The translations under genes and the position numbers were made by a program. The notes beneath the pieces were generated by a model. That model made no database searches, was not told the DNA's origin, and saw only the letters and a list, made by a program, of their open reading frames with translations. Of a stretch of 64,000 bases of DNA, positions 1 to 64,000 are shown piece by piece. Within the stretch, counting starts at the first letter, position 1. The number at the start of each line of letters is the position of its first letter. The DNA is from Desulfosarcina sp. BuS5 (GTDB lineage Bacteria > Desulfobacterota > Desulfobacteria > Desulfobacterales > BuS5). The stretch spans positions 2,771,041 through 2,835,040 of the forward strand of contig NZ_CP087952.1 in the NCBI RefSeq assembly GCF_028752835.1. The letters are read 5' to 3'.

Positions 1-1752
1 ATTATAATCCTCAAGAGTAGAAACATCCACCTTTTCAGGCAGTTGTTTTTTCTCATTGAGGAGCTTTGTGAGCTCTGCCTCTAACTGGCTTATTCCTGAT
101 TCTAAACAGGCTTTCAAGCTGTTTTCGCGCCTTGAGCCATCTTTGTTTAAAACTTCCTTAGTCCTTGAATTTTTTTTATGCTTTTTATCAAGCTTTTTAC
201 GTACGGTCTTAATTTCTTTCTCAATGGATTTGATAGCAGGATTTGCTATAAGCTGTTTATCGCTATCTAATGTTTTAAAGCCGGGGTGATAATGAAAAGG
301 ATGCCTGTCATGGAGGTGTTTAAATGTATTTTCAGAGGCACCCCAGCGGTTCAATATAGCTTGTGCGCATTGAAGAGTAGTTATAGGTCTGCCGTCATCC
401 CATGCAAGACAGCATGTCCGACGGTTGCTGGTCTGATTCCAAAGATAAATTTTCCTGAGTTCAAAGGTTTTAGTTTTACCATTTTCCTCCAGGGTGAAGG
501 TCTTTTCACCCTCGAAAATGCGGTATTTTTTGTTGTTCATCTCAAAGGATTCGTTAAAACAATCATCATCTAACTCCTTGAGTTTTTTTGAATCAACGTG
601 TTTTTCCCAAGTAACAAAGGGAATTTTATCTTCAATAAGAGAGTTAAAAAATGGAGCGCCATACCCTTCTCTGTCAAAGACCATGATGGGAGGCTCTGTA
701 AGTTCCTTGGCCCATTTTTTTTTCAGTTCGACAATATGAGTTTTAAGATCGCCTTTTCCTTCTTGAATCTGAAAATCAACAATACGACCACTTTCATCGC
801 ATGTAACTATATTTGTTTGTCCCGGCATCATCATTTTGCGCTGTGTATTAAAGGCAAGATGAATTTTTCGTCTGCCTGTGTATGGAAGCAGATGCCCATC
901 TGCAAACCATATACAGGTACTGACCAATCCGCCTAAAAGCTGTTGCTTAAAAAATAATTTACAAAGAGATGTGGAAAATCGTAAATTACAAGCTGCATAG
1001 AACCATTGCCAAACATCTCTTTTTGGAGGCAATTTATTGAGGCCCAAAATAAGCCCCGCTTCTTTCTGGTTAATATTTTTCAGTTGTTCTATGGATTTGA
1101 TATTATTGGCGACCATCAACAAGAAAACTAAAAATATTTTATAGGCAGAACCAAAATAACCCATTATCAGCTTAAGCCATTGATTTGTACTAATTAAAAC
1201 AATTAGATAAGGGAATATCCCTGCAAAACGAGTGAATTTCCAATCATGAAGGCTCTTAAATGGTTGTTCGTCTTTTGAAACAAGTTGTTCGCCGAATTCA
1301 AAATCAAGCTCCTGCTGTTTTTTTTGATTTTCTAATCGTTTAGCTTTTCTCTCTTTAGCGAGAATGACAGCCTTGGTGCCCTGTATGCGTTTGTGCTGCG
1401 TGCTCTTGCGATGTTGTTCAAGATTTTTGCCCATTTTGGGATTATATCCACCCAATAAGCCTTCTGTCCCAAATTTTTTTTTGCTCTCAATGTAATTGTG
1501 TATCGTTTGTCTGCTAATATTAAGGGCACCAGCCAATAAAGATTTATTCGCACCCAATTCAACGGCATCAACAACAAATATTTTTTTTGCCGGCTTGTCA
1601 GAAATATCAACCTTTTTAACAATGATATCGCGGTTTTTAAGGGTAATCATGTGCTTATTTCTTCTGTTAAAAACCAACGACAAATTTGCGCCAATCATTT
1701 TGGTGTTATCGTTTTTTTTCTTTGGTATATCTGGAAATAGTTGTTTTTGCAT
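1..1752 (-). CDS. Large transposase of the 2.36-kb IS (3' end outside window)
   Basis: An open frame begins at the ATG at 1750-1752 and runs off the left edge without a stop. Compared with the copy at 11661-13025 the complete protein would be about 691 residues. The N-terminal third has a helix-turn-helix-like stretch (around residues 60-95, with SLLAGALNISRQTIHNY). The middle has acidic positions that fit a DDE nuclease core (FADGH and later VFDREGYG). The C-terminal part is rich in lysine and glutamate and probably forms coiled coils. Role: transposition of its own element. This is the only copy in the window with an undamaged 5' half. A hairpin (GATACCTTA with TAAGGTATC) sits just upstream between 1756 and 1800 and may hold the promoter or limit read-in. 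The family is not recognised with certainty. Confidence 0.8.
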   Translation of the reverse strand, partial: MQKQLFPDIPKKKNDNTKMIGANLSLVFNRRNKHMITLKNRDIIVKKVDISDKPAKKIFVVDAVELGANKSLLAGALNISRQTIHNYIESKKKFGTEGLLGGYNPKMGKNLEQHRKSTQHKRIQGTKAVILAKERKAKRLENQKKQQELDFEFGEQLVSKDEQPFKSLHDWKFTRFAGIFPYLIVLISTNQWLKLIMGYFGSAYKIFLVFLLMVANNIKSIEQLKNINQKEAGLILGLNKLPPKRDVWQWFYAACNLRFSTSLCKLFFKQQLLGGLVSTCIWFADGHLLPYTGRRKIHLAFNTQRKMMMPGQTNIVTCDESGRIVDFQIQEGKGDLKTHIVELKKKWAKELTEPPIMVFDREGYGAPFFNSLIEDKIPFVTWEKHVDSKKLKELDDDCFNESFEMNNKKYRIFEGEKTFTLEENGKTKTFELRKIYLWNQTSNRRTCCLAWDDGRPITTLQCAQAILNRWGASENTFKHLHDRHPFHYHPGFKTLDSDKQLIANPAIKSIEKEIKTVRKKLDKKHKKNSRTKEVLNKDGSRRENSLKACLESGISQLEAELTKLLNEKKQLPEKVDVSTLEDYN

Positions 1753-1983
1753 AATTGATACCTTAATGTGGTGTACGCAATGTGAATTTTTAATAAGGTA
1801 TCACAAAAAAATATTTTTTACAAAATAAATTTACATTAAATAAAAGAAATAGTTAAAATAAAATAGGTTAAACATATGAATGTCCAACATTATGCTTGTC
1901 CAATAAATTACTGGAGAATAGTCTAACTACCTGAATAATAAGGCTTTACGCATTTCTATTCACTTTGTACGTTCCGAGGTCTG
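1..1983 (-). mobile_element. Large IS, copy 1 (runs off the left edge)
   Basis: The right end carries the 12-bp terminus TTCCGAGGTCTG at 1972-1983. Its inverse CAGACCTCGGAA begins the other two copies at 6191 and 11608. Aligned to the copy at 11608, about 377 bp are missing beyond the window edge, so the whole element would be about 2.36 kb. It is inserted into another transposase gene (remnant at 1960-2445). I cannot assign an IS family. Confidence 0.8.
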
Positions 1984-2445
1984 GACAATGTGTTTGGCAA
2001 CCGTATCGACACATAAAGCACCTCTGAATGCAGGCACATAAGTCTTGCGAAGTTTTTCGCCCCGCTTACAGCTCCCATTTTTTACCTGATATGCATTGAA
2101 GCCGCACATGCTCATAAGGAGTTCATCAGTGAGCAATAAATCGGTTATTTGATCCATTTTTTTGATGGATCCGACGACTTTCATTAAGTAAACAAAAAGT
2201 ATCTGCGCAAAAGGGACATTTTTTCTTTGTTGATTTTTTGGATCAAGGTGTTCCAGAAAAGGAAATACTTCAATGTCCTGCAGATAATTGAAGAAGGAAT
2301 TAAACAAGGTAGCCTCATCCATGGCATAGACCACGTCCATTTCGTGGCGATGAAAAAGGTAGTCTGCAACCTTGCCGTCATTCCGCTCTGCGGTGTGCCA
2401 AAAAAGTCGTTTACAGAGTGTGTCTTGTAATTGTTCCCTCGAAGC
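1960..2445 (-). pseudogene. Transposase N-terminal fragment, interrupted by the large IS
   Basis: The most likely start is the ATG at 2445 (MASREQLQDTL). The protein has the look of the N-terminal part of a DDE-type transposase, with the stretches LFVYLMKVVGSIKKMDQI and MCGFNAYQVKNGSCKRG followed by GALCVDTVAKHIV. Its own sequence stops at 1983, where the inverted repeat of the 2.36-kb IS begins. The last residues to the stop at 1960 are read from the IS end. It is therefore a nested insertion and the catalytic half is absent here. An upstream in-frame ATG at 2478 is possible but less likely. Confidence 0.7.
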
Positions 2446-2821
2446 CATGCAAAATATTAAGCACAAATCGGAGGGCATGTCAAATGGGAGGTCATCAAAT
2501 CCTCAATAATTTCAACTAGTTATGGACGATTTTTATTTGACATAGAGGCGTTTTTATTATTTGACGCATACCCCTTCCCTGGTTTGTATATGATTGTGCA
2601 CTCACGCCCTCCTGAGCGCCTGAGAACAGCATTGTATGGCAAATTAAAAAACGCGGTGCAAAATCAATATGTTGAATTTTTTTTAAAAAAATGCATTTTT
2701 TTTCGATCCTTATATCGGAGTTTTAGTTCTTTGTTGTGCCCGACAAGGCATGCTGGTTATATAAAATACATAAAAAAATCAATATTGATCTTGGCAAAAA
2801 TAATAAATGTTTTATATTATA

Positions 2822-2950
2822 AAAGGGTGTTGCAAAGTAAAAAAACTTTGATAATAAAATCAATTAGTTAACCCAGAAAAACCCCATTTTTCCATTATGG
2901 CGTAACTATTTGTTTTAACTACCAATAATAGCAATCTTTACAACACCCTT
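2822..2950. repeat. MITE copy 1
   Basis: A 129-bp element with near-perfect terminal inverted repeats (AAAGGGTGTTGCAAAG at the left, CTTTACAACACCCTT at the right), flanked by TA on both sides. A second copy over 90 per cent identical lies at 14595-14720. It has no coding capacity. The TA flanks fit a Tc1/mariner- or IS630-mobilised MITE. The rest of the 2484-2999 gap is AT-rich and shows no gene. Confidence 0.75.
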
Positions 2951-2999
2951 TATAAGTCTGTCTTAAAATATTTTTTCTGTAATAAATTAAGGAGTAACA

Positions 3000-5411
3000 A
3001 TGGCTGAAGCTGACAACGACGATCTGATTAGCTTGCTCGAAGAAGAAGAAAAAGATATTGACTTACCCAATCTCCTACCACTACTGGCCGTTCGGGATGT
3101 TGTAGTTTTTCCGGATATGCTGCTCCCGCTTTTTGTGGGGCGCAGCATATCGATACGGGCTGTTGATGAGGCTGTTGCAAAAGACGGTTTTATCCTTCTT
3201 GTAACACAAAAAAAACAACACCTGAAAGAAGGCCCACAGCCGGATGACCTGTACACTATAGGCACTATTGCCAGAATTCTGCGTATCCTTAAGCTTCCTG
3301 ACGGCAGGATTAAAGCTCTGATCCAGGGAATCGCCAAAGCAAAAATAATCAAATATGTACGGAAAAGATCTTTTTATCGTGTTAAATCGGAAGTAATTTT
3401 TGAAAAGCCTGTCAAGAACATCACTATCCCTATAGAAGCGCTAATGCGTAGTGTGCGAAAGCATTCCGAAAAGATAATAGAATTAAAGGATGAATTCTCA
3501 GGCGATATCAGTTCTATCCTGGAGAGTATTGAATCTCCAGGCAAACTGGCCGATCTTGTTGCATCCAATTTAAAATTGAAAATTGAAGAATCTCAAAGTC
3601 TGCTTGAACTTGTCGATCCTGTTAAACGTCTTAAAAAAATCAACAAATTCCTTTCAAGAGAACTTGAACTCTCTTCCATGCAGGCTAAAATACAGTCTGA
3701 TGTCAGAGTTGAGATATCCAAGAATCAGCGTGACTATTTTTTAAGAGAACAGGTTAGAGCAATCAACAAGGAGCTTGGTGATAGCGATGACAAATCAAAG
3801 GAAATAACCGAATATAAAACTAAAATCAAAAAGGCTAAAATGCCTTCCGAAGCCGGCAAGGCGGCTAAGAAAGAGTTAAAGCGTCTTTCTTTGATGCATC
3901 CTGATTCCGCAGAATCATCTGTTATTCGGACATATCTGGACTGGCTGGTCGAACTGCCCTGGAGCAAATCGACTAAAGACAATCTTGACATAAAAAAAGC
4001 TAAAGAAGAACTAAACGCAGCACATCATGGTCTGAAAAAAATCAAGAACCGTATTCTGGAAAATATTAGTGTCAAAAAACTTAACCCCCAGTCCAAAGGG
4101 CAGATTCTCTGTTTTGCCGGGCCTCCAGGTGTCGGCAAAACTTCTCTGGGTCAGGCTATTTCCAAGGCAATGGGACGCAAGTTCATAAGAATATCTCTTG
4201 GCGGTATACGGGATGAAGCGGAAATCAGAGGTCATAGACGCACATATATTGGGGCGCTGCCAGGCCGTATTTTACAAGGCTTAAAGCAGTGCAACACCAA
4301 TAATCCTGTTTTCATGCTGGATGAAATCGACAAAATAGGGGCGGATTTTCGTGGTGATCCTTCCTCCGCATTGCTGGAAGCTCTCGATCCTGAACAGAAT
4401 TCGGAATTTAGCGATCACTATCTGAACATTACCTTCGATCTTTCAAAAGTAATGTTTATCCTCACTGCAAATATAACCGATACAATCCCCTCAGCCCTTT
4501 TTGACAGGATGGAAGTAATTAATCTTACAGGATATACTGAAGAAGAAAAACAAATTATAGCAGAAAAGTTTTTAATCCCCCGTCAAATCACCGAGAACGG
4601 CCTTACACCGAAAACCCTCTCCATAAGCAACGGTGCTCTGCTCAAAATAATACAGGAATACACCATGGAGGCGGGCTTGAGAAACCTGGAACGTGAAATT
4701 AAAAAAATATGCCGCAAAATAGCGCGTAAAATAGCAGAGGGAGAAAAAAAACTTTTTCAGATTACACAGAACAACCTGCATCAGTATCTTGGATTGCATA
4801 AATATTATCCTGAAATGGACAAAGAAGAGAGCCAGGTAGGTCTGGCCACAGGGCTTGCCTGGACCCAGGTAGGCGGAGAGGTACTATATGTTGAATCCTC
4901 CCTGATATCAGGCAAGGGTGACCTGATAATAACCGGACAGCTTGGGGATGTTATGCAGGAATCCGCACGAGCCGCCGTTAGTTATACCAAGGCAAATCTG
5001 CAATCTTTGGACATTGAAAAAGATTTCTTCGAAAATCTTGATATACATATACATGTTCCAGCCGGCGCCATACCAAAAGACGGGCCTTCAGCAGGAATTG
5101 TTATGGCCGCTTCCCTGATTTCATCCGCAACCGGCAAACCTTTAAATAAAGATATAGCCATGACAGGGGAAATCACCTTAAGAGGCCGGGTTCTCCCGAT
5201 AGGGGGTCTAAAGGAGAAGGCGCTGGGCGCTTTGAGGGCCGGAATCAATACCATTATAATTCCGGAAAAAAACAAAAAGGATATCGCAGAATTACCAGCA
5301 AATGTTAAACGAAAAATAAAATTCATTTCCGTAAAAAACATGGATGAGGCTCTCTCGATTGTTTTAGAGAAAGAAAAAAACGAAACAAAAAAAACAAGCA
5401 ATAACAAATAA
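3000..5411 (+). CDS. lon: ATP-dependent protease Lon
   Basis: Cytosolic AAA+ serine protease that unfolds and degrades damaged and regulatory proteins. The 803 residues have the standard order: N-terminal LON substrate-binding domain (about 25-220), coiled linker, AAA+ module with Walker A GPPGVGKT at 374-381 and Walker B FMLDEIDK, then the protease domain. The catalytic dyad is visible as Ser697 in KDGPSAG and Lys740 in GLKEKALGA. The start follows a clear AAGGAG at the usual spacing. The length is typical for bacterial LonA. The stop is followed after one triplet by the tsaB start, so the two are probably co-transcribed. The tail is lysine-rich, which is not unusual. Confidence 0.97.
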   Translation: MAEADNDDLISLLEEEEKDIDLPNLLPLLAVRDVVVFPDMLLPLFVGRSISIRAVDEAVAKDGFILLVTQKKQHLKEGPQPDDLYTIGTIARILRILKLPDGRIKALIQGIAKAKIIKYVRKRSFYRVKSEVIFEKPVKNITIPIEALMRSVRKHSEKIIELKDEFSGDISSILESIESPGKLADLVASNLKLKIEESQSLLELVDPVKRLKKINKFLSRELELSSMQAKIQSDVRVEISKNQRDYFLREQVRAINKELGDSDDKSKEITEYKTKIKKAKMPSEAGKAAKKELKRLSLMHPDSAESSVIRTYLDWLVELPWSKSTKDNLDIKKAKEELNAAHHGLKKIKNRILENISVKKLNPQSKGQILCFAGPPGVGKTSLGQAISKAMGRKFIRISLGGIRDEAEIRGHRRTYIGALPGRILQGLKQCNTNNPVFMLDEIDKIGADFRGDPSSALLEALDPEQNSEFSDHYLNITFDLSKVMFILTANITDTIPSALFDRMEVINLTGYTEEEKQIIAEKFLIPRQITENGLTPKTLSISNGALLKIIQEYTMEAGLRNLEREIKKICRKIARKIAEGEKKLFQITQNNLHQYLGLHKYYPEMDKEESQVGLATGLAWTQVGGEVLYVESSLISGKGDLIITGQLGDVMQESARAAVSYTKANLQSLDIEKDFFENLDIHIHVPAGAIPKDGPSAGIVMAASLISSATGKPLNKDIAMTGEITLRGRVLPIGGLKEKALGALRAGINTIIIPEKNKKDIAELPANVKRKIKFISVKNMDEALSIVLEKEKNETKKTSNNK

Positions 5412-5414
5412 TAG

Positions 5415-6113
5415 ATGAAGATACTTGCAGCAGATACTGCGACAATGAGTTGCAGCGTTGCCTTAATAGATAACGGGAATCTTCTATGTGAGCAAACCCT
5501 TATCAGCGGCCAGACCCACTCCAGGCATTTGATGGAGATGATTAAAAAGGGGCTTGACCTGGCCGGCCTCAAAATGAACGATATAGACGGATTCGCAGTT
5601 ACCAAAGGCCCGGGAACATTTACCGGACTCCGCATAGGCATAAGTTCAATCAAAGGGCTTGCGGCAGCGTCAGGCAAACCGGTTGCCGGTATATCAAGCC
5701 TGGCTGCCTTAGCTGCGCAATCCTCTTTTTCAGGGCATGTCTGCACCATGATTGATGCACGCAGAGGTGAGGTCTACAGCGCACGTTACTCTGTATCCGC
5801 ATCAGGATTTAACTGTAGCATTGTAAAACAAGAGTCTGCTGAAACGGTTATGACTCCTGAACAAACAGTTTCCGATATAGATGGGCATGCTCTTTTTATC
5901 GGAAACGGAGCCTTCCTGTATCAACAAAAAATAAAAGGGATACTTGGGCACCTGGCAATTTTTCCCTCTTTCTTGCAAAATACCATTCAAGCATCGACGA
6001 TTGCACGGCTCGGAATGGAGCAACTGCAAAAAAAATACTCTACAGAACCACACCCGCTGGTGCCAAGCTATATAAGAGCATCCGATGCGGAAAAAATGAG
6101 ATCCAACCGGTAG
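5415..6113 (+). CDS. tsaB: tRNA threonylcarbamoyladenosine biosynthesis protein TsaB
   Basis: Partner of TsaD and TsaE in making the t6A modification at position 37 of ANN-decoding tRNAs. It has the ASKHA-like N-terminal lobe (ILAADTATMSCSVAL) and the family signature KGPGTFTGLRIGI around residues 65-80. The second lobe is short, as usual for TsaB rather than TsaD, and there are no metal-binding histidines. At 232 residues it is normal length. It starts three bases after the lon stop, indicating translational coupling. A partial palindromic repeat follows its stop. Confidence 0.93.
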   Translation: MKILAADTATMSCSVALIDNGNLLCEQTLISGQTHSRHLMEMIKKGLDLAGLKMNDIDGFAVTKGPGTFTGLRIGISSIKGLAAASGKPVAGISSLAALAAQSSFSGHVCTMIDARRGEVYSARYSVSASGFNCSIVKQESAETVMTPEQTVSDIDGHALFIGNGAFLYQQKIKGILGHLAIFPSFLQNTIQASTIARLGMEQLQKKYSTEPHPLVPSYIRASDAEKMRSNR

Positions 6114-6116
6114 CTT

Positions 6117-6150
6117 GCTGGTAGTGCGTCGACCGAAGGTTTTGACAGAA
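6117..6150 (-). repeat. Palindromic repeat family P1, partial copy
   Basis: The stretch GTCGACCGAAGGTTTTGAC matches the inner part of the P1 copy at 25907-26020. The outer arms are missing or unrecognisable. It lies in the 131-bp gap after tsaB. Confidence 0.5.
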
Positions 6151-6190
6151 ATTATTGACAACCATCGAATCCTTCATTATTTTATAACAT

Positions 6191-7207
6191 CAGACCTCGG
6201 AAAAAAAATAGCATTTTAAGCATAATTTTTTGGACACTTTCCTTTTAAATAGGTGACGAACCAACTTCAATCTGTAATATTTTTCCAATCGGAATATAGG
6301 CGCTTAATGCATTCAATCTTTTACAAAATTGTTCCTGCGCTTTTCGGCGGCTTGGTTGTTGAAAAGGCTCCAATCGGACAACCACTCTGTCTGCTTCAGA
6401 TTTGATCCATCCATGAGACTGAGTGATGGCATAAAACAAGTCCACATATTCATTTTCATTCGGGTAATGACACAATAACCAGTCAGTCATATCCTTACGC
6501 GCATTCCATAATGAAGCTGTAACAAAATCAAAAAGATTTTTTCCTTCATTATCAATCTTCTTAAAGGAATTATAATCCTCAAGAGTAGAAACATCCACCT
6601 TTTCAGGCAGTTGTTTTTTCTCATTGAGGAGCTTTGTGAGCTCTGCCTCTAACTGGCTTATTCCTGATTCTAAACAGGCTTTCAAGCTGTTTTCGCGCCT
6701 TGAGCCATCTTTGTTTAAAACTTCCTTAGTCCTTGAATTTTTTTTATGCTTTTTATCAAGCTTTTTACGTACGGTCTTAATTTCTTTCTCAATGGATTTG
6801 ATAGCAGGATTTGCTATAAGCTGTTTATCGCTATCTAATGTTTTAAAGCCGGGGTGATAATGAAAAGGATGCCTGTCATGGAGGTGTTTAAATGTATTTT
6901 CAGAGGCACCCCAGCGGTTCAATATAGCTTGTGCGCATTGAAGAGTAGTTATAGGTCTGCCGTCATCCCATGCAAGACAGCATGTCCGACGGTTGCTGGT
7001 CTGATTCCAAAGATAAATTTTCCTGAGTTCAAAGGTTTTAGTTTTACCATTTTCCTCCAGGGTGAAGGTCTTTTCACCCTCGAAAATGCGGTATTTTTTG
7101 TTGTTCATCTCAAAGGATTCGTTAAAACAATCATCATCTAACTCCTTGAGTTTTTTTGAATCAACGTGTTTTTCCCAAGTAACAAAGGGAATTTTATCTT
7201 CAATAAG
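6191..7207 (-). mobile_element. Large IS, copy 2 (5'-truncated)
   Basis: Begins with the inverted repeat CAGACCTCGGAA and matches the other two copies up to 7207, where the sequence changes abruptly to unrelated AT-rich DNA. About 1.35 kb of the right side is missing, so it cannot move by itself. Confidence 0.85.
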
Positions 7208-7240
7208 TAAGGTACTCCCCATTGTCAAGACAAAAAACAA
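6245..7240 (-). pseudogene. C-terminal half of the large IS transposase
   Basis: From 7207 to the stop the translation is almost identical to the C-terminal 320 residues of the transposase at 1-1752 and 11661-13025. One visible change is EPFQQ instead of EPLQQ near the end. The first dozen codons (from 7240) come from foreign flanking DNA, so the open frame is accidental. The DNA-binding N-terminus and part of the nuclease core are lost. Confidence 0.85.
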
Positions 7241-7330
7241 GGTTTTTTAAGGTGCGCTTTTGAGCTATAAATAATCCTGAAAATTAAAAAAATAATAGTA
7301 AATAAAAAAAATATGTTTCTGTTTATCATA

Positions 7331-7476
7331 AAAATGTTCATAAACAACTTAACTAATTGATTTAATAAATAATAATACCATTCTAAAATGTTCATAACTT
7401 ATTGATAAAATGTTTATAACTTTTTTGTATCTCATTAACATACTGTTAAAATTCAATATTAATATGTTTATAACTT
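7331..7476. repeat. Four iteron-like 13-16-mers
   Basis: Four direct copies of the motif AAATGTTYATAACTT lie at 7331-7343 (shorter), 7385-7400, 7407-7422 and 7461-7476, in very AT-rich DNA. Nothing else is recognised between 7208 and 7585. They lie downstream of the small basic protein gene at 7586-7783, so they are not its operator in the ordinary sense. Confidence 0.5.
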
Positions 7477-7585
7477 ATGCCGCACGTTGAATAGGGCATT
7501 CACCAAAATATATTATTTTTACAACCTCACATTGATCACCATTGCTGATAAATCTTGCCTGTTACTTCCTTTAATTTGTCCGATC

Positions 7586-7783
7586 TTAACTATCAATTTC
7601 GTAATCATCCGGCAAATTCAAAAAATCTTTTTTCGCCAATTGACTCTCAATTAAATAACCAATTTGACCATTCCTCTTGAGCTGTGAAATCATCCACTGT
7701 GGTAATCTAATTGTCACAAGCTCTCGTTTCAAATGGTCTGGTTTCTTTTTTCGACCAGCCCCTGCACGTTTTCCTCCTCTCAT
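7586..7783 (-). CDS. Small basic protein, putative DNA-binding
   Basis: A 65-residue protein. I chose the ATG at 7783 because a good GGAGG ribosome site lies just upstream. A longer frame from 7825 would have to start before that site. The N-terminus MRGGKRAGAGRKKK is strongly basic. A beta strand-like segment (LVTIRLPQWMISQLK) follows, reminiscent of ribbon-helix-helix or CopG-type proteins. The C-terminus is acidic. It may be an orphan antitoxin or an element-associated regulator. No partner toxin is adjacent: the DNA between 7784 and 8017 is AT-rich without a recognisable gene. Confidence 0.5.
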   Translation of the reverse strand: MRGGKRAGAGRKKKPDHLKRELVTIRLPQWMISQLKRNGQIGYLIESQLAKKDFLNLPDDYEIDS

Positions 7784-8017
7784 TTTTTTACCTCCAAAAC
7801 ATATAGTATGTTGAATTAAGTGCAACGCTATTCAAAAAATCATCCTAAAAATACGCTATATATTTGATTAGCGTTATGCAATATTCAAATAAACTCTACT
7901 ACCAACTGATTATGTGTTGGATAGTACGCTTTTATCTTGTTTGCAGCAGGAAACATTTTTTATAATATCAATACGACTTAATGGTATTCTAATTAATTAT
8001 ACAAAGTGGTTCTGAAA

Positions 8018-8812
8018 TTACCCTGGAAAAGTTTTAAAATATATCTCTGCCGGGGTCTGGTAATCCAAAGATTGATGGAGTCGTTCATTATTGTAAAAGC
8101 CAAAATATTCTCCAATGTTTTGAATAGCCTCCCTGACGGTCTCATAATTGTGAAGATAAACACGTTCATATTTCACGGTACGCCAAAGGCGCTCTACGAA
8201 AATGTTATCCAGAGCACGGCCCCGGCCGTCCATGCTGATCTTCACATCGGCTTTTTTTAAAACGCCGGTAAAGGCATCACTGGTAAACTGACTGCCTTGA
8301 TCCGTGTTAAAAATCTTAGGTTTTGCAATTTTTAAGGCACCCTGTAAGGCTTTTATACAAAAATCCTTATCCAATGTGGTTGAAAATTCGTAGCTCAGGA
8401 CATACCGACTAAACCAGTCTATCACTGCTACAAGATAGATAAAACCTGAATTCAAACGGATATAGGTAATATCCGTTGACCACACCTGGTCAACTTGCTC
8501 AATGGAAACGCCTCGCAGCAAGTATGGATAAATTTTATGCTCTTTTGATGCTTTGCTCAAATTTGGTTTTGGATATATAGCTTCAAGTCCCATAAGCCGC
8601 ATCAAACGTCTTATTCGTTTAGGATTAACAGTGTGCCCTTGTCGCTTTAATACGGCCGTCATTTTTTCAACACCGTAGAACGGATATCGGGTATATTCTT
8701 CGTCTATCAATCGCATGAGAGCCAGGTTATAGCTCTCATCTTTGCAGGATTGATAGTAATAGGTTGATCTGTTTATTCCCAAAAGATCACACTGGCGCAT
8801 TACCGGTATCAA
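8018..8812 (-). CDS. IS3-family transposase OrfB (integrase catalytic part)
   Basis: 264 residues with the rve DDE fold of IS3-family OrfB proteins. It has the N-terminal HTH_21-like region (YPFYGVEKMTAVLKRQG), then WSTDITYIRL with the first Asp, FNTDQGSQFTS with the second, and DNIFVERLWRTVKYE with the catalytic Glu. The C-terminus NERLHQSLDYQTPAEIY is typical. It is normally made as an OrfAB fusion by frameshifting from the upstream orfA on the same strand. Complete and apparently undamaged. Confidence 0.93.
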   Translation of the reverse strand: MIPVMRQCDLLGINRSTYYYQSCKDESYNLALMRLIDEEYTRYPFYGVEKMTAVLKRQGHTVNPKRIRRLMRLMGLEAIYPKPNLSKASKEHKIYPYLLRGVSIEQVDQVWSTDITYIRLNSGFIYLVAVIDWFSRYVLSYEFSTTLDKDFCIKALQGALKIAKPKIFNTDQGSQFTSDAFTGVLKKADVKISMDGRGRALDNIFVERLWRTVKYERVYLHNYETVREAIQNIGEYFGFYNNERLHQSLDYQTPAEIYFKTFPG

Positions 8813-8846
8813 AGAATGATTCGGCTCAATGTATTGACGCTTTATA

Positions 8847-9137
8847 TCAATTGAGAAGGTTAGATTTTTTTTTTAGCCAGTCCAATTCGACCTTTAATTG
8901 GCCGATTTGCTGGTAAAGCTCCGCCTGGAATTCTTCAGCGTCTTTTTCTTTTTTTTGACGCTTTTTTGAAAATATATCGGGCAATTCTTCTAATAGACGC
9001 TTTCGCCATTGATTTATTTGATTTGAATGAACTCCATATTCACTAGATAGTTGAGAAATCGTCTTTTCCTTTTTAACCGTTTCAAGCGCTACTTTAGCTT
9101 TGAATGATGCACTGTAATTTTTTCGAATTTTACCCAT
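8847..9137 (-). CDS. IS3-family transposase OrfA (HTH_Tnp_1)
   Basis: 96 residues: a helix-turn-helix (MGKIRKNYSASFKAKVALE, then SQLSSEYGVHSNQINQWRK) that binds the element ends, followed by a leucine-zipper-like coil (QLYQQIGQLKVELDWLKKK). A run of nine A on the coding strand (about 8865-8875), just before its stop, is a plausible slippery site for -1 frameshifting into orfB. A good ribosome site (AGGAGG) precedes the ATG. The terminal repeats could not be placed securely: only a right-hand candidate (GTCCAGTTTTTGGGGAG, about 9190) was seen. Confidence 0.9.
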   Translation of the reverse strand: MGKIRKNYSASFKAKVALETVKKEKTISQLSSEYGVHSNQINQWRKRLLEELPDIFSKKRQKKEKDAEEFQAELYQQIGQLKVELDWLKKKSNLLN

Positions 9138-9218
9138 TGATGAGCCTCCTTTTTGTTGATCAGGATATACTCATTTTACACCTTAAACAACTGTCCAGTT
9201 TTTGGGGAGTATTATAGT

Positions 9219-9355
9219 CTCCAGTTCCATTCCCTGCAGACTTCTTGAGAAATGAAGCGTCTGCTTTTGTCAGGATGTGATTCAATAATCCGCCTGACGG
9301 TCGCTATATTTTGCCTGGTGACTGATCGCCTCCGATATGTTATGACTGATTCCAT
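9219..9355 (-). pseudogene. N-terminal fragment of a DUF4338 (DruA-like) protein
   Basis: Reading from the ATG at 9355 gives a frame with VRRIIESHPDKSRRFISQE followed by CREWNW. This matches the start of DUF4338-type, IS-linked proteins (the family of Druantia DruA), where a similar x-IRxLIxENPxxSRRxLSxxxCExWNW pattern occurs. The frame ends where the IS3-like element begins, near 9218. Only about 45 residues remain, so it is certainly non-functional. The rest of 9356-9571 shows no gene. Confidence 0.6.
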
Positions 9356-9571
9356 TCCTGACACTATAAACCATCAGGCACTGGAACGCAAAATTTTTCT
9401 TAAAAAAATTTGCGGTTAGATATTAAATTTTAAACTCAAAACGATTATTGCCCGTGAACGGTTACACATTATGAGCACTATTATCTACGCTGGTGGCCAG
9501 GTTAATCAACCTCAACGGAGGAAGATTATAGATAAAAAGGCGGGAAAACAAGGGTTATGTTCATATCTTTT

Positions 9572-10204
9572 TCATAGATATTTATCATAAAGGTCATCAA
9601 ACAATACCGGTATCTTCTCATGGAATTCCGCCAGCAGAGGAAGCATTATTTCCCGAATCTGGGGATGTGATGCTTTGGAACATCTGAGAGCCAGAACATG
9701 TCTCCACTCCCTTAAATTGCAGGTCATGACAATTTCGGTCTTCAGGCTGTTGGGCAGTACGCTCCGGGCCTGTTCGGGTCTGGCGCCGTTTTGCAGCAGC
9801 TTCAAATAGCTCTGCTCCGCATTCTTCATGGCTGTTTCCCATTCCAAATATTCTTCAGAACCCTCAGACCAGAAATATGGTTTTATAACCGTAATCTCAT
9901 TCCCGAACTTGTCCTCTGAGTAGTTGGCATATCTGGTGCTCTCCTGGCTGTAAGCAGCCAGTCTGTGACGGACAATCTCATGGGTGATGCCCCTGTCGCA
10001 TATAAAACGGACAGAGATGCTGATATGTTCAACAACGCTATGATGCCCTGATTTAATAATACTCTTCACAAATCCGGCGGCGGAATCAGCAGTAATTTTG
10101 TTTTCTGATTTGTAACATGTCCGCCCGGCGGCCTCAATCTGCTTTAAAATAGATGCTCCGTCCTGTATAAAGAGTATCTCATGGCCTGGGGATATAATTC
10201 TCAA
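9572..10204 (-). CDS. thyX: Flavin-dependent thymidylate synthase ThyX
   Basis: Methylates dUMP to dTMP using FAD, NADPH and methylene-tetrahydrofolate, replacing ThyA. 210 residues, normal for the family. The ThyX signature RHRx7S is present as RHRLAAYSQES around residue 78. Further conserved pieces are SVVEHISISVRF before it and LPNSLKTEIVMTCNLREW after it. It stands alone between transposable elements and a toxin-antitoxin pair. It is an essential-type gene surviving inside accessory DNA. Confidence 0.96.
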   Translation of the reverse strand: MRIISPGHEILFIQDGASILKQIEAAGRTCYKSENKITADSAAGFVKSIIKSGHHSVVEHISISVRFICDRGITHEIVRHRLAAYSQESTRYANYSEDKFGNEITVIKPYFWSEGSEEYLEWETAMKNAEQSYLKLLQNGARPEQARSVLPNSLKTEIVMTCNLREWRHVLALRCSKASHPQIREIMLPLLAEFHEKIPVLFDDLYDKYL

Positions 10205-10280
10205 ACCTGATCTCCTTTTTTTGACAAATTTGATTTTGGATGCGGTAGAAAAACCGTCCCAACAGGTTGGCCTTCTTGAT

Positions 10281-10592
10281 TCAAAAATCTAGGGCAAAGC
10301 GGATTGCTCGCCCCACTTCAAACATCTTTGCCGGAGATAAAAAAATTATCAATGATCCGATTTTACCCTTCGAAACAGTCTGCAAGTGATCGCAGTTGAT
10401 AGCGCAATCCCGATGTATGCCGTCGGCTTTCGAAAGAAGAACCTCAGACGGTATATTGCGAACCGTAGTTGTAATGGGAGCGACGGTTACTTCACCAAGG
10501 TATTCCAACACTGAATCGCGTGTTAGTATAAGGACGGGTCTTTTTTTATCCGGCCGAACGAATTTATACCAGCGTATTTCGCCGTGTTTCAT
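10281..10592 (-). CDS. MazF/PemK-family endoribonuclease toxin
   Basis: 103 residues of the PemK/MazF fold: GEIRWYKFVRPDKKRPVLIL at the start, then VTVAPITTTVRNIPSEV and the DCAINCDHLQTVSKGKIG block that carries conserved catalytic-loop residues. Likely cuts mRNA and is neutralised by the protein encoded immediately upstream. Its ATG overlaps the antitoxin stop by four bases, a classic toxin-antitoxin arrangement. Confidence 0.9.
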   Translation of the reverse strand: MKHGEIRWYKFVRPDKKRPVLILTRDSVLEYLGEVTVAPITTTVRNIPSEVLLSKADGIHRDCAINCDHLQTVSKGKIGSLIIFLSPAKMFEVGRAIRFALDF

Positions 10593-10822
10593 TCGTCACC
10601 CCAAGCGTGCTCTGTTTCCCAAACTGAAAACTCATCGACACCAACGGGATGAAGTTCGTATCCTTTGCGGTGCTTAAGCTCCAGTTGCTCAAGATTGTGG
10701 CGGGCAAGTGCCTCACGAAGTGCCTTTCTTGTAAAAGCAGAACGATTGGTCCGAAGTTGCTTAGAAACGCAGTCGACCGCTTTGACAAGATCATCATCGA
10801 GGGTCATCTGTACGGTTCTCAT
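10589..10822 (-). CDS. Ribbon-helix-helix antitoxin of the MazF-like toxin
   Basis: 77 residues. The N-terminal strand MRTVQMTLDDDLVKAVD and two helices (TNRSAFTRKALREALARH) are the CopG/MetJ-type DNA-binding unit. The acidic C-terminal tail (VDEFSVWETEHAWGDE) is the usual toxin-wrapping part. It overlaps the toxin by four bases and presumably autoregulates the pair. The 10823-11035 stretch next to it has no gene. Confidence 0.85.
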   Translation of the reverse strand: MRTVQMTLDDDLVKAVDCVSKQLRTNRSAFTRKALREALARHNLEQLELKHRKGYELHPVGVDEFSVWETEHAWGDE

Positions 10823-11035
10823 ATTGCACCTCCATAATGTGGATGTTTATAACTATAATAATCCACATTAAGGGTCATGTCAATCCTATTTATTCGCCCA
10901 ACGTAGAATCGAGCGGCGGCGGGTCGAAGCCAAGGCCATTCACAAAGCTCAAAAAATAATAAAAAGTAAAACCATTCAAAGCGCAGCAGCTTTTAGCCTT
11001 CAGACTAAAATGACTTGTTCGGTGCCCTTTACAGC

Positions 11036-11248
11036 TTAGGCAAAAGCAAGACGACGGCCTTGTGGAACAGGAATACGGTCATTAAACTCTTTTGCTGTTT
11101 CCATCCAAAGTTCCATCGCTGTTTTGATGTTGGTTAGTGCGGCTTCGTGAGTATCGCCATGAGCCATGCAACCAGGAAGCTCTGGAGCTTCAGCAACAAA
11201 GGCTTGATCTTCATCACTCCAGTAAATAATAATTTCATATTTATCCAT
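11036..11248 (-). CDS. hicB: HicB-family antitoxin
   Basis: 70 residues with the HicB partial RNase-H fold: YEIIIYWSDEDQAFVAEAPE, then LPGCMAHGDTHEAALTNIK. It lacks a long C-terminal DNA-binding domain, as in the short HicB form. It is encoded directly after hicA, with the stop and start sharing one base, so the order is toxin first, as is usual for HicAB. Confidence 0.9.
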   Translation of the reverse strand: MDKYEIIIYWSDEDQAFVAEAPELPGCMAHGDTHEAALTNIKTAMELWMETAKEFNDRIPVPQGRRLAFA

Positions 11249-11502
11249 TATACATTACCCCCTAATTTGTATTTGACTATAATATTGCGCACTTGACTAA
11301 CCTGATAGGGCTTTGCTTTGTTGCCTTCTTTCTGCAAATTGGCCTTCTCTATGACACCATCCTTCCTGAAAACATGATGACTTCCTTTGATTCTCATGTC
11401 AAACCCAAGATGTTTCAACAGGTTAAGCAAATCAGTAAAGGCGATATTACCATCGCTCATACCTATGCGTATCTTAAAGACTAATTTGTCGTATTTGCTC
11501 AT
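11248..11502 (-). CDS. hicA: HicA-family mRNA interferase toxin
   Basis: 84 residues from the ATG at 11502 (an alternative start four codons upstream at 11514 is possible). The dsRBD-like HicA fold is visible as FTDLLNLLKHLGFDMRIKGS followed by HHVFRKDG, which holds the catalytic His. Length and order fit. The N-terminus is about 20 residues longer than minimal HicA proteins. Confidence 0.88.
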   Translation of the reverse strand: MSKYDKLVFKIRIGMSDGNIAFTDLLNLLKHLGFDMRIKGSHHVFRKDGVIEKANLQKEGNKAKPYQVSQVRNIIVKYKLGGNV

Positions 11503-11607
11503 AATAATTGTCAACTAATTCAAAAGCAATCTACAAATTTAGTTATTATCTAAGTTGAGCGATTTCCAACATCAATGAGAGATAATTTTTCCATAAAAGT
11601 CTTAATA

Positions 11608-13020
11608 CAGACCTCGGAAAAAAATAGCATTTTAAGCATAATTTTTTGGACACTTTCCTTTTAAATAGGTGACGAACCAACTTCAATCTGTAATATTTTT
11701 CCAATCGGAATATAGGCGCTTAATGCATTCAATCTTTTACAAAATTGTTCCTGCGCTTTTCGGCGGCTTGGTTGTTGAAGAGGCTCCAATCGGACAACCA
11801 CTCTGTCTGCTTCAGATTTGATCCATCCATGAGACTGAGTGATGGCATAAAACAAGTCCACATATTCATTTTCATTCGGGTAATGACACAATAACCAGTC
11901 AGTCATATCCTTACGCGCATTCCATAATGAAGCTGTAACAAAATCAAAAAGATTTTTTCCTTCATTATCAATCTTCTTAAAGGAATTATAATCCTCAAGA
12001 GTAGAAACATCCACCTTTTCAGGCAGTTGTTTTTTCTCATTGAGGAGCTTTGTGAGCTCTGCCTCTAACTGGCTTATTCCTGATTCTAAACAGGCTTTCA
12101 AGCTGTTTTCGCGCCTTGAGCCATCTTTGTTTAAAACTTCCTTAGTCCTTGAATTTTTTTTATGCTTTTTATCAAGCTTTTTACGTACGGTCTTAATTTC
12201 TTTCTCAATGGATTTGATAGCAGGATTTGCTATAAGCTGTTTATCGCTATCTAATGTTTTAAAGCCGGGGTGATAATGAAAAGGATGCCTGTCATGGAGG
12301 TGTTTAAATGTATTTTCAGAGGCACCCCAGCGGTTCAATATAGCTTGTGCGCATTGAAGAGTAGTTATAGGTCTGCCGTCATCCCATGCAAGACAGCATG
12401 TCCGACGGTTGCTGGTCTGATTCCAAAGATAAATTTTCCTGAGTTCAAAGGTTTTAGTTTTACCATTTTCCTCCAGGGTGAAGGTCTTTTCACCCTCGAA
12501 AATGCGGTATTTTTTGTTGTTCATCTCAAAGGATTCGTTAAAACAATCATCATCTAACTCCTTGAGTTTTTTTGAATCAACGTGTTTTTCCCAAGTAACA
12601 AAGGGAATTTTATCTTCAATAAGAGAGTTAAAAAATGGAGCGCCATACCCTTCTCTGTCAAAGACCATGATGGGAGGCTCTGTAAGTTCCTTGGCCCATT
12701 TTTTTTTCAGTTCGACAATATGAGTTTTAAGATCGCCTTTTCCTTCTTGAATCTGAAAATCAACAATACGACCACTTTCATCGCATGTAACTATATTTGT
12801 TTGTCCCGGCATCATCATTTTGCGCTGTGTATTAAAGGCAAGATGAATTTTTCGTCTGCCTGTGTATGGAAGCAGATGCCCATCTGCAAACCATATACAG
12901 GTACTGACCAATCCGCCTAAAAGCTGTTGCTTAAAAAATAATTTACAAAGAGATGTGGAAAATCGTAAATTACAAGCTGCATAGAACCATTGCCAAACAT
13001 CTCTTTTTGGAGGCAATTTA
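11608..13020 (-). mobile_element. Large IS, copy 3 (5'-truncated by another IS)
   Basis: Begins with CAGACCTCGGAA and follows copy 1 until 13020, where the inverted repeat of the next IS starts. Near-identity to copies 1 and 2 indicates recent spread. Confidence 0.85.
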
Positions 13021-13025
13021 CTCAA
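11661..13025 (-). pseudogene. Large IS transposase, N-terminally truncated
   Basis: 454 codons remain from a roughly 691-residue protein. The truncation is at LPPKRDVWQWFYAACN, where the IS at 13021-14531 cuts in. The reported start would be a TTG made by the junction. The helix-turn-helix region is gone but the presumed acidic catalytic positions (FADGH, VFDREGYG) remain. It supplies the C-terminus missing from the copy at the left window edge. Confidence 0.85.
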
Positions 13026-14531
13026 GTTTTCGAAAAATAGTTCCTGTAAAAATTGGCATCTGGCATATTTTTTGCTATGCGGCCTTTTTCATAGGAGCAG
13101 CAATATCCCCATTAATAACAACTAACTCTTTGTATTTCTTACGATTGCGGTTCATGTTAGCCCTGCTGAATTCAACCAGTTTGTTAACGAAATCCTCATC
13201 GGATTGTACTCGCAAGACAAACGCTTCCAAATTTTCGTTTTGCGCTCGGCGAACTATTGAAGGAATCGTTAATGGTTCCTTTGGCAGTTTTCCAACAGTG
13301 CATTGCTTGTAATTCTCCAAATGGAGGAGGAAGTCAATCCAGGACACCAGGTACAACGCTAGTGTTGCGCCTTGTTCACTCCTGATAGTGGCTCCCTCCA
13401 TATCGGACAACTGCTTTGCATTCTTGAAAAACTCCTCAATAACCCAGCGGTGGCTATAAACAGAAATGATTTTGGTGGCTTCCCAGGTGAGACAATTGGT
13501 GAGGAGATACTTGATGGTTTGAGTGGCAGGGTCGTGACTTTCAACTATTCGATGTTTGCCAGGTATGGCATTCAAGCGAACTGTTGAAGCCTTGGTTATG
13601 TAAAGTGCTTTTTCCTTTTGACCTGTTTCCGGGTCGGCAGGAAATCCACAACGAACAAAGGTTGTTATTTTTTCAAAATATTTTGCTAATCCAACAAGAT
13701 CGTATTGATATTTTGCTAATCGTCCCTTTGGAGTTAACTTTGGTTCTTTGCATGATTCTCTTATCTTGAGATTAGCTTTTATCTCAAGCACATAGTCAAG
13801 ATTAAGCCGATTAAGCTCCTTGATAAATGGCGATATTCCAAACCAGGAGTCGGCAAGAACAATACACTTTGGAAACCCTTTTAATATGGCCCACTCCATC
13901 ATTTCTACTGCAAGATCATATTTGGTTATGCAGTCACACCGTTTACCGCGTTGCCAAGGCATAAGAGTACCGGTTCCCTTGTGATATACTCGAAAAGCAA
14001 TGGGGAATTTGATAAGTGCCCCATCACTATAATAGAGGAAAACAATGCAAGTTGCTTTTAAATTGGTTCCAAGTGCATGATCGAACAATATGAAAACACC
14101 ATGAATCCATTTACAAAATTTGGTATGATGTTTCATGGTATCATCTATGATGAAATAGCCATGAGAAATTTTGTATGTGTTGAGTGTCTGAAGCAAATAG
14201 AGCATTTGCAATTCATCTGTACAAATTTTTGCATTCGAAAAAAGATAGGAAAGTGTGCTCACTGCTTTCTCTTTCAGCAACATACAGCTAATTTCAGTAA
14301 GATGTAGACGTGACCCTAATATTAATGCTGTAGCAACCAAGGTAAAGTCATACATCTGGGCATTCGTCAGTGCGGGTTGAAGAAAAGAGAGACCACTTAC
14401 AACAAAACCAAGCCGTTTGGCACATGGAATTTTCATTTGTTCTCCTTGATGTATATGTGAGAAAAAAATAAACCAAACTATTTTGACACGTTTTGTTAAT
14501 TTTGTCTACTATTATTTTTCGAAAACTTGAG
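13021..14531 (-). mobile_element. Complete IS with 21-24 bp inverted repeats
   Basis: The left end CTCAAGTTTTCGAAAAATAG at 13021 is matched in inverse at 14508-14531 (with three extra bases). Length is 1511 bp, with one transposase gene. No target duplication is obvious, since the flanks do not form an uninterrupted large-IS sequence. The insertion was therefore probably followed by a deletion. Confidence 0.85.
13075..14436 (-). CDS. DDE transposase (IS4/IS701-like)
   Basis: 453 residues. Acidic catalytic positions appear in GYFIIDDTMKHH, CIVLADSWFG and the Y-R-E-K-type block YSHRWVIEEFFKNAKQ, as in IS4-superfamily enzymes with a DDE_5-type core. The frame is intact and sits centrally between the inverted repeats, so the element may still be active. 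Confidence 0.85.
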   Translation of the reverse strand: MKIPCAKRLGFVVSGLSFLQPALTNAQMYDFTLVATALILGSRLHLTEISCMLLKEKAVSTLSYLFSNAKICTDELQMLYLLQTLNTYKISHGYFIIDDTMKHHTKFCKWIHGVFILFDHALGTNLKATCIVFLYYSDGALIKFPIAFRVYHKGTGTLMPWQRGKRCDCITKYDLAVEMMEWAILKGFPKCIVLADSWFGISPFIKELNRLNLDYVLEIKANLKIRESCKEPKLTPKGRLAKYQYDLVGLAKYFEKITTFVRCGFPADPETGQKEKALYITKASTVRLNAIPGKHRIVESHDPATQTIKYLLTNCLTWEATKIISVYSHRWVIEEFFKNAKQLSDMEGATIRSEQGATLALYLVSWIDFLLHLENYKQCTVGKLPKEPLTIPSIVRRAQNENLEAFVLRVQSDEDFVNKLVEFSRANMNRNRKKYKELVVINGDIAAPMKKAA

Positions 14532-14594
14532 CAATATTTAAAGCCAAAAAAAAAGTCAAAATTTTGACGCAAAAATCGTCGGGTCGACAACATA

Positions 14595-14720
14595 AGGATG
14601 TTGCAAAGTAAAAAAACTTTGATAATAAAATCAATTAGTTAACCCAGAAAAACCCCATTTTTCCATTATGGCGTAACTATTTGTTTTAACTACCGATAAT
14701 AGCAATCTTTGCAACACCCT
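14595..14720. repeat. MITE copy 2
   Basis: 126 bp, nearly identical to 2822-2950, with inverted ends AGGATGTTGCAAAG and CTTTGCAACACCCT and TA on both sides. Apart from the MITE, the 14532-14807 gap shows no gene. Confidence 0.75.
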
Positions 14721-14807
14721 TAACATGAGATGAATAGAAAATAATATTGCCATAATCAGTGAAATGGTGTATTATTTATTAAGTAAAGGTAAAAAAGGGA
14801 GATTTAT

Positions 14808-15218
14808 ATGCCTGAAGAAAAAATCGAAGAAGGTTTGACTCTGGACAAAAAAACCATGGATGTCCTGGTGGCCAACATCATCCCCACCTCCAAATACTTT
14901 GAGGTGCGCTTTGACCACATGCAAAGCCAGATGGATGATTTTAGAAGTGATATCAAAGATTTCAGATGTGATATCGACAAGCGTTTTGAACAGGTCGACA
15001 AACGCTTTGATGATATGAAATCGGATATGGACAAGTGCTTTGAACAAGGAGACAAACGTTTTGAACAAATTATTGCTTCGATTGATCGTTTAGGAGATAA
15101 ATTGGATCACAGAGATGAAAAGCAAAGATATTTTACCCTTCGGATGTTTACTATTGCCATAAGCATTTCCATCCTCGGAGTGCTTGGAGCATTTCTGAAA
15201 TCTCTCGGCATTATTTAA
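14808..15218 (+). CDS. Coiled-coil protein with C-terminal membrane anchor
   Basis: 136 residues preceded by AGGGAG. Residues about 40-100 repeat units like DKRFEQVDKRFDD and DKCFEQGDKRFEQI, giving an 11-residue coiled-coil periodicity. Residues 112-134 (MFTIAISISILGVLGAFLKS) form a single hydrophobic helix. It resembles small tail-anchored coiled-coil proteins found widely in Desulfobacterota next to mobile elements. No function is recognised. Confidence 0.6.
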   Translation: MPEEKIEEGLTLDKKTMDVLVANIIPTSKYFEVRFDHMQSQMDDFRSDIKDFRCDIDKRFEQVDKRFDDMKSDMDKCFEQGDKRFEQIIASIDRLGDKLDHRDEKQRYFTLRMFTIAISISILGVLGAFLKSLGII

Positions 15219-15265
15219 ACCCATGAGCCTGTCCGAAAAAGACATAGGGGTCAGGTCTTCATTCT

Positions 15266-15390
15266 TCACGCTTTTATCTTTTTTTCAATCTTTGAAATTT
15301 TTCCTTCACGCTTTTTGTTTTTTCTTATTTTATCTTTAATACGTCTGCATGCCTGGGACACACCGGATTCTCCAATCCTGCTGTTTTCAC
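15266..15390 (-). pseudogene. RAYT (Y1_Tnp) C-terminal fragment
   Basis: Reading the minus strand to a stop at 15266 gives IGESGVSQACRRIKDKI followed by lysine-rich sequence. That is the usual tail of REP-associated tyrosine transposases (DnaA-like SGVSQA motif). The nearby GGGGTCAGGTCTTC is the kind of motif often seen beside such genes. No catalytic part is present. Confidence 0.55.
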
Positions 15391-15407
15391 ATCTTCATAA
15401 TCAAACC

Positions 15408-15611
15408 CTATTTTAGCAAAAAGTTGATCACCTTATCCACACATTGCTTCAAATCAAGTTTGTCTGTATCAATAATATAATCAGGGTGTTCCGGCTCTTC
15501 ATAAGGATCAGAGATACCTGTCATATTGGTAATTTTGCCTTCGCCGGCTTTTTTGTAAAAACCTTTTGGGTCACGTTTTAATAAACACAGACGATTTATT
15601 TGGCAAAACAA
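15408..15611 (-). pseudogene. Adenylylsulfate kinase (CysC) C-terminal fragment
   Basis: About 55 codons, RDPKGFYKKAGEGKITNMTG then DPYEEPEHPDYIIDTDKLD, match the end of APS kinase, which phosphorylates adenylylsulfate to PAPS. The P-loop half is missing, and the first codons (15580-15611) are unrelated. One of three 3' remnants lying side by side here. Confidence 0.75.
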
Positions 15612-15680
15612 ACAATTCTATTTATACTTATTTTTTTGTCTGCACATATTAACATCTTTCCCTGGCTAATTTTATTTAGC

Positions 15681-16841
15681 TTAAGCTTTACAAAATAAAA
15701 AAGTAACGCGAAACAGTTCTCCTATTTCTTCAAAGATAGCCCTTTCTCCCATTTCTTTGATAATCATGGGAATACCTCTACCAAGACCGTCTATGTATCT
15801 CATGTTATCAAGATATTTTACCAGGAAATGATTCCGTATAGCAGAATTGCCTACTTTGATTTTTTCCAGCGTAAGAGTATTTGCTATTTTACCTGGAGAT
15901 GTAATTTCAATCCTGTTGCTAAATATATATACTGTTGTATGTCTGTTTATAATTGAATAGTCCCGATGACTAACGGCGTTTACAAGCGCTTCCCTGATTA
16001 CTCTGACAGGTATAAGAATTTGCTCTTCTCTTTTTAGCTTTTTTACAATTGAAGCTCTTGGCAAAAAAATATTGATAAGCGATGCCGTATTATCAATTAT
16101 TTCAGGTAAAACCCCGATAATCTCTTTTTTATCAATTATATCATCAGTAATATCCTCCCCTTTAAAAATAGCAGTTTTAATAGAGCTTTGAGGTAATCGT
16201 CTTTGGGGCTGTTTTCCAAAAAGAAGTAAACCACCAACACTTGTTACGTTTTCTCCTTCAAAAGGAACAATAATGTCTGAGTTTATTAATATTTTCTGTT
16301 GTTCATGTTTTTCGAGTGAAATAAAATTGATATCGTAACAAGTTGACCAGTAGTCGTTCACCTTAAGCAAATCAAGATCCTTTCCTTCCGTTCCTTCCAC
16401 AGGTGACAAATCAAAATGAACTATTCCTGCCTGCTGAAAAAGTCTGCTTAACTCTTCCTTTGTTGCTGTTCTGTTTGTAGAGCTAATCCTTATATAGTAT
16501 TTTCCGTCAATCGTTTGATAGGGTTTATTCATCCCCTTGGGTATTTCTACAACAGCAACTTTTTTGCTTTCTATATTCTCAATGCTGATGTCCGGTGAAA
16601 TTGCAGGTATTACATTGTTTCGTGCAATGTTCGCAAGCCATTGGTCAATCTTTTCCATATTAATTCCACTTATAATGCCATCATCCTCAACTCCGATTAA
16701 AAGGGTTCCTCCAAAACTGTTTGAAAAAGCAGCCATCTCTTTAGCAACACTCTCCGGTCTTACGTTTCCTGATTTAAATTCGATTGATGAATTCTCACCC
16801 TGGCTGATTAGTGCCAATATTTTTTGTATTTCCATTGTCAT
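15681..16841 (-). CDS. AlbA_2 (Schlafen-like) putative DNA-binding/ATP-binding regulator
   Basis: 386 residues. The N-terminal AlbA_2 domain (about 1-130) shows SSIEFKSGNVRPESVAKEMA and FSNSFGGTLLIGVEDDG. The C-terminal half has the HATPase_c_4-like pattern (REALVNAVSHRDYSI, later DGLGRGIPMI) of this common family, annotated as transcriptional regulators with helix-turn-helix. Exact targets are unknown, and some relatives act in phage defence or toxin control. It is complete. Its start overlaps the stop of the fragment upstream by four bases. Confidence 0.8.
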   Translation of the reverse strand: MTMEIQKILALISQGENSSIEFKSGNVRPESVAKEMAAFSNSFGGTLLIGVEDDGIISGINMEKIDQWLANIARNNVIPAISPDISIENIESKKVAVVEIPKGMNKPYQTIDGKYYIRISSTNRTATKEELSRLFQQAGIVHFDLSPVEGTEGKDLDLLKVNDYWSTCYDINFISLEKHEQQKILINSDIIVPFEGENVTSVGGLLLFGKQPQRRLPQSSIKTAIFKGEDITDDIIDKKEIIGVLPEIIDNTASLINIFLPRASIVKKLKREEQILIPVRVIREALVNAVSHRDYSIINRHTTVYIFSNRIEITSPGKIANTLTLEKIKVGNSAIRNHFLVKYLDNMRYIDGLGRGIPMIIKEMGERAIFEEIGELFRVTFLFCKA

Positions 16842-17101
16842 TTAATCCTAATTCCATGTTTTTTCAAAATTAAATGCGCATCGTTGAAGTATAACTTATT
16901 GCTCTTTATGGGTATTTGCTTAGGGTTCCGCGTACCTTTTTTATATTTCCCCTGATCCTTGCTTTCAAATTTAAACGGAACATGGAGATATCCTGGCAGA
17001 ACATCTTTGATCTGCCGCTGCTTTTCAGGTGGAACAAAAAGAAGCATAAATCCGGAAGAACCGGCACCTAAAAGTCCCCCCCCTTTCAGTTTAAATCTCA
17101 A
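16838..17101 (-). pseudogene. GHMP sugar kinase C-terminal fragment
   Basis: The first 50 codons read GGGLLGAGSSGFMLLFVPPE then LHVPFKFES, the C-terminal domain of GHMP kinases such as D-glycero-D-manno-heptose 7-phosphate kinase. The ATP-binding N-terminal domain is absent. The remaining 35 codons do not match the family. With the cysC remnant it suggests that a surface-sugar locus once stood here. Confidence 0.65.
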
Positions 17102-17178
17102 GTATGGTATGTTTTTAAACCGTTAACTGTGAACCGACAACCGTGAACGGTTACAAAAAAAATAGGTCATTTTGTATT

Positions 17179-18726
17179 TCATTTCGCTTCAGCCAATATC
17201 CGTTCCCATTCAAAATTAACGATATTCCGATCTTCGCTGCTGAATTCAATTCCGATCAGATAGATGTCGTTTCCTGAATATTTCTCATGATATCTTTTTG
17301 CCTTGATTTGGCTTAGAGCGTTTCCTTTTGCAGTTAGTTCCAGCACTTTGAATTCGATGATATACACCCTGCCGTTAAATCGGATGGTTAGATCAATCAT
17401 GCCATGGTTCGTTGAATCTTCCGGAATTGTATCCAGACCCAGCGCAGCAAAGTAACAGTACACGATCGAGGCATAATAGCCTTCATAATTAGAAATCCTG
17501 TTCTTGCGATACCACTGGTTTGGTATGGAGGCAAAAAAGGCGTGTATAGTGTTCTTGAGCTTGTTTAAATTATTAGCCTGCAATGCATCCAGAATCGAGG
17601 ATTGATTTCGGGTCTTTGCAAGGTGGTCTTCAACCAGGGCACTCAAAATGTAGTTGTTCAAACTGGATTCCACTTCGAGATTGGGATACGTCAAGTCGTA
17701 ACGACGAAAAGCACCGATTTGTTGCAAGTTTTTGATCGTCAGGTATCCGGCCTGAAAAAGGAGTGTTTCGACTTTGATATTATCCACATCGAAGCTGCCG
17801 ATAATCTCCTCGCCCGCGCTCAGATTGTAGAGATCAGGGATATAGTATTGTCCCGTCTCAAGTAATTTGATGAGGAATGTGGGGGTAGCAGTTTCAAACC
17901 AGTAACTCCGAAAATCCTTGTTTCTCAAATATAGAAGGATATCAAAAGGATTATAAACCTCTTCACCTAACCAGCTATATCCATTGTACCATTTTCTGAC
18001 TTCATTCAGATCCACACCTTCAAGGTAATCGACAAATACTGTTTCCAGTTCCTTCCGGGTGTAACCGCAAATGGAAGAATACCGCACCGCCAGTGTAAGA
18101 TCCTCAAGGTTGTTCAGACCGCTAAAAAGGGAAACCTTGCTGAATTTGGATACTCCGGTAATAAAAACGAACTTGATGTAGGGGTCGCTGTCCTTGATGA
18201 CGGAATAAATATTTTTCAGTTCTTCCCTAATTGCAATGGCCGTTGTTTTATCGTGAATATTATCAAGAATCGGCTTGTCGTATTCATCAATCAGAATAAC
18301 TACAGATTGATTGTATTTTTCATTGAGAAGCTGTATCAGTTCTCCGAATCTCCCCTTACGGCTTTTCTTTGCGAATTGGATTCCATACTTTTTCGTGTGA
18401 TCATATAAAATTTCATCAAAAGTCACCTGAATATCTTCCACGCTTTTACATACGCCGGAGCCGAAGCTGATATGCACCACGGGATATTTTACACTCCAAT
18501 CCCAGTTATTTTTAAGGAAAAGTCTTTGGAAAAGATCCTTTTCACCAGAAAAGGCGGACTTCAGGGTGCTCAAAAAGAGGCTTTTGCCAAACCTGCGGGG
18601 CCGGGAGAGAAAGTAATACTTGCCTTTTGTTACGAGGTCGTGAACGAATGATGTCTTGTCAACGTAGTGATACCCCTCGTTGATCAGGTTTTTGAATGTT
18701 TGTATGCCGATAGGGAGTTTTTTCAT
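17179..18726 (-). CDS. AAA-ATPase-like protein with PD-(D/E)XK nuclease domain
   Basis: 515 residues of a family very abundant in anaerobes. The N-terminal AAA-ATPase-like domain (about 5-230) has the short P-loop RPRRFGKSLFLS and Walker B VVILIDEYDKPI. The C-terminal PDDEXK_9 nuclease domain has MIDLTIRFNGRVYIIEFKV with the catalytic Asp and Glu-x-Lys. The biological role of the family is not established; a nucleic-acid or defence function is plausible. It is the last gene of a minus-strand run with the two ATPase paralogues, 17 bases from the nearest one. Confidence 0.85.
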   Translation of the reverse strand: MKKLPIGIQTFKNLINEGYHYVDKTSFVHDLVTKGKYYFLSRPRRFGKSLFLSTLKSAFSGEKDLFQRLFLKNNWDWSVKYPVVHISFGSGVCKSVEDIQVTFDEILYDHTKKYGIQFAKKSRKGRFGELIQLLNEKYNQSVVILIDEYDKPILDNIHDKTTAIAIREELKNIYSVIKDSDPYIKFVFITGVSKFSKVSLFSGLNNLEDLTLAVRYSSICGYTRKELETVFVDYLEGVDLNEVRKWYNGYSWLGEEVYNPFDILLYLRNKDFRSYWFETATPTFLIKLLETGQYYIPDLYNLSAGEEIIGSFDVDNIKVETLLFQAGYLTIKNLQQIGAFRRYDLTYPNLEVESSLNNYILSALVEDHLAKTRNQSSILDALQANNLNKLKNTIHAFFASIPNQWYRKNRISNYEGYYASIVYCYFAALGLDTIPEDSTNHGMIDLTIRFNGRVYIIEFKVLELTAKGNALSQIKAKRYHEKYSGNDIYLIGIEFSSEDRNIVNFEWERILAEAK

Positions 18727-18743
18727 AATGTTAACTCAGATTT

Positions 18744-19841
18744 TTATCCCTTTTTATTATTTAGGAACAAGGATGAAATAACTTCCTCGAAATATCCTTT
18801 GATTCCCCATTCCAGGCTCTTGCCCTGAATGCCGTAAATTCCGTCTACCGGGTCGTAATACAGAATATTGTCTTTAACTGCCTGCCCCAGGAGATCCTTG
18901 CCGGTTCCTGCAAGTTCTGCAAGCTTGCGGATCGGTTGTTTTCTAAAATGACGCAAAAGGCAATTACGGGCTTCATCACCAAATGTCCAGTCAGCGATCA
19001 TAGACACCTTTTCCCGCTTGATTTTTGACACGATGGCATCCAGGGAATATTGAAACAAATCCTCAAGAATAGAATGAATTTCCCAGGCACTGCCGCCAAC
19101 CGTATCCCATATTGTCTCTATCTGCTGTTTATCAAGAGTATATTCCTGAACCTGATTATATTTTTTTATATCCCGAAGCCAGGCAAAGGCGTCCTCTTTT
19201 TCAAGATAATCCAGTTTCATAAATTTACTGGTCTTGCGGAGCTTGCTGTCCACATAAACCTGTTCGATGAAAAAGGCATCCGACGAAGCGATGATCACAT
19301 GGCATAGGTGACTTTCCTTGGTCATGGCCACGAAAAAATTCATTAATTCCACAATGAGCCTTTTCTGCTTGTCCGGCAGATAGAGGCCATCAAGTTTATG
19401 GAATTCATCGATAATGACCACTGGCTGAATACCCTTTTTGAGCAGACGCTGAAATTCCCGCTCCATGACCAAAAAAGGATCTTCCTGACGTTTTTTAAGC
19501 ATCTTCTCGGTAAAAGCGTCAAGCTTGAAAAGACCAAAAAGGCTGTACTTCCTCCGGGTACCGGTTTTCAGGCCATTTCCCGAGCTGCTTGATTTAAAAA
19601 AGGCATCGATAAAATCATCAGACGTGGTCAAAAAAATCTTGCGGAGGTTGAGAAAGTTGATCTTATACCCCTTTTCGGCCTCCATGTGCTCGAACAGTCG
19701 ATACATCAGGGTAGTTTTGCCGGACGATTTGGGACCGTATAGAAAAAGGATGGAGTTGGGCCGCCCTTCCAGATAATTTCGCAACTCGGCCATCTCTCTC
19801 TCCCTGTTTATGAAAGTTATATCTATCTTAAACTGTGTCAT
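18744..19841 (-). CDS. Archaeal-type P-loop ATPase, paralogue 1
   Basis: 365 residues. Walker A is LYGPKSSGKTTLMYR at about 34-48 and Walker B is PVVIIDEFHKLDG. Then comes a sensor-like segment (HVIIASSDAFFIEQVY) and a C-terminal winged-helix region (RKLAELAGTGKDLLGQAVK). This is the ATPase family common in archaea and in some bacteria, often in mobile islands, with no settled function. It is about 95 per cent identical to the next gene upstream, so it arose by a recent tandem duplication. The C-termini differ in the last dozen residues. Confidence 0.8.
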   Translation of the reverse strand: MTQFKIDITFINREREMAELRNYLEGRPNSILFLYGPKSSGKTTLMYRLFEHMEAEKGYKINFLNLRKIFLTTSDDFIDAFFKSSSSGNGLKTGTRRKYSLFGLFKLDAFTEKMLKKRQEDPFLVMEREFQRLLKKGIQPVVIIDEFHKLDGLYLPDKQKRLIVELMNFFVAMTKESHLCHVIIASSDAFFIEQVYVDSKLRKTSKFMKLDYLEKEDAFAWLRDIKKYNQVQEYTLDKQQIETIWDTVGGSAWEIHSILEDLFQYSLDAIVSKIKREKVSMIADWTFGDEARNCLLRHFRKQPIRKLAELAGTGKDLLGQAVKDNILYYDPVDGIYGIQGKSLEWGIKGYFEEVISSLFLNNKKG

Positions 19842-19893
19842 CTTGATTTTCCCTATTCATTAAACCAACAGCGTCAAAGCTCGCATTGGATGT

Positions 19894-20970
19894 TCAGTCG
19901 GTTTTTTCCGTCTCCTCGAAATATCCTTTGATTCCCCATTCCAGGCTCTTGCCCTGAATGCCGTAAATTCCGTCTACCGGGTCGTAATACAGAATATTGT
20001 CCTTGACTGCCTGCCCCAGGAGATCCTTGCCGGTTCCTGCAAGTTCTGCAAGCTTGCGGATCGGTTGTTTTCTAAAATGACGCAAAAGGCAATTACGGGC
20101 TTCATCACCAAATGTCCAGTCGGCGATCATAGACACCTTTTCCCGCTTGATTTTTGAGGCTATGGCATCCAGGGAATACAGCAATAGTTTTCTTAGAATA
20201 TAATAAATTTCCCAGGCACTGCCCCCAACCGTATCCCATATTGTCTCTATCTGCTTCTCATCAAGAGTGTACTCCTGAACCTGGTTGTATTTTTTTATAT
20301 CCCGAAGCCAGACAAGGACATCCTCCTTCTCAAGATAATCCAGTTTCATAAACTCACTTGTCTTGCGGAGCTTGCTGTTTACATAGACCTGTTCGATGAA
20401 AAAAGCATCCGACGAAGCGATGATCACATGGCATAGGTGACTTTCCTTGGTCATGGCCACGAAAAAATTCATTAATTCCACCATGAGCCTTTTCTGCTTG
20501 TCCGGCAGATAGAGGCCATCAAGTTTATGGAATTCATCGATAATGACCACTGGCTGAATACCCTTTTTGAGCAGACGCTGAAATTCCCGTTTTATAACCG
20601 GAAAGGGGTCTTCCTGACGTTTCTTAAGCATCTTCTCGGTAAAAGCGTCAAGCTTGAATAGGCCGAATAGGCTGTACTGCCTCCGGGTACCGGTTTTCAG
20701 GCCATTTCCCGAGCTGCTTGATTTAAAAAAGGCATCAATAAAATCATCATACGTGGTCAAAAAAACCTCACGCAGGTTGAGAAAATTGATCTTATACTTC
20801 TTTTCGGCCTCCATTTGCTCGAACAGTCGATACATCAGGGTAGTTTTGCCGGACGACTTGGGACCGTACAAAAAAAGAATGGCGTTGGGTTGGCCTTCCA
20901 GATAATTTCGCAACTCGGTCATCTCTCTCTCCCTGTTTATGAAAGAAATATCTATCTTAAATTGAATCAT
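19894..20970 (-). CDS. Archaeal-type P-loop ATPase, paralogue 2
   Basis: 358 residues with the same layout as paralogue 1: Walker A from residue 34, IIDEFHKLDG, and the same C-terminal winged helix. Differences cluster around residues 80-125 and 225-270, including IYYILRKLLLYSLDAI in place of IHSILEDLFQYSLDAI. The spacing to its twin is 52 bases. The tandem copies may form a hetero-oligomer or simply be an unresolved duplication. Confidence 0.8.
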   Translation of the reverse strand: MIQFKIDISFINREREMTELRNYLEGQPNAILFLYGPKSSGKTTLMYRLFEQMEAEKKYKINFLNLREVFLTTYDDFIDAFFKSSSSGNGLKTGTRRQYSLFGLFKLDAFTEKMLKKRQEDPFPVIKREFQRLLKKGIQPVVIIDEFHKLDGLYLPDKQKRLMVELMNFFVAMTKESHLCHVIIASSDAFFIEQVYVNSKLRKTSEFMKLDYLEKEDVLVWLRDIKKYNQVQEYTLDEKQIETIWDTVGGSAWEIYYILRKLLLYSLDAIASKIKREKVSMIADWTFGDEARNCLLRHFRKQPIRKLAELAGTGKDLLGQAVKDNILYYDPVDGIYGIQGKSLEWGIKGYFEETEKTD

Positions 20971-21009
20971 CCCGGTTTCCCCTATTCTTTAACAGAATTA
21001 CATCAAAAT

Positions 21010-21345
21010 TCAGCACGCCGTCAGATAAGAAGATAGATGTTTTGCTATTTGAGTTGAATCGTTTTCGCTTAAATGCCCAATTTTTTTTTGCATCAACCTG
21101 TTATCAAGCGTGAAAAACTTAAAACGGATCAGACATGGAAGTCTTAATCCGGCATCTGTATAATCGCTAATTTGGAAGTCTCCCGGCCATGCCGGCTCTT
21201 TTTTAGTAGTTATCATAGCAAGAATTGTGTGGTTGCTTTTGTTAAATTCTTTGTTGCTGAGTACAACCGCAGGGCGTTTTTTCGTTTTAGGTCTGTCAAT
21301 AAATGGAAAAAGGACTGTAACCACATCATATCGACTACAAATCAT
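21010..21345 (-). CDS. PemK/MazF-family toxin
   Basis: 111 residues from the ATG at 21345 (MICSRYDVVTVLFPFIDR). A longer frame upstream overlaps the antitoxin deeply and is unlikely. KTKKRPAVVLSNKEFNK and the beta-rich body fit the PemK-like endoribonuclease fold. The start overlaps the AbrB-type antitoxin by 11 bases. Confidence 0.82.
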   Translation of the reverse strand: MICSRYDVVTVLFPFIDRPKTKKRPAVVLSNKEFNKSNHTILAMITTKKEPAWPGDFQISDYTDAGLRLPCLIRFKFFTLDNRLMQKKIGHLSENDSTQIAKHLSSYLTAC

Positions 21346-21571
21346 TGAAGGCCTCTTCATCTTCAGGGCTGTTCCACTCTTCAAGGGTTTTTGACACCGC
21401 TGCGTGGTAAGCTGCGTCAAACGGCTCGACCCTTTTAAGTTTTACACTTTTCCCCTGCAACTCGTAGGCTACCATATCGCCCGGTTCTATACCTATAGCC
21501 TTCCTTAGTTCCGCCGGTATGGTTACCTGCCCTTTTGTAGATAGTTTGCTCACATGTTGCATTCGGTTCAC
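21335..21571 (-). CDS. AbrB/SpoVT-type antitoxin
   Basis: 78 residues with a swapped-hairpin AbrB domain: VSKLSTKGQVTIPAELRKAI then GIEPGDMVAYELQGKSVKLKR. The C-terminus is acidic (EEWNSPEDEEAFNDL), as expected for toxin binding. It forms a pair with the PemK-like gene downstream and probably represses the operon. Confidence 0.88.
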   Translation of the reverse strand: MNRMQHVSKLSTKGQVTIPAELRKAIGIEPGDMVAYELQGKSVKLKRVEPFDAAYHAAVSKTLEEWNSPEDEEAFNDL

Positions 21572-21807
21572 CTCTTTAATTCCTAATCTTTACTCTTTAC
21601 GGTAAAGATATTCCCTGCGGCTTGTTTTGTCAACAGGAATGGTCCATCCCCGCAGGGTGATTGCATAAAAATTCGGCACATTTTTTGCCGAATATATCTT
21701 TTGTGCGACCATACAACAACCTATTGAAATTACAACAAATCTTTTCCGCAAACAAAAATTTTGATTTATAGTTTAATCATAGCGCAAACTTTTACCTTGG
21801 AGGCGTT

Positions 21808-22110
21808 ATGATTGATAAACCTGAAAAAAATGTTTTTGAAAAAAAATTTTGGACCGGTATCTTACCTCATTGAAGAAGCTCAGAAATCTATACAGGATGA
21901 TTCTGAAGCCTACACACTTTCCTTTACGGCGATGAAGGGAAAGGATTAATCAACCACACAATAAAGGGTTTAAACGCACACCATTCATCTGATTGCTTTC
22001 ATGTACCTCATGAAATTGAAAAAGGGACTTCTGGAGCCTTGGCCTCCGCTATAAAAAAAGCCGAAAAGGAATATGGGAACCGTTCACTTATCAGAAAAAA
22101 AGGTTACTAA
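21808..22110 (+). pseudogene. Transposase remnant with frameshifts
   Basis: A start with good GGAGG spacing opens a frame (MIDKPEKNVFEKKFWTG) that stops after about 20 codons. In another frame GDEGKGLINHTIKGLNAHHS then DCFHVPHEIEKGTSGALAS continues to a stop at 22110. The His-rich DCFHVPHE block is known to me from IS-encoded transposases. At least two frameshifts and a large deletion separate the pieces. 21572-21807 has no gene. Confidence 0.45.
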
Positions 22111-22128
22111 CCGTCTGTTTCCTCTTTG

Positions 22129-22243
22129 AGTGATATGATGTGGCATCCCCGGTGCCACTATTATTGCTATTCTTGCAATAGCCTTTCAGAGGATAATTGC
22201 AATTTATAGTCAACAATAAATAGGTATGGTGTCCCCCGAATTT
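22129..22243. repeat. RAYT-associated repeat, copy 1
   Basis: About 113 bp nearly identical to 37424-37537. It contains the palindrome GTGGCATCCCCGGTGCCAC and the motif GGTATGGTGTCCCCCGAAT, which in inverse is the sequence typically found beside REP-associated tyrosine transposases. The 22244-22404 stretch shows nothing else. Confidence 0.6.
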
Positions 22244-22404
22244 GCTCAATAGCCTTTGGCCCAAAAAATGCATCCCTGTTATTCGTTTTTGTTTCATCAA
22301 ATCACGATGGATTTTTATGGAATTTCAGTGCCTGAATAAAAACCTTATTAATCAATAATAAAACGAGGGGTTATTGTCTATTTATTTAAATGAAGTTTTA
22401 GGTG

Positions 22405-22690
22405 TTAAAGTAAAAACAGAACATTTTTAGAGCTAAAAGCTAATCGCTTTAAATCTTCGTTTAGAAAAAAGCTGGAAATAATTATTTTATCAACATGATA
22501 GTTTTCGTTCAGGCACTGCTGTTTAGGTGAAATGCTAAGACACAAATGTATGTGATTCGGCATGGCCTTCGAGTAATTCCACCCCTTTTTTTTACACAAT
22601 TCCCGAAGAATTCGGCAGACTCTCCGGCGCATTTTGCCGTAGAATACTTTCTGACGATACTTTGGAATAATTGAGGAGAATCTTATGTCT
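22405..22690 (-). pseudogene. IS200/IS605-type transposase (TnpA) fragment
   Basis: IPKYRQKVFYGKMRRRV, ILRELCKKKG and AMPNHIHLCLSISPK match the N-terminal half of Y1 transposases, including the HxH (here HIH) metal-binding motif. The catalytic tyrosine region is missing, and sequence after about 22515 is unrelated. Non-functional. Confidence 0.7.
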
Positions 22691-22969
22691 AAACTCACCC
22701 TGCTGGGACTGGCATTATGCCTGGGCGGTCTGCTGACGGTCGGATTTCAGAAACTGTCGACTCTGATGGGCACATTGAGTACGGGAGCCGTCCAAGAAGC
22801 AACTACCATAAAAAAACTGGTCGACCCTGATAATTTGAGCTGGATTAATAATATCTCGGTCGATTTCGTTAAAACCGCAGCAGACTATATTATAACAATG
22901 CCATTATATATTCTGCTGATCTGCCTTGGAGTAATCTGTTTAATGTCCAAATATTGTTTTAAGGATTAA
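22685..22969 (+). CDS. Small two-helix membrane protein of unknown function
   Basis: 94 residues with an AGGAG ribosome site upstream. Two hydrophobic segments (LTLLGLALCLGGLLTVGF and MPLYILLICLGVICLMSKY) flank a short soluble loop, so both ends probably face the same side of the inner membrane. No homologue recognised. It runs opposite to, and converges with, the protease gene at 22986. Confidence 0.55.
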   Translation: MSKLTLLGLALCLGGLLTVGFQKLSTLMGTLSTGAVQEATTIKKLVDPDNLSWINNISVDFVKTAADYIITMPLYILLICLGVICLMSKYCFKD

Positions 22970-22985
22970 ATCAAAAAGTGGAACT

Positions 22986-24452
22986 TCAACGTACAACTTT
23001 AAGCATCTTGCCTGGCACAGGTTTTCCTTTTGGATACTGATGATTTAATAAACGGAGTTGAGATTCCGCATACCCCGGCAAACGTGATTCTCGGGCAAGC
23101 TTTCTGTATGTGGTGGATGTTGTTGCGCGTTGTAGCTGAATGGTTAAAGGTTTTGCCAGAATAGCTTCCTTTTTGCTTAAAGGGTGAAAGCTTAAGGCTG
23201 TTTTCAGCATATTATCGTTTATATTATTTTGTAATTGCATATCTTTTGCAATGCCGATCAATATATATGCCCTGTCATTAAAATAAATAATAGAGACCCT
23301 GGCATAGCGCATCCCGACAGAGGACTTAATCTCTGCAAAAGCAGTATATCCGTTCAGCCCTGCCGGCTTTATATTTTTTCCGTTGGTGAGTTGTTTAAAA
23401 CCTAGTCTTTCTGTTAAAAACTCCCTGGGAGTAATAAGCTTGTTTATATCCTGCAAGGTAAGGAGAGCACTGGCCTTCCCTTTTGGAGCAAATCCCTGCA
23501 GGCTGTCGGGACGATTTTTAAGAATCCATCCCTCTGGGAAGTAAACGGCAAATCCAAGTTCCCTGTGGTAAAATTTATTTTTCCGTCTAATCCCTTCTGC
23601 AGCGCTGTCCCCGAAGGTAAGCCCTGACAGCATGGCAAGAAAATTATTATCGTCCTTCAAATGATTTTTCCGCGAAAAAAGCAGTCTTTTGTTGTTTATA
23701 ACATTCTGCAGCCGGGTGTCATTATCGGGATGCGAAGCGAACAGGCCATGATAAGTCTGAATCTTCCGGCCTTCGGATTTGGCAATCTCACTGCTGAATT
23801 CAGCCTGACTTTTTAGAATCTTTAAGACATCTATCATTGCATGAGGATCATAACCGGCCCTGGCCAGATATTCGGCCCCAAGCCCGTCCGCCTCAAGTTC
23901 ATGCTCTCTGCCGTATCCGCTTAAAAAAGCACCGCTTAACAGACCGTATAGATTGGAAGCAGCCTGATTGCGCAATTCAGGCACAAGAATCTGGCCTATT
24001 GTCATACCTATATTTCCCGCAGTGGCTGCTGTTTGCTGACGCACACCATGCCTGGCCGTAACATGGCCGATTTCATGCCCAAGTACCGCTGCAAGTTCCG
24101 CCTCAGTATTCATGTAAGCCAGGAGCCCCCTGGTAATGTAAATATACCCACCCGGCAAGGCAAACGCATTAATATCAGTGGAGTCTAAAACTGTAAAGCG
24201 GTACACAAGTCCCGGCCTGTGGCTGAAAGACGCCAATTTTTTCCCTACTTGAGACACATATGCCTGTAAAGCAGGATCATGATACTTACCGTACTGTTTG
24301 AGAATTTTAGGGTGATATTGCCTGCCGATGGAAATCTCTTCAGCTTCGCTCATCAAAACAAAATCGCGATCTCCAGTTACAGGATTAACTGCACACCCAC
24401 AAAAAACCAACAGTATGAAAAGCATATATATATATTTAATAAATCGTTTCAT
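22986..24452 (-). CDS. M48-family periplasmic metalloprotease, lipoprotein (BepA/YfgC-like)
   Basis: 488 residues. The N-terminus has a lipobox-type signal (LVFCGC with the Cys at about 20) and the family opening GDRDFVLMSEAEEISIGRQ. The zinc motif HEIGH is near residue 125, with the third ligand in HELEADGLGAEYLARAGYD. The 230 residues after the peptidase domain are variable and contain no recognised TPR. Relatives degrade or help assemble outer-membrane proteins. The ATG overlaps the stop of the inositol-phosphatase gene by four bases, so the genes are co-expressed. Confidence 0.9.
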   Translation of the reverse strand: MKRFIKYIYMLFILLVFCGCAVNPVTGDRDFVLMSEAEEISIGRQYHPKILKQYGKYHDPALQAYVSQVGKKLASFSHRPGLVYRFTVLDSTDINAFALPGGYIYITRGLLAYMNTEAELAAVLGHEIGHVTARHGVRQQTAATAGNIGMTIGQILVPELRNQAASNLYGLLSGAFLSGYGREHELEADGLGAEYLARAGYDPHAMIDVLKILKSQAEFSSEIAKSEGRKIQTYHGLFASHPDNDTRLQNVINNKRLLFSRKNHLKDDNNFLAMLSGLTFGDSAAEGIRRKNKFYHRELGFAVYFPEGWILKNRPDSLQGFAPKGKASALLTLQDINKLITPREFLTERLGFKQLTNGKNIKPAGLNGYTAFAEIKSSVGMRYARVSIIYFNDRAYILIGIAKDMQLQNNINDNMLKTALSFHPLSKKEAILAKPLTIQLQRATTSTTYRKLARESRLPGYAESQLRLLNHQYPKGKPVPGKMLKVVR

Positions 24453-25255
24453 TTGCTAAACTTATCGGCGCAAGGCGCAGAAGGGAAAACCTGCTTTATG
24501 ATCTCGCCCATCTCTTTATGTATCTTGCCATTTGAGGCGATTATATATGGATTGTTCAGATATTGAAATCCACCCCAGAAATTTGTTACTATTCCACCGG
24601 CCTCTTCTATAATTATTGCACCTGCCGCCACATCCCATGGTTTAAGGCCGATTTCCCAGAACCCATCGAATCTGCCCGCTGCAACATAGGCAAGATCTAT
24701 GGCAGCGGTGCCTATCCTTCTTGCCCCTATGCATTTTTGAAAAATATTTTTAAAAACTTCAAGATAATCAGATAACAATTCCTTGTTTTTAAAAGGAAAC
24801 CCGGTAGCGATAAAACTTTCTTCAAGTATTGAAGTCCCGGATACTGAAATGGATCGGCCATTAAAAAAAGCCCCTTCACCCTTACTCGCCCAGAAAATTT
24901 CATCGGACAAAGGACTATAAATAACGCCCGCGATCAAACTATTTTTATACTCCAGAGCAATAGAAACGGCAAAAACAGGAATAGAGTGAAGATAATTAGT
25001 TGTTCCGTCAAGGGGATCAATAATCCAGCGATAAGGGTTGTCGTTTTCAAAAGCGCCGCCCTCTTCGGCCAGAATTGCATGGTCAGGAAATGCCGACCTG
25101 ATAATCTTTATAATAGTCTCTTCAGATTTCTCGTCAACAAAGCTGATAAAATCATTACGTGCTTTTTTCCGAACAGCCGACTGTGGAACATTGCCAAAAT
25201 GTTTTAATAAAATTTTTCCGGCTTCACGTGCCGCTTTTTTTGCTTTTTCTATCAT
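24449..25255 (-). CDS. suhB: Inositol monophosphatase family protein
   Basis: 268 residues. The three metal-binding motifs are present: GGAFENDNPYRWIIDPLDGT with the DPLDGTTNY signature, and WDVAAGAIIIEEAGG near the C-terminus. It dephosphorylates inositol-1-phosphate or related sugar phosphates. SuhB homologues also act in rRNA antitermination. It is complete and lies between the universal stress protein and the protease in a tight minus-strand operon (five-base gap and four-base overlap). Confidence 0.9.
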   Translation of the reverse strand: MIEKAKKAAREAGKILLKHFGNVPQSAVRKKARNDFISFVDEKSEETIIKIIRSAFPDHAILAEEGGAFENDNPYRWIIDPLDGTTNYLHSIPVFAVSIALEYKNSLIAGVIYSPLSDEIFWASKGEGAFFNGRSISVSGTSILEESFIATGFPFKNKELLSDYLEVFKNIFQKCIGARRIGTAAIDLAYVAAGRFDGFWEIGLKPWDVAAGAIIIEEAGGIVTNFWGGFQYLNNPYIIASNGKIHKEMGEIIKQVFPSAPCADKFSK

Positions 25256-25260
25256 AATCC

Positions 25261-25731
25261 CTAATTTATTATCATAACCGAGACACCCTTTACCGAATGG
25301 AGTACTTTTTGTGAAACACTTCCGATGAGGAACTCCTTGATTCCGGAAAGACCTCTTCTTCCCAGTATCACCACATCATAACCGGTTTGAGCCTCAGCGA
25401 TCAGATCTCTTGCAATGCCTATTTTTTTGTTTTCAACTTTCAGTTTAATGTTTTTTTTGTCAAAACCGGCCGTTATAAGTTTTTGTTCAGCTTTTTTCAT
25501 TGCTTCCTTAATAAGTTCCTTTTTTTTATCTTCAAGGATACAAAAAGAACTCTTTTGAGATAAAAAGTAAGGGGTCAATTCCGGGCTGTTTATAGCGCAT
25601 AAAACAGCAGAATCAGGAAGCACATTAAAGAGTGTTATTTTGTGATCCGCAGTGAAATATTTTGTAATAAACTCCACCGCCCTCATGGCGTTTTCCGAAT
25701 CATCAAATGCTACCAGCAGTCTATTATTCAT
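25261..25731 (-). CDS. Universal stress protein (UspA family)
   Basis: 156 residues. The N-terminus LLVAFDDSENAMRAVEF and the ATP-binding block GRRGLSGIKEFLIGSVSQK (G-2x-G-9x-G-S) define a nucleotide-binding Usp. Probably first gene of the operon with suhB and the M48 protease. The upstream 25732-25906 region is AT-rich and should hold the promoter. Confidence 0.92.
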   Translation of the reverse strand: MNNRLLVAFDDSENAMRAVEFITKYFTADHKITLFNVLPDSAVLCAINSPELTPYFLSQKSSFCILEDKKKELIKEAMKKAEQKLITAGFDKKNIKLKVENKKIGIARDLIAEAQTGYDVVILGRRGLSGIKEFLIGSVSQKVLHSVKGVSVMIIN

Positions 25732-25906
25732 AATTACCCTCCTTTTTAAAAGTCTAATTCCTAATTCATAAATATTTTTTACTTTACAACCTCCAGAAAA
25801 CTATCCGCTCACAAAATAATATGTTTTGCAATAATTCCATACAGCACCTAATCTCTTTTAAATATAAAAAAGGTTTAATACAATACTTTTTTGGCAAATA
25901 CCCTGC

Positions 25907-26020
25907 TATAGATTGTCAAATAATTACCCAATTTTAAAATTTGGCACAAGGATAGAGGTAAAAATCTTGAAAAGGCGTACTGGTAGTACGTCGACCGAAG
26001 GTTTTGACCGATAATCTATA
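25907..26020 (-). repeat. Palindromic repeat family P1
   Basis: Outer arms TATAGATTGTCAAATAATTA and (inverse) TATAGATTATCGGTC enclose a variable centre with the small hairpin GTACT-ACC-AGTAC. The conserved linker is CTTGTGCCAAATT. It lies between divergent genes. Confidence 0.65.
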
Positions 26021-26067
26021 AAGGAATTCCGGCGCAAAACTTGTACCTTATACTGAGGGGGTGTAAA

Positions 26068-26577
26068 ATGAAAATAATAAAGGTTTTAAACCCTTATGAT
26101 CAATATCTAATCGAGGAACTTGACAAAACAAGTGAAGGTGAGACATTATCAATACTGGATGAATCCTACAGCCTGTACAAAGATCGTTCTGCATGGCTTC
26201 CCCCTATCAGCGCATAAAAATATTTAAAAAGGCGGTTGAATTAATAAAAAAACGTTCTCCGGAACTGGCAAAAACGGCTGCCTTGGAGGGTGGTAAACCT
26301 GTTGTTGATTCAAAAATAGAGATTGACCGCGCCGTCAACGGAATTAAAGTGGCAATTCAGGATGTCCTGTCATTGTAAAACCATCATCCGCAACACCCCT
26401 TTCTTGCAGAAAGCTGGTAAATATTCTTTACCAGGCCGGCCTTCCTGAAGCGTGGTGTGGACTGGATGCCTTTTGGCGGAAACAAAGAGTCAGGACTTGG
26501 TGTGGAAGGCATCGGCCCTGCCATGCATGAAATGAGCATCGAGAAGTTGATGGTAATTAACGACCTTACATATGGAT
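26068..26577 (+). pseudogene. Aldehyde dehydrogenase remnant
   Basis: The N-terminal 100 codons match an ALDH (opening MKIIKVLNPYDQYLIEELD, later RIKIFKKAVELIKKRSPELA and EGGKPVVDSKIEIDRAVNG) but are broken by a frameshift near 26200. After a large internal deletion the true C-terminus follows: VDWMPFGGNKESGLGVEGIG then MHEMSIEKLMVIN, ending at 26577. The catalytic Cys and Glu regions are gone. Non-functional NAD-dependent dehydrogenase. Confidence 0.85.
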
Positions 26578-26635
26578 AATAGTAACTTATACTTGTTAAA
26601 GTATAAATATTCTGTTATCGAATCGAAAAACAGAT

Positions 26636-27676
26636 ATGATTAAGAGAAAGCAAAACATAATAATTTTCTGCCCAAACTGGGTCGGCGATGTTGTCATGGC
26701 CATACCCTTTTTCGATTCTATCCGCAGCAATTATCCGAATGCAACAATTACCGGTGTTGTAAGAAAATATGTCAAAGGCGTAATAGAAGACGGGCCCTGG
26801 TTTGATCATTTAATCCCCTGCAATGATAAAACAATTGCAGGTTTTTTTAAACTTTTGATAGAAATACGCAGCATCAAACCGGACATTACCATACTTCTGC
26901 CAAACTCCTTCAGATCTGCCTTGCTTGCCAGACTCGGCTTCTCCAAAAAAGTATTAGGATACCGTCGGGGAGGCAGGTCCCTGTTGTTGACCGGCGGTCC
27001 CGCACCGGTGTCTGATAAAAACGGATACCTGCCCATGCCCATGCAGGACTATTATATGAAAATTTGCAAATGGCTGGGGCTGGATATTTCTGCTGCCGTA
27101 AGACCCGCTCTCTTTATTTCAGAGACATTGAAAAAAAAAGGAGAACGACTTTTTGTAAAATATGGGATAAAACAAAAAGACATGCTCATCGGCATAAATC
27201 CCGGGGCAAAATTCGGTTCCTCCAAATGCTGGCCTCCCGTTTATTTTGCAAGGCTGGCTGAACTCCTCTCAGAAGAGTGGAACTGCAAAATTTTATTATT
27301 TGCAGGTCCGGGAGAGGATATCATAGCCGAAACCATAATAAAGGAGTCTTCGGCAAAAATAATAAATACAGGACCGGACAAGGTCGATCTTGCCCTTCTG
27401 AAATATCTCATACAGGGTTGCTCGCTTCTGATTACAAATGACACAGGGCCGAGGCATTATGCCGTAGCGCTTGATGTGCCTGTACTTGTGATCATGGGGC
27501 CCACCGATCACAGATATACAAATACCAATCTCGAAAAAACTGTTGTTTTGAGAAAAGAACTGGACTGCTCTCCATGCCATAAACCGGTTTGTCCAAAAGG
27601 GCATGAATGTATGCTGCTCATAAGCCCCGAGGATGTATTTCAAGCAGCCAAACAATTAATGAACCGTCAAAAATAA
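26636..27676 (+). CDS. waaF: Lipopolysaccharide heptosyltransferase II
   Basis: 346 residues, GT9 family. It transfers the second L-glycero-D-manno-heptose to the inner LPS core in the cytoplasm. Signatures are FCPNWVGDVVMAIPFFDSI at the N-terminus, INPGAKFGSSKCWPP opening the donor-binding lobe, and TNDTGPRHYAVALDVPV near residue 265. The late Cys-rich stretch LDCSPCHKPVCPKGHECM is common to this WaaF subtype. A second GT9-like gene follows almost immediately. Confidence 0.93.
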   Translation: MIKRKQNIIIFCPNWVGDVVMAIPFFDSIRSNYPNATITGVVRKYVKGVIEDGPWFDHLIPCNDKTIAGFFKLLIEIRSIKPDITILLPNSFRSALLARLGFSKKVLGYRRGGRSLLLTGGPAPVSDKNGYLPMPMQDYYMKICKWLGLDISAAVRPALFISETLKKKGERLFVKYGIKQKDMLIGINPGAKFGSSKCWPPVYFARLAELLSEEWNCKILLFAGPGEDIIAETIIKESSAKIINTGPDKVDLALLKYLIQGCSLLITNDTGPRHYAVALDVPVLVIMGPTDHRYTNTNLEKTVVLRKELDCSPCHKPVCPKGHECMLLISPEDVFQAAKQLMNRQK

Positions 27677-27696
27677 TCAATTCACAATTTCAAACT

Positions 27697-29184
27697 ATGC
27701 CTGACTCATCATACAGAAAAAAATGGTCTGAGCTGAAAAAAGAAAATATCAGGCCCGAAAATCTTGTCCGGCTGTCCCGGCAAATAGCATATTCATTCCT
27801 GGATCTCTACTTGAAGGACTGTCATTATGAAGAAGATTTCATAGACCTGCTCTGTGAAATGATGACTTTTTCAAAAAATCCCCAGCTTAACAATCCTGGC
27901 ACCCAGGCTCTTTTTGAAATAATCATAGAAAGACTATGCGATGACTTTGAAACTCTTCAAACAGAAACCTACAATCGGGTCATGACCCAGGTCATCTCTT
28001 TCTGCAGAACAATTCCCGAAGGCAATGAACTCAATAACCGGCTTAAAAAATTCATGATTCACTCTGATGATGATATGCTGCAACGGATAAACAGTATCAG
28101 GCTGAACGGAAACAAACTTGCAAATAAAGGCTTTATTAAAAAAATACTCATTCTGTCACGTGTTACCATCGGAGCGGATGTCGCCATAACCAGCATTGTT
28201 ATACAGCGCCTGGCAGAACTATATCCCGATGCTGAAATAGTTCTTATAGGAAACAGCAAGCTTAAAGAAGTTTACGGGGCAAATTCAAATATCAGAATTG
28301 AAGGAATTTCATATTCCAGAAAAGGCGGTCTTATGCCGCGTCTTTCGAGCTGGCACCGGGTTCTTGAGATTATAGACCGGGAGACTGCATCTGTTCATCT
28401 GGATAATATTGCCCTGATAGATCCTGATTCACGCCTGTCGCAATTGGGAGTACTGCCGCTGATTCCTGAAAATAATTATTTTTTTTTCGACAGCAGGTCC
28501 GACACTTCCTTTAACAAAAAAATGTCCATGGTTGAACTGACTAATAAATGGCTTGATGATATTACGGATAACATGGGGTTTAATTTTCCCAAAGTATGGA
28601 TACCTGATGAATACCTTCAGGTATCAGGTAAACTGTTCAACGATCTTCGTAATAACGGAGCAGAAAACATCATTGTGGCTAATTTTGGAGTAGGCGGCAA
28701 TTCACGTAAAAGTGTCGGTAAAAACCTTGAAAAAAAACTTCTGATCACTCTTTTACAAAAACCGAATACGGTTATCCTGCTGGATAAAGGGTTCGGCGAC
28801 CAGGAGACATTATCTATCAACGCTCTTATCGCAGAAATAGACAAGCAGGGATACCCCACCCGGCACTCAACATTCGGCTCAACCAAAAAAGAGCTGATTA
28901 ACTGGGGTGTAATAGGAATAGAGAGCGGCATAGGAGAGATAGCCGCCTTAATAGCAATGTCCGAGGAATTCATAGGTTATGACTCCGCTTGCCAGCATAT
29001 TTCCGCAGCGCTTGGGACACCTTGCCTGACAATATTTGCAGGTTCCAACAACATGCGTTTCATCAGGCGCTGGAGCGCGCACGGCCCCAACAGATGCAGC
29101 ATTGTTCATGTGGACACCCTGACCGACCCCCGCGCCGTTGAAGTGGATGATATTATCACACGCATAATGCAGTTAAGGATTTAA
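27697..29184 (+). CDS. GT9-like glycosyltransferase with N-terminal helical extension
   Basis: About 495 residues from the ATG at 27697. An earlier in-frame ATG at 27607 lies inside waaF and is unlikely. The first 140 residues are helical and do not match GT9. From ILILSRVTIGADVAITSIVI the rest follows the two-lobe heptosyltransferase pattern, ending with EEFIGYDSACQHISAALGTP, the counterpart of TNDTGPRHxAxALxxP in WaaF. The donor-site motif is changed (GYDSAC), so the donor sugar may differ. It lies 20 bases after waaF, probably the same operon. Confidence 0.75.
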   Translation: MPDSSYRKKWSELKKENIRPENLVRLSRQIAYSFLDLYLKDCHYEEDFIDLLCEMMTFSKNPQLNNPGTQALFEIIIERLCDDFETLQTETYNRVMTQVISFCRTIPEGNELNNRLKKFMIHSDDDMLQRINSIRLNGNKLANKGFIKKILILSRVTIGADVAITSIVIQRLAELYPDAEIVLIGNSKLKEVYGANSNIRIEGISYSRKGGLMPRLSSWHRVLEIIDRETASVHLDNIALIDPDSRLSQLGVLPLIPENNYFFFDSRSDTSFNKKMSMVELTNKWLDDITDNMGFNFPKVWIPDEYLQVSGKLFNDLRNNGAENIIVANFGVGGNSRKSVGKNLEKKLLITLLQKPNTVILLDKGFGDQETLSINALIAEIDKQGYPTRHSTFGSTKKELINWGVIGIESGIGEIAALIAMSEEFIGYDSACQHISAALGTPCLTIFAGSNNMRFIRRWSAHGPNRCSIVHVDTLTDPRAVEVDDIITRIMQLRI

Positions 29185-29261
29185 TTCCGTAATAAAAAAA
29201 ATAAACAAAAAGATTGACTTTACTTTTTCATCATTATATTTCTACAGAAAATATTTATTCA

Positions 29262-29412
29262 GGTGCTCATAAAGCATAAAAGGGAACCTCGTTAAAATCG
29301 AGGGCGAGCCCGTCGCTGTAATCGGGGACGAAAATTGCACAATGCCACTAACAAATTGTTGGGAAGGCGCAATTAATAGTTTGATCCGTAAGCCAGAAGA
29401 CCTGCCTGGGTA
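29262..29412 (+). promoter_or_regulatory. Cobalamin riboswitch (cassette A, orphan)
   Basis: All landmarks are present in order: AAAAGGGAACCTCG near 29276, GCCCGTCGCTGTAA, then CCACT and GGGAAGGCG, and the B12 box AAGCCAGAAGACCTGCC at about 29391-29407. A terminator follows at 29473. No corrinoid gene is downstream: the next gene is an acyltransferase at 29997, beyond a second terminator. Confidence 0.92.
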
Positions 29413-29472
29413 ACAGATGCAAACCTCGCGGAAAAAGGTTAGCAAAAAAATTCAAGGATAAAAAAGGGTAAT

Positions 29473-29509
29473 CCCTGAATCGATCAATTTCGATTCAGGG
29501 TTTTTTTTT
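29473..29509 (+). terminator. Rho-independent terminator after riboswitch A
   Basis: Stem CCCTGAATCG / CGATTCAGGG with an eight-base loop, followed by nine T. This is the expected expression platform for an OFF-type riboswitch. Confidence 0.85.
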
Positions 29510-29539
29510 GGGGAAAAGAAATTGCCCTGCCGAACGCTT

Positions 29540-29640
29540 AACGAGGGATGGAGTGCTTGTTCACTATGCTGATACCAATATGTTTTCCCCGCCTCAGCAT
29601 AAATGACAAAAACTTTTTCTTAACATCCCTCAAAGCATCT
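29540..29640 (+). ncRNA. Conserved hairpin following riboswitch A
   Basis: CGAGGGATGG (about 29543) pairs with ACATCCCTC (about 29624). The same stem appears after riboswitches B and C with different inner sequence. Function unknown. Confidence 0.45.
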
Positions 29641-29682
29641 TTCGCCGCAAGGCGAGCCGGAATGCCACCGGATCTCCTACCG

Positions 29683-29728
29683 AAAAAACCGGGCAACTAA
29701 CCGATATCTTCTCTTCGCCCGGTTTTTT
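29683..29728 (+). terminator. Second terminator of cassette A
   Basis: AAAAAACCGGGC and GCCCGGTTTTTT enclose a 22-base loop. It is symmetrical enough to work in both directions. Confidence 0.75.
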
Positions 29729-29734
29729 CATAGG

Positions 29735-29840
29735 TATAGATTTCAACATAAATAATTTCACTGCGTTATCGATCAAAACCTTCCGTCTACGTACTATCAG
29801 TGCGCCTCCTTCATCTTTTTCCCTATTACCCCCCCAAGAA
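29735..29840 (+). repeat. Palindromic repeat family P1 (left arm and core)
   Basis: Left arm TATAGATTTCAACATAAATA, constant linker CACTGCGTTATCG and an inner hairpin GTACTATCAGTGC. The right arm is not recognisable, so this copy is degraded. Follows cassette A. Confidence 0.55.
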
Positions 29841-29996
29841 TTTCTTTTGTATTCTGATGATAACTTAAGTATAAGAATTAAATTCAAAGAAAATATATTT
29901 ATTTAACACCTTGGGAAGTCTATACAAAAATAGCAACACAATGCTACCCTATGCTATAGAAACCGTTGCTAATTCTTTTACAGGAAATAAAATGCC

Positions 29997-30473
29997 ATGC
30001 AAAATAATATCAATGTTATCGCCCCGGACGTCAAACTGGGGAGAGATGTCACTATTTATAATTTTGTTAATCTTTACGGGTGTAAAATCGGGGACGAAAC
30101 CAGGATCGGCGCCTTTGTGGAGATCCAAAAAAATGTAACCATCGGCAAGCGGTGCAAAATCCAGAGCCACACCTTTATATGCGAAGGAGTTGTGATTGAG
30201 GATGAGGTTATGGTCGCCCACGGCGTCATGTTCATAAATGACAAAGATCCTGGCGCTGTGAACCCGGATGGATCATTGAAAAGCGAAAAAGACTGGATTT
30301 GCACCCCTACCATAGTAAAAAAAAGGTCTGCCATAGGGAGCAATGCCACGATTATGTGCGGCATAACCATCGGGGAGGGGGCGCTGATCGGCGCAGGGGC
30401 CGTGGTCACCAAAGATGTTCCCCCTGACACCATAGTAACAGGAAACCCTGCAAAAATATTAAAAAAAAGATAA
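29997..30473 (+). CDS. Hexapeptide-repeat acyltransferase (WlbB/WbpD-like)
   Basis: 158 residues forming a left-handed beta helix, with repeated I-G-x-x-x-x steps ([20 protein letters not shown], later [20 protein letters not shown]). The end [20 protein letters not shown] is typical of sugar N-acetyltransferases that acetylate UDP-3-amino sugars for O-antigen. Active-site His candidates are in [10 protein letters not shown]. Probably participates in surface polysaccharide synthesis, consistent with waaF nearby. 30474-30744 shows no gene. Confidence 0.87.
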
Positions 30474-30744
30474 AATATTGAAAAACCGATTGCATACTCG
30501 TGCCTAAACTCAAAATATTAATTTATGAACCATATGGCTTACATTCCACACTTAAATAAGACAACATGTTGTGGTATATGGGTAAGTTATTGTCTACATC
30601 TTGCATAAATTAATTATCGTATCTTTCTGCTGAAAAAGTGCTGATAATTTACCTTCCCCTATATTATGGTCTATGTTGAACAGAACACAACATATAGTAT
30701 ATCTAATTCAAAAAACACATAGTTTTAGGTGCAAAATGTAGGAT

Positions 30745-32091
30745 ATGGAATTGATCTACCAGGTTTTACTAATTTTAATAGGAATAGTGCTTGGCTGCAC
30801 AATTGCATGGCTTTTATCGAAAAAGCGTGAAAGCATTATATATGATAGAGCAAAAGCTGAAGCTGATCTCGAAAAAGCTGTTATCCAGGAAAGGCTTTTA
30901 TTCCGGGAGAATGCATTAGCGGAACATAAAGAGCGGTTTGAGAAGGCTGAACGATTCTTAGCCGAAAAAGAAAAAAAAAATTTACAACTCCAAACAAGAA
31001 TTTCCCATCTTGAAACACTGCTTGATCAGGAACGAAAGCAGTCGGAAGAAAAAATAGCCCTACTGGTCGAAACCAAGAAAAGCCAGATGATGGAATTCAG
31101 CTCTCTGGCAGACCGTATATTTGATACAAAGGGTAAAGAAATTACCACCCGGAATCGAGTCGATTTGAATGATATCCTGCAACCGTTGCGGGAACAGATA
31201 GAGGGTTTTAGAAAAAAAGTTGAGGATGTTTATGATAAGGAATCGAGAGACAGAGTCTCATTATTTCATGAGATCACAAATCTGAGAGAACTTAATCAGC
31301 TCATAAGTAAAGAAGCGGTTAACCTGACCAGGGCATTAAAGGGAGACAGTAAAACAAGGGGGACATGGGGCGAGATTATTCTTGAAAGGGCGCTGGAAGA
31401 TTCGGGCCTTTGTAAGGGAAGGGAATATGATGTTCAGGTCAGTCTGGAAAATAATGACGGCAAACGTTTTCAGCCGGACGTTATCGTCCGCCTGCCGGAA
31501 GGACGGGACGTCATTATCGACTCCAAAGTATCTCTGAACGCTTACGAACGCTATTATACTGCTGAAACCGATCAGGATCGGGCTCGTGCCTTTAAAGAGC
31601 ATATTAATTCCATGCGTACGCATATCAAAAGCCTGAGCACTAAAAATTATTTAGAGCTTAGAGGAGTGCGCTCTCTCGATTTTATCCTGATGTTTGTCCC
31701 GATTGAAGCCGCCTTTCTTGCCACCCTGGAACAGGACAGGGGGATATTTAACAAGGCTTTTGAAAAAAATATTATCCTGGTCTGCCCATCCACGCTCCTG
31801 GCCACCCTCAGAACTATTCAAAGTGTCTGGCGTTATGAATATCAGAACCGGAATTCACTTGAAATTGCAGACAAAGCCGGTGACCTGTATGATAAATTTG
31901 CCGGTTTTGTCGAAGCCCTGGAAGATGTGGGGAAACATTTGGGAAAAGCAGTAAAATCGTACGATTATGCTCACGGCCGGCTTGCAAGCGGAAAGGGTAA
32001 TTTAATAAAACGAACAGAGGCGCTGAAAGCACTCGGCATAAAAGCAAGAAAAGATTTGCCTAAAGAGCTTGTTGAAAAGGCGGCCGAATAG
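30745..32091 (+). CDS. rmuC: DNA recombination protein RmuC
   Basis: 448 residues: an N-terminal membrane helix (LLILIGIVLGCTIAWLLSKK), a coiled coil to about residue 135, and the conserved RmuC nuclease-like domain (RGTWGEIILERALEDSGLCK then QPDVIVRLPEGRDVIIDSK). The last has the PD-(D/E)XK-like D-x-K. It limits inversions at short inverted repeats in E. coli, notable in a genome so rich in them. Confidence 0.93.
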   Translation: MELIYQVLLILIGIVLGCTIAWLLSKKRESIIYDRAKAEADLEKAVIQERLLFRENALAEHKERFEKAERFLAEKEKKNLQLQTRISHLETLLDQERKQSEEKIALLVETKKSQMMEFSSLADRIFDTKGKEITTRNRVDLNDILQPLREQIEGFRKKVEDVYDKESRDRVSLFHEITNLRELNQLISKEAVNLTRALKGDSKTRGTWGEIILERALEDSGLCKGREYDVQVSLENNDGKRFQPDVIVRLPEGRDVIIDSKVSLNAYERYYTAETDQDRARAFKEHINSMRTHIKSLSTKNYLELRGVRSLDFILMFVPIEAAFLATLEQDRGIFNKAFEKNIILVCPSTLLATLRTIQSVWRYEYQNRNSLEIADKAGDLYDKFAGFVEALEDVGKHLGKAVKSYDYAHGRLASGKGNLIKRTEALKALGIKARKDLPKELVEKAAE

Positions 32092-32317
32092 TCGGAACTA
32101 CCCCTGTTTATTGAAATGAATAATCATAAATGTAACAGTATTGTTATTATCTGAAACCAAAAATAATTTCTTTATGAAAAATTCGGGTTAAGGTTTTTCG
32201 TTTAATGTCCGATATAAAGATAGTTGTCAGGCAGCGGGCTTTGATAGTTTATACTGGTCCGGTCTCCTTTAAACAGATTTTTATATTAAATCATTCAACA
32301 ACCATGTAAAAAACCTT

Positions 32318-32560
32318 ATGAAAGTAGAAAAACTTGAAAAAGAAAGGCGCAACGGCAGGGATCGCAGGCAAAGCATTATTTTTTATGAATACCCGGAAAG
32401 ACGAAGCGAAAAGGACAGAAGAAAAAATATTGAAGAACAGCTTAAATTTCTGATAGAACAAAGCATAAAAAAACAGGCCTCAAAAAAACGAAAAAAAAGT
32501 ACCCCCGGCTCAGGAAAAGTTATCCGACGCCGTAAAGGTGAAGATGATAAACGTATTTAA
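32318..32560 (+). CDS. Highly charged small protein, unknown function
   Basis: 80 residues, more than half Lys, Arg, Glu or Asp (for example GRDRRQSIIFYEYPERRSEK and KKRKKSTPGSGKVIRRRK). Possible nucleic-acid or membrane-surface binder. No convincing ribosome site except weak purines. It ends 40 bases before radC, so it could be co-transcribed. Real gene status uncertain. Confidence 0.45.
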   Translation: MKVEKLEKERRNGRDRRQSIIFYEYPERRSEKDRRKNIEEQLKFLIEQSIKKQASKKRKKSTPGSGKVIRRRKGEDDKRI

Positions 32561-32599
32561 ATCTTTACTGCCGGAGCGAGCCCCAAGTATAATCCGCTT

Positions 32600-33259
32600 A
32601 TGAAATCGATCAAGGAGATACCTGAACATAACCGGCCGCGTGAAATGCTGCGGGAAAAAGGTGCATCAGCGCTTACTGATGAACAACTTGTAATGGCTAT
32701 TATAGGATCCGGAGGGAGGGGATTCGATGTTGTTTCAATTGCGCGGGCCGTCGTAAAACTTATCCGGGAGCATAAAGGTGCTCTGTCCCTTGAACACCTC
32801 TCTTCAGTAAACGGAATGGGGCTTGCAAAATCCGCCCAAATACTCTCCTCCCTTGAACTTACCCGACGATACCTGGCTAAAGATAGATTAAGAATATCAA
32901 GCGCAGCAGATGCGCTCCCCCTGCTGGCCGATATTTCCAAAAAAAATCAGGAACATTTTGTCTGCATATCCCTTAACGGGGCTAATGAAGTTATTGAAAA
33001 AAGAATAGTCACCATAGGCCTGGTCAACAGCAGTCAGATCCACCCCCGTGAGGTTTTTGCCGATGTGCTTAAAGACAGGGCATCAGCAGTCATATTTGCT
33101 CATAACCATCCTTCCGGTGATTTAAAACCCAGTAAAGCAGATACGTTGGCGCAAAAACAGCTTGTCGATGCGGCGGAGATTCTTGGGATACGTGTTCTTG
33201 ATCATATTATTGTATCAAAACGTGGTTATTGTAGTTTCCAGGAAGAAGGTTTAATATAG
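32600..33259 (+). CDS. radC: RadC family protein (JAB/MPN domain)
   Basis: 219 residues. N-terminal helix-hairpin-helix (about 1-90: MLREKGASALTDEQLVMAII) and a C-terminal JAMM metalloprotease-like domain with H168-N-H170-PSGDLKPSKAD181. This is the standard RadC layout. The in-vivo role is uncertain despite the historical DNA-repair name. The stop lies inside the left arm of a palindromic repeat. Confidence 0.93.
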   Translation: MKSIKEIPEHNRPREMLREKGASALTDEQLVMAIIGSGGRGFDVVSIARAVVKLIREHKGALSLEHLSSVNGMGLAKSAQILSSLELTRRYLAKDRLRISSAADALPLLADISKKNQEHFVCISLNGANEVIEKRIVTIGLVNSSQIHPREVFADVLKDRASAVIFAHNHPSGDLKPSKADTLAQKQLVDAAEILGIRVLDHIIVSKRGYCSFQEEGLI

Positions 33260-33365
33260 GCTTTAATATAATGATTTTGGGTGCGTTATCGGTCGTCGGA
33301 GTATTATAATACGCCTTCCCCCCCTCTGACCTTCCCAAAATCATTATATTAAAGCCTATATTAAA
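33250..33365 (+). repeat. Palindromic repeat family P1 with perfect 32-bp arms
   Basis: The arms 33250-33281 and 33334-33365 are exact inverse copies (32 of 32). The core holds the constant linker GTGCGTTATCGGTCGTCGG and palindrome GTATTATAATAC. It fills the radC-mpl gap and overlaps the last codons of radC. The mpl ribosome site lies directly after it. Confidence 0.85.
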
Positions 33366-33377
33366 AAATGGAGATAT

Positions 33378-34817
33378 ATGGATTTAAATAAAAATTATAT
33401 ACCGGATCATCTTAAGAGCATACATCTTATCGCGGCTTGCGGCACAGGCATGGGTGCTCTGGCCTGCATGCTTAAGGATGCAGGTTTTGCCATAACAGGG
33501 TCAGACAGAAAAGTATATCCTCCGATAAGCACTTTTCTTTCAGCCAGAGGTATCAATCTATCTGATGGATTTAGCCCGGAGAACCTATCATACGGACCGG
33601 ACCTTGTTATTGTTGGTAATGCTGTAAGACGTGAGAATTCCGAAGCAGTAAAAATGATGGAGATGGGCATCCCTTTTTGCTCCATGCCCCAGGCCGTTAG
33701 AAATATTTTTGCCAAAAAAAAGAAAACGATTCTGATTACCGGCACCCATGGTAAAACTACCACTGCTTCAATTATTGCCTGGATTTTTCATGAGGCCGGC
33801 CGTTATGAAAGCAAATGGGATCCTTCCTTTATAATTGGCGGGATCCTGAAAAATTTTGGGAGTAATTATCGTGTTGGGAAAGGGGAGTATATAGTAATAG
33901 AAGGTGATGAATACGATACGGCATTTTTTGATAAAGGAGCCAAATTTTTACACTACGACCCACTCATGACCATCCTCACAAGCGTAGAATTCGATCATGC
34001 GGATATTTTCAAAGATCTCGATCATGTAAAACGGACATTCAAAACTTTTTTGGATGCTATTTCTTCAAAAAGCAGTCTATTCGTCTTTGATAATGATGCT
34101 AATATTGATACCCTTGTGGTTAATGGAAAATTTCGGTTGGAAAAGTACGGTAAAAAAGAATCATCAGGATGGCGTCTGGCTGATATAGAGATTGATCCTC
34201 CCTGGACTAAATTCAGACTCTTGAAACATGGAGGCAAAGCCACTACCTTTAAAACCAGGCTGATGGGAGAGCATAACCTGCTTAATGCTTCGGCGGCCAT
34301 AGCGATTGCCCATAGTTTGCATATACCTCTTGAGATTATCCAAAAAGCTGTTGCAACATTTCAGGGAATAAAAAGGCGTCAGGAAGTGCGAGGTTTAAAA
34401 AACAACATCACGGTTATGGATGATTTTGCCCATCACCCCACTGCGGTAAGGGAGACAATAAAGGCCGTAAAACCATATTATCCTGATGGGCGGGTTATTG
34501 CTGTATTTGAACCTAGAACCAATTCAAGTATGCGTAAAGTTTTTCAGGATGTTTATCCTCTTTCTTTTGATTTTGCCGATATTATTTGCATACGCAAGCC
34601 GCCGTTACTCAACAAGATACCTTCTGACGATAGATTTTCATCAAAAAAGCTGGTGGAGGATATAAAAAGCCGCAACAAGGACGCATACTACTTTAAAAAC
34701 ACAGAAGAGATAATCGCTTTCCTGATTAAAGAAGCAAAACCAAAGGATCTTATACTCATTATGTCAAACGGCGGTTTTGATAATATACATGAGAGGCTGC
34801 TCGATGGAGGGTTGTAA
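33378..34817 (+). CDS. mpl: UDP-N-acetylmuramate:L-alanyl-gamma-D-glutamyl-meso-diaminopimelate ligase
   Basis: Mur-ligase family enzyme of murein recycling that joins the recycled tripeptide to UDP-MurNAc. 479 residues. N-terminal Rossmann-like domain (IHLIAACGTGMGALACMLKD), ATP-binding motif ILITGTHGKTTTASIIAW at about 117-134, and the Mpl-type EGDEYDTAFFDKGAKFLHY. Length and motifs point to Mpl rather than MurC. Its stop overlaps the next start by one base. Confidence 0.93.
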   Translation: MDLNKNYIPDHLKSIHLIAACGTGMGALACMLKDAGFAITGSDRKVYPPISTFLSARGINLSDGFSPENLSYGPDLVIVGNAVRRENSEAVKMMEMGIPFCSMPQAVRNIFAKKKKTILITGTHGKTTTASIIAWIFHEAGRYESKWDPSFIIGGILKNFGSNYRVGKGEYIVIEGDEYDTAFFDKGAKFLHYDPLMTILTSVEFDHADIFKDLDHVKRTFKTFLDAISSKSSLFVFDNDANIDTLVVNGKFRLEKYGKKESSGWRLADIEIDPPWTKFRLLKHGGKATTFKTRLMGEHNLLNASAAIAIAHSLHIPLEIIQKAVATFQGIKRRQEVRGLKNNITVMDDFAHHPTAVRETIKAVKPYYPDGRVIAVFEPRTNSSMRKVFQDVYPLSFDFADIICIRKPPLLNKIPSDDRFSSKKLVEDIKSRNKDAYYFKNTEEIIAFLIKEAKPKDLILIMSNGGFDNIHERLLDGGL

Positions 34818-35341
34818 TGGCAAAAAAAGCTTTGATTATTATTGATATGCTGAACGATTTCATAGATGCAGGAGGTGCGCTTTTTTTAGGCAAACATGCC
34901 AGGGATATAATTCCTTTTATTAAAAAACGTATTAATATATATCGAAAAAATAGTGATTTGGTTCTCTATCTGAAAGATTCTCATGCTGAAGATGACAAGG
35001 AATTTGCAAGATTTCCGAGGCATTGTATAACAGGTACCTGGGGAAATCAAATCATTAAAGAACTCAAACCTGAACCTGGAGAAGCGATTATTCCCAAAAA
35101 CAGATATAGTGGATTTTTCAATACGGATTTATCTATAATATTAGAAAAAGAAAAAGTAGAGAATATTGAAGTTGTCGGGGTATGCACTTCTATCTGTATA
35201 ATGGATACTGTGGGCGGACTTGCCAATAGAGATTACAGGGTTTCTGTTCCTGCAAAGGGCGTGGCGGATTTTGACCGGGAGTTTCATGAATTTGCTTTAA
35301 AGAGAATGGATAAGGTTTATGGGGCAACTATCTTAAAATGA
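34817..35341 (+). CDS. Isochorismatase-family cysteine hydrolase (nicotinamidase-like)
   Basis: 174 residues. The triad of the family can be traced: Asp in IIDMLNDFID, a Lys in IIPKNRYSGFFNT, and Cys in VVGVCTSICIMDTV. It most resembles nicotinamidases, which convert nicotinamide to nicotinate for NAD salvage, but the exact substrate is not proven. It is translationally coupled to mpl. Confidence 0.85.
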   Translation: MAKKALIIIDMLNDFIDAGGALFLGKHARDIIPFIKKRINIYRKNSDLVLYLKDSHAEDDKEFARFPRHCITGTWGNQIIKELKPEPGEAIIPKNRYSGFFNTDLSIILEKEKVENIEVVGVCTSICIMDTVGGLANRDYRVSVPAKGVADFDREFHEFALKRMDKVYGATILK

Positions 35342-35404
35342 TACCCGAACGAACCTTATAATTTAATTTATGCCACCCGAAATTTATAGCTGGATGCCGC
35401 TTGA

Positions 35405-36859
35405 ATGCATTTAAAACATAACATACTTTACAGCTTGATGTTTTTATTATTCTTCTGGATTGTGATCGCGTTGCCTTCCTGTCTGGATGTTGAAGAGAAC
35501 TTACCAAAGGTAGAAGTCTCTTTAGATGATTTTAAATCCTTTGAAACATGGTATGGTGATTTTGATGAAATGGCCGAACGTAATCAGATACGCGCGCTGG
35601 TTACGTTTAACAGGATGTTTTATTTTTTCGACGGCGGAATACAGCGGGGGATATCCCATGACATCCTGAAGGAGTTTGAGAAATTCATCAACAAAAAACT
35701 GGATAAAAAGACATTCAAAATAAATATACTGTTTATTCCAGTCACACGAGACCAGTTAATCCCGGCCCTGCTCGCCGGAAAGGGTGACATCATTGCTTCT
35801 AATTATACCATAACTCCGGAGAGGACCGAACAGGTTGATTTTTCGATTCCATTTGCAAGTGGAATAAAGGAAACCCTGGTTACAGGCCCAAATTCATCAC
35901 CCATTAAATCAGTAGACGACCTGGCGGGAAAAACGATACACATACGCCGTTCCAGCAGCTATTACGAACATCTTTTAAATCTCAATGAATCTTTCCTGAA
36001 TTCCAAAAAATCTGAAATAAAAATCGTATCTGCCGATGAAAACCTTGAAGACAGCGATCTGCTGGAGATGGTGAACGCCGGTCTTATTCCCATGACCATT
36101 GTAGACAGCCATAAAGCAAAATTTTGGGCCGGAATCTTTGATAATATTAAGGTGCACAAGCATATTTACGTAAATTCCGGAGGACAAATTGCATGGGCTT
36201 TTCGCAAGCAGAGCCCAAAACTGCAACAGATTATCAACGAATTTACGGCCGGACATAAAAAGGGAACCCTGTTCGGAAATATCATCTTAAAACGATATCT
36301 TAAGCAGAATAAGTGGATCCATAATTCAATGGACGATGCGGAAAAAGCCAGGTTCAAGGAGCTCATCAGGCTATTTAAAAAATATGGTGACAAGTATGAC
36401 TTCGACTGGTTGATGCTGGCTGCTGTGGGATATCAGGAGTCAGAGCTTAACAATAGCGTTATAAGTCAGTCCGGCGCAATCGGTATTATGCAGTTACTCC
36501 CTACAACCGCATCTGATCCTAAAATAGGGATCACGGATATATGGAAACTGGAAAATAACATCCACGCCGGAGCCAAGTATCTATCTTTTTTACGAAACCA
36601 CTATTTCAGCAATACTGAAATGAGTGAACTCGATCAAACACTCTTCTCATTGGCAGCATATAATGCCGGACCTGCCAAAGTAAACCGACTCCAAAGAGAG
36701 GCTGCCGAGTCAGGATTCAATCCCAAGGTTTGGTTCCGGAATGTAGAAATGATTGCGGCAAAACGTATCGGGCGGGAGACTGTGCAATATGTCCGGAACG
36801 CTTACAAATATTTCACTGCGTATCGACTGGCGAGTGAACAGAAAAAATTTGAAGAGTGA
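35405..36859 (+). CDS. mltF: Membrane-bound lytic murein transglycosylase F
   Basis: 484 residues. Signal/anchor (SLMFLLFFWIVIALPSC), a SBP_bac_3 domain (about 50-300, with FSIPFASGIKETLVTGPNS), then an SLT catalytic domain. The catalytic Glu345 is in GYQESELN, followed by SGAIGIMQLLPTT and SLAAYNAGPAKVNRL. This is the MltF architecture. It cleaves murein glycan strands at the cell envelope and fits with mpl in wall recycling. The 36860-37065 region has no gene. Confidence 0.93.
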   Translation: MHLKHNILYSLMFLLFFWIVIALPSCLDVEENLPKVEVSLDDFKSFETWYGDFDEMAERNQIRALVTFNRMFYFFDGGIQRGISHDILKEFEKFINKKLDKKTFKINILFIPVTRDQLIPALLAGKGDIIASNYTITPERTEQVDFSIPFASGIKETLVTGPNSSPIKSVDDLAGKTIHIRRSSSYYEHLLNLNESFLNSKKSEIKIVSADENLEDSDLLEMVNAGLIPMTIVDSHKAKFWAGIFDNIKVHKHIYVNSGGQIAWAFRKQSPKLQQIINEFTAGHKKGTLFGNIILKRYLKQNKWIHNSMDDAEKARFKELIRLFKKYGDKYDFDWLMLAAVGYQESELNNSVISQSGAIGIMQLLPTTASDPKIGITDIWKLENNIHAGAKYLSFLRNHYFSNTEMSELDQTLFSLAAYNAGPAKVNRLQREAAESGFNPKVWFRNVEMIAAKRIGRETVQYVRNAYKYFTAYRLASEQKKFEE

Positions 36860-37065
36860 CGTTGGTAAAAAAGTAACAAAATCTTATTCGATTAATTGCA
36901 ACCCATTTTCACGGGCAATGGTTTCTCACCTTTCAACATAGAACTCCACTCCGGAAGAGCTCAATGTTTAATATTTTTTCAATCAAGCTTTTAGTGGAAT
37001 TGCCCTATAGTTCCATTTTACCAGATATGGATAGGCTTAACAGCCTGTGGCTTTAGACTCTCAAG

Positions 37066-37197
37066 TTATTTAAGGATGTCCCGCCTTTCTCCAGGATAAT
37101 AGTTATCAAAAAAGCACTTTTCTGCGTCGGCAGTGCCAATTAAAATCATCTCATCGTTTTCACCAAGAGGAATTAATGGGTCGGGGTTAATATTTAA
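37066..37197 (-). pseudogene. TrkA-C domain remnant (potassium channel/transport protein C-terminus)
   Basis: The minus-strand frame to the stop at 37066 reads NINPDPLIPLGENDEMILIG then TADAEKCFF. This is the NPDPxxxLxxGDxLxLIG pattern that ends TrkA-C domains. The upstream part is cut off at 37200 by a transposase fragment. Confidence 0.65.
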
Positions 37198-37200
37198 GGT

Positions 37201-37430
37201 TCATCGCGGATTAGTGTGAGAACCAAGTTCTGCAAACACCTGCAATCGAAAATTATTAAAATTTCTGTATCCGAATGCTCTACGGATTATATTTCTTATA
37301 GCATTATTTTGCCCTTCAACATAGCCATTGCTTACTCTCTCGATAAAATAATTGAGAATCTCGTCCCACCAATTCTTTAATGTGCCAACAAATTTAGGCA
37401 ATATAGTACTTATCGGAAAAAAGTGATATA
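37201..37430 (-). pseudogene. ISL3-like transposase C-terminal fragment
   Basis: NWWDEILNYFIERVSNGYVE then GQNNAIRNIIRRAFGYRNFN is the end of ISL3-family transposases. The open frame continues upstream to 37539 only by reading the adjacent RAYT-type repeat. Truncated and inactive. Confidence 0.75.
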
Positions 37431-37537
37431 ATGTGGCATCCCCGGTGCCACTATTATTGCTATTCTTGCCATAGCCTTTCAGAGGATAATGGCAATTTAT
37501 AGTCAACAATAAATAGGTATGGTGTCCCCCGAATTCC
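37424..37537. repeat. RAYT-associated repeat, copy 2
   Basis: Nearly identical to 22129-22243 across about 113 bp, including GTGGCATCCCCGGTGCCAC. It joins the ISL3 fragment to the toxin gene. Confidence 0.6.
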
Positions 37538-37550
37538 ATGGCGATTACAG

Positions 37551-37919
37551 CTACAAATTAAGTTCAAAAATAATTATTAAAGCTTGATTTATTTCCCGTA
37601 TCTTAGAATGGGACAATTTTCCACGAATTCTTACCATCCTATGACGATGATCAATAGGACGTGTTTGCAAACAATCTGCTACGGATTTTTTTGATAGGCC
37701 ATTATCTTGTGAAGGATAAAGTTCAACATTGGTTTTTATTCGAATTTTTTTTGCACTCCATTCAGTAATTGGAACAACTTGAATAACAGGGACTCTTTCA
37801 TTATAAACATCATTGGTTACAATTATGCATGGTCTGACTTTCCCCGTTTCTGAACCTTGCGTCGGATCAAGATTTACATCAATAATCATACCTCTTTTCA
37901 ATGTTGTCATTCTGGCCAT
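37551..37919 (-). CDS. PemK/MazF-family toxin
   Basis: 122 residues: LKRGMIIDVNLDPTQGSETG followed by KVRPCIIVTNDVYNE and VIQVVPITEW, classical PemK/MazF features including the RP(C/A)hIV block. Likely an mRNA interferase. The start overlaps the antitoxin gene by 13 bases. Confidence 0.92.
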   Translation of the reverse strand: MARMTTLKRGMIIDVNLDPTQGSETGKVRPCIIVTNDVYNERVPVIQVVPITEWSAKKIRIKTNVELYPSQDNGLSKKSVADCLQTRPIDHRHRMVRIRGKLSHSKIREINQALIIIFELNL

Positions 37920-38140
37920 CCAGATAGGGCTGTTTCAGTCAATTCTTTTAAATTATCATTTTCAGAATAAATTTCAGAATATAATTCAGCGGATTTTTTT
38001 AGATTTTCAAGTTCCAATTTATTTTTAAAATGGTCAATAGCCGTTCGAACCAAAGAACTTTTATCCTTAAACCCATAAGCTTTAAAATTATTTATAAAAT
38101 GTGCTTGTGCCTCTTTAACACTAAATTTCGCCTGTTGCAT
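37907..38140 (-). CDS. Antitoxin of the PemK-like toxin
   Basis: 77 residues from the ATG at 38140, which has an AGGAGG-type site upstream. A longer frame to 38188 ignores that site. FKDKSSLVRTAIDHFKNKLE looks like a helix-rich ribbon-helix-helix protein, with an acidic tail. Function by association with the toxin. Confidence 0.75.
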   Translation of the reverse strand: MQQAKFSVKEAQAHFINNFKAYGFKDKSSLVRTAIDHFKNKLELENLKKSAELYSEIYSENDNLKELTETALSGWPE

Positions 38141-38255
38141 ACGGCCTCCTTTATAATGCCAAATATTGAACCCTATATTACGTACCAATTGTAGGCACTA
38201 AAACAATGGAAGTCAATGGAAAATTTGTTAATTGAGAGGGAGGTCATGGAAGTTA

Positions 38256-38424
38256 TGGGGTCACGTTTGACCCTTATTAATATTGATCTGCTTTTTAAAT
38301 GTATGTTTTTAGTTTTCCAGTTATATTTTTAAGCCTCGAAACTCTCTTTTGATAAGACAAAATCAATGTTTAACTCTTCTCTTTTATCATCAAGGGTCAA
38401 ACATAGACTTGACCCCATTTTTTG
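38256..38424. repeat. Inverted REP-like pair around a short remnant
   Basis: ATGGGGTCACGTTTGACCCT at the left is matched in inverse by AGGGTCAAACATAGACTTGA plus CCCCAT at the right, about 170 bp apart. Between them a minus-strand tail (DDKREELNIDFVLSKESFEA then stop) suggests a gene end. Such pairs often flank lost RAYT genes. Confidence 0.5.
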
Positions 38425-38491
38425 CGCAAAAATAAGTTCGCAATTTTAAGCCATTGCAGGGTGCGCATTATGAACCTTGCAATGGCTTTTC

Positions 38492-38854
38492 TTACACCCA
38501 GTGACCTTCAACATTGGCCTCTTGAGATATTTTAAGCTCATTGTTTTTGTACTGCTGAACAGCGTTTATGACATTCCCTTTTGCTCCGGTTACAATCCTA
38601 ACGCCAGCCTGATTAAGCACATTAAATGCTTTAGGACCGCAATTTCCTGTTATCAATACCTCGGCCTTGCTGTTTACTATTATTTTTCCTGCCTGTATTC
38701 CGGCTCCCTGTGGAAGGTTTAAATTTTGCGTATTTTCTACTTCTTCAAATTCAAGCGTTTCGGAATCTACAATAACAAAATATGCGGCTCTTCCAAAACG
38801 GGGGTCAAGATCCGAGTTTAAGTCTTTACCTGTGGATGTGACTGCAATTTTCAT
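38492..38854 (-). CDS. NifX/NifB-type (dinitrogenase Fe-Mo cofactor family) small protein
   Basis: 120 residues: MKIAVTSTGKDLNSDLDPRF then GRAAYFVIVDSE is the family signature of MTH1175-like proteins, which share the fold of NifX and the NifB C-terminus. Its role here is probably metallocluster handling together with the two ATPases upstream. No nitrogenase gene is in the window. Confidence 0.88.
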   Translation of the reverse strand: MKIAVTSTGKDLNSDLDPRFGRAAYFVIVDSETLEFEEVENTQNLNLPQGAGIQAGKIIVNSKAEVLITGNCGPKAFNVLNQAGVRIVTGAKGNVINAVQQYKNNELKISQEANVEGHWV

Positions 38855-38886
38855 AGCTTCTCCTTTTTTATAAATAATATTGCATA

Positions 38887-39750
38887 CTACAGATCCATGA
38901 AGTTCTCTACTTCATGCCATACTTTTAGCATTGCCTGGGCCCCTTTTCCTTCTGAAAAATCGACCAGGCTTTTTTGAGCAACCATTGCGGCAGTAACATC
39001 ACTGTCGTACGGAATAGAACCTATATATTTTATCTTATTTTCATCAGCGTATTTTTTGATCTGATCCGCTATTTCAGGGTTAATATCATATTTGTTAACA
39101 CATACCATGGCTGGAATCTTAAAAAAGGCTGTGAGTTCCCCCACTCTTTCCATGTCATGTATTCCCGAGAGGGTAGGCTCCGTTATTATTAGAACAGCGC
39201 TTGTCCCTGTTACCGACGCAATAACAGGGCAGCCTATACCGGGAGGACCGTCGACAATAATTGTTTCAAGACCCTTTTGTTCTGCTATTTCTTTTGCTTC
39301 CCGGCGCAGCAGACTGACAAGCAGGCCGGAATTTTCTTCGGCAATACCCAATCTGGCATGAACCATGGGGCCGCATGCTGTGTCTGAAACAAACCATCTA
39401 CCGCAGGTTCTCTGGGGAAAATCGATAGCCTCAACCGGACAGAAATGTACGCAAACCCCGCATCCTTCGCATGCAATCTGATCTACAACAAAATCATCGC
39501 TGATCGCATGGAACTGACATCGGTCCGTGCATTCACCACAGCTTGTACAAATATCAGGGTTAATCTTTGCAATATGTCCGCCTTTGAAATCCTCTTCCTT
39601 TTTTATTTCAGGAGGCAGCACCAGATGCAGATCCGCAGCATCCACATCCCCGTCAACAAGAATTGTATTTTTTGCAATGGAGGCAAAAGACGCCACTATG
39701 CTTGTTTTACCTGTACCGCCTTTACCGCTTATTATTGTAAGTTCTTTCAT
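38887..39750 (-). CDS. MinD-superfamily ATPase with ferredoxin insert, copy 2
   Basis: 287 residues. Deviant Walker A SGKGGTGKTSIVASFA at the N-terminus. Two 4Fe-4S motifs follow (CTSCGECTDRCQFHA and CEGCGVCVHFCPVEA, about residues 70-115). Then comes VDGPPGIGCPVIASVTGTS. This is the Mrp-like cluster-carrier group (P-loop ATPase with inserted ferredoxin) common in sulfate reducers and methanogens. Separated by 12 bases from its paralogue. Confidence 0.93.
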   Translation of the reverse strand: MKELTIISGKGGTGKTSIVASFASIAKNTILVDGDVDAADLHLVLPPEIKKEEDFKGGHIAKINPDICTSCGECTDRCQFHAISDDFVVDQIACEGCGVCVHFCPVEAIDFPQRTCGRWFVSDTACGPMVHARLGIAEENSGLLVSLLRREAKEIAEQKGLETIIVDGPPGIGCPVIASVTGTSAVLIITEPTLSGIHDMERVGELTAFFKIPAMVCVNKYDINPEIADQIKKYADENKIKYIGSIPYDSDVTAAMVAQKSLVDFSEGKGAQAMLKVWHEVENFMDL

Positions 39751-39762
39751 GGTTGAGTTTCC

Positions 39763-40602
39763 TTAATGCCGAATCCGGTTTTCTATTTTTGAATAAAGTC
39801 CCTTAAAAAATTCTTTCATTTCAGGCATACCGTTTACCATCGGCACGCCTTTGGAGTAATTTTCAGCTATTTCACGGCGATCCGGAATTTCCATCATTAT
39901 CTGTATATTTTCTTTTTTTGCATATTGGAGAACCCCGTCATTACCTGAATCGCATCGGTTAATAATTATTCCAAACGGCAGTTCCATGGTACGAACGGCC
40001 TCTACCGCCAGTGCCAGATCATTTAAGCCAAAGGGCGTCGGTTCTGTTACAAGTAAAACGAAATCGGAATTTTTCAGCGCCGCAATTACAGGGCAGGATG
40101 TTCCAGGAGGAGCATCGATAATTGCAATCATCTCCTTGTTAATATACTCCTTTACTTTTTCGATCAGTGGCGGCGACATGGCTTCTCCAACGCGCAGCCT
40201 CCCATATACAAGTTCAACACCCTCCGAATTTTCAATTAAAATTTCTCCAAGTTCCCTGGATGATTCCTTAATTGCTCCTTCAGGGCAAACCATCAGGCAG
40301 CCTTTGCAACTATGACACATTTCCGGAAAAGTCATAATGGTCTCGCCAATCAGGGTTATGGCTGAAAATCGGCAAATTTTTTCACATTCACCGCAATGTG
40401 TGCAAAGCCTGGAATCGACCTCGGGGACCATTGTGCGGACGGTTTCTTTTGATACCGGCTCAGTTCGTAAAAAAATGTGAACATTCGGTTCTTCAACATC
40501 ACAGTCAAGAAGTTGAACTTTGTCAGCCAGGGATATGGCAAGATTGGTTGCAACCGTTGTTTTTCCGGTGCCTCCTTTGCCGCTGGCTATAGTTATAATC
40601 AT
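39763..40602 (-). CDS. MinD-superfamily ATPase with ferredoxin insert, copy 1
   Basis: 279 residues. SGKGGTGKTTVATNLAISL, then CTHCGECEKICRFSA and CHSCKGCLMVCPEGA as two 4Fe-4S sites, then IDAPPGTSCPVIAALKNSD. Paralogue of the following gene at moderate identity, so an old duplication. The three-gene unit with the NifX-like protein is a recurring anaerobe operon thought to assemble or move iron-sulfur clusters. Confidence 0.93.
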   Translation of the reverse strand: MIITIASGKGGTGKTTVATNLAISLADKVQLLDCDVEEPNVHIFLRTEPVSKETVRTMVPEVDSRLCTHCGECEKICRFSAITLIGETIMTFPEMCHSCKGCLMVCPEGAIKESSRELGEILIENSEGVELVYGRLRVGEAMSPPLIEKVKEYINKEMIAIIDAPPGTSCPVIAALKNSDFVLLVTEPTPFGLNDLALAVEAVRTMELPFGIIINRCDSGNDGVLQYAKKENIQIMMEIPDRREIAENYSKGVPMVNGMPEMKEFFKGLYSKIENRIRH

Positions 40603-40812
40603 TTTTATCTCTCCCGGAAAATTGGTTATAAAATTGTTATGAGTATATGCTTATAATGAATTTAAACAGCAATCCCTTGTTCGTCAAGTAGTTTTTATAC
40701 TTTAAGCCGCTATATTTTTGGCATACTGATTGCATTTGAATTTTGGGTTTGAAAAGTTTTTTTTATTTCCTCCTCGTTCCTTAACCATTACGGCGATTGC
40801 CGCCGTAAAAGC

Positions 40813-40963
40813 TTAGGATCGCAAATTAAATAATTTGAACAATATTATTTGTCTTTTGGCCCATCTGCTGTGTTGCATTAAAGGCCGAATACTTCGAATA
40901 TTCAACCTTTAATGCGCCTTGCAGATGAACCAAAATCCTTCATAATCTTTATCCAATTTATTC
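40813..40963 (-). repeat. Palindromic repeat family P2, copy 1
   Basis: CATCTGC...GCATTAAAGG pairs with CCTTTAATGC...GCAGATG across a GAATACTTCGAATATTC top, giving a hairpin of about 80 nt. The outer arms (TTGAACAATATTATTTGTC with its partial inverse) are weaker. Inverted relative to copy 2 at 55372. Confidence 0.7.
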
Positions 40964-40966
40964 TCA

Positions 40967-42244
40967 TTATAACGGATTTAGGGGAGGCCTACCATAGCCC
41001 CTCAAAGAAGCCGAAACATAAAGGTTGTGCAGCCAATTATCGTGGTACCTGAACTTGTTTAACCGTTCAGCCGGACTTTTTAGCCCATGTAGTTTTTCTA
41101 CGGTACGTGGATTATAGGGCGCAAAATTCTGGATAAGAACCCAACCTCTGATGCTCAGTTCGGCTGAGGCCATGGAACCATGAAAATATTGGACGCTGAA
41201 CAGGTGACGATCCATTCTTTGCATCAGCCGGTCGACCATATTACTGGTTCTATGGGCATTCGGGTGTTCATAAGCCACTTTATATTCAGCAATATTCTTG
41301 CGTAACTTTGCGATGGGCTTTGAAATAACGGCTGGCATCTCCTTTTTCTTGCACCACTCTACAAGTCTTCTGACTCGTTGTGAAAATGACCGCTTGTTCT
41401 CGGCATGATAACAGTCCCAAAGTTTTGAGGGGGCTTCAGTGAAAATGTCTTTGTACTTCTTTTTGGCCCTGTCGCGTATCTTGATGAAAATATGCAAAAA
41501 GCAACATATGATAACGACAGAGGTGAACAGAAATTTCCAGGCGTTTCGCGTGGCCTGCCACCCATCCATGTTGACTGTGGTGGGTGTGTAGTCCGGTTTT
41601 AAGCATTGCGCTTCATCTTTGAATACTTGGTAAGCATTACGCAAAGATTGCTCTCCAGCATCGCCGGCTATGGATGCACCAAGAATACATTCGTCGCCAA
41701 CCGTGGTGGCAACATAAACCTTATCACCCAGGATCCAGGTATGTTTCTCATCGGCTGCCAAATGATCGGGGATATCGTCAGCGTCTCTGACGGTTGTTCC
41801 GACAATGCTGTTGCGTCCCAGAGCCTGTTCCAACCGATACCAGTACATCGGATCTCTGCCGAAAACATAACTCAATGCCCAGAAAGGAACATTGAATTTT
41901 CTCAGGAAAAGGGGTTTTTCGACTTCATCTGTCATTCCTGCCATATATGGCGTTACAAACGAGGGGCGTATCGTATAGGCGGTGCCCGCAATTTCAATCC
42001 GACGGACCATAATGGACTGCTTTTTTGAATAGTAAGAATCTTTCATCCGGTATCCCCCGGTGATTTCAGGGGGGAACAACTCATTATTCGACGCAATGTA
42101 CTCGTCAATGCATTTGCGAAAACCAGCAGCGTTTCGGATGTTATCGTTATAGACCTCTTGCAAAAAGGGCAAACATATGGTTTTATTATTCTGGGTAGTG
42201 GATCCTGTATCTGCTTTTCCCATATGGTTTCCAGGTAGGAGCAT
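40967..42244 (-). CDS. IS transposase, main exon (interrupted by the intron)
   Basis: About 420 codons of a DDE transposase with GYRMKDSYYSKKQSIMVRRI, HLAADEKHTWILGDKVYVAT (first Asp) and TTVNMDGWQATRNAWKFLF (second). The 5' exon, MVRDKSTPKEVSS, lies at 44497-44534. If the intron ends just before the T of the shared ACCTGG, splicing gives an in-frame join. The first four codons of this entry (MLLP) would then be intron sequence. Without splicing the protein lacks only a short N-terminus. Confidence 0.75.
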   Translation of the reverse strand: MLLPGNHMGKADTGSTTQNNKTICLPFLQEVYNDNIRNAAGFRKCIDEYIASNNELFPPEITGGYRMKDSYYSKKQSIMVRRIEIAGTAYTIRPSFVTPYMAGMTDEVEKPLFLRKFNVPFWALSYVFGRDPMYWYRLEQALGRNSIVGTTVRDADDIPDHLAADEKHTWILGDKVYVATTVGDECILGASIAGDAGEQSLRNAYQVFKDEAQCLKPDYTPTTVNMDGWQATRNAWKFLFTSVVIICCFLHIFIKIRDRAKKKYKDIFTEAPSKLWDCYHAENKRSFSQRVRRLVEWCKKKEMPAVISKPIAKLRKNIAEYKVAYEHPNAHRTSNMVDRLMQRMDRHLFSVQYFHGSMASAELSIRGWVLIQNFAPYNPRTVEKLHGLKSPAERLNKFRYHDNWLHNLYVSASLRGYGRPPLNPL

Positions 42245-44496
42245 CGGTTACCCGACGCCCCCCCTACAGACCCGTACGTGAAGATTTCCCTCATACGGTT
42301 CCTCGGTTCAAATCCTTTTTACCGGATTATCAACCAAACAGGCGACACCCCGTTTGGCGTATAACTTTGCAGCCCTTACGGCATCAAATATTATGGACTA
42401 TTCTGGGTAATGGCAGTGGGTATGTTGTGCGCAAGTCCTCGAACATTACTTCGCCCTTGTGACTTCTTCGGCTTAACCATCGACGCCATGCTTTCTCAGT
42501 ATATTCAAACACAACTTCCAGCACTTTGTAGTTACTTATTACTCCAAAGTACTGGTAAAAACCTCGCAGTTTACTGCAAAGAATCTCATACTGCTCGGCC
42601 ATTGGCTTATGACGGTTATCCTTGCACCATATCCATATTCTCTTCATAAAACGGCTTGAACGCTTTCTTGCCGTCTTTTTCTTTATTACCATGTACCCTT
42701 TTAATGATTTTGACCAGTAAAATGTAAACCCTAAAAAATCAAACGTCCCGTTTCCCTTTCCGCTAATGCGTTTGGAAAATCGAATCAGTTTTGTCTTTTC
42801 CGGGTGAAGTGACAGCTCGAACTGTTCGAACCGCCTGGGTAATACATCCATGACACGCAATGCGTCTTTTTCATACTCGAACCCGAGGATGAAATCATCC
42901 GCCCAGCGTATGATGGAGCATCTCCCTTTCATCCGGGGGATCACTTCTTTCACGTACCAGTCATCTAAAACATAATGAAGAAAGATATTACTGAGCACAG
43001 GGGAAATTACTCCTCCCTGTGGAGTGCCCGTTTCAGAGTACGTCAGGTTGCCTTCCTCCATTACGCCTGCATTCAACCACTTCCCTATCAGGCGAATCAT
43101 TCCGCCGTCACTTACTCTCCGACGTATCATGTCTTTAAGTAACTCGTGATTAATATTGTCAAATAGTCCTGTAATATCTGCGCTTACTATCCAGCTGATA
43201 TTCTGCTTCAAGCATTGCTCACGTAAATCTTTGATTGCCATGTGTTGGCTCCGACCTTTTCTGAATGCATGGGAAAAATTGTAAAAATTCCTGTCAAATA
43301 TGACATTCAATATGGCTGCTGCTGCTTTCTGGACAATTTTATCCTCAAGTACAGGTATGCCAATTGGACGCTTTTTCCCTCCTTCCTTGTCTATCCAGAT
43401 ACGCTTTACAGGAGACGCAACGTACTGTCCTCTCCGCAGTCGTTCATACAGATTATAGAGGTTTTGATCAAGATTTTCGGCATACTCCTTTGCCGTAACC
43501 TTGTCCACTCCTGCAGATTTGCTTTTCCGAATTTTACGAAAGGATTGTTTCAGTAAATCAAAGTCTATCCGATGGACTACTGATGTAAATACCAGTTCAG
43601 GATTACTTTGAGCAAGCAGCTCGATTTTGATAAGGGATGACCCACCTGTTAACACCGGTGGTTGTCCCCATTCTATCGGTCTGGAATTGCAAGCGACCGT
43701 TCTTGCAATTTCTCGGCTTTTTGTTGATATGGTTTGTGACATCTGTGTATCTCCCATAATTCCTGCCAAAAAAACGTTATACCCTGCTTCACCTTCCCTG
43801 CAGTGGGTCGCTTGGGCATCACTTCCCCACCTTTCCGATCAAGATAGTTCAATTCTTAATCATCGGTACTATGATCTGCTAAGACTTCCGAATGTTTATC
43901 TCAGGTTCGTTCGCTCTTCGCTATCCTCCCCTGATACCTTGTATCGCCCATCTTTTAATGTTTGTGTTTCTGCCAATGGCAGACTCGTTGCAAGGCGGGA
44001 CATTCCTATGCAACGCCGGGATTTCGCTTGCGCTGGATTTCCTGTTACCGTTCTTTTTACCCAAGGAAACATCCGGGTCTCCCAAGTTCCCGAGCTACCC
44101 CTTTGAGTACATGCCCTGGTCTAAGACCCCGGTGGTGTCCTGAATACTTGCCTTAGCATATTCAGGACTGCTGCCTTCCGCTGTCTCCAAAGCGTCGGCT
44201 TTTTCCTGCAAGCAGGATTATCACAATGACCACAACCATACATTTTTCGGGGCTCAATACAGAGCCTGCAATCTTGCTCCGTCCAGCTCCAGACTCCCGT
44301 TACCGGGTTTACCTGTGGACTTCGCTACTGACCTGCTGGTTAGTCTTTAGTCAGGTGGGACTATCTTAACATCAATGCCAGAGCAAGCCCTGCAGAGATG
44401 AAGGAAACAAACCGTTTCCCGAGCACCCACTTGGTAACAATATCGAGTTTCAAAGACCTTGTGTCTTATCCCAACGATTCGGATTTATCTTGGCAC
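42233..44496 (-). mobile_element. Group II intron, copy 1
   Basis: The 5' end GTGCCAAGATAAATCC (at 44496) and the 3' end ...GATGCTCCTACC bound a 2.26-kb element. The catalytic domain V hairpin is recognisable at about 42260-42300 (minus strand GAACCGTATGAGG ... CACGTACGGG), followed by domain VI. Boundaries are good to a few bases, set by comparing the three copies. Confidence 0.88.
42384..43769 (-). CDS. ltrA: Group II intron reverse transcriptase/maturase, copy 1
   Basis: 461 residues. RT blocks include the motif VTAKEYAENL, then YDIQY-opposite core features such as TGTPQGGVISPVLSNIFLHY and the catalytic RWADDFILGFE near residues 288-291. The C-terminal maturase X-like region (RRWLSRRSHKG) ends without an HNH endonuclease domain. 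It reverse-transcribes and helps fold the intron. Identical to the other two copies, so spread is very recent. Confidence 0.93.
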   Translation of the reverse strand: MAGIMGDTQMSQTISTKSREIARTVACNSRPIEWGQPPVLTGGSSLIKIELLAQSNPELVFTSVVHRIDFDLLKQSFRKIRKSKSAGVDKVTAKEYAENLDQNLYNLYERLRRGQYVASPVKRIWIDKEGGKKRPIGIPVLEDKIVQKAAAAILNVIFDRNFYNFSHAFRKGRSQHMAIKDLREQCLKQNISWIVSADITGLFDNINHELLKDMIRRRVSDGGMIRLIGKWLNAGVMEEGNLTYSETGTPQGGVISPVLSNIFLHYVLDDWYVKEVIPRMKGRCSIIRWADDFILGFEYEKDALRVMDVLPRRFEQFELSLHPEKTKLIRFSKRISGKGNGTFDFLGFTFYWSKSLKGYMVIKKKTARKRSSRFMKRIWIWCKDNRHKPMAEQYEILCSKLRGFYQYFGVISNYKVLEVVFEYTEKAWRRWLSRRSHKGEVMFEDLRTTYPLPLPRIVHNI

Positions 44497-44671
44497 GAAG
44501 AGACCTCCTTTGGAGTGGATTTGTCTCTAACCATATAAAATTATTGAAAAAAAATCTAGTCAAAAATATCTTTTGTAATATCAACATGTTATGCATGTTT
44601 ATGTTTTAATCACAACCAGTTACGCTACTCATTATCAGGCTCCCCTAAATCCGATATAATCAGAAAAAATT

Positions 44672-45855
44672 ATGTTGCTTGCAAAGATCATCGATACCGG
44701 TATAGGAATACCGGAAGATAAGATCGATACGATTTTTGAGACCTTTCAACAGGCGGATGGTTCTACTACCAGGAAATACGGCGGTACAGGCTTGGGGTTG
44801 TCGATCTGTAAACAGATCGCCGGCCTGATGTCTGGAGATATCCGGGTGGAAAGCGAGGAGCATAAAGGGAGTACCTTTTACTTTACGGCCTGGCTTAAAA
44901 AAGTTGAAGGCAGAGAATCGAAAAGAACTACTCCAATGCCGCTTGCCGGTAAAAGTCTGCTCATCATTGATGATAACCTCAAAAATCTTGAAATATTAAC
45001 TCACTATTTAGAATCGGCCGGCATGCAGGTGGTAGCTCTGACAAATGGCCGAAACGTACTTGCCACCCTGGAAAAGAGCCTGGAAAACGGAAAACCGTTT
45101 GATCTTTGCATATCTGATATTAATATGACGGAAATGAACGGGTATGAAGTAGCCAGGATAATTCGCAATTTTATAATATCCGCAATCAACAATCTGCTAT
45201 TAAAAAGCTGCCCATGATTGCCCTTTCCTCTCTTATGGAACGAAATGCTGAAAAATGTGAAAAAGCCGGTTTTGACGGTTTTTTAAGCAAACCCGTCCGC
45301 CGGAAAAAACTGTACCAGATGCTGGCAGGATCTTTGGGATCAAAGGAAGAAAAGGATAAAGAAGATAAGATAATAACCGAGTATTTCGCCCGGGAAGAGA
45401 TAAAGCATTCTGCGTCTATCCTGCTGGCGGAAGATAACCCGGTGAATCAGAGACTGGCCAAAATGATGCTGACCAAGGCAGGCTGCCAGGTGGAGGTGGC
45501 GCACGACGGCCGCCAGGCTGTGGATAAATTTACTGCTTCTCCGGATAAATATGATCTTATTTTCATGGATATGCAGATGCCTGAAATGGATGGGCTTGAC
45601 GCAACAGTGGAGATTCGCAATTGGGAAGCAAATATTGCCGGGGGAAATAATAAATCGAATTCGAAAGGTGCCGGTAATCAAATATCAGCCCGGCCGGAAC
45701 ATATCCCGATTGTGGCCATGACCGCCAATGCCATGCAGAATGACAGGGAAATGTGTATTGAAGCGGGCATGAACGATTATACGACTAAGCCGATCAAACG
45801 AAATTTAGTCCTGGGAATGGTTGAAAAGTGGGTTTTTAGCAAGGAAACCCCATAA
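44672..45855 (+). pseudogene. Hybrid sensor kinase remnant (HATPase end plus two receiver domains)
   Basis: Starts inside the ATPase domain ([10 protein letters not shown]-type: [20 protein letters not shown], then [17 protein letters not shown]). A receiver domain follows ([20 protein letters not shown]), broken by a frameshift near 45170 where ATAATxCGCAAT is roughly duplicated. The frame resumes at 45214 (LMERNAEKCEKAGFDGFLSK) and includes a second receiver (SILLAEDNPVNQRLA, FMDMQMPEMDG, AMTANAM). The sensor and histidine parts were lost when the IS at 40967-44660 arrived. Confidence 0.85.
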
Positions 45856-45977
45856 GCTATTTCCCCAAGACAACCCCGCAATTTTCCATACAGCTTTTTT
45901 TGCCGATATTTTGGACACCAAACTCTGTTATACTTGCATTTCAACGTTACATGTGATTGACTTTGATAATTTTTCAT
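45855..45977 (-). pseudogene. IS200-type transposase N-terminal fragment
   Basis: MKNYQSQSHVTLKCKYNRVW followed by CPKYRQKKLYGKLR is the start of a Y1 transposase. The rest is missing. The remaining 45978-46326 region holds a P1 repeat and the promoter region of the sensor kinase. Confidence 0.65.
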
Positions 45978-46029
45978 GAATACCTCCTTCTTGAGACTAC
46001 GCCAAAAATGGGAACCCTCAAAAGGAGGC

Positions 46030-46181
46030 ATAGATTGTCAGATAATTACCCTATTGTAAAATTTGCTTACAATTTGTTTGCAATTTGGCACATGGCCAGA
46101 TGAAGAATGAGGGGTTCAACATCTTGAGCCCTACTCCTACGACCGATAACCCGGTGAAATTATTTATGTGACACTCTATAG
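46030..46181 (-). repeat. Palindromic repeat family P1
   Basis: Arms TAGATTGTCAGATAATTACC and, in inverse, TATAGAGTGTCACATAAATA. The linker GACCGATAACCCGGTGAAAT is conserved. The inner hairpin GAGGGGTTCAACATCTTGAG with GCCCTAC is imperfect. Confidence 0.65.
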
Positions 46182-46326
46182 CTCTAAAAATGTTCTATTT
46201 TTCCCTTAATATATAAATATTAAGATACTAAAACTTCATTGCAGCGGCTTACTTGAACCAGGACATGGAACCGACGCGCTGAAACGCGCATTTCATGCCA
46301 GACATTCAGCGTCAAGGATAGCGACC

Positions 46327-49300
46327 ATGGCAAAAGAAATTTCTTCCAAAAAAAAGGCCTCATCAATTTTTCCAATGACAATCCATAACAAATTAATACT
46401 CGCCTTACTTACGCTGTCTCTTCCATTACTGATCATTACCAATATTATTTTCTACATCAGTGTAAAGAAGCTGCTGTCACATAATATTTTAAATCATCTT
46501 GAGTCCGTAGCTTCCATCCAACAACACAGGATAAAGGATATTGTCGAGCAGAACTCTGAAAGGCTAAGGCTTGTAGCCAGCCGAACCCAGATGCGCCTCT
46601 CTCTTGATCAATTCCTGACAAGTGCTGGCAAACAACATCAGCTCAAAATGAACAAAATACTTCGTGATGCCCAGGCATCCATCACTGATTTCAAATATAT
46701 CTGCGTTCACTCTCCGGATGGGGTATTGGTTGCCTCAAGCGGTCCATCCAGGATAGAGGGAGAAAATTGCAATGAAGATTTTTTTGCCAGTGCCAGGGAG
46801 GGTAATAGGGTCGATCTGTTTTATCTTGATGCGGACCAAAATATTTCCCTAAAGATAGCCGGACCACTCTACCTGGAAAACAAATTTTTGGGAGTGATTT
46901 TCATCGATGCCAAAGTTGACAATATGATCACAGCTATCAGTGATTACACTGGGTTAGGAGAGACTGGCGAGACCATTTTGGCTGCAAAAAACAAAAATGG
47001 TGACACTGTTTTTGTCATGCCAACCCGGTTTGACCGGCAGGCAGCGCTCCGCTTGACGATTACCAAGGACAATATTCATATACCAATAAATCAGGCTTTT
47101 TCAGGTAAAGGTATGCTGCTGACAGATAAAACCGATTATCGTCAGGTTCCTGTTCTTGCCGCCACCAGATACATCGAAGACATGAACTGGGGAATAGTAG
47201 TCAAAATAGACAAAGAAGAGGCTTTTGCACCACTTGCCAAGATGAACGCTATGTTCTTTTGTATACTTACGGGTGGAGTATCGTTAATACTATTTTTATC
47301 ATTCTGTTTTGCCAAAAGCGTTACCAGGCCCATCGTCAGACTTACCAGGGTAGCGAACAATATTGCCGATGACAACTTTAGAGAGCAGGCCGAAGAATCA
47401 GATAAAGACGAGATCGGTCTTCTTGCTGCTGCCTTTAACAAAATGACGAGAAAATTGATTAAAACAAGAAATGCGCTGGAACAAAACATTGATGACCTGC
47501 GGGCAGCCAACCAACAGTTTCAGGCCGGAGAAGAACGATATCGGGAAATATATAATGCCCCCAGCGACGCTATTTTTATACATGATGCCGACACAGGTAA
47601 AATTCTTGATGTCAATCAAGGGATGCTTGAAATGTATGGTTATAGCTATGAGGAAGCGCTCCTGATAGATGCTGGAAGTGTCAGTGCCGGAGCCCCCCCC
47701 TATACCACGGAAGAGGCCGTGAAAAAAGTCAAAAGCACCGTATTGCAAAACCACCAGACTTTTGACTGGCTGGCCAGAAAAAAAAACAATACTCTTTTTT
47801 GGGTGGAGGTGGCCCTGAGATACACCGAGTTCAGCGGCCAGCGTTATGTTATTGCAGTGGTCAGGGATATCAACGACCGCAGACAAGCGGAAAAGGCGCT
47901 GGCTGAAGAAAAAGAACAGTTGGCAGTCACCTTGCGAAGCATTGGCGACGGCGTAATCACCACTGATATCTCCGGGAATATTGTCCTGTTGAACAAGGTT
48001 GCCGAGAACCTTACCGGCTGGAGCAACAAAGAGGCTGCCGGGCGGCCTTTGGATGAGGTCTTTCACATTATAAATGAACATACCAGGAAGGTTTGTGAGA
48101 ATCCAGTTACAAAAGTTATAAGCAGCGGTCAGGTAATCGGGCTTGCCAATCATACAATTATGATTGCAAGGGATGGTGAGGAGCGAAGCATTGCTGACAG
48201 CGGTGCGCCGATTCTTGACGCCAAAAGCAATACAATAGGAGTTGTTCTTGTTTTCAGAGATGTAACGGAAAAACAAAGGTTGGAGCAGGAAGCGCTTAAA
48301 GCCAGAAAACTGGAATCCCTTGGGGTTCTGGCCGGCGGTATTGCACACGATTTTAACAATATACTGTCCGCTATACTTGGCAATATTAATCTGGCCCTTA
48401 ACTACACAGATCCCCATGAGTCGACCTACGCCCTGTTGTCTGAAGCGGGAAAAGCATCTCTGCGGGCCAAAGATCTTACCCAGCAACTGTTGACTTTTGC
48501 CAAAGGGGGTGAGCCGGTACTAAAAACTACTTCAATTGCCGAAATTATCACCGACTCTTCTTCATTTGTATTAAGGGGCAGTAATGTCCGATGTGATACC
48601 TGGTTTGCACCTGATCTCTTGCCCGTTGATATAGATCCCGGACAGATCAGCCAGGTGATTCAAAATATTATCATTAATGCCGCCCATGCGATGCCCCAGG
48701 GTGGTGTTATTGATATCCGATGCGAAAATGTACTTAATCACCATCAGAATTTCCCATTCCTACATGGAGACAGTTATATAGTAGTCACTATCAAAGACCA
48801 CGGGGCAGGTATCCCCAACAAAATAATTGACAAAATTTTCGACCCCTATTTTTCAACCAAACAAACTGGAAACGGACTAGGGCTTGCAATCTGCCATTCA
48901 ATTATCACGCAGCATGGAGGCTATATCACTGTCGAATCAAAGCCGGAGAAAGGGACTCTCTTTTCAATATATCTTTCTGCGTCCAAAAATCAAATCTCTG
49001 CTCCTCCTATAAAAAAAACCGGACATATAGCACAAAGGCAGGGAAAAATAATGATCATGGACGATGATGAGATGATACGGGAAATAGCAAAGGCCATGCT
49101 TACCAGATTAGGTTATGAAATTGAACTGGCAACCGATGGAGCAGAAGCCGTTGATATGTATCGAAAAGATCTGGACGCAGGGATACAGGCCGATCTTATT
49201 ATTATGGATCTTACAGTTCCCGGTGGTATGGGAGGTGAGGAAGCTGTTAAAAAAATTCTATCCATTAATCCTGGGGCGAAAATCTTTGTTTCCAGCGGCT

Positions 49301-49455
49301 ACTCTAATGATCCAATAATGGCAAATTATTCGGACTATGGCTTTTGCGGTGCGATTGTAAAACCGTACCAGATGCAGGAACTTAATAAAATTCTCCAGGA
49401 GGTTTTAGGGAACGGGGACGAAATAACTGACCTATCAGCTACAACGTCTGAATAG
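46327..49455 (+). CDS. Hybrid sensor histidine kinase (Cache-HAMP-PAS-PAS-HisKA-HATPase-REC)
   Basis: 1042 residues, membrane-bound. Two membrane helices (about 20-45 and 312-332) enclose an extracytoplasmic dCache-type sensor (CVHSPDGVLVASSGPSRIEG). HAMP, two PAS domains (about 405-525 and 535-655), the phospho-acceptor His674 in GGIAHDFNNILSAILG, an HATPase_c domain (GNGLGLAICHSIITQHGGY) and a C-terminal receiver with Asp961 in LIIMDLTVPGG follow. No output domain, so a separate phosphotransfer partner is expected. Ligand unknown. Stands alone with IS4 close downstream. Confidence 0.9.
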   Translation: MAKEISSKKKASSIFPMTIHNKLILALLTLSLPLLIITNIIFYISVKKLLSHNILNHLESVASIQQHRIKDIVEQNSERLRLVASRTQMRLSLDQFLTSAGKQHQLKMNKILRDAQASITDFKYICVHSPDGVLVASSGPSRIEGENCNEDFFASAREGNRVDLFYLDADQNISLKIAGPLYLENKFLGVIFIDAKVDNMITAISDYTGLGETGETILAAKNKNGDTVFVMPTRFDRQAALRLTITKDNIHIPINQAFSGKGMLLTDKTDYRQVPVLAATRYIEDMNWGIVVKIDKEEAFAPLAKMNAMFFCILTGGVSLILFLSFCFAKSVTRPIVRLTRVANNIADDNFREQAEESDKDEIGLLAAAFNKMTRKLIKTRNALEQNIDDLRAANQQFQAGEERYREIYNAPSDAIFIHDADTGKILDVNQGMLEMYGYSYEEALLIDAGSVSAGAPPYTTEEAVKKVKSTVLQNHQTFDWLARKKNNTLFWVEVALRYTEFSGQRYVIAVVRDINDRRQAEKALAEEKEQLAVTLRSIGDGVITTDISGNIVLLNKVAENLTGWSNKEAAGRPLDEVFHIINEHTRKVCENPVTKVISSGQVIGLANHTIMIARDGEERSIADSGAPILDAKSNTIGVVLVFRDVTEKQRLEQEALKARKLESLGVLAGGIAHDFNNILSAILGNINLALNYTDPHESTYALLSEAGKASLRAKDLTQQLLTFAKGGEPVLKTTSIAEIITDSSSFVLRGSNVRCDTWFAPDLLPVDIDPGQISQVIQNIIINAAHAMPQGGVIDIRCENVLNHHQNFPFLHGDSYIVVTIKDHGAGIPNKIIDKIFDPYFSTKQTGNGLGLAICHSIITQHGGYITVESKPEKGTLFSIYLSASKNQISAPPIKKTGHIAQRQGKIMIMDDDEMIREIAKAMLTRLGYEIELATDGAEAVDMYRKDLDAGIQADLIIMDLTVPGGMGGEEAVKKILSINPGAKIFVSSGYSNDPIMANYSDYGFCGAIVKPYQMQELNKILQEVLGNGDEITDLSATTSE

Positions 49456-49539
49456 AATATTGACTAAAAAATAAAAAAACAAGTTTTCTGAAAAAAGTTT
49501 AATTCCGTAATAAAAAAAAAATAAACAAAAAGATTGACT

Positions 49540-50847
49540 CAGTAGTGTCCGGTTAAGTTTTTGCATATAGCATTTGCTCTTTGATAATCAGATTATTAGA
49601 CCATACGTTTTTTTCGTCAGTACGTAATTCGTTCTGGATGGTATTTCTAAGCTGACGAATCCTCTTTATTGATACAGGTTCATTAAACTGTTCATGGCAG
49701 TATATGGCCATAAGCAGGTAGGTTATTAACCCCGCAAGGATTTGAACCATCAGGCCATATCTACTGTGAGCAATCAAGTGGTACACTTTTAAATGTTTCT
49801 TCCACCATTTGAAAAAAGTTTCGATATCCCATCTAAGCTTATAAACGGTTGCAACCTGCTCGGCTGTAAGATCATAACGATCAGTTGCCACAAAATATTT
49901 GACACCGGCAATTTTATAACCAACCAGTCGAACCGGCTTTCTGGTCTGGTTTACCCCAGGAGTGCCAAGAAGAACCACAGCATCATAAAAAATATAGCTG
50001 TCGGGATCAACAGGCTGCTCTTTGATAATAGTTCTTGTTGTTTTCGCTTTGATGCGGCAAACAAAATGTTTTTTTTCATCCTGAAGAAGATCAAAATCCT
50101 TATGTGATTGATACCCCCGATCCATGATTCCTGTTTGGCCTTTTGTAAGGATAGACCTGACAAAGGGGCGTTCAGCGCCATTTCCATTTGTCAGATGAAT
50201 TTTTATAGGAATCTTGCGATTGACATCAAAGCCGAAATGGCCTTTTGCTTTTTTAGCGCCTTTTCTGTAATCAGCCCAGTACATGGACAGAACTGCATCA
50301 ATTAAAGATCCATCAATGGAAACGAGTTCACCGAGATCTGAATAATTTGATGGTAAAGCATTTTGTGCCTGGCTGCAAAGAGCTTGAAAAACATATTCAA
50401 GCTGTTCAAGCCCTCGAGAATTGATAATTTCGGAAAAACTGCTACGACTGATCCCTCCATCTGGAGCGACACATTCTTTGGCAAAATCGTCTTCTTTAAG
50501 GTGTTGAATAAGATCACGAGCTGATTCATGTTCTTGTAGATGGAAAAATATCAGTGCGTGAAGCTGATCTTCAAAAGTCATTTTCAATGGCCTGTGACCT
50601 CGGGATTTAAGCTGTGGCGTGTCAGGAAAAATCTTTTGCAAAGGTTTGAGAAATCGAGCATGAGATTGGGGATTAAAATTCTTTTTTGGGATATTGAATA
50701 TGTCCATTTTTGTCTTAACTCCTTGTTATAATTATATTTTATAACAAAACGATAAAAAATTTTTATTTGGTTTGTCAAGTAAAAAATGAACATTTTTCTA
50801 ATTTTTTTATCCCATATAACATGCAAAAACCTAACCGGACACTACTG
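49540..50847 (-). mobile_element. IS4-family element, copy 1
   Basis: 1308 bp between inverted ends CAGTAGTGTCCGGTTA and (inverse) CAGTAGTGTCCGGTTA. A 9-bp target duplication AGATTGACT is found at 49531-49539 and 50896-50904. The undisturbed target sequence is seen at about 29210 in cassette A. The right end is repeated once more at 50848-50895. Confidence 0.95.
49553..50707 (-). CDS. IS4-family transposase, copy 1
   Basis: 384 residues with the IS4 DDE core: LVSIDGSLIDAVLSMYWADY (first Asp), GIMDRGYQSHKDFD (second), and the YREK signature YKLRWDIETFFKWWKKHLK. The N-terminal domain (FEDQLHALIFFHLQEHESAR) is the DUF4372-like part. Intact and identical to copy 2. Confidence 0.95.
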   Translation of the reverse strand: MDIFNIPKKNFNPQSHARFLKPLQKIFPDTPQLKSRGHRPLKMTFEDQLHALIFFHLQEHESARDLIQHLKEDDFAKECVAPDGGISRSSFSEIINSRGLEQLEYVFQALCSQAQNALPSNYSDLGELVSIDGSLIDAVLSMYWADYRKGAKKAKGHFGFDVNRKIPIKIHLTNGNGAERPFVRSILTKGQTGIMDRGYQSHKDFDLLQDEKKHFVCRIKAKTTRTIIKEQPVDPDSYIFYDAVVLLGTPGVNQTRKPVRLVGYKIAGVKYFVATDRYDLTAEQVATVYKLRWDIETFFKWWKKHLKVYHLIAHSRYGLMVQILAGLITYLLMAIYCHEQFNEPVSIKRIRQLRNTIQNELRTDEKNVWSNNLIIKEQMLYAKT

Positions 50848-50895
50848 AATTTTTTTATCCCATATAACATGCAAAAACCTAACCGGACACTACTG
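50848..50895. repeat. Direct duplication of the IS4 right end
   Basis: 48 bp repeating the last 48 bp of the element (ATTTTTTTATCCCATATAAC ... CACTACTG). It lies between the IS and its right target duplication, so it arose during or after insertion. Confidence 0.85.
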
Positions 50896-50952
50896 AGATT
50901 GACTTTACTTTTTCATCATTTTATTTTTATAAAAATAAAAAATATTTATTCA

Positions 50953-51101
50953 GGTGCTCATAAAGCATAAAAGGGAACCTCGTTAAAATCGAGGGCGAGC
51001 CCGTCGCTGTAATCGGGGACGAAAATTGCACAATGCCACTAACAAATTGTTGGGAAGGCGCAATTAGTAGGTTGATCCGTAAGCCAGAAGACCTACCTGG
51101 G
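50953..51101 (+). promoter_or_regulatory. Cobalamin riboswitch (cassette B, orphan)
   Basis: Almost identical to cassette A. AAAAGGGAACCTCG, GCCCGTCGCTGTAA, CCACT, GGGAAGGCG and the B12 box AAGCCAGAAGACCTACC are all present. Its upstream region is split by the IS4 at 49540. Downstream come two terminators, repeats and an AraC-type gene; no corrinoid gene. Confidence 0.92.
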
Positions 51102-51162
51102 TAACAGATGCAAACCTCGTGGCCAAGGGTTAGCAAAAAAATTCAAGGATAAAAAAGGGTAA

Positions 51163-51201
51163 TCCCTGAATCGATTAATTTCGGTTCAGGGATTTTTTTT
51201 T
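51163..51201 (+). terminator. Terminator after riboswitch B
   Basis: CCCTGAATCGA pairs with TCGGTTCAGGG (one G-T pair) and a run of nine T follows. Confidence 0.8.
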
Positions 51202-51231
51202 GGAGAAAACAAACTGCCCTGCCGAACGTTT

Positions 51232-51330
51232 AACGAGGGATGGGGTGCTTGTTCACTATGCTTACACATAGCAATATATTTTATCCGCCTCAGCATAAAT
51301 GACAAAAACTTTTTCTTGACATCCCTCAAA
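51232..51330 (+). ncRNA. Conserved hairpin following riboswitch B
   Basis: CGAGGGATGG at about 51234 pairs with ACATCCCTC at about 51320. Inner sequence differs from cassette A around the loop (CTATGCTTACACATAGC forms its own small hairpin). Confidence 0.45.
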
Positions 51331-51378
51331 GCATCTTTCACCGCAAGGCGAGCCGGAATGCCACCGGATCTCCTACCG

Positions 51379-51426
51379 AAAAAACCGGGCAACTAACCGA
51401 TACATTCTCTTCGCCCGGTTTTTTCA
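51379..51426 (+). terminator. Second terminator of cassette B
   Basis: AAAAAACCGGGC and GCCCGGTTTTTT, as in cassette A. Confidence 0.75.
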
Positions 51427-51430
51427 TAGG

Positions 51431-51535
51431 TATAGATTGTTACATAAATAATTTCACTGCGTTATCGGTCGTTGGAGTATTACAATACGCCTTCCTCCCC
51501 CTGGCCTTGTGAAATTTATTATCTGACAATCTATA
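51431..51535 (+). repeat. Palindromic repeat family P1
   Basis: Arms TATAGATTGTTACATAAATA and (inverse) TATAGATTGTCAGATAATAA, linker CTGCGTTATCGGTCGTTGG, inner palindrome GTATTACAATAC, second linker CCCCCTGGCCTT. Both arms complete. Confidence 0.8.
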
Positions 51536-51716
51536 TAGAGGCTGTTACCTCCAAAGCTGCAACCAGCACGCCCTAAAATTAATTAAAAAATAATATAGTA
51601 TTGAAATCGATAAAGCCCGAATAACCATTGGAGGCTCACTCAAAAATAAAATACCGAATTAGTTATTTTTTAGTGAGCCCCTTAGGTGAAACAGGAATAC
51701 CCGAAAGCTCATTATC

Positions 51717-51771
51717 AAAAAAAGCCGGGTTGCCGAAATTTCTGCATATTTCAGCAACCCGGCTTTTTTTT
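51717..51771. terminator. GCCGGGTTGC hairpin terminator
   Basis: AAAAGCCGGGTTGCCGAAAT pairs with ATTTCAGCAACCCGGCTTTT. A near copy follows the intron at 58828. Works in either direction. Confidence 0.8.
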
Positions 51772-51818
51772 GTTACAAGCGACAAAAAATTAAGGGGTGA
51801 ACGAAGTAGGAGCACACA

Positions 51819-52178
51819 ATGCAAACACACGTTAAACAAATTAATATCGCAAAAGCCGTTAATTTTATCGATACTCATTGCATAATGCCATTATCACTTG
51901 ACGAAGTTGCCAGAGAGAGCGGCATGAGTAAATTTTATTTTGCAAGAACCTTCAAGTCGGTTACCGGCACAACCTTCAAAAATTATCACAATCACAAAAG
52001 AATTGAAAAAGCAAAAAACATGTTCCTGCAACAAAAAATAAGCATAACAGATGTCTGTTTTTCCATCAGGTTTAACGATGTCTCATACTTCAACAGGGTT
52101 TTCAAAAAAATCGAGGGAACCAGCCCGTCTTGCTTTAAAAAAAGGCTCATCATGGATTCCAGGTTATTATCGAAATAA
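51819..52178 (+). CDS. AraC-family HTH protein (DNA-binding domain only)
   Basis: 119 residues consisting of just the two helix-turn-helix motifs: LSLDEVARESGMSKFYFART and ISITDVCFSIRFNDVSYFNR. Then comes the usual end GTSPSCFKKRL. No effector domain. It could be a truncated regulator or a stand-alone MarA/SoxS-type activator. A start with a plausible AAGGGG site lies upstream. The 52190-52314 stretch has a GCGGGCGTTTAGCCCGC hairpin that may terminate it. Confidence 0.8.
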   Translation: MQTHVKQINIAKAVNFIDTHCIMPLSLDEVARESGMSKFYFARTFKSVTGTTFKNYHNHKRIEKAKNMFLQQKISITDVCFSIRFNDVSYFNRVFKKIEGTSPSCFKKRLIMDSRLLSK

Positions 52179-52314
52179 TGATCCCCACCCCCACTAAGAG
52201 TTGCGTGTTGAGTAGTGGGTGATGAGGAAAGCAAGATCGTATCTTTATTCTCAATACTCAACACCCATAGAGTTGGGTTGCGGGCGTTTAGCCCGCCTTA
52301 GGTATGTATTAGCT

Positions 52315-53622
52315 CAGTAGTGTCCGGTTAAGTTTTTGCATATAGCATTTGCTCTTTGATAATCAGATTATTAGACCATACGTTTTTTTCGTCAGTACGT
52401 AATTCGTTCTGGATGGTATTTCTAAGCTGACGAATCCTCTTTATTGATACAGGTTCATTAAACTGTTCATGGCAGTATATGGCCATAAGCAGGTAGGTTA
52501 TTAACCCCGCAAGGATTTGAACCATCAGGCCATATCTACTGTGAGCAATCAAGTGGTACACTTTTAAATGTTTCTTCCACCATTTGAAAAAAGTTTCGAT
52601 ATCCCATCTAAGCTTATAAACGGTTGCAACCTGCTCGGCTGTAAGATCATAACGATCAGTTGCCACAAAATATTTGACACCGGCAATTTTATAACCAACC
52701 AGTCGAACCGGCTTTCTGGTCTGGTTTACCCCAGGAGTGCCAAGAAGAACCACAGCATCATAAAAAATATAGCTGTCGGGATCAACAGGCTGCTCTTTGA
52801 TAATAGTTCTTGTTGTTTTCGCTTTGATGCGGCAAACAAAATGTTTTTTTTCATCCTGAAGAAGATCAAAATCCTTATGTGATTGATACCCCCGATCCAT
52901 GATTCCTGTTTGGCCTTTTGTAAGGATAGACCTGACAAAGGGGCGTTCAGCGCCATTTCCATTTGTCAGATGAATTTTTATAGGAATCTTGCGATTGACA
53001 TCAAAGCCGAAATGGCCTTTTGCTTTTTTAGCGCCTTTTCTGTAATCAGCCCAGTACATGGACAGAACTGCATCAATTAAAGATCCATCAATGGAAACGA
53101 GTTCACCGAGATCTGAATAATTTGATGGTAAAGCATTTTGTGCCTGGCTGCAAAGAGCTTGAAAAACATATTCAAGCTGTTCAAGCCCTCGAGAATTGAT
53201 AATTTCGGAAAAACTGCTACGACTGATCCCTCCATCTGGAGCGACACATTCTTTGGCAAAATCGTCTTCTTTAAGGTGTTGAATAAGATCACGAGCTGAT
53301 TCATGTTCTTGTAGATGGAAAAATATCAGTGCGTGAAGCTGATCTTCAAAAGTCATTTTCAATGGCCTGTGACCTCGGGATTTAAGCTGTGGCGTGTCAG
53401 GAAAAATCTTTTGCAAAGGTTTGAGAAATCGAGCATGAGATTGGGGATTAAAATTCTTTTTTGGGATATTGAATATGTCCATTTTTGTCTTAACTCCTTG
53501 TTATAATTATATTTTATAACAAAACGATAAAAAATTTTTATTTGGTTTGTCAAGTAAAAAATGAACATTTTTCTAATTTTTTTATCCCATATAACATGCA
53601 AAAACCTAACCGGACACTACTG
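52315..53622 (-). mobile_element. IS4-family element, copy 2
   Basis: 1308 bp, same ends as copy 1. The flanks (TATTAGCT left, AGTGGGTCT right) show no target duplication, which points to a rearrangement through the element. Confidence 0.93.
52328..53482 (-). CDS. IS4-family transposase, copy 2
   Basis: 384 residues, identical in translation to copy 1. DDE residues and the YKLRWDIETFFKWWKKH signature are intact, so it should be active. Confidence 0.95.
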   Translation of the reverse strand: MDIFNIPKKNFNPQSHARFLKPLQKIFPDTPQLKSRGHRPLKMTFEDQLHALIFFHLQEHESARDLIQHLKEDDFAKECVAPDGGISRSSFSEIINSRGLEQLEYVFQALCSQAQNALPSNYSDLGELVSIDGSLIDAVLSMYWADYRKGAKKAKGHFGFDVNRKIPIKIHLTNGNGAERPFVRSILTKGQTGIMDRGYQSHKDFDLLQDEKKHFVCRIKAKTTRTIIKEQPVDPDSYIFYDAVVLLGTPGVNQTRKPVRLVGYKIAGVKYFVATDRYDLTAEQVATVYKLRWDIETFFKWWKKHLKVYHLIAHSRYGLMVQILAGLITYLLMAIYCHEQFNEPVSIKRIRQLRNTIQNELRTDEKNVWSNNLIIKEQMLYAKT

Positions 53623-53623
53623 A

Positions 53624-54325
53624 GTGGGTCTCAGTATTGTTCTCGTTTTTTTTATGATGCAGGTAGGGCCGGCATTTGGAGATTACAGCTTAACCACAAT
53701 AAGGGACCTTGATCGATTTGATAAAAATAGAATAACTTTTCAATGGCCTACAGGGCTATCTAGTTTAAAAGTATGGGAAAGACTGGCTGAACCAGGAGAG
53801 GTGCCTCTTACCACCGTGCCAAAACTGGCAAATAAACCCCATTATGCCCCTATAAAGGATTGTGCCACGCTTACAGTTAATAAAAAGGGTAATTTTTTTG
53901 ATTCACGAGTCACAACTCTCTTTTGGCCGCCGGCTGACGGAACCCTTACCATAGATTGGACATTTAAAGTAAAAAGTAAGCTTGATAAAGATCCGGGAAT
54001 TGTCGGATATGGATTCGAATTTTATGATTCCGACTTCAATGGGATTGATGAAAATATCAATATAACCTCCGCTGGGAGCGATGTTTTTCCTAATTGGGAA
54101 TTCAGTGATGGTTTATTGGATTTTTATGATCCAACGTTTGAAAACTATGTCGATTTAAATGAATGGGTGACTTTTGACTTTACAATGGAGATAAACGGCC
54201 TGGAAGAGGATCAATGGTGCAAGCAGTTTGGTGTGCGTCAATATGACATAGTTCCTGTCCCGGGCGCGCTATGGCTTCTCGGCTCTGGTTTAATCGGTCT
54301 TATCGTACTGAGAAGAAAAATTTAG
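53624..54325 (+). CDS. Exported protein with VPxPGA-type C-terminal sorting tail, signal peptide cut by IS4
   Basis: 233 residues. The only start is a GTG two bases after the IS4 end, leaving a bare hydrophobic stretch (VLVFFMMQVGPAFG) without the basic leader. The original start codon and ribosome site were replaced by the IS. The body is beta-rich and unrecognised. The end VPVPGALWLLGSGLIGLIVL plus RRK is a PEP-CTERM-like (VPLPA-type) signal for exosortase anchoring. Export is probably impaired unless the IS supplies a start. Confidence 0.75.
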   Translation: MGLSIVLVFFMMQVGPAFGDYSLTTIRDLDRFDKNRITFQWPTGLSSLKVWERLAEPGEVPLTTVPKLANKPHYAPIKDCATLTVNKKGNFFDSRVTTLFWPPADGTLTIDWTFKVKSKLDKDPGIVGYGFEFYDSDFNGIDENINITSAGSDVFPNWEFSDGLLDFYDPTFENYVDLNEWVTFDFTMEINGLEEDQWCKQFGVRQYDIVPVPGALWLLGSGLIGLIVLRRKI

Positions 54326-54346
54326 TTTTTGATTTATAATGCAAAT

Positions 54347-54376
54347 AAAAAACCGGATCCGGAGGGTCCGGTTTTG
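54347..54376 (+). terminator. Terminator of the VPxPGA protein gene
   Basis: AAAACCGGATCC / GGGTCCGGTTTT stem directly after the gene. Confidence 0.8.
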
Positions 54377-54476
54377 AAATAACCCCTGGAAGGGGATAAA
54401 ATTGTCTTTGCCCACCCTCTTCCCTGCTTCTCTTGGTGTTTACATGCCCAGGTATCATTTCTGCGTCCAAACCTAC

Positions 54477-54604
54477 TATAGATTTTCAGATAATTACCTG
54501 ATTTTAAAATTTGGCACAAGGCCAGGGGGGGTAGGGGTTCAAAATCTTGAACCCCTACTTCGACGACCGATAACGCAGTGAAATTATTTATGTGGAAATC
54601 TATA
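54477..54604 (-). repeat. Palindromic repeat family P1
   Basis: Arms TATAGATTTTCAGATAATTA and (inverse) TATAGATTTCCACATAAATA. The inner hairpin is a perfect 12-bp stem GTAGGGGTTCAA / TTGAACCCCTAC, unlike that of other copies. The linker CGACGACCGATAACGCAGTG is unchanged. Confidence 0.8.
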
Positions 54605-54780
54605 TATCGACACAGCAGCCTTTGGCACAGGATTGCCCCAACTGGTTTCTTAATCCAGCTTCTTAAAACAGGTTCATAACGGATTAGTGTGGTAATCCAT
54701 GATGAACAGCTAATACATACCTAATGGCATAAGTTGAATTAGTATATGCTCAATAAATAGAATCTCCATAATAATCCGCT

Positions 54781-55005
54781 ATGACCCAAAAAAATTACAC
54801 ATCTCTGCTTCGTCAACTTGAAGGCGGAGCCATGCATGCCGAAGTCACTTTTCACAGCGAGGATAAATTCGGAAAACGTTATACGGCGGATATTACCGTC
54901 AAAGGAATGGAAGGTCGGTGCGCTGTCGTAAAAACAGGATGGATCGTAACTTCCGAAATCAGGGAAGCTCATCTCGTAACACTTTATGTAAGGAAAAAAA
55001 TATGA
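54781..55005 (+). CDS. DUF6883-like small protein
   Basis: 74 residues. DITVKGMEGRCAVVKTGWIV then LVTLYVRKK follows the pattern of DUF6883 domains, usually the C-terminal part of contact-dependent or polymorphic toxin-like proteins. No signal sequence. Its stop overlaps the next start by four bases, like a small toxin-antitoxin or toxin-immunity pair. Confidence 0.6.
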   Translation: MTQKNYTSLLRQLEGGAMHAEVTFHSEDKFGKRYTADITVKGMEGRCAVVKTGWIVTSEIREAHLVTLYVRKKI

Positions 55006-55346
55006 GACCGGATATAGGAGATATAGTCGAAATTATAATAGACATCCCTGAAAAAAACCTGCGTGCCGGAGTGCGGGGGGCGGTTGTTCATTGTCACGGC
55101 AATGATGCTTACGAAATCGAATTTGCCGATGATGAGGGAGAAACTCTTGATTTCTTAGCCATGCATACAAAACACTTTATCGTTGTATGGCGGGCGGAAA
55201 CCCGGCAATGGATTCCAATTGCGGAACAAGCTTCGGTACTGGTTGCCGGTTTGCCCGATGATGCGGCAAAAGAAGTTCTGGATTTTGCACGTTTTCTGTT
55301 TGTACGGAGTTGTCAGTCCGCCAGTTATGAAAACATAGCTACATAG
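55002..55346 (+). CDS. DUF4926 domain protein with DUF2281-like C-terminal extension
   Basis: 114 residues from the ATG at 55002. The first 65 residues (RPDIGDIVEIIIDIPEKNLR then GVRGAVVHCHGNDAYEIEFA) are DUF4926, commonly found beside DUF6883. The extension AGLPDDAAKEVLDFARFLFV resembles DUF2281, an antitoxin-type helix. The fusion is unusual, since DUF4926 proteins are normally near 70 residues. Likely partner of the preceding gene. Confidence 0.65.
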   Translation: MRPDIGDIVEIIIDIPEKNLRAGVRGAVVHCHGNDAYEIEFADDEGETLDFLAMHTKHFIVVWRAETRQWIPIAEQASVLVAGLPDDAAKEVLDFARFLFVRSCQSASYENIAT

Positions 55347-55371
55347 AAACGAGGGCTAAGGATCGGAGGTT

Positions 55372-55522
55372 AAATAAATTGGACAAAGATTATGAAGGAT
55401 TTTGGTTCATCTGCAAGGCGCATTAAAGGTTGAATACTCGAAGTATTCGGCTTTTAATGCAACACAGCAGATGGGCCAAAAGACAAATAATATTGTTCAA
55501 GTTATTTCATTTGCGATCCTAA
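55372..55522 (+). repeat. Palindromic repeat family P2, copy 2
   Basis: Inverse of 40813-40963 with few changes. The same CATCTGC/GCAGATG and GCATTAAAGG pairings are visible, with GAATACTCGAAGTATTC at the tip. Confidence 0.7.
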
Positions 55523-55525
55523 GGG

Positions 55526-55707
55526 TTCGCTCAAAAATAAATTTACAGAATTGGCGCTCAGATTTAGGTTGAAGTTGTACGATCCGATTGAGCAAAGCCG
55601 CAGGAATAGCAAGCTATTTCGAGGACTTTGCGTAATGAGGATCGTGCAAATACAGCCTGAAGCTGAGATGCCAAAATGTGAAGTTATTTTTGAGTGAGTC
55701 CTAAGGG
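55526..55707. repeat. Long nested palindrome (family P3)
   Basis: Outer arms GTTCGCTCAAAAATAA and (inverse) GACTCACTCAAAAATAA. Inside, TTGGCGCTCAG pairs with CTGAGATGCCAA, TACGATCC with GGATCGTGC, and GCAAAG with CTTTGC. A short version of the outer pair occurs at 51630-51680. No coding frame. Confidence 0.6.
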
Positions 55708-55967
55708 TTCGGCAAAAAAATAACGTCCACAACTACGCGCCTACTTGTGGAAGTTATTTTGTCCCCATTTCGTATTTCCTGTTTTTTCCAAATCATAGCT
55801 CATCATTTAATCATACAAATCACAGTTCAGACATTCTTCACAGCTTATCAGTTTTTTTAGTTCCCATTGCTCCAGCGAGGGAATGCATACCATATGGGGG
55901 TTCCCACCCTGAAAGATGGGAACCTTCGTTCCCGGACTCTGCCTGAAGATAAAAAAAATAAAAAAAA

Positions 55968-56090
55968 AAAAATAGCAATATAGTCCAAGTATTTCATTTT
56001 TTATTGGTGTATGGTGACTTAAATTTAAAAAATAATTAAAAAAATAGCAATATAGTCCAAGTATTTTATTTTTTGTTGATGTATTGTGAA
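55968..56090. repeat. Tandem 68-bp duplication before riboswitch C
   Basis: AAAATAGCAATATAGTCCAA then GTATTTYATTTTTTRTTG occurs twice, starting near 55970 and 56040. It probably duplicates the promoter region of the riboswitch transcript. The 55708-55967 region otherwise holds only a GGTTCCCA/TGGGAACC hairpin near 55890. Confidence 0.65.
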
Positions 56091-56097
56091 TAAAAAT

Positions 56098-56262
56098 TGT
56101 TGATGCAGAAAAGGGAAAACGGTGAAAATCCGTTGCTGCCCCGCAACTGTAAATCCCGGTTCCGTGTAAAACGGAATCAGAGTCCGTCCATTTTAAGCCA
56201 CTATCCTTATATTACGGATGGGAAGGCGGCCGGACCGGGAAAGTCAGGATATCTGATCTGTA
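56098..56262 (+). promoter_or_regulatory. Cobalamin riboswitch (cassette C)
   Basis: AAAAGGGAAAACGGTGAAAA, then CCGTTGCTGCCCCGCAACTG, GCCACT, GGGAAGGCGG and the B12 box AAAGTCAGGATATCTG at about 56240-56255. A fuller match to the consensus than cassettes A and B. It points at the surface-protein genes 59-61.7 kb, now separated by an antisense group II intron. Confidence 0.93.
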
Positions 56263-56268
56263 TCTCAC

Positions 56269-56367
56269 AGGCTTTAAGATAATAATTTTGGGAAGGCCGG
56301 AGGAAGGAAGGCGTATTATAATACTCCGACGACCGATAACGCACCCAAAATCTTTATCTTAAAACCT
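56269..56367 (-). repeat. Palindromic repeat family P1
   Basis: Arms AGGCTTTAAGATAATAATTT and (inverse) AGGTTTTAAGATAAAGATTT, core GTATTATAATAC with linker CGACGACCGATAACGCA. Same arm class as the radC-mpl copy, with a paired base change. Confidence 0.8.
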
Positions 56368-56381
56368 GTAACTGCCACAAA

Positions 56382-56480
56382 CTCCGGCGAGGGATGGAGC
56401 GGCAGGAAAAGATACCTTATATAACAGCGCCCGCCCAGGGTATCGATTCTTACCGTTTTTCCTGACATCCCTCCCATTAA
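56382..56480 (+). ncRNA. Conserved hairpin following riboswitch C
   Basis: GCGAGGGATGGAG pairs with ACATCCCTCCC. Inside, CAGGAAAA/TTTTCCTG and GATACC/GGTATC form further stems. Same outer stem as in cassettes A and B. Confidence 0.5.
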
Positions 56481-56558
56481 AAATTTGCAGTATTGAAATC
56501 GATAAAGCCCAACCCGCCGTGAGGCGGACTCAGGAATGCCCAGGGTCTCATTTTTCCA

Positions 56559-58821
56559 GGTAGGAGCATCGGTTACCCGACGCCCCCCCTACAGACCCGT
56601 ACGTGAAGATTTCCCTCATACGGTTCCTCGGTTCAAATCCTTTTTACCGGATTATCAACCAAACAGGCGACACCCCGTTTGGCGTATAACTTTGCAGCCC
56701 TTACGGCATCAAATATTATGGACTATTCTGGGTAATGGCAGTGGGTATGTTGTGCGCAAGTCCTCGAACATTACTTCGCCCTTGTGACTTCTTCGGCTTA
56801 ACCATCGACGCCATGCTTTCTCAGTATATTCAAACACAACTTCCAGCACTTTGTAGTTACTTATTACTCCAAAGTACTGGTAAAAACCTCGCAGTTTACT
56901 GCAAAGAATCTCATACTGCTCGGCCATTGGCTTATGACGGTTATCCTTGCACCATATCCATATTCTCTTCATAAAACGGCTTGAACGCTTTCTTGCCGTC
57001 TTTTTCTTTATTACCATGTACCCTTTTAATGATTTTGACCAGTAAAATGTAAACCCTAAAAAATCAAACGTCCCGTTTCCCTTTCCGCTAATGCGTTTGG
57101 AAAATCGAATCAGTTTTGTCTTTTCCGGGTGAAGTGACAGCTCGAACTGTTCGAACCGCCTGGGTAATACATCCATGACACGCAATGCGTCTTTTTCATA
57201 CTCGAACCCGAGGATGAAATCATCCGCCCAGCGTATGATGGAGCATCTCCCTTTCATCCGGGGGATCACTTCTTTCACGTACCAGTCATCTAAAACATAA
57301 TGAAGAAAGATATTACTGAGCACAGGGGAAATTACTCCTCCCTGTGGAGTGCCCGTTTCAGAGTACGTCAGGTTGCCTTCCTCCATTACGCCTGCATTCA
57401 ACCACTTCCCTATCAGGCGAATCATTCCGCCGTCACTTACTCTCCGACGTATCATGTCTTTAAGTAACTCGTGATTAATATTGTCAAATAGTCCTGTAAT
57501 ATCTGCGCTTACTATCCAGCTGATATTCTGCTTCAAGCATTGCTCACGTAAATCTTTGATTGCCATGTGTTGGCTCCGACCTTTTCTGAATGCATGGGAA
57601 AAATTGTAAAAATTCCTGTCAAATATGACATTCAATATGGCTGCTGCTGCTTTCTGGACAATTTTATCCTCAAGTACAGGTATGCCAATTGGACGCTTTT
57701 TCCCTCCTTCCTTGTCTATCCAGATACGCTTTACAGGAGACGCAACGTACTGTCCTCTCCGCAGTCGTTCATACAGATTATAGAGGTTTTGATCAAGATT
57801 TTCGGCATACTCCTTTGCCGTAACCTTGTCCACTCCTGCAGATTTGCTTTTCCGAATTTTACGAAAGGATTGTTTCAGTAAATCAAAGTCTATCCGATGG
57901 ACTACTGATGTAAATACCAGTTCAGGATTACTTTGAGCAAGCAGCTCGATTTTGATAAGGGATGACCCACCTGTTAACACCGGTGGTTGTCCCCATTCTA
58001 TCGGTCTGGAATTGCAAGCGACCGTTCTTGCAATTTCTCGGCTTTTTGTTGATATGGTTTGTGACATCTGTGTATCTCCCATAATTCCTGCCAAAAAAAC
58101 GTTATACCCTGCTTCACCTTCCCTGCAGTGGGTCGCTTGGGCATCACTTCCCCACCTTTCCGATCAAGATAGTTCAATTCTTAATCATCGGTACTATGAT
58201 CTGCTAAGACTTCCGAATGTTTATCTCAGGTTCGTTCGCTCTTCGCTATCCTCCCCTGATACCTTGTATCGCCCATCTTTTAATGTTTGTGTTTCTGCCA
58301 ATGGCAGACTCGTTGCAAGGCGGGACATTCCTATGCAACGCCGGGATTTCGCTTGCGCTGGATTTCCTGTTACCGTTCTTTTTACCCAAGGAAACATCCG
58401 GGTCTCCCAAGTTCCCGAGCTACCCCTTTGAGTACATGCCCTGGTCTAAGACCCCGGTGGTGTCCTGAATACTTGCCTTAGCATATTCAGGACTGCTGCC
58501 TTCCGCTGTCTCCAAAGCGTCGGCTTTTTCCTGCAAGCAGGATTATCACAATGACCACAACCATACATTTTTCGGGGCTCAATACAGAGCCTGCAATCTT
58601 GCTCCGTCCAGCTCCAGACTCCCGTTACCGGGTTTACCTGTGGACTTCGCTACTGACCTGCTGGTTAGTCTTTAGTCAGGTGGGACTATCTTAACATCAA
58701 TGCCAGAGCAAGCCCTGCAGAGATGAAGGAAACAAACCGTTTCCCGAGCACCCACTTGGTAACAATATCGAGTTTCAAAGACCTTGTGTCTTATCCCAAC
58801 GATTCGGATTTATCTTGGCAC
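56559..58821 (-). mobile_element. Group II intron, copy 2
   Basis: 2.26 kb, same ends as copy 1. On its own strand it lies right behind the GCCGGG/CCCGGC terminator hairpin (58828), a target position typical of terminator-homing introns. It separates riboswitch C from the downstream genes and is antisense to them. Confidence 0.9.
56709..58094 (-). CDS. ltrA: Group II intron reverse transcriptase/maturase, copy 2
   Basis: 461 residues, identical in translation to the copy at 42384. RWADDF catalytic motif intact. Confidence 0.93.
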   Translation of the reverse strand: MAGIMGDTQMSQTISTKSREIARTVACNSRPIEWGQPPVLTGGSSLIKIELLAQSNPELVFTSVVHRIDFDLLKQSFRKIRKSKSAGVDKVTAKEYAENLDQNLYNLYERLRRGQYVASPVKRIWIDKEGGKKRPIGIPVLEDKIVQKAAAAILNVIFDRNFYNFSHAFRKGRSQHMAIKDLREQCLKQNISWIVSADITGLFDNINHELLKDMIRRRVSDGGMIRLIGKWLNAGVMEEGNLTYSETGTPQGGVISPVLSNIFLHYVLDDWYVKEVIPRMKGRCSIIRWADDFILGFEYEKDALRVMDVLPRRFEQFELSLHPEKTKLIRFSKRISGKGNGTFDFLGFTFYWSKSLKGYMVIKKKTARKRSSRFMKRIWIWCKDNRHKPMAEQYEILCSKLRGFYQYFGVISNYKVLEVVFEYTEKAWRRWLSRRSHKGEVMFEDLRTTYPLPLPRIVHNI

Positions 58822-58827
58822 GAGGAG

Positions 58828-58875
58828 AAGCCGGGTTGCCGAAATTTCATTATATTTCAGCGGCCCGGCTTTTTG
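58828..58875. terminator. GCCGGG hairpin terminator
   Basis: AAGCCGGGTTGCCGAAAT pairs with ATTTCAGCGGCCCGGCTT and is followed by T-rich sequence. It matches 51717-51771 and marks where the uninterrupted cassette C resumes. 58876-59010 has short ACACAGAT repeats and no gene. Confidence 0.75.
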
Positions 58876-59009
58876 TTTTGTTACAAGTGATGAAATAATG
58901 GGACACAGATGCACACAGATAAACACAGATAAGTTTGGAAGTGCGAACGGTTACTTTTAACCAAGGCCTGCTTTGCGGGCCTGATTTAAAACATGCTTTA
59001 TAAAAAAAG

Positions 59010-59369
59010 GAGGTGAAAAACTGAACTGATTTGCAAAACAGGATATAGATGCAAAGGCAAATTATACCGAAACAGTCGATCCGGAACAGTCGATCCGGAA
59101 CAGTCGATTTTTTCCTGGCGGATTTCCGTTTTGCCGACAGTGCTGATGATTACATATTGGACGGCTGGACATGGATAGATCTGACCAGCCTTGGAGATGT
59201 TATCGGTCTTGAATTTTCCCTTTCATCATCCGATGTAGGCGCGTACGGCATGAACATGCCGGCTTATTTTGCCATGGACAATCTGAATGCCGTGCCGGTT
59301 CCGGCGGCAATCCGGCTGCTTGGTTCCGCCATGCTGGCCATTGTCGGCTTTAAGAGGAAAAAATTTTAA
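59010..59369 (+). pseudogene. DUF4465-like surface protein remnant with VPxPAA tail
   Basis: A strong ribosome site AAGGAGGTG at about 59010 has no matching start. The surviving frame, readable from 59049, starts in a 14-bp tandem repeat (AACAGTCGATCCGG, nearly three units). It then reads DFFLADFRFADSADDYILDG and GAYGMNMPAYFAMDNLN, the end of DUF4465 proteins. VPVPAAIRLLGSAMLAIVGF finishes it. About two thirds of the protein is deleted. DUF4465 members include surface proteins of B12 loci in Bacteroidetes (BtuH-type, from memory). Confidence 0.7.
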
Positions 59370-59381
59370 GGAGGCTTTGAA

Positions 59382-60152
59382 ATGAAAACCAAATTCTTTT
59401 TTGTACTGCTTATTCTTGTTTTTACAGCCGGAACCGCATTCGCGGGGCCGTATGCACCGGCCGCAGGCCAGACAGGCTCTACTGCCATTCATATGGATGA
59501 TACATCTTTTGTATCCTGGGCAACCGGCTGGGAAAATTATGTTGTTGGGACTAATGTTGATTTAACATGGCAAACACCTGAAAAAGCTATCGGCAAAGCT
59601 GTGGGGACATCTTTCGATATAGTCTCTTTAGGCCGGGGCGGTGAAATCACCATGACATTCGGCAGCGCCATCAGCAACGGCGCGGGCTATGATTTTGCCG
59701 TATTTGAAAACTCGTTTAACGACACTTTTCTGGAACTTGGTTATGTTGAGGTTTCATCAAACGGAACAGATTTTTTCAGGTTTGATAATGATTCTCTTAC
59801 ATCGGGTCCGGTAGGTGGTTTTGGAGGCGTTGACCCTACCGACATAACCGGCCTTGCGAGTAAATATAAACAGGGTTACGGCACCCCGTTTGATCTGGCC
59901 GAACTCGATGGAATTACAGGGCTTGATCTTAACAACATAGGCTATGTAAAAATTCTCGATATTATAGGTGACGGAACATATCTTGACACCTCCGGGGACG
60001 TAATTTATGACCCGTATCCCACGAGCGGCAGCGCAGGCGTTGACCTTGATGCCATAGGCGTTATGAATGCCGTGCCGATACCGGGCGCAATCTGGCTGAT
60101 AGGCAGCGGGTTACTCTGTATGCTGGGGCTTCAAAAAAAGTATAAGCCGTAA
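59382..60152 (+). CDS. Exported beta-sandwich surface protein with VPIPGA sorting tail
   Basis: 256 residues after a good AAGGAGG site. Signal peptide [17 protein letters not shown]. The body has [20 protein letters not shown] and [20 protein letters not shown], a pattern I associate with cell-surface proteins of corrinoid-related loci. The tail [20 protein letters not shown] plus a basic end fits the exosortase-type sorting signal. First intact gene of a three-gene run under riboswitch C. Proposed role: capture of corrinoid or another ligand at the cell surface. Confidence 0.75.
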
Positions 60153-60187
60153 AATTGCAACTTAAAAGAATAAGGAGGAATAGTGGA

Positions 60188-60817
60188 ATGAAAACCGTAA
60201 AAATTTTTAGTATTTTTTGCCTGTTAATGATCGGTACGGCAGCACATGCGGCAACCTACGATTTCAATGGAACCCTGGTGGATGTTGAAACATGGATGGG
60301 TACTGGATCAAATGAAACGATCCTGGTTGTCGACTGGAACCGTTTGGACAATGGCGTGGACACCGTATCTGAGTCCCACGCATTCGGATACCGCTGGGAT
60401 GGCGCCAAATACGAATCGGAGATGCTCGATGATTTTCACAATGCAGGCATCCTGGCCGTCTCCACCGGCTACGGCGGCGGCTTTGTAATGAATATCGCTT
60501 ATGACGACGTCGACGACAACGAGGTTCATATGCACATTGAGGAAGGCAGTTGGAATCTTGCCAGTACAAGCGATTCCAATGCACGATGGGGTACCTGGGG
60601 AGACTCCGAGTGGGATTTTAATAGCGGTGGAACTGATGTAGAGCTTCTTGTTGACGGCCAATACGAAGGGATCAATGCCATCATGTATTTTGGTTCTTTG
60701 CCTGATTATGCTGATGACCAGTTGGATATTCCGGCTGTTCCGGTTCCCGCCGCGGTCTGGCTGCTTGGTTCGGGCATTCTCGGTCTGGTCGGAATCAGGC
60801 GACGGAGCAGGATTTAA
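60188..60817 (+). CDS. Exported protein with VPVPAA sorting tail
   Basis: 209 residues from the ATG at 60188, chosen because AGGAGG lies just before it. A frame start at 60155 is before that site. Signal peptide IFSIFCLLMIGTAAHA. The body is acidic (ETILVVDWNRLDNGVDTVSE, YDDVDDNEVHMHIEEG) and may bind calcium. VPVPAAVWLLGSGILGLVGI then RRRSR is the sorting tail. This type of protein (FxYRWDG-like GYRWDGAKYESEML) often accompanies the two neighbours. No catalytic motif recognised. Confidence 0.75.
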   Translation: MKTVKIFSIFCLLMIGTAAHAATYDFNGTLVDVETWMGTGSNETILVVDWNRLDNGVDTVSESHAFGYRWDGAKYESEMLDDFHNAGILAVSTGYGGGFVMNIAYDDVDDNEVHMHIEEGSWNLASTSDSNARWGTWGDSEWDFNSGGTDVELLVDGQYEGINAIMYFGSLPDYADDQLDIPAVPVPAAVWLLGSGILGLVGIRRRSRI

Positions 60818-60874
60818 TTTTGAATTTTGAGTTTTCAATTATAAATTAAGGAAAAATATTAAGGAGAAATGATT

Positions 60875-61741
60875 ATGAAGTTAATAAAATTTACACTATG
60901 CATGATAGCTGTCCTGTTGATGGCCGGAAATGCTTATGCCGATATTTTTGCCACAACACTGGTTGGTAATTCAGCCAGTCTTGACGGCTCAGGGCCCTAC
61001 AATGACCCGAATGATCTCCTGGGGAAACCGGCTCAATACTGTCAAGGATGGCCATCCGGCACTGACCACATAAGTATCGTTGAACCGTCCTGGGGCGATG
61101 GGTATATTACCACCTTTGATGAAGGCGACTGGGCTGTTGTAAAATTTGATCACCAGGTTATGGATGACCCGAACAACCCTTACGGCCTTGATTTTATCGC
61201 TTATGGCAATGCTTTTTACATCGGCGGCGGTGGATATGTCTCTGATACTACCGACCACGGAAGTTTTGGTTTAGCCAGCGGACTTTTTGCCGAACCTCTA
61301 AAAATTTCCGTTAGCCAGGACGGCACTGACTGGTACACTTATAATGATGGACCCTATGGCGACGCCCTTTATCCAACCAATCCGTGGGAATGGGATCAGG
61401 CTCTGTGGGATTCAACCGGCAACGGCTGGACAGACGAGGTGGAAAATGATTTTGCCCTGCCGGTCGATCCAAGCTTAACCCTTGCTGATATGACTGCCGG
61501 TGCTTCAGTCGATGCAATGGCCCTGTATGCCGGTTCTGCCGGCGGCACCGGATTTGATCTGGCGGAATCCGGTTATGAGTGGATTGAATATATTAAAGTA
61601 GAAGGTGTTTCAGGATTTTCAGGCGGCGAAATTGATGCCTTTTCCGATGTTGCGGCAGTTCCGATTCCCGGCGCTGTATGGCTGCTTGTTTCAGGCATGA
61701 TTGGCCTGATAGGCAGCCGGAAATATTTTTTCCTGAAATAA
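60875..61741 (+). CDS. Exported surface protein with VPIPGA sorting tail
   Basis: 288 residues from the second ATG (60875), eight bases after AAGGAG. The first ATG at 60869 is too close to it. Signal peptide LCMIAVLLMAGNAYA. YNDPNDLLGKPAQYCQ, AVVKFDHQVMDDPNNPYGLD and FIAYGNAFYIGGG are typical of a surface-protein family seen next to cobalamin uptake genes. VPIPGAVWLLVSGMIGLIGS then RKYFF ends it. Intact. An IS4 copy begins 33 bases downstream. Confidence 0.78.
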   Translation: MKLIKFTLCMIAVLLMAGNAYADIFATTLVGNSASLDGSGPYNDPNDLLGKPAQYCQGWPSGTDHISIVEPSWGDGYITTFDEGDWAVVKFDHQVMDDPNNPYGLDFIAYGNAFYIGGGGYVSDTTDHGSFGLASGLFAEPLKISVSQDGTDWYTYNDGPYGDALYPTNPWEWDQALWDSTGNGWTDEVENDFALPVDPSLTLADMTAGASVDAMALYAGSAGGTGFDLAESGYEWIEYIKVEGVSGFSGGEIDAFSDVAAVPIPGAVWLLVSGMIGLIGSRKYFFLK

Positions 61742-61773
61742 TATTTGTTTAAGTAATAATTATTATTTTCCCA

Positions 61774-62162
61774 CAGTAGTGTCCGGTTAGGTTTTTGCAT
61801 GTTATATGGGATAAAAAAATTAGAAAAATGTTCATTTTTTACTTGACAAACCAAATAAAAATTTTTGTTGTTTTGTTATAAAATATAATTATAACAAGGA
61901 GTTAAGACAAAAATGGACATATTCAATATCCCAAAAAAGAATTTTAATCCCCAATCTCATGCTCGATTTCTCAAACCTTTGCAAAAGATTTTTCCTGACA
62001 CGCCACAGCTTAAATCCCGAGGTCACAAGCCATTGAAAATGACTTTTGAAGATCAGCTTCACGCACTGATATTTTTCCATCTACAAGAACATGAATCAGC
62101 TCGTGATCTTATTCAACACCTTAAAGAAGACGATTTTGCCAAAGAATGTGTCGCTCCAGATT
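61774..62162 (+). mobile_element. IS4-family element, copy 3 (opposite orientation, split by intron)
   Basis: Left end CAGTAGTGTCCGGTTAGG, then the start of the element in + orientation up to residue 83 of the transposase, where intron copy 3 begins. The rest should lie beyond the window. Confidence 0.9.
61913..62160 (+). pseudogene. IS4 transposase N-terminus, interrupted by intron
   Basis: Encodes the first 82 residues of the 384-residue transposase (with RGHKP in place of RGHRP), ending at ECVAPD. The intron is on the opposite strand, so it cannot be spliced out of the transposase mRNA. The gene is dead. Confidence 0.88.
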
Positions 62163-64000
62163 CCAGGTAGGAGCATCGGTTACCCGACGCCCCCCCTACA
62201 GACCCGTACGTGAAGATTTCCCTCATACGGTTCCTCGGTTCAAATCCTTTTTACCGGATTATCAACCAAACAGGCGACACCCCGTTTGGCGTATAACTTT
62301 GCAGCCCTTACGGCATCAAATATTATGGACTATTCTGGGTAATGGCAGTGGGTATGTTGTGCGCAAGTCCTCGAACATTACTTCGCCCTTGTGACTTCTT
62401 CGGCTTAACCATCGACGCCATGCTTTCTCAGTATATTCAAACACAACTTCCAGCACTTTGTAGTTACTTATTACTCCAAAGTACTGGTAAAAACCTCGCA
62501 GTTTACTGCAAAGAATCTCATACTGCTCGGCCATTGGCTTATGACGGTTATCCTTGCACCATATCCATATTCTCTTCATAAAACGGCTTGAACGCTTTCT
62601 TGCCGTCTTTTTCTTTATTACCATGTACCCTTTTAATGATTTTGACCAGTAAAATGTAAACCCTAAAAAATCAAACGTCCCGTTTCCCTTTCCGCTAATG
62701 CGTTTGGAAAATCGAATCAGTTTTGTCTTTTCCGGGTGAAGTGACAGCTCGAACTGTTCGAACCGCCTGGGTAATACATCCATGACACGCAATGCGTCTT
62801 TTTCATACTCGAACCCGAGGATGAAATCATCCGCCCAGCGTATGATGGAGCATCTCCCTTTCATCCGGGGGATCACTTCTTTCACGTACCAGTCATCTAA
62901 AACATAATGAAGAAAGATATTACTGAGCACAGGGGAAATTACTCCTCCCTGTGGAGTGCCCGTTTCAGAGTACGTCAGGTTGCCTTCCTCCATTACGCCT
63001 GCATTCAACCACTTCCCTATCAGGCGAATCATTCCGCCGTCACTTACTCTCCGACGTATCATGTCTTTAAGTAACTCGTGATTAATATTGTCAAATAGTC
63101 CTGTAATATCTGCGCTTACTATCCAGCTGATATTCTGCTTCAAGCATTGCTCACGTAAATCTTTGATTGCCATGTGTTGGCTCCGACCTTTTCTGAATGC
63201 ATGGGAAAAATTGTAAAAATTCCTGTCAAATATGACATTCAATATGGCTGCTGCTGCTTTCTGGACAATTTTATCCTCAAGTACAGGTATGCCAATTGGA
63301 CGCTTTTTCCCTCCTTCCTTGTCTATCCAGATACGCTTTACAGGAGACGCAACGTACTGTCCTCTCCGCAGTCGTTCATACAGATTATAGAGGTTTTGAT
63401 CAAGATTTTCGGCATACTCCTTTGCCGTAACCTTGTCCACTCCTGCAGATTTGCTTTTCCGAATTTTACGAAAGGATTGTTTCAGTAAATCAAAGTCTAT
63501 CCGATGGACTACTGATGTAAATACCAGTTCAGGATTACTTTGAGCAAGCAGCTCGATTTTGATAAGGGATGACCCACCTGTTAACACCGGTGGTTGTCCC
63601 CATTCTATCGGTCTGGAATTGCAAGCGACCGTTCTTGCAATTTCTCGGCTTTTTGTTGATATGGTTTGTGACATCTGTGTATCTCCCATAATTCCTGCCA
63701 AAAAAACGTTATACCCTGCTTCACCTTCCCTGCAGTGGGTCGCTTGGGCATCACTTCCCCACCTTTCCGATCAAGATAGTTCAATTCTTAATCATCGGTA
63801 CTATGATCTGCTAAGACTTCCGAATGTTTATCTCAGGTTCGTTCGCTCTTCGCTATCCTCCCCTGATACCTTGTATCGCCCATCTTTTAATGTTTGTGTT
63901 TCTGCCAATGGCAGACTCGTTGCAAGGCGGGACATTCCTATGCAACGCCGGGATTTCGCTTGCGCTGGATTTCCTGTTACCGTTCTTTTTACCCAAGGAA
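62163..64000 (-). mobile_element. Group II intron, copy 3 (runs off the right edge)
   Basis: Same 3' end and RT as the other copies. The 5' part continues past the window. 63702-64000 is the intron RNA upstream of the RT frame (domains I-IV). Confidence 0.9.
62316..63701 (-). CDS. ltrA: Group II intron reverse transcriptase/maturase, copy 3
   Basis: 461 residues, identical in translation to the other two. Complete within the window. Confidence 0.93.
   Translation of the reverse strand: MAGIMGDTQMSQTISTKSREIARTVACNSRPIEWGQPPVLTGGSSLIKIELLAQSNPELVFTSVVHRIDFDLLKQSFRKIRKSKSAGVDKVTAKEYAENLDQNLYNLYERLRRGQYVASPVKRIWIDKEGGKKRPIGIPVLEDKIVQKAAAAILNVIFDRNFYNFSHAFRKGRSQHMAIKDLREQCLKQNISWIVSADITGLFDNINHELLKDMIRRRVSDGGMIRLIGKWLNAGVMEEGNLTYSETGTPQGGVISPVLSNIFLHYVLDDWYVKEVIPRMKGRCSIIRWADDFILGFEYEKDALRVMDVLPRRFEQFELSLHPEKTKLIRFSKRISGKGNGTFDFLGFTFYWSKSLKGYMVIKKKTARKRSSRFMKRIWIWCKDNRHKPMAEQYEILCSKLRGFYQYFGVISNYKVLEVVFEYTEKAWRRWLSRRSHKGEVMFEDLRTTYPLPLPRIVHNI

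Follow-up and report, generated by a model that had tools for sequence, protein, structure and literature searches.

An orphan cobalamin riboswitch in Desulfosarcina sp. BuS5 as the probable switch of a small regulatory RNA instead of a protein gene

Riboswitches are commonly read as switches of the adjacent gene, and for a cobalamin riboswitch a corrinoid gene directly downstream is usual, if not strictly defining. In the window (the whole 64,000-nt stretch of the Desulfosarcina sp. BuS5 genome analysed here), three cobalamin aptamers, belonging to cassette A, cassette B and a third orphan, had no corrinoid gene directly downstream, which raises the question of what such a sensor would control. 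The preliminary description of cassette A had left two alternatives, that the controlled gene was lost twice or that the RNA is a stand-alone, B12-responsive small RNA. Our analysis indicates that the orphan B12 sensor probably switches a small regulatory RNA and not a protein gene.

The genome (4.18 Mb, 2 contigs, 97% complete) contained nine cobalamin aptamers. The three orphans all lie inside the window, and they scored 111.8, 111.0 and 69.0 bits against an RF00174 gathering score of 31.5. The other six aptamers stand before genes for uptake or for the synthesis of corrinoids, or before a porin gene, as follows.

L001 and L005: cobalamin riboswitches before TonB-dependent receptor genes
L004: before an operon of a cytochrome-c-assembly-like protein, a FecCD/BtuC-like permease and a TonB receptor
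L006: before the CbiK cobaltochelatase operon
L007: before an LbtU-family porin
L008: before a ThiC-family gene plus cobT

The gene-free state of an aptamer is unusual. For comparison we took the 24 cobalamin aptamers detected by cmscan in 20 of 27 returned loci of other genera, and with mechanically called ORFs the first same-strand ORF of at least 100 aa started no more than 251 nt away for 21 of them. Of the three exceptions, two (526 and 557 nt) are each the upstream aptamer of a tandem pair, and the third has only 589 nt of contig left. The same distance was 573 nt for A and 704 nt for B, no such ORF was found within 1500 nt of the third orphan, and the orphans of two congeners, G001 and G002, gave 742 and 660 nt. 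In this genome L006, too, had a distance of 606 nt, a stretch that contains an 87-aa ORF.

Cassette A and its two neighbouring genes comprise the following features.

27607-29184: glycosyltransferase-9-like (GT9-like) gene, upstream of A
29185-29735, + strand: cassette A as a whole, composed of aptamer, T1, long hairpin, 3' module and T2
29185-29243, + strand: leader, with a promoter-like TTGACT at 29214-29219, seen in the sequence
29244-29423, + strand: cobalamin riboswitch aptamer (RF00174, 111.8 bits, E 3.4e-27, full length)
29473-29509, + strand: intrinsic terminator T1, an 11-bp stem (29473-29500) and then nine T
29543-29631, + strand: long hairpin (hairpin 2), GAGGGAUG...CAUCCCUC, by folding
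29641-29656, + strand: GNRA (GCAA) hairpin of the 3' module, by folding
29657-29681, + strand: CCGG-AAUGCCA-CCGG hairpin and single-stranded AUCUCCUACC, within the conserved 29637-29689
29682-29729, + strand: terminator-like hairpin T2, GAAAAAACCGGGC...GCCCGGTTTTTTC, by folding (13-bp stem, T6)
29997-30473, + strand: hexapeptide acyltransferase, the next gene after A (Pfam Hexapep, 84.3 bits)

The RF00174 match, the folds and the ORF list thus confirmed the gene-less series of riboswitch, terminator, hairpin and second terminator that had been described, and the sugar acyltransferase said to come next, behind both terminators, is the hexapeptide acyltransferase of the list. No + strand ORF of at least 60 aa was found between 29184 and 29911. 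An ORF at 29911-30138 overlaps the acyltransferase gene, and two ORFs that begin with TTG, 67 and 85 aa long, lie on the minus strand opposite the cassette. T2 was found by folding and was absent from a simple terminator scan, for which its 22-nt loop is too long. The putative promoter of A is a weak match, its TTGACT being unlisted by the promoter scan; the leader of G001 also contains TTGACT, and there the scan returned TTGACT-16-TAAACT. Behind the aptamers (29440-29990 and 51420-51830), no RNA came near an Rfam gathering score. We rejected the possibility that the cassette is a repeat spread over the genome, since besides aptamers and terminators only a palindromic repeat of 40-90 nt after T2 recurred genome-wide.

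The aptamer and linker of L001 are homologous to those of cassette A (74% identity over query positions 78-296). In L001 and L005 the receptor gene follows directly after the terminator, whereas in A hairpin 2, the 3' module and T2 occupy this place. A terminator as expression platform, T1, is present in A, B and G001.

The congener G001 (isolate AUK125, record JAGGWL010000053.1) carries cassette A in the same slot, between the same two flanking genes and gene-free, and G002 carries the third type intact, without intron and gene-free for 660 nt; both genomes are drafts, 82-83% complete. Loss of the controlled gene is therefore unlikely, and a lost gene or pseudogene in A was rejected in view of the missing ORF and the same gene-free slot in G001. 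The comparison with relatives that had been proposed, to see whether a gene once followed, thus gave a gene-free cassette in both congeners, and a relative with the cassette before a corrinoid gene, which would have spoken for simple deletion, was not found: among 58 genomes searched, sequence behind T1 matched in this genome (2 matches) and G001 (1) and in no others. The A type is known in two species only. The nearest named records of the upstream GT9-like gene are metagenome-assembled genomes (MAGs) labelled Deltaproteobacteria and Desulfobacterales. Two distant relatives with this gene (L131 and L132, 58-59% identity) showed no riboswitch there, and the sequence of L130 stops inside the gene.

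The near-identical unit reported at 49.5-51.5 kb is real, with 462 of 487 aligned bases identical to A, and is split by an insertion sequence.

49500-49540, + strand: upstream piece of cassette B, matching 1-40 of the A query at 95%
49553-50707, - strand: transposase of the insertion sequence in B (Pfam DDE_Tnp_1)
50935-51114, + strand: cobalamin aptamer of B (RF00174, 111.0 bits)
51162-51200, + strand: T1 of B, by folding
51235-51327, + strand: hairpin 2 of B, by folding, structure alignment and covariance model
51337-51425, + strand: 3' module and T2 of B, 52/53 and 39/41 identical to A
51594-51771, + strand: second, third-type tail behind B, ending in T3, by alignment to the G002 tail
51819-52178, + strand: AraC-type HTH gene behind B, 119 aa (Pfam HTH_18, 76.9 bits)

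The insertion sequence in the leader separates the upstream part of B. Since GATTGACT is repeated on both its sides, the -35-like TTGACT of B survives. A and B agreed against G001 at 46 sites, and the other two groupings had 13 and 8, which places the duplication that produced B after the G001 split. The notion of a gene lost twice is thus inapplicable, A and B being one cassette duplicated after that split. B consists of an A-type end and, further 3', a third-type tail with T3; the alignment of this tail to the G002 tail scored 85 against a shuffle mean of 24.1, and none of 1000 shuffles scored as high. The AraC-type gene begins 704 nt 3' of the B aptamer and about 50 nt after T3.

The third orphan, which the preliminary description did not mention, is also gene-free. 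It consists of 56069-56553 plus 58826-58875, two parts separated by a group II intron that lies on the opposite strand.

56069-56274, + strand: cobalamin aptamer (RF00174, 69.0 bits), 187/206 identical in G002
56389-56473, + strand: hairpin 2, 83/92 identical in G002 over 56385-56476
56513-56550, + strand: 3' module (GUGA hairpin, CAGGAAUGCCC, UCUC), by alignment to the A module
58826-58875, + strand: T3, beyond the group II intron, with a DNA match (58828-58890) to T3 of B

No T1 was found beside this aptamer, and a palindromic repeat stands in that place. The long hairpin has the same ends as hairpin 2 (GAGGGAUGG ... ACAUCCCUC). When the 3' module was aligned to that of A, 3 of 1000 shuffles scored as high for the third orphan and none of 1000 for the G002 version; the GNRA hairpin of A has a counterpart with a GUGA loop in both. 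Judged by their sequences, the three orphans are paralogues. When the third orphan was compared with G002, all parts were near the value of the fourfold sites (0.89), so no selection is demonstrable in this type.

Few parts of cassette A are as well conserved as the 3' module. Between A and G001, identical positions numbered 165/180 in the aptamer, 40/47 in the linker, 39/43 in T1 (29471-29513), 51/53 (96%) in the 53-nt module before T2 (29637-29689) and 36/41 in T2 (29690-29730). The leader gave 30/49 (61%), hairpin 2 gave 67/87 plus 18 gap columns, and the stretch after T2 gave 97 of 221 aligned bases with 262 gap columns. As a yardstick we used the fourfold sites of the two flanking genes (pooled 180/244, 74%), in which the genes are very unequal: 150/187 (0.80) for the GT9-like gene, 0.53 for the acyltransferase. 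Against the pooled sites, Fisher tests gave p 2e-6 for the aptamer, 1e-4 for the module and 0.02 for T1; when only the GT9-like gene, which evolves more slowly, served as reference, the aptamer (p 0.002) and the module (p 0.005) remained significant, and neither T1 nor T2 showed significant conservation. Hairpin 2 was not above the fourfold sites in either test (p 0.67).

The fold of hairpin 2 was more stable than that of shuffles in all five sequences, with z from -2.3 to -4.7; for A the minimum free energy of a 98-nt stretch was -27.6 (z -4.7 against 300 dinucleotide shuffles). In a structure alignment of A, B, the third orphan and G002, 98 of 100 cells were paired and 10 of 25 pairs had changed on both sides between sequences with the fold kept, counts that lean towards structure because the alignment is fitted to it and holds only two independent types. 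An arm-mixing control, which depends less on the alignment, retained 7-12 of 17 inner pairs across types and 15-17 within types. One two-sided pair change (G-C vs A-U) also separates the third orphan from G002. The MAFFT alignments A1 and A2 misplaced the G001 end, and G001 was omitted from A3 and the hand alignment. With G001 left out, a covariance model built from the MAFFT alignment (R1) found the G001 hairpin with 34 bits and E 9e-6 in 322,943 bases of 50 sources, and its best match outside the family had E 0.16. A mismatch interrupts the outer stem of the G001 hairpin, and its U-rich bulge is absent. A hairpin pattern, which misses this diverged G001 hairpin, matched three times in this genome and once in G002 among 194 genomes, each time behind the cobalamin aptamer, and the reversed control had no match in the same 194 genomes.

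Of the two alternatives originally posed, the stand-alone RNA fits better, with a gene-free slot in G001 and a conserved 3' module, and gene loss is unlikely. From the absence of obvious coding, the conserved 3' module and an open stretch complementary to ribosome-binding sites, we favour, with moderate confidence, the reading of cassette A as a B12-repressed, riboswitch-gated stand-alone RNA that would act through its 3' module. Transcription would start in the leader. With ample B12 the aptamer would bind its ligand and T1 would stop the transcript at about 29510; with scarce B12 the polymerase would pass T1, transcribe the long hairpin together with the 3' module, stop at T2 and release an RNA of about 500 nt ending there. 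For this choice between a stop at T1 and read-through to T2 the receptor-gene terminators and the published B12-gated RNAs serve as analogues. The active piece would be the 3' part, with the GNRA hairpin, the CCGG hairpin, the exposed AUCUCCUACC and the terminator, and its likeliest mode of action would be base pairing to target mRNAs at their ribosome-binding sites. AUCUCCUACC is complementary to a Shine-Dalgarno-like sequence and is a predicted candidate seed; small RNAs that act by pairing usually expose a stretch of this kind, matching the purine-rich sequence of ribosome-binding sites.

For Hfq no PF17209 match was found in the genome (97% complete; the control was positive in 5 of 14), and for CsrA no PF02599 match, so that pairing would be Hfq-free or would involve another protein partner. 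An Hfq-dependent base-pairing RNA is not supported, and a CsrA sponge of the CsrB/RsmZ type was rejected, CsrA not being found and GGA not exceeding shuffles in A, B, the third orphan or G001. The seed, with 7 sites at up to one mismatch (the two cassettes counted), was no commoner than its reversed control with 8; the five places outside the cassettes include two just before the same start sequence (L105 and L107). Over 143 starts, duplex energy ranked B12 genes only 30 to 119, and the top ranks went to four identical starts of group II intron reverse transcriptases and one L035 ORF; this ranking was set aside.

The strongest rival takes the cassette for a leader that belongs to a gene for an AraC-type regulator; A and the third orphan would have lost this gene, and the extra hairpins would be further attenuators. 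Cassette B still stands before the AraC-type gene at 51819-52178, which may once have been the gene it controlled. In a genome of the same order (G051), a homologue at L050 (47% identity across 110 aa) begins some 118 nt after the second of two tandem cobalamin aptamers, and with a regulator thus behind a B12 riboswitch the whole family could derive from the regulator's leader. However, three terminator-like hairpins lie between the B aptamer and the gene, the leader of L050 had no match to the hairpin-2 model, A was already without a gene when G001 split off and B is the younger copy, and the 3' module of A is conserved despite the absent gene. The rival would account for B, but not for the lasting gene-free and conserved state of A. 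We consider this derivation rather unlikely as an explanation of the cassettes. We think it quite unlikely that A is just the usual kind of leader for the envelope genes that come next (in A the acyltransferase, 29997-30473), with two serial attenuators in a long 5' untranslated region: the same acyltransferase gene comes next in G001, but it is no corrinoid gene, T2 and some 265 nt with little conservation intervene, and different genes lie downstream of B and the third orphan.

Insertion sequences, group II introns and palindromic repeats of about 110 bp crowd the region. Only one of the three copies here is intact: the insertion sequence splits B in its upstream part and the group II intron cuts the third orphan, which could mean weak constraint. 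Together with hairpin 2 of A changing at the fourfold rate, these observations would suit non-functional debris, that is, leaders copied by recombination or mobile elements and surviving by chance, but the aptamer and the 3' module are conserved beyond fourfold sites and the fold is maintained across diverged helices, and we hold this to be decidedly improbable. The 3' module could also be read as a short peptide, MPPDLLPKKPGN in A and B and MPPDLLPKKPGKQPIPAFRPVFS in G001, with an ATG and the next 10 codons identical in A, B and G001 (frames read by eye) and AAGG 9 nt upstream of the ATG. This AAGG is paired within the GNRA hairpin, though, the end of the frame differs between species, and no such frame was seen in the counterpart of the third orphan and G002 (alignment, by eye), which leaves a peptide very improbable indeed.

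Returning to the riboswitch-gated RNA, we weighed whether it could work as the eut RNAs do. An ANTAR site is formed by two hexaloop hairpins, with A at position 1 and G at position 4 of the loop. ANTAR-type hairpins occurred singly, 0-1 per sequence against shuffle means of 0.58-1.13, and never as a pair; no EutV-type ANTAR response regulator was found in this genome, whose single ANTAR protein is a GAF-ANTAR protein. Sequestration through ANTAR was therefore rejected, as there were no paired hexaloop hairpins above chance and no EutV-type regulator. A wider claim, that the three paralogues form a new B12-gated regulatory RNA family of one Desulfobacterales genus, built of a cobalamin riboswitch, the conserved long hairpin and a 3' module that exposes an anti-Shine-Dalgarno-like stretch, which acts in trans without Hfq, CsrA or ANTAR proteins, is possible, and we put it forward tentatively and with some doubt.

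The literature consulted comprised passages of PMC8079631, PMC7266159 and PMC7602753. In the passages of PMC7602753, EutX of Enterococcus faecalis and Rli55 of Listeria monocytogenes are described as a B12 riboswitch and terminator before a stand-alone RNA, made only when B12 is absent, which carries an ANTAR site and sequesters EutV. They and cassette A are alike in anatomy, each having an aptamer and a terminator upstream of a distinct RNA that ends at a second terminator. As far as its sequence tells, cassette A shares the gating logic of the published B12-gated RNAs without the ANTAR feature that defines the eut RNAs. The likeness to eut RNAs first suggested for this locus thus stands for the gating logic, and it fails for the double hexaloop hairpin and for the EutV-type regulator.

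AspocR and SreA of Listeria monocytogenes are described in parts of PMC8079631. In the former, a B12 riboswitch controls a non-coding RNA acting on another transcript, a long antisense RNA to the neighbouring pocR, whereas no convincing gene lies opposite cassette A. SreA is a riboswitch-derived RNA that pairs in trans; it is a SAM sensor that also controls its downstream operon in cis, and it yields a short terminated RNA, whereas for A the read-through form is proposed to be active. The B12-gated non-coding RNAs in the passages of PMC8079631 and PMC7602753 come from Enterococcus and Listeria, and in the open-access literature we found no paper on a riboswitch with a small RNA in Desulfobacterota or on a cobalamin riboswitch with the AraC family in Deltaproteobacteria. 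A gene-free B12 riboswitch family with structured cargo in Desulfobacterales would show that the arrangement arose elsewhere too, and it would be a warning that orphan riboswitches in MAGs are not gene loss by default. It would also offer a test case for the mRNAs controlled by an RNA in a corrinoid-dependent anaerobe under B12 shortage. If the wider claim is true, the family would be a B12-responsive trans-acting RNA unlike the eut and pocR cases in both lineage and mechanism.

Palindromic repeats of about 105 bp, with ends like TATAGATT..., were located within two cobalamin aptamers of the strain's own genome, at L006 (the CbiK cobaltochelatase operon) and L007 (an LbtU-family porin). By eye, the repeat occupies the L5 loop and a peripheral joining region, and even with it inside, the two aptamers reach scores of 99 and 89.5 bits.

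Aptamers with an internal repeat (locus coordinates)
L006 1501-1790, riboswitch at C1:280322, own genome
L007 1501-1785, riboswitch at C1:511847, own genome

The same repeat was found in six copies, full or partial, in the 64 kb of the window, and one half of it has about 40 matches in the genome. All three orphan cassettes (A, B and the third) are adjoined by this repeat; because of its density in the window, the adjacency may be chance.

Palindromic repeat copies, full or partial (window)
29732-29774
33282-33361
46132-46183
51428-51540
54477-54604
56277-56373

Mobile elements were also revealed here. Group II introns that closely resemble one another occur at least three times in the window, and one of them interrupts the third orphan upstream of its terminator T3; cassette B is flanked by two copies of one DDE transposase element (384 aa), with additional copies at L030 and L032.

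Mobile elements (window)
42229-44364, minus strand, group II intron
56554-58689, minus strand, group II intron
62161-63701, minus strand, group II intron
49553-50707, DDE transposase element
52328-53482, DDE transposase element

The third orphan is surrounded by a cluster of PEP-CTERM-like secreted proteins (window 53624-61741), of which only 53624-54325 reached the Pfam PEP-CTERM cut-off, the other members being assigned by eye; DUF4465 and DUF4926 genes are in the same region. For the candidate seed of cassette A, the common start region (CGATAGGAGATCATAATGAAGGCAG) of L105 (C1:88864) and L107 (C1:987210) matches its complement with one mismatch, and such matches were no more frequent than those of the reversed-seed control.

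A 289-nt cobalamin aptamer at L058 (1588-1876) has one arm with a long insertion that does not seem to resemble the palindromic repeat. In genome G051, of the same order, L050 (1030-2198) comprises a tandem pair of cobalamin aptamers, the first of which seems to contain the same palindromic repeat, followed by an AraC-type HTH gene homologous to that behind cassette B (window 51819-52178).
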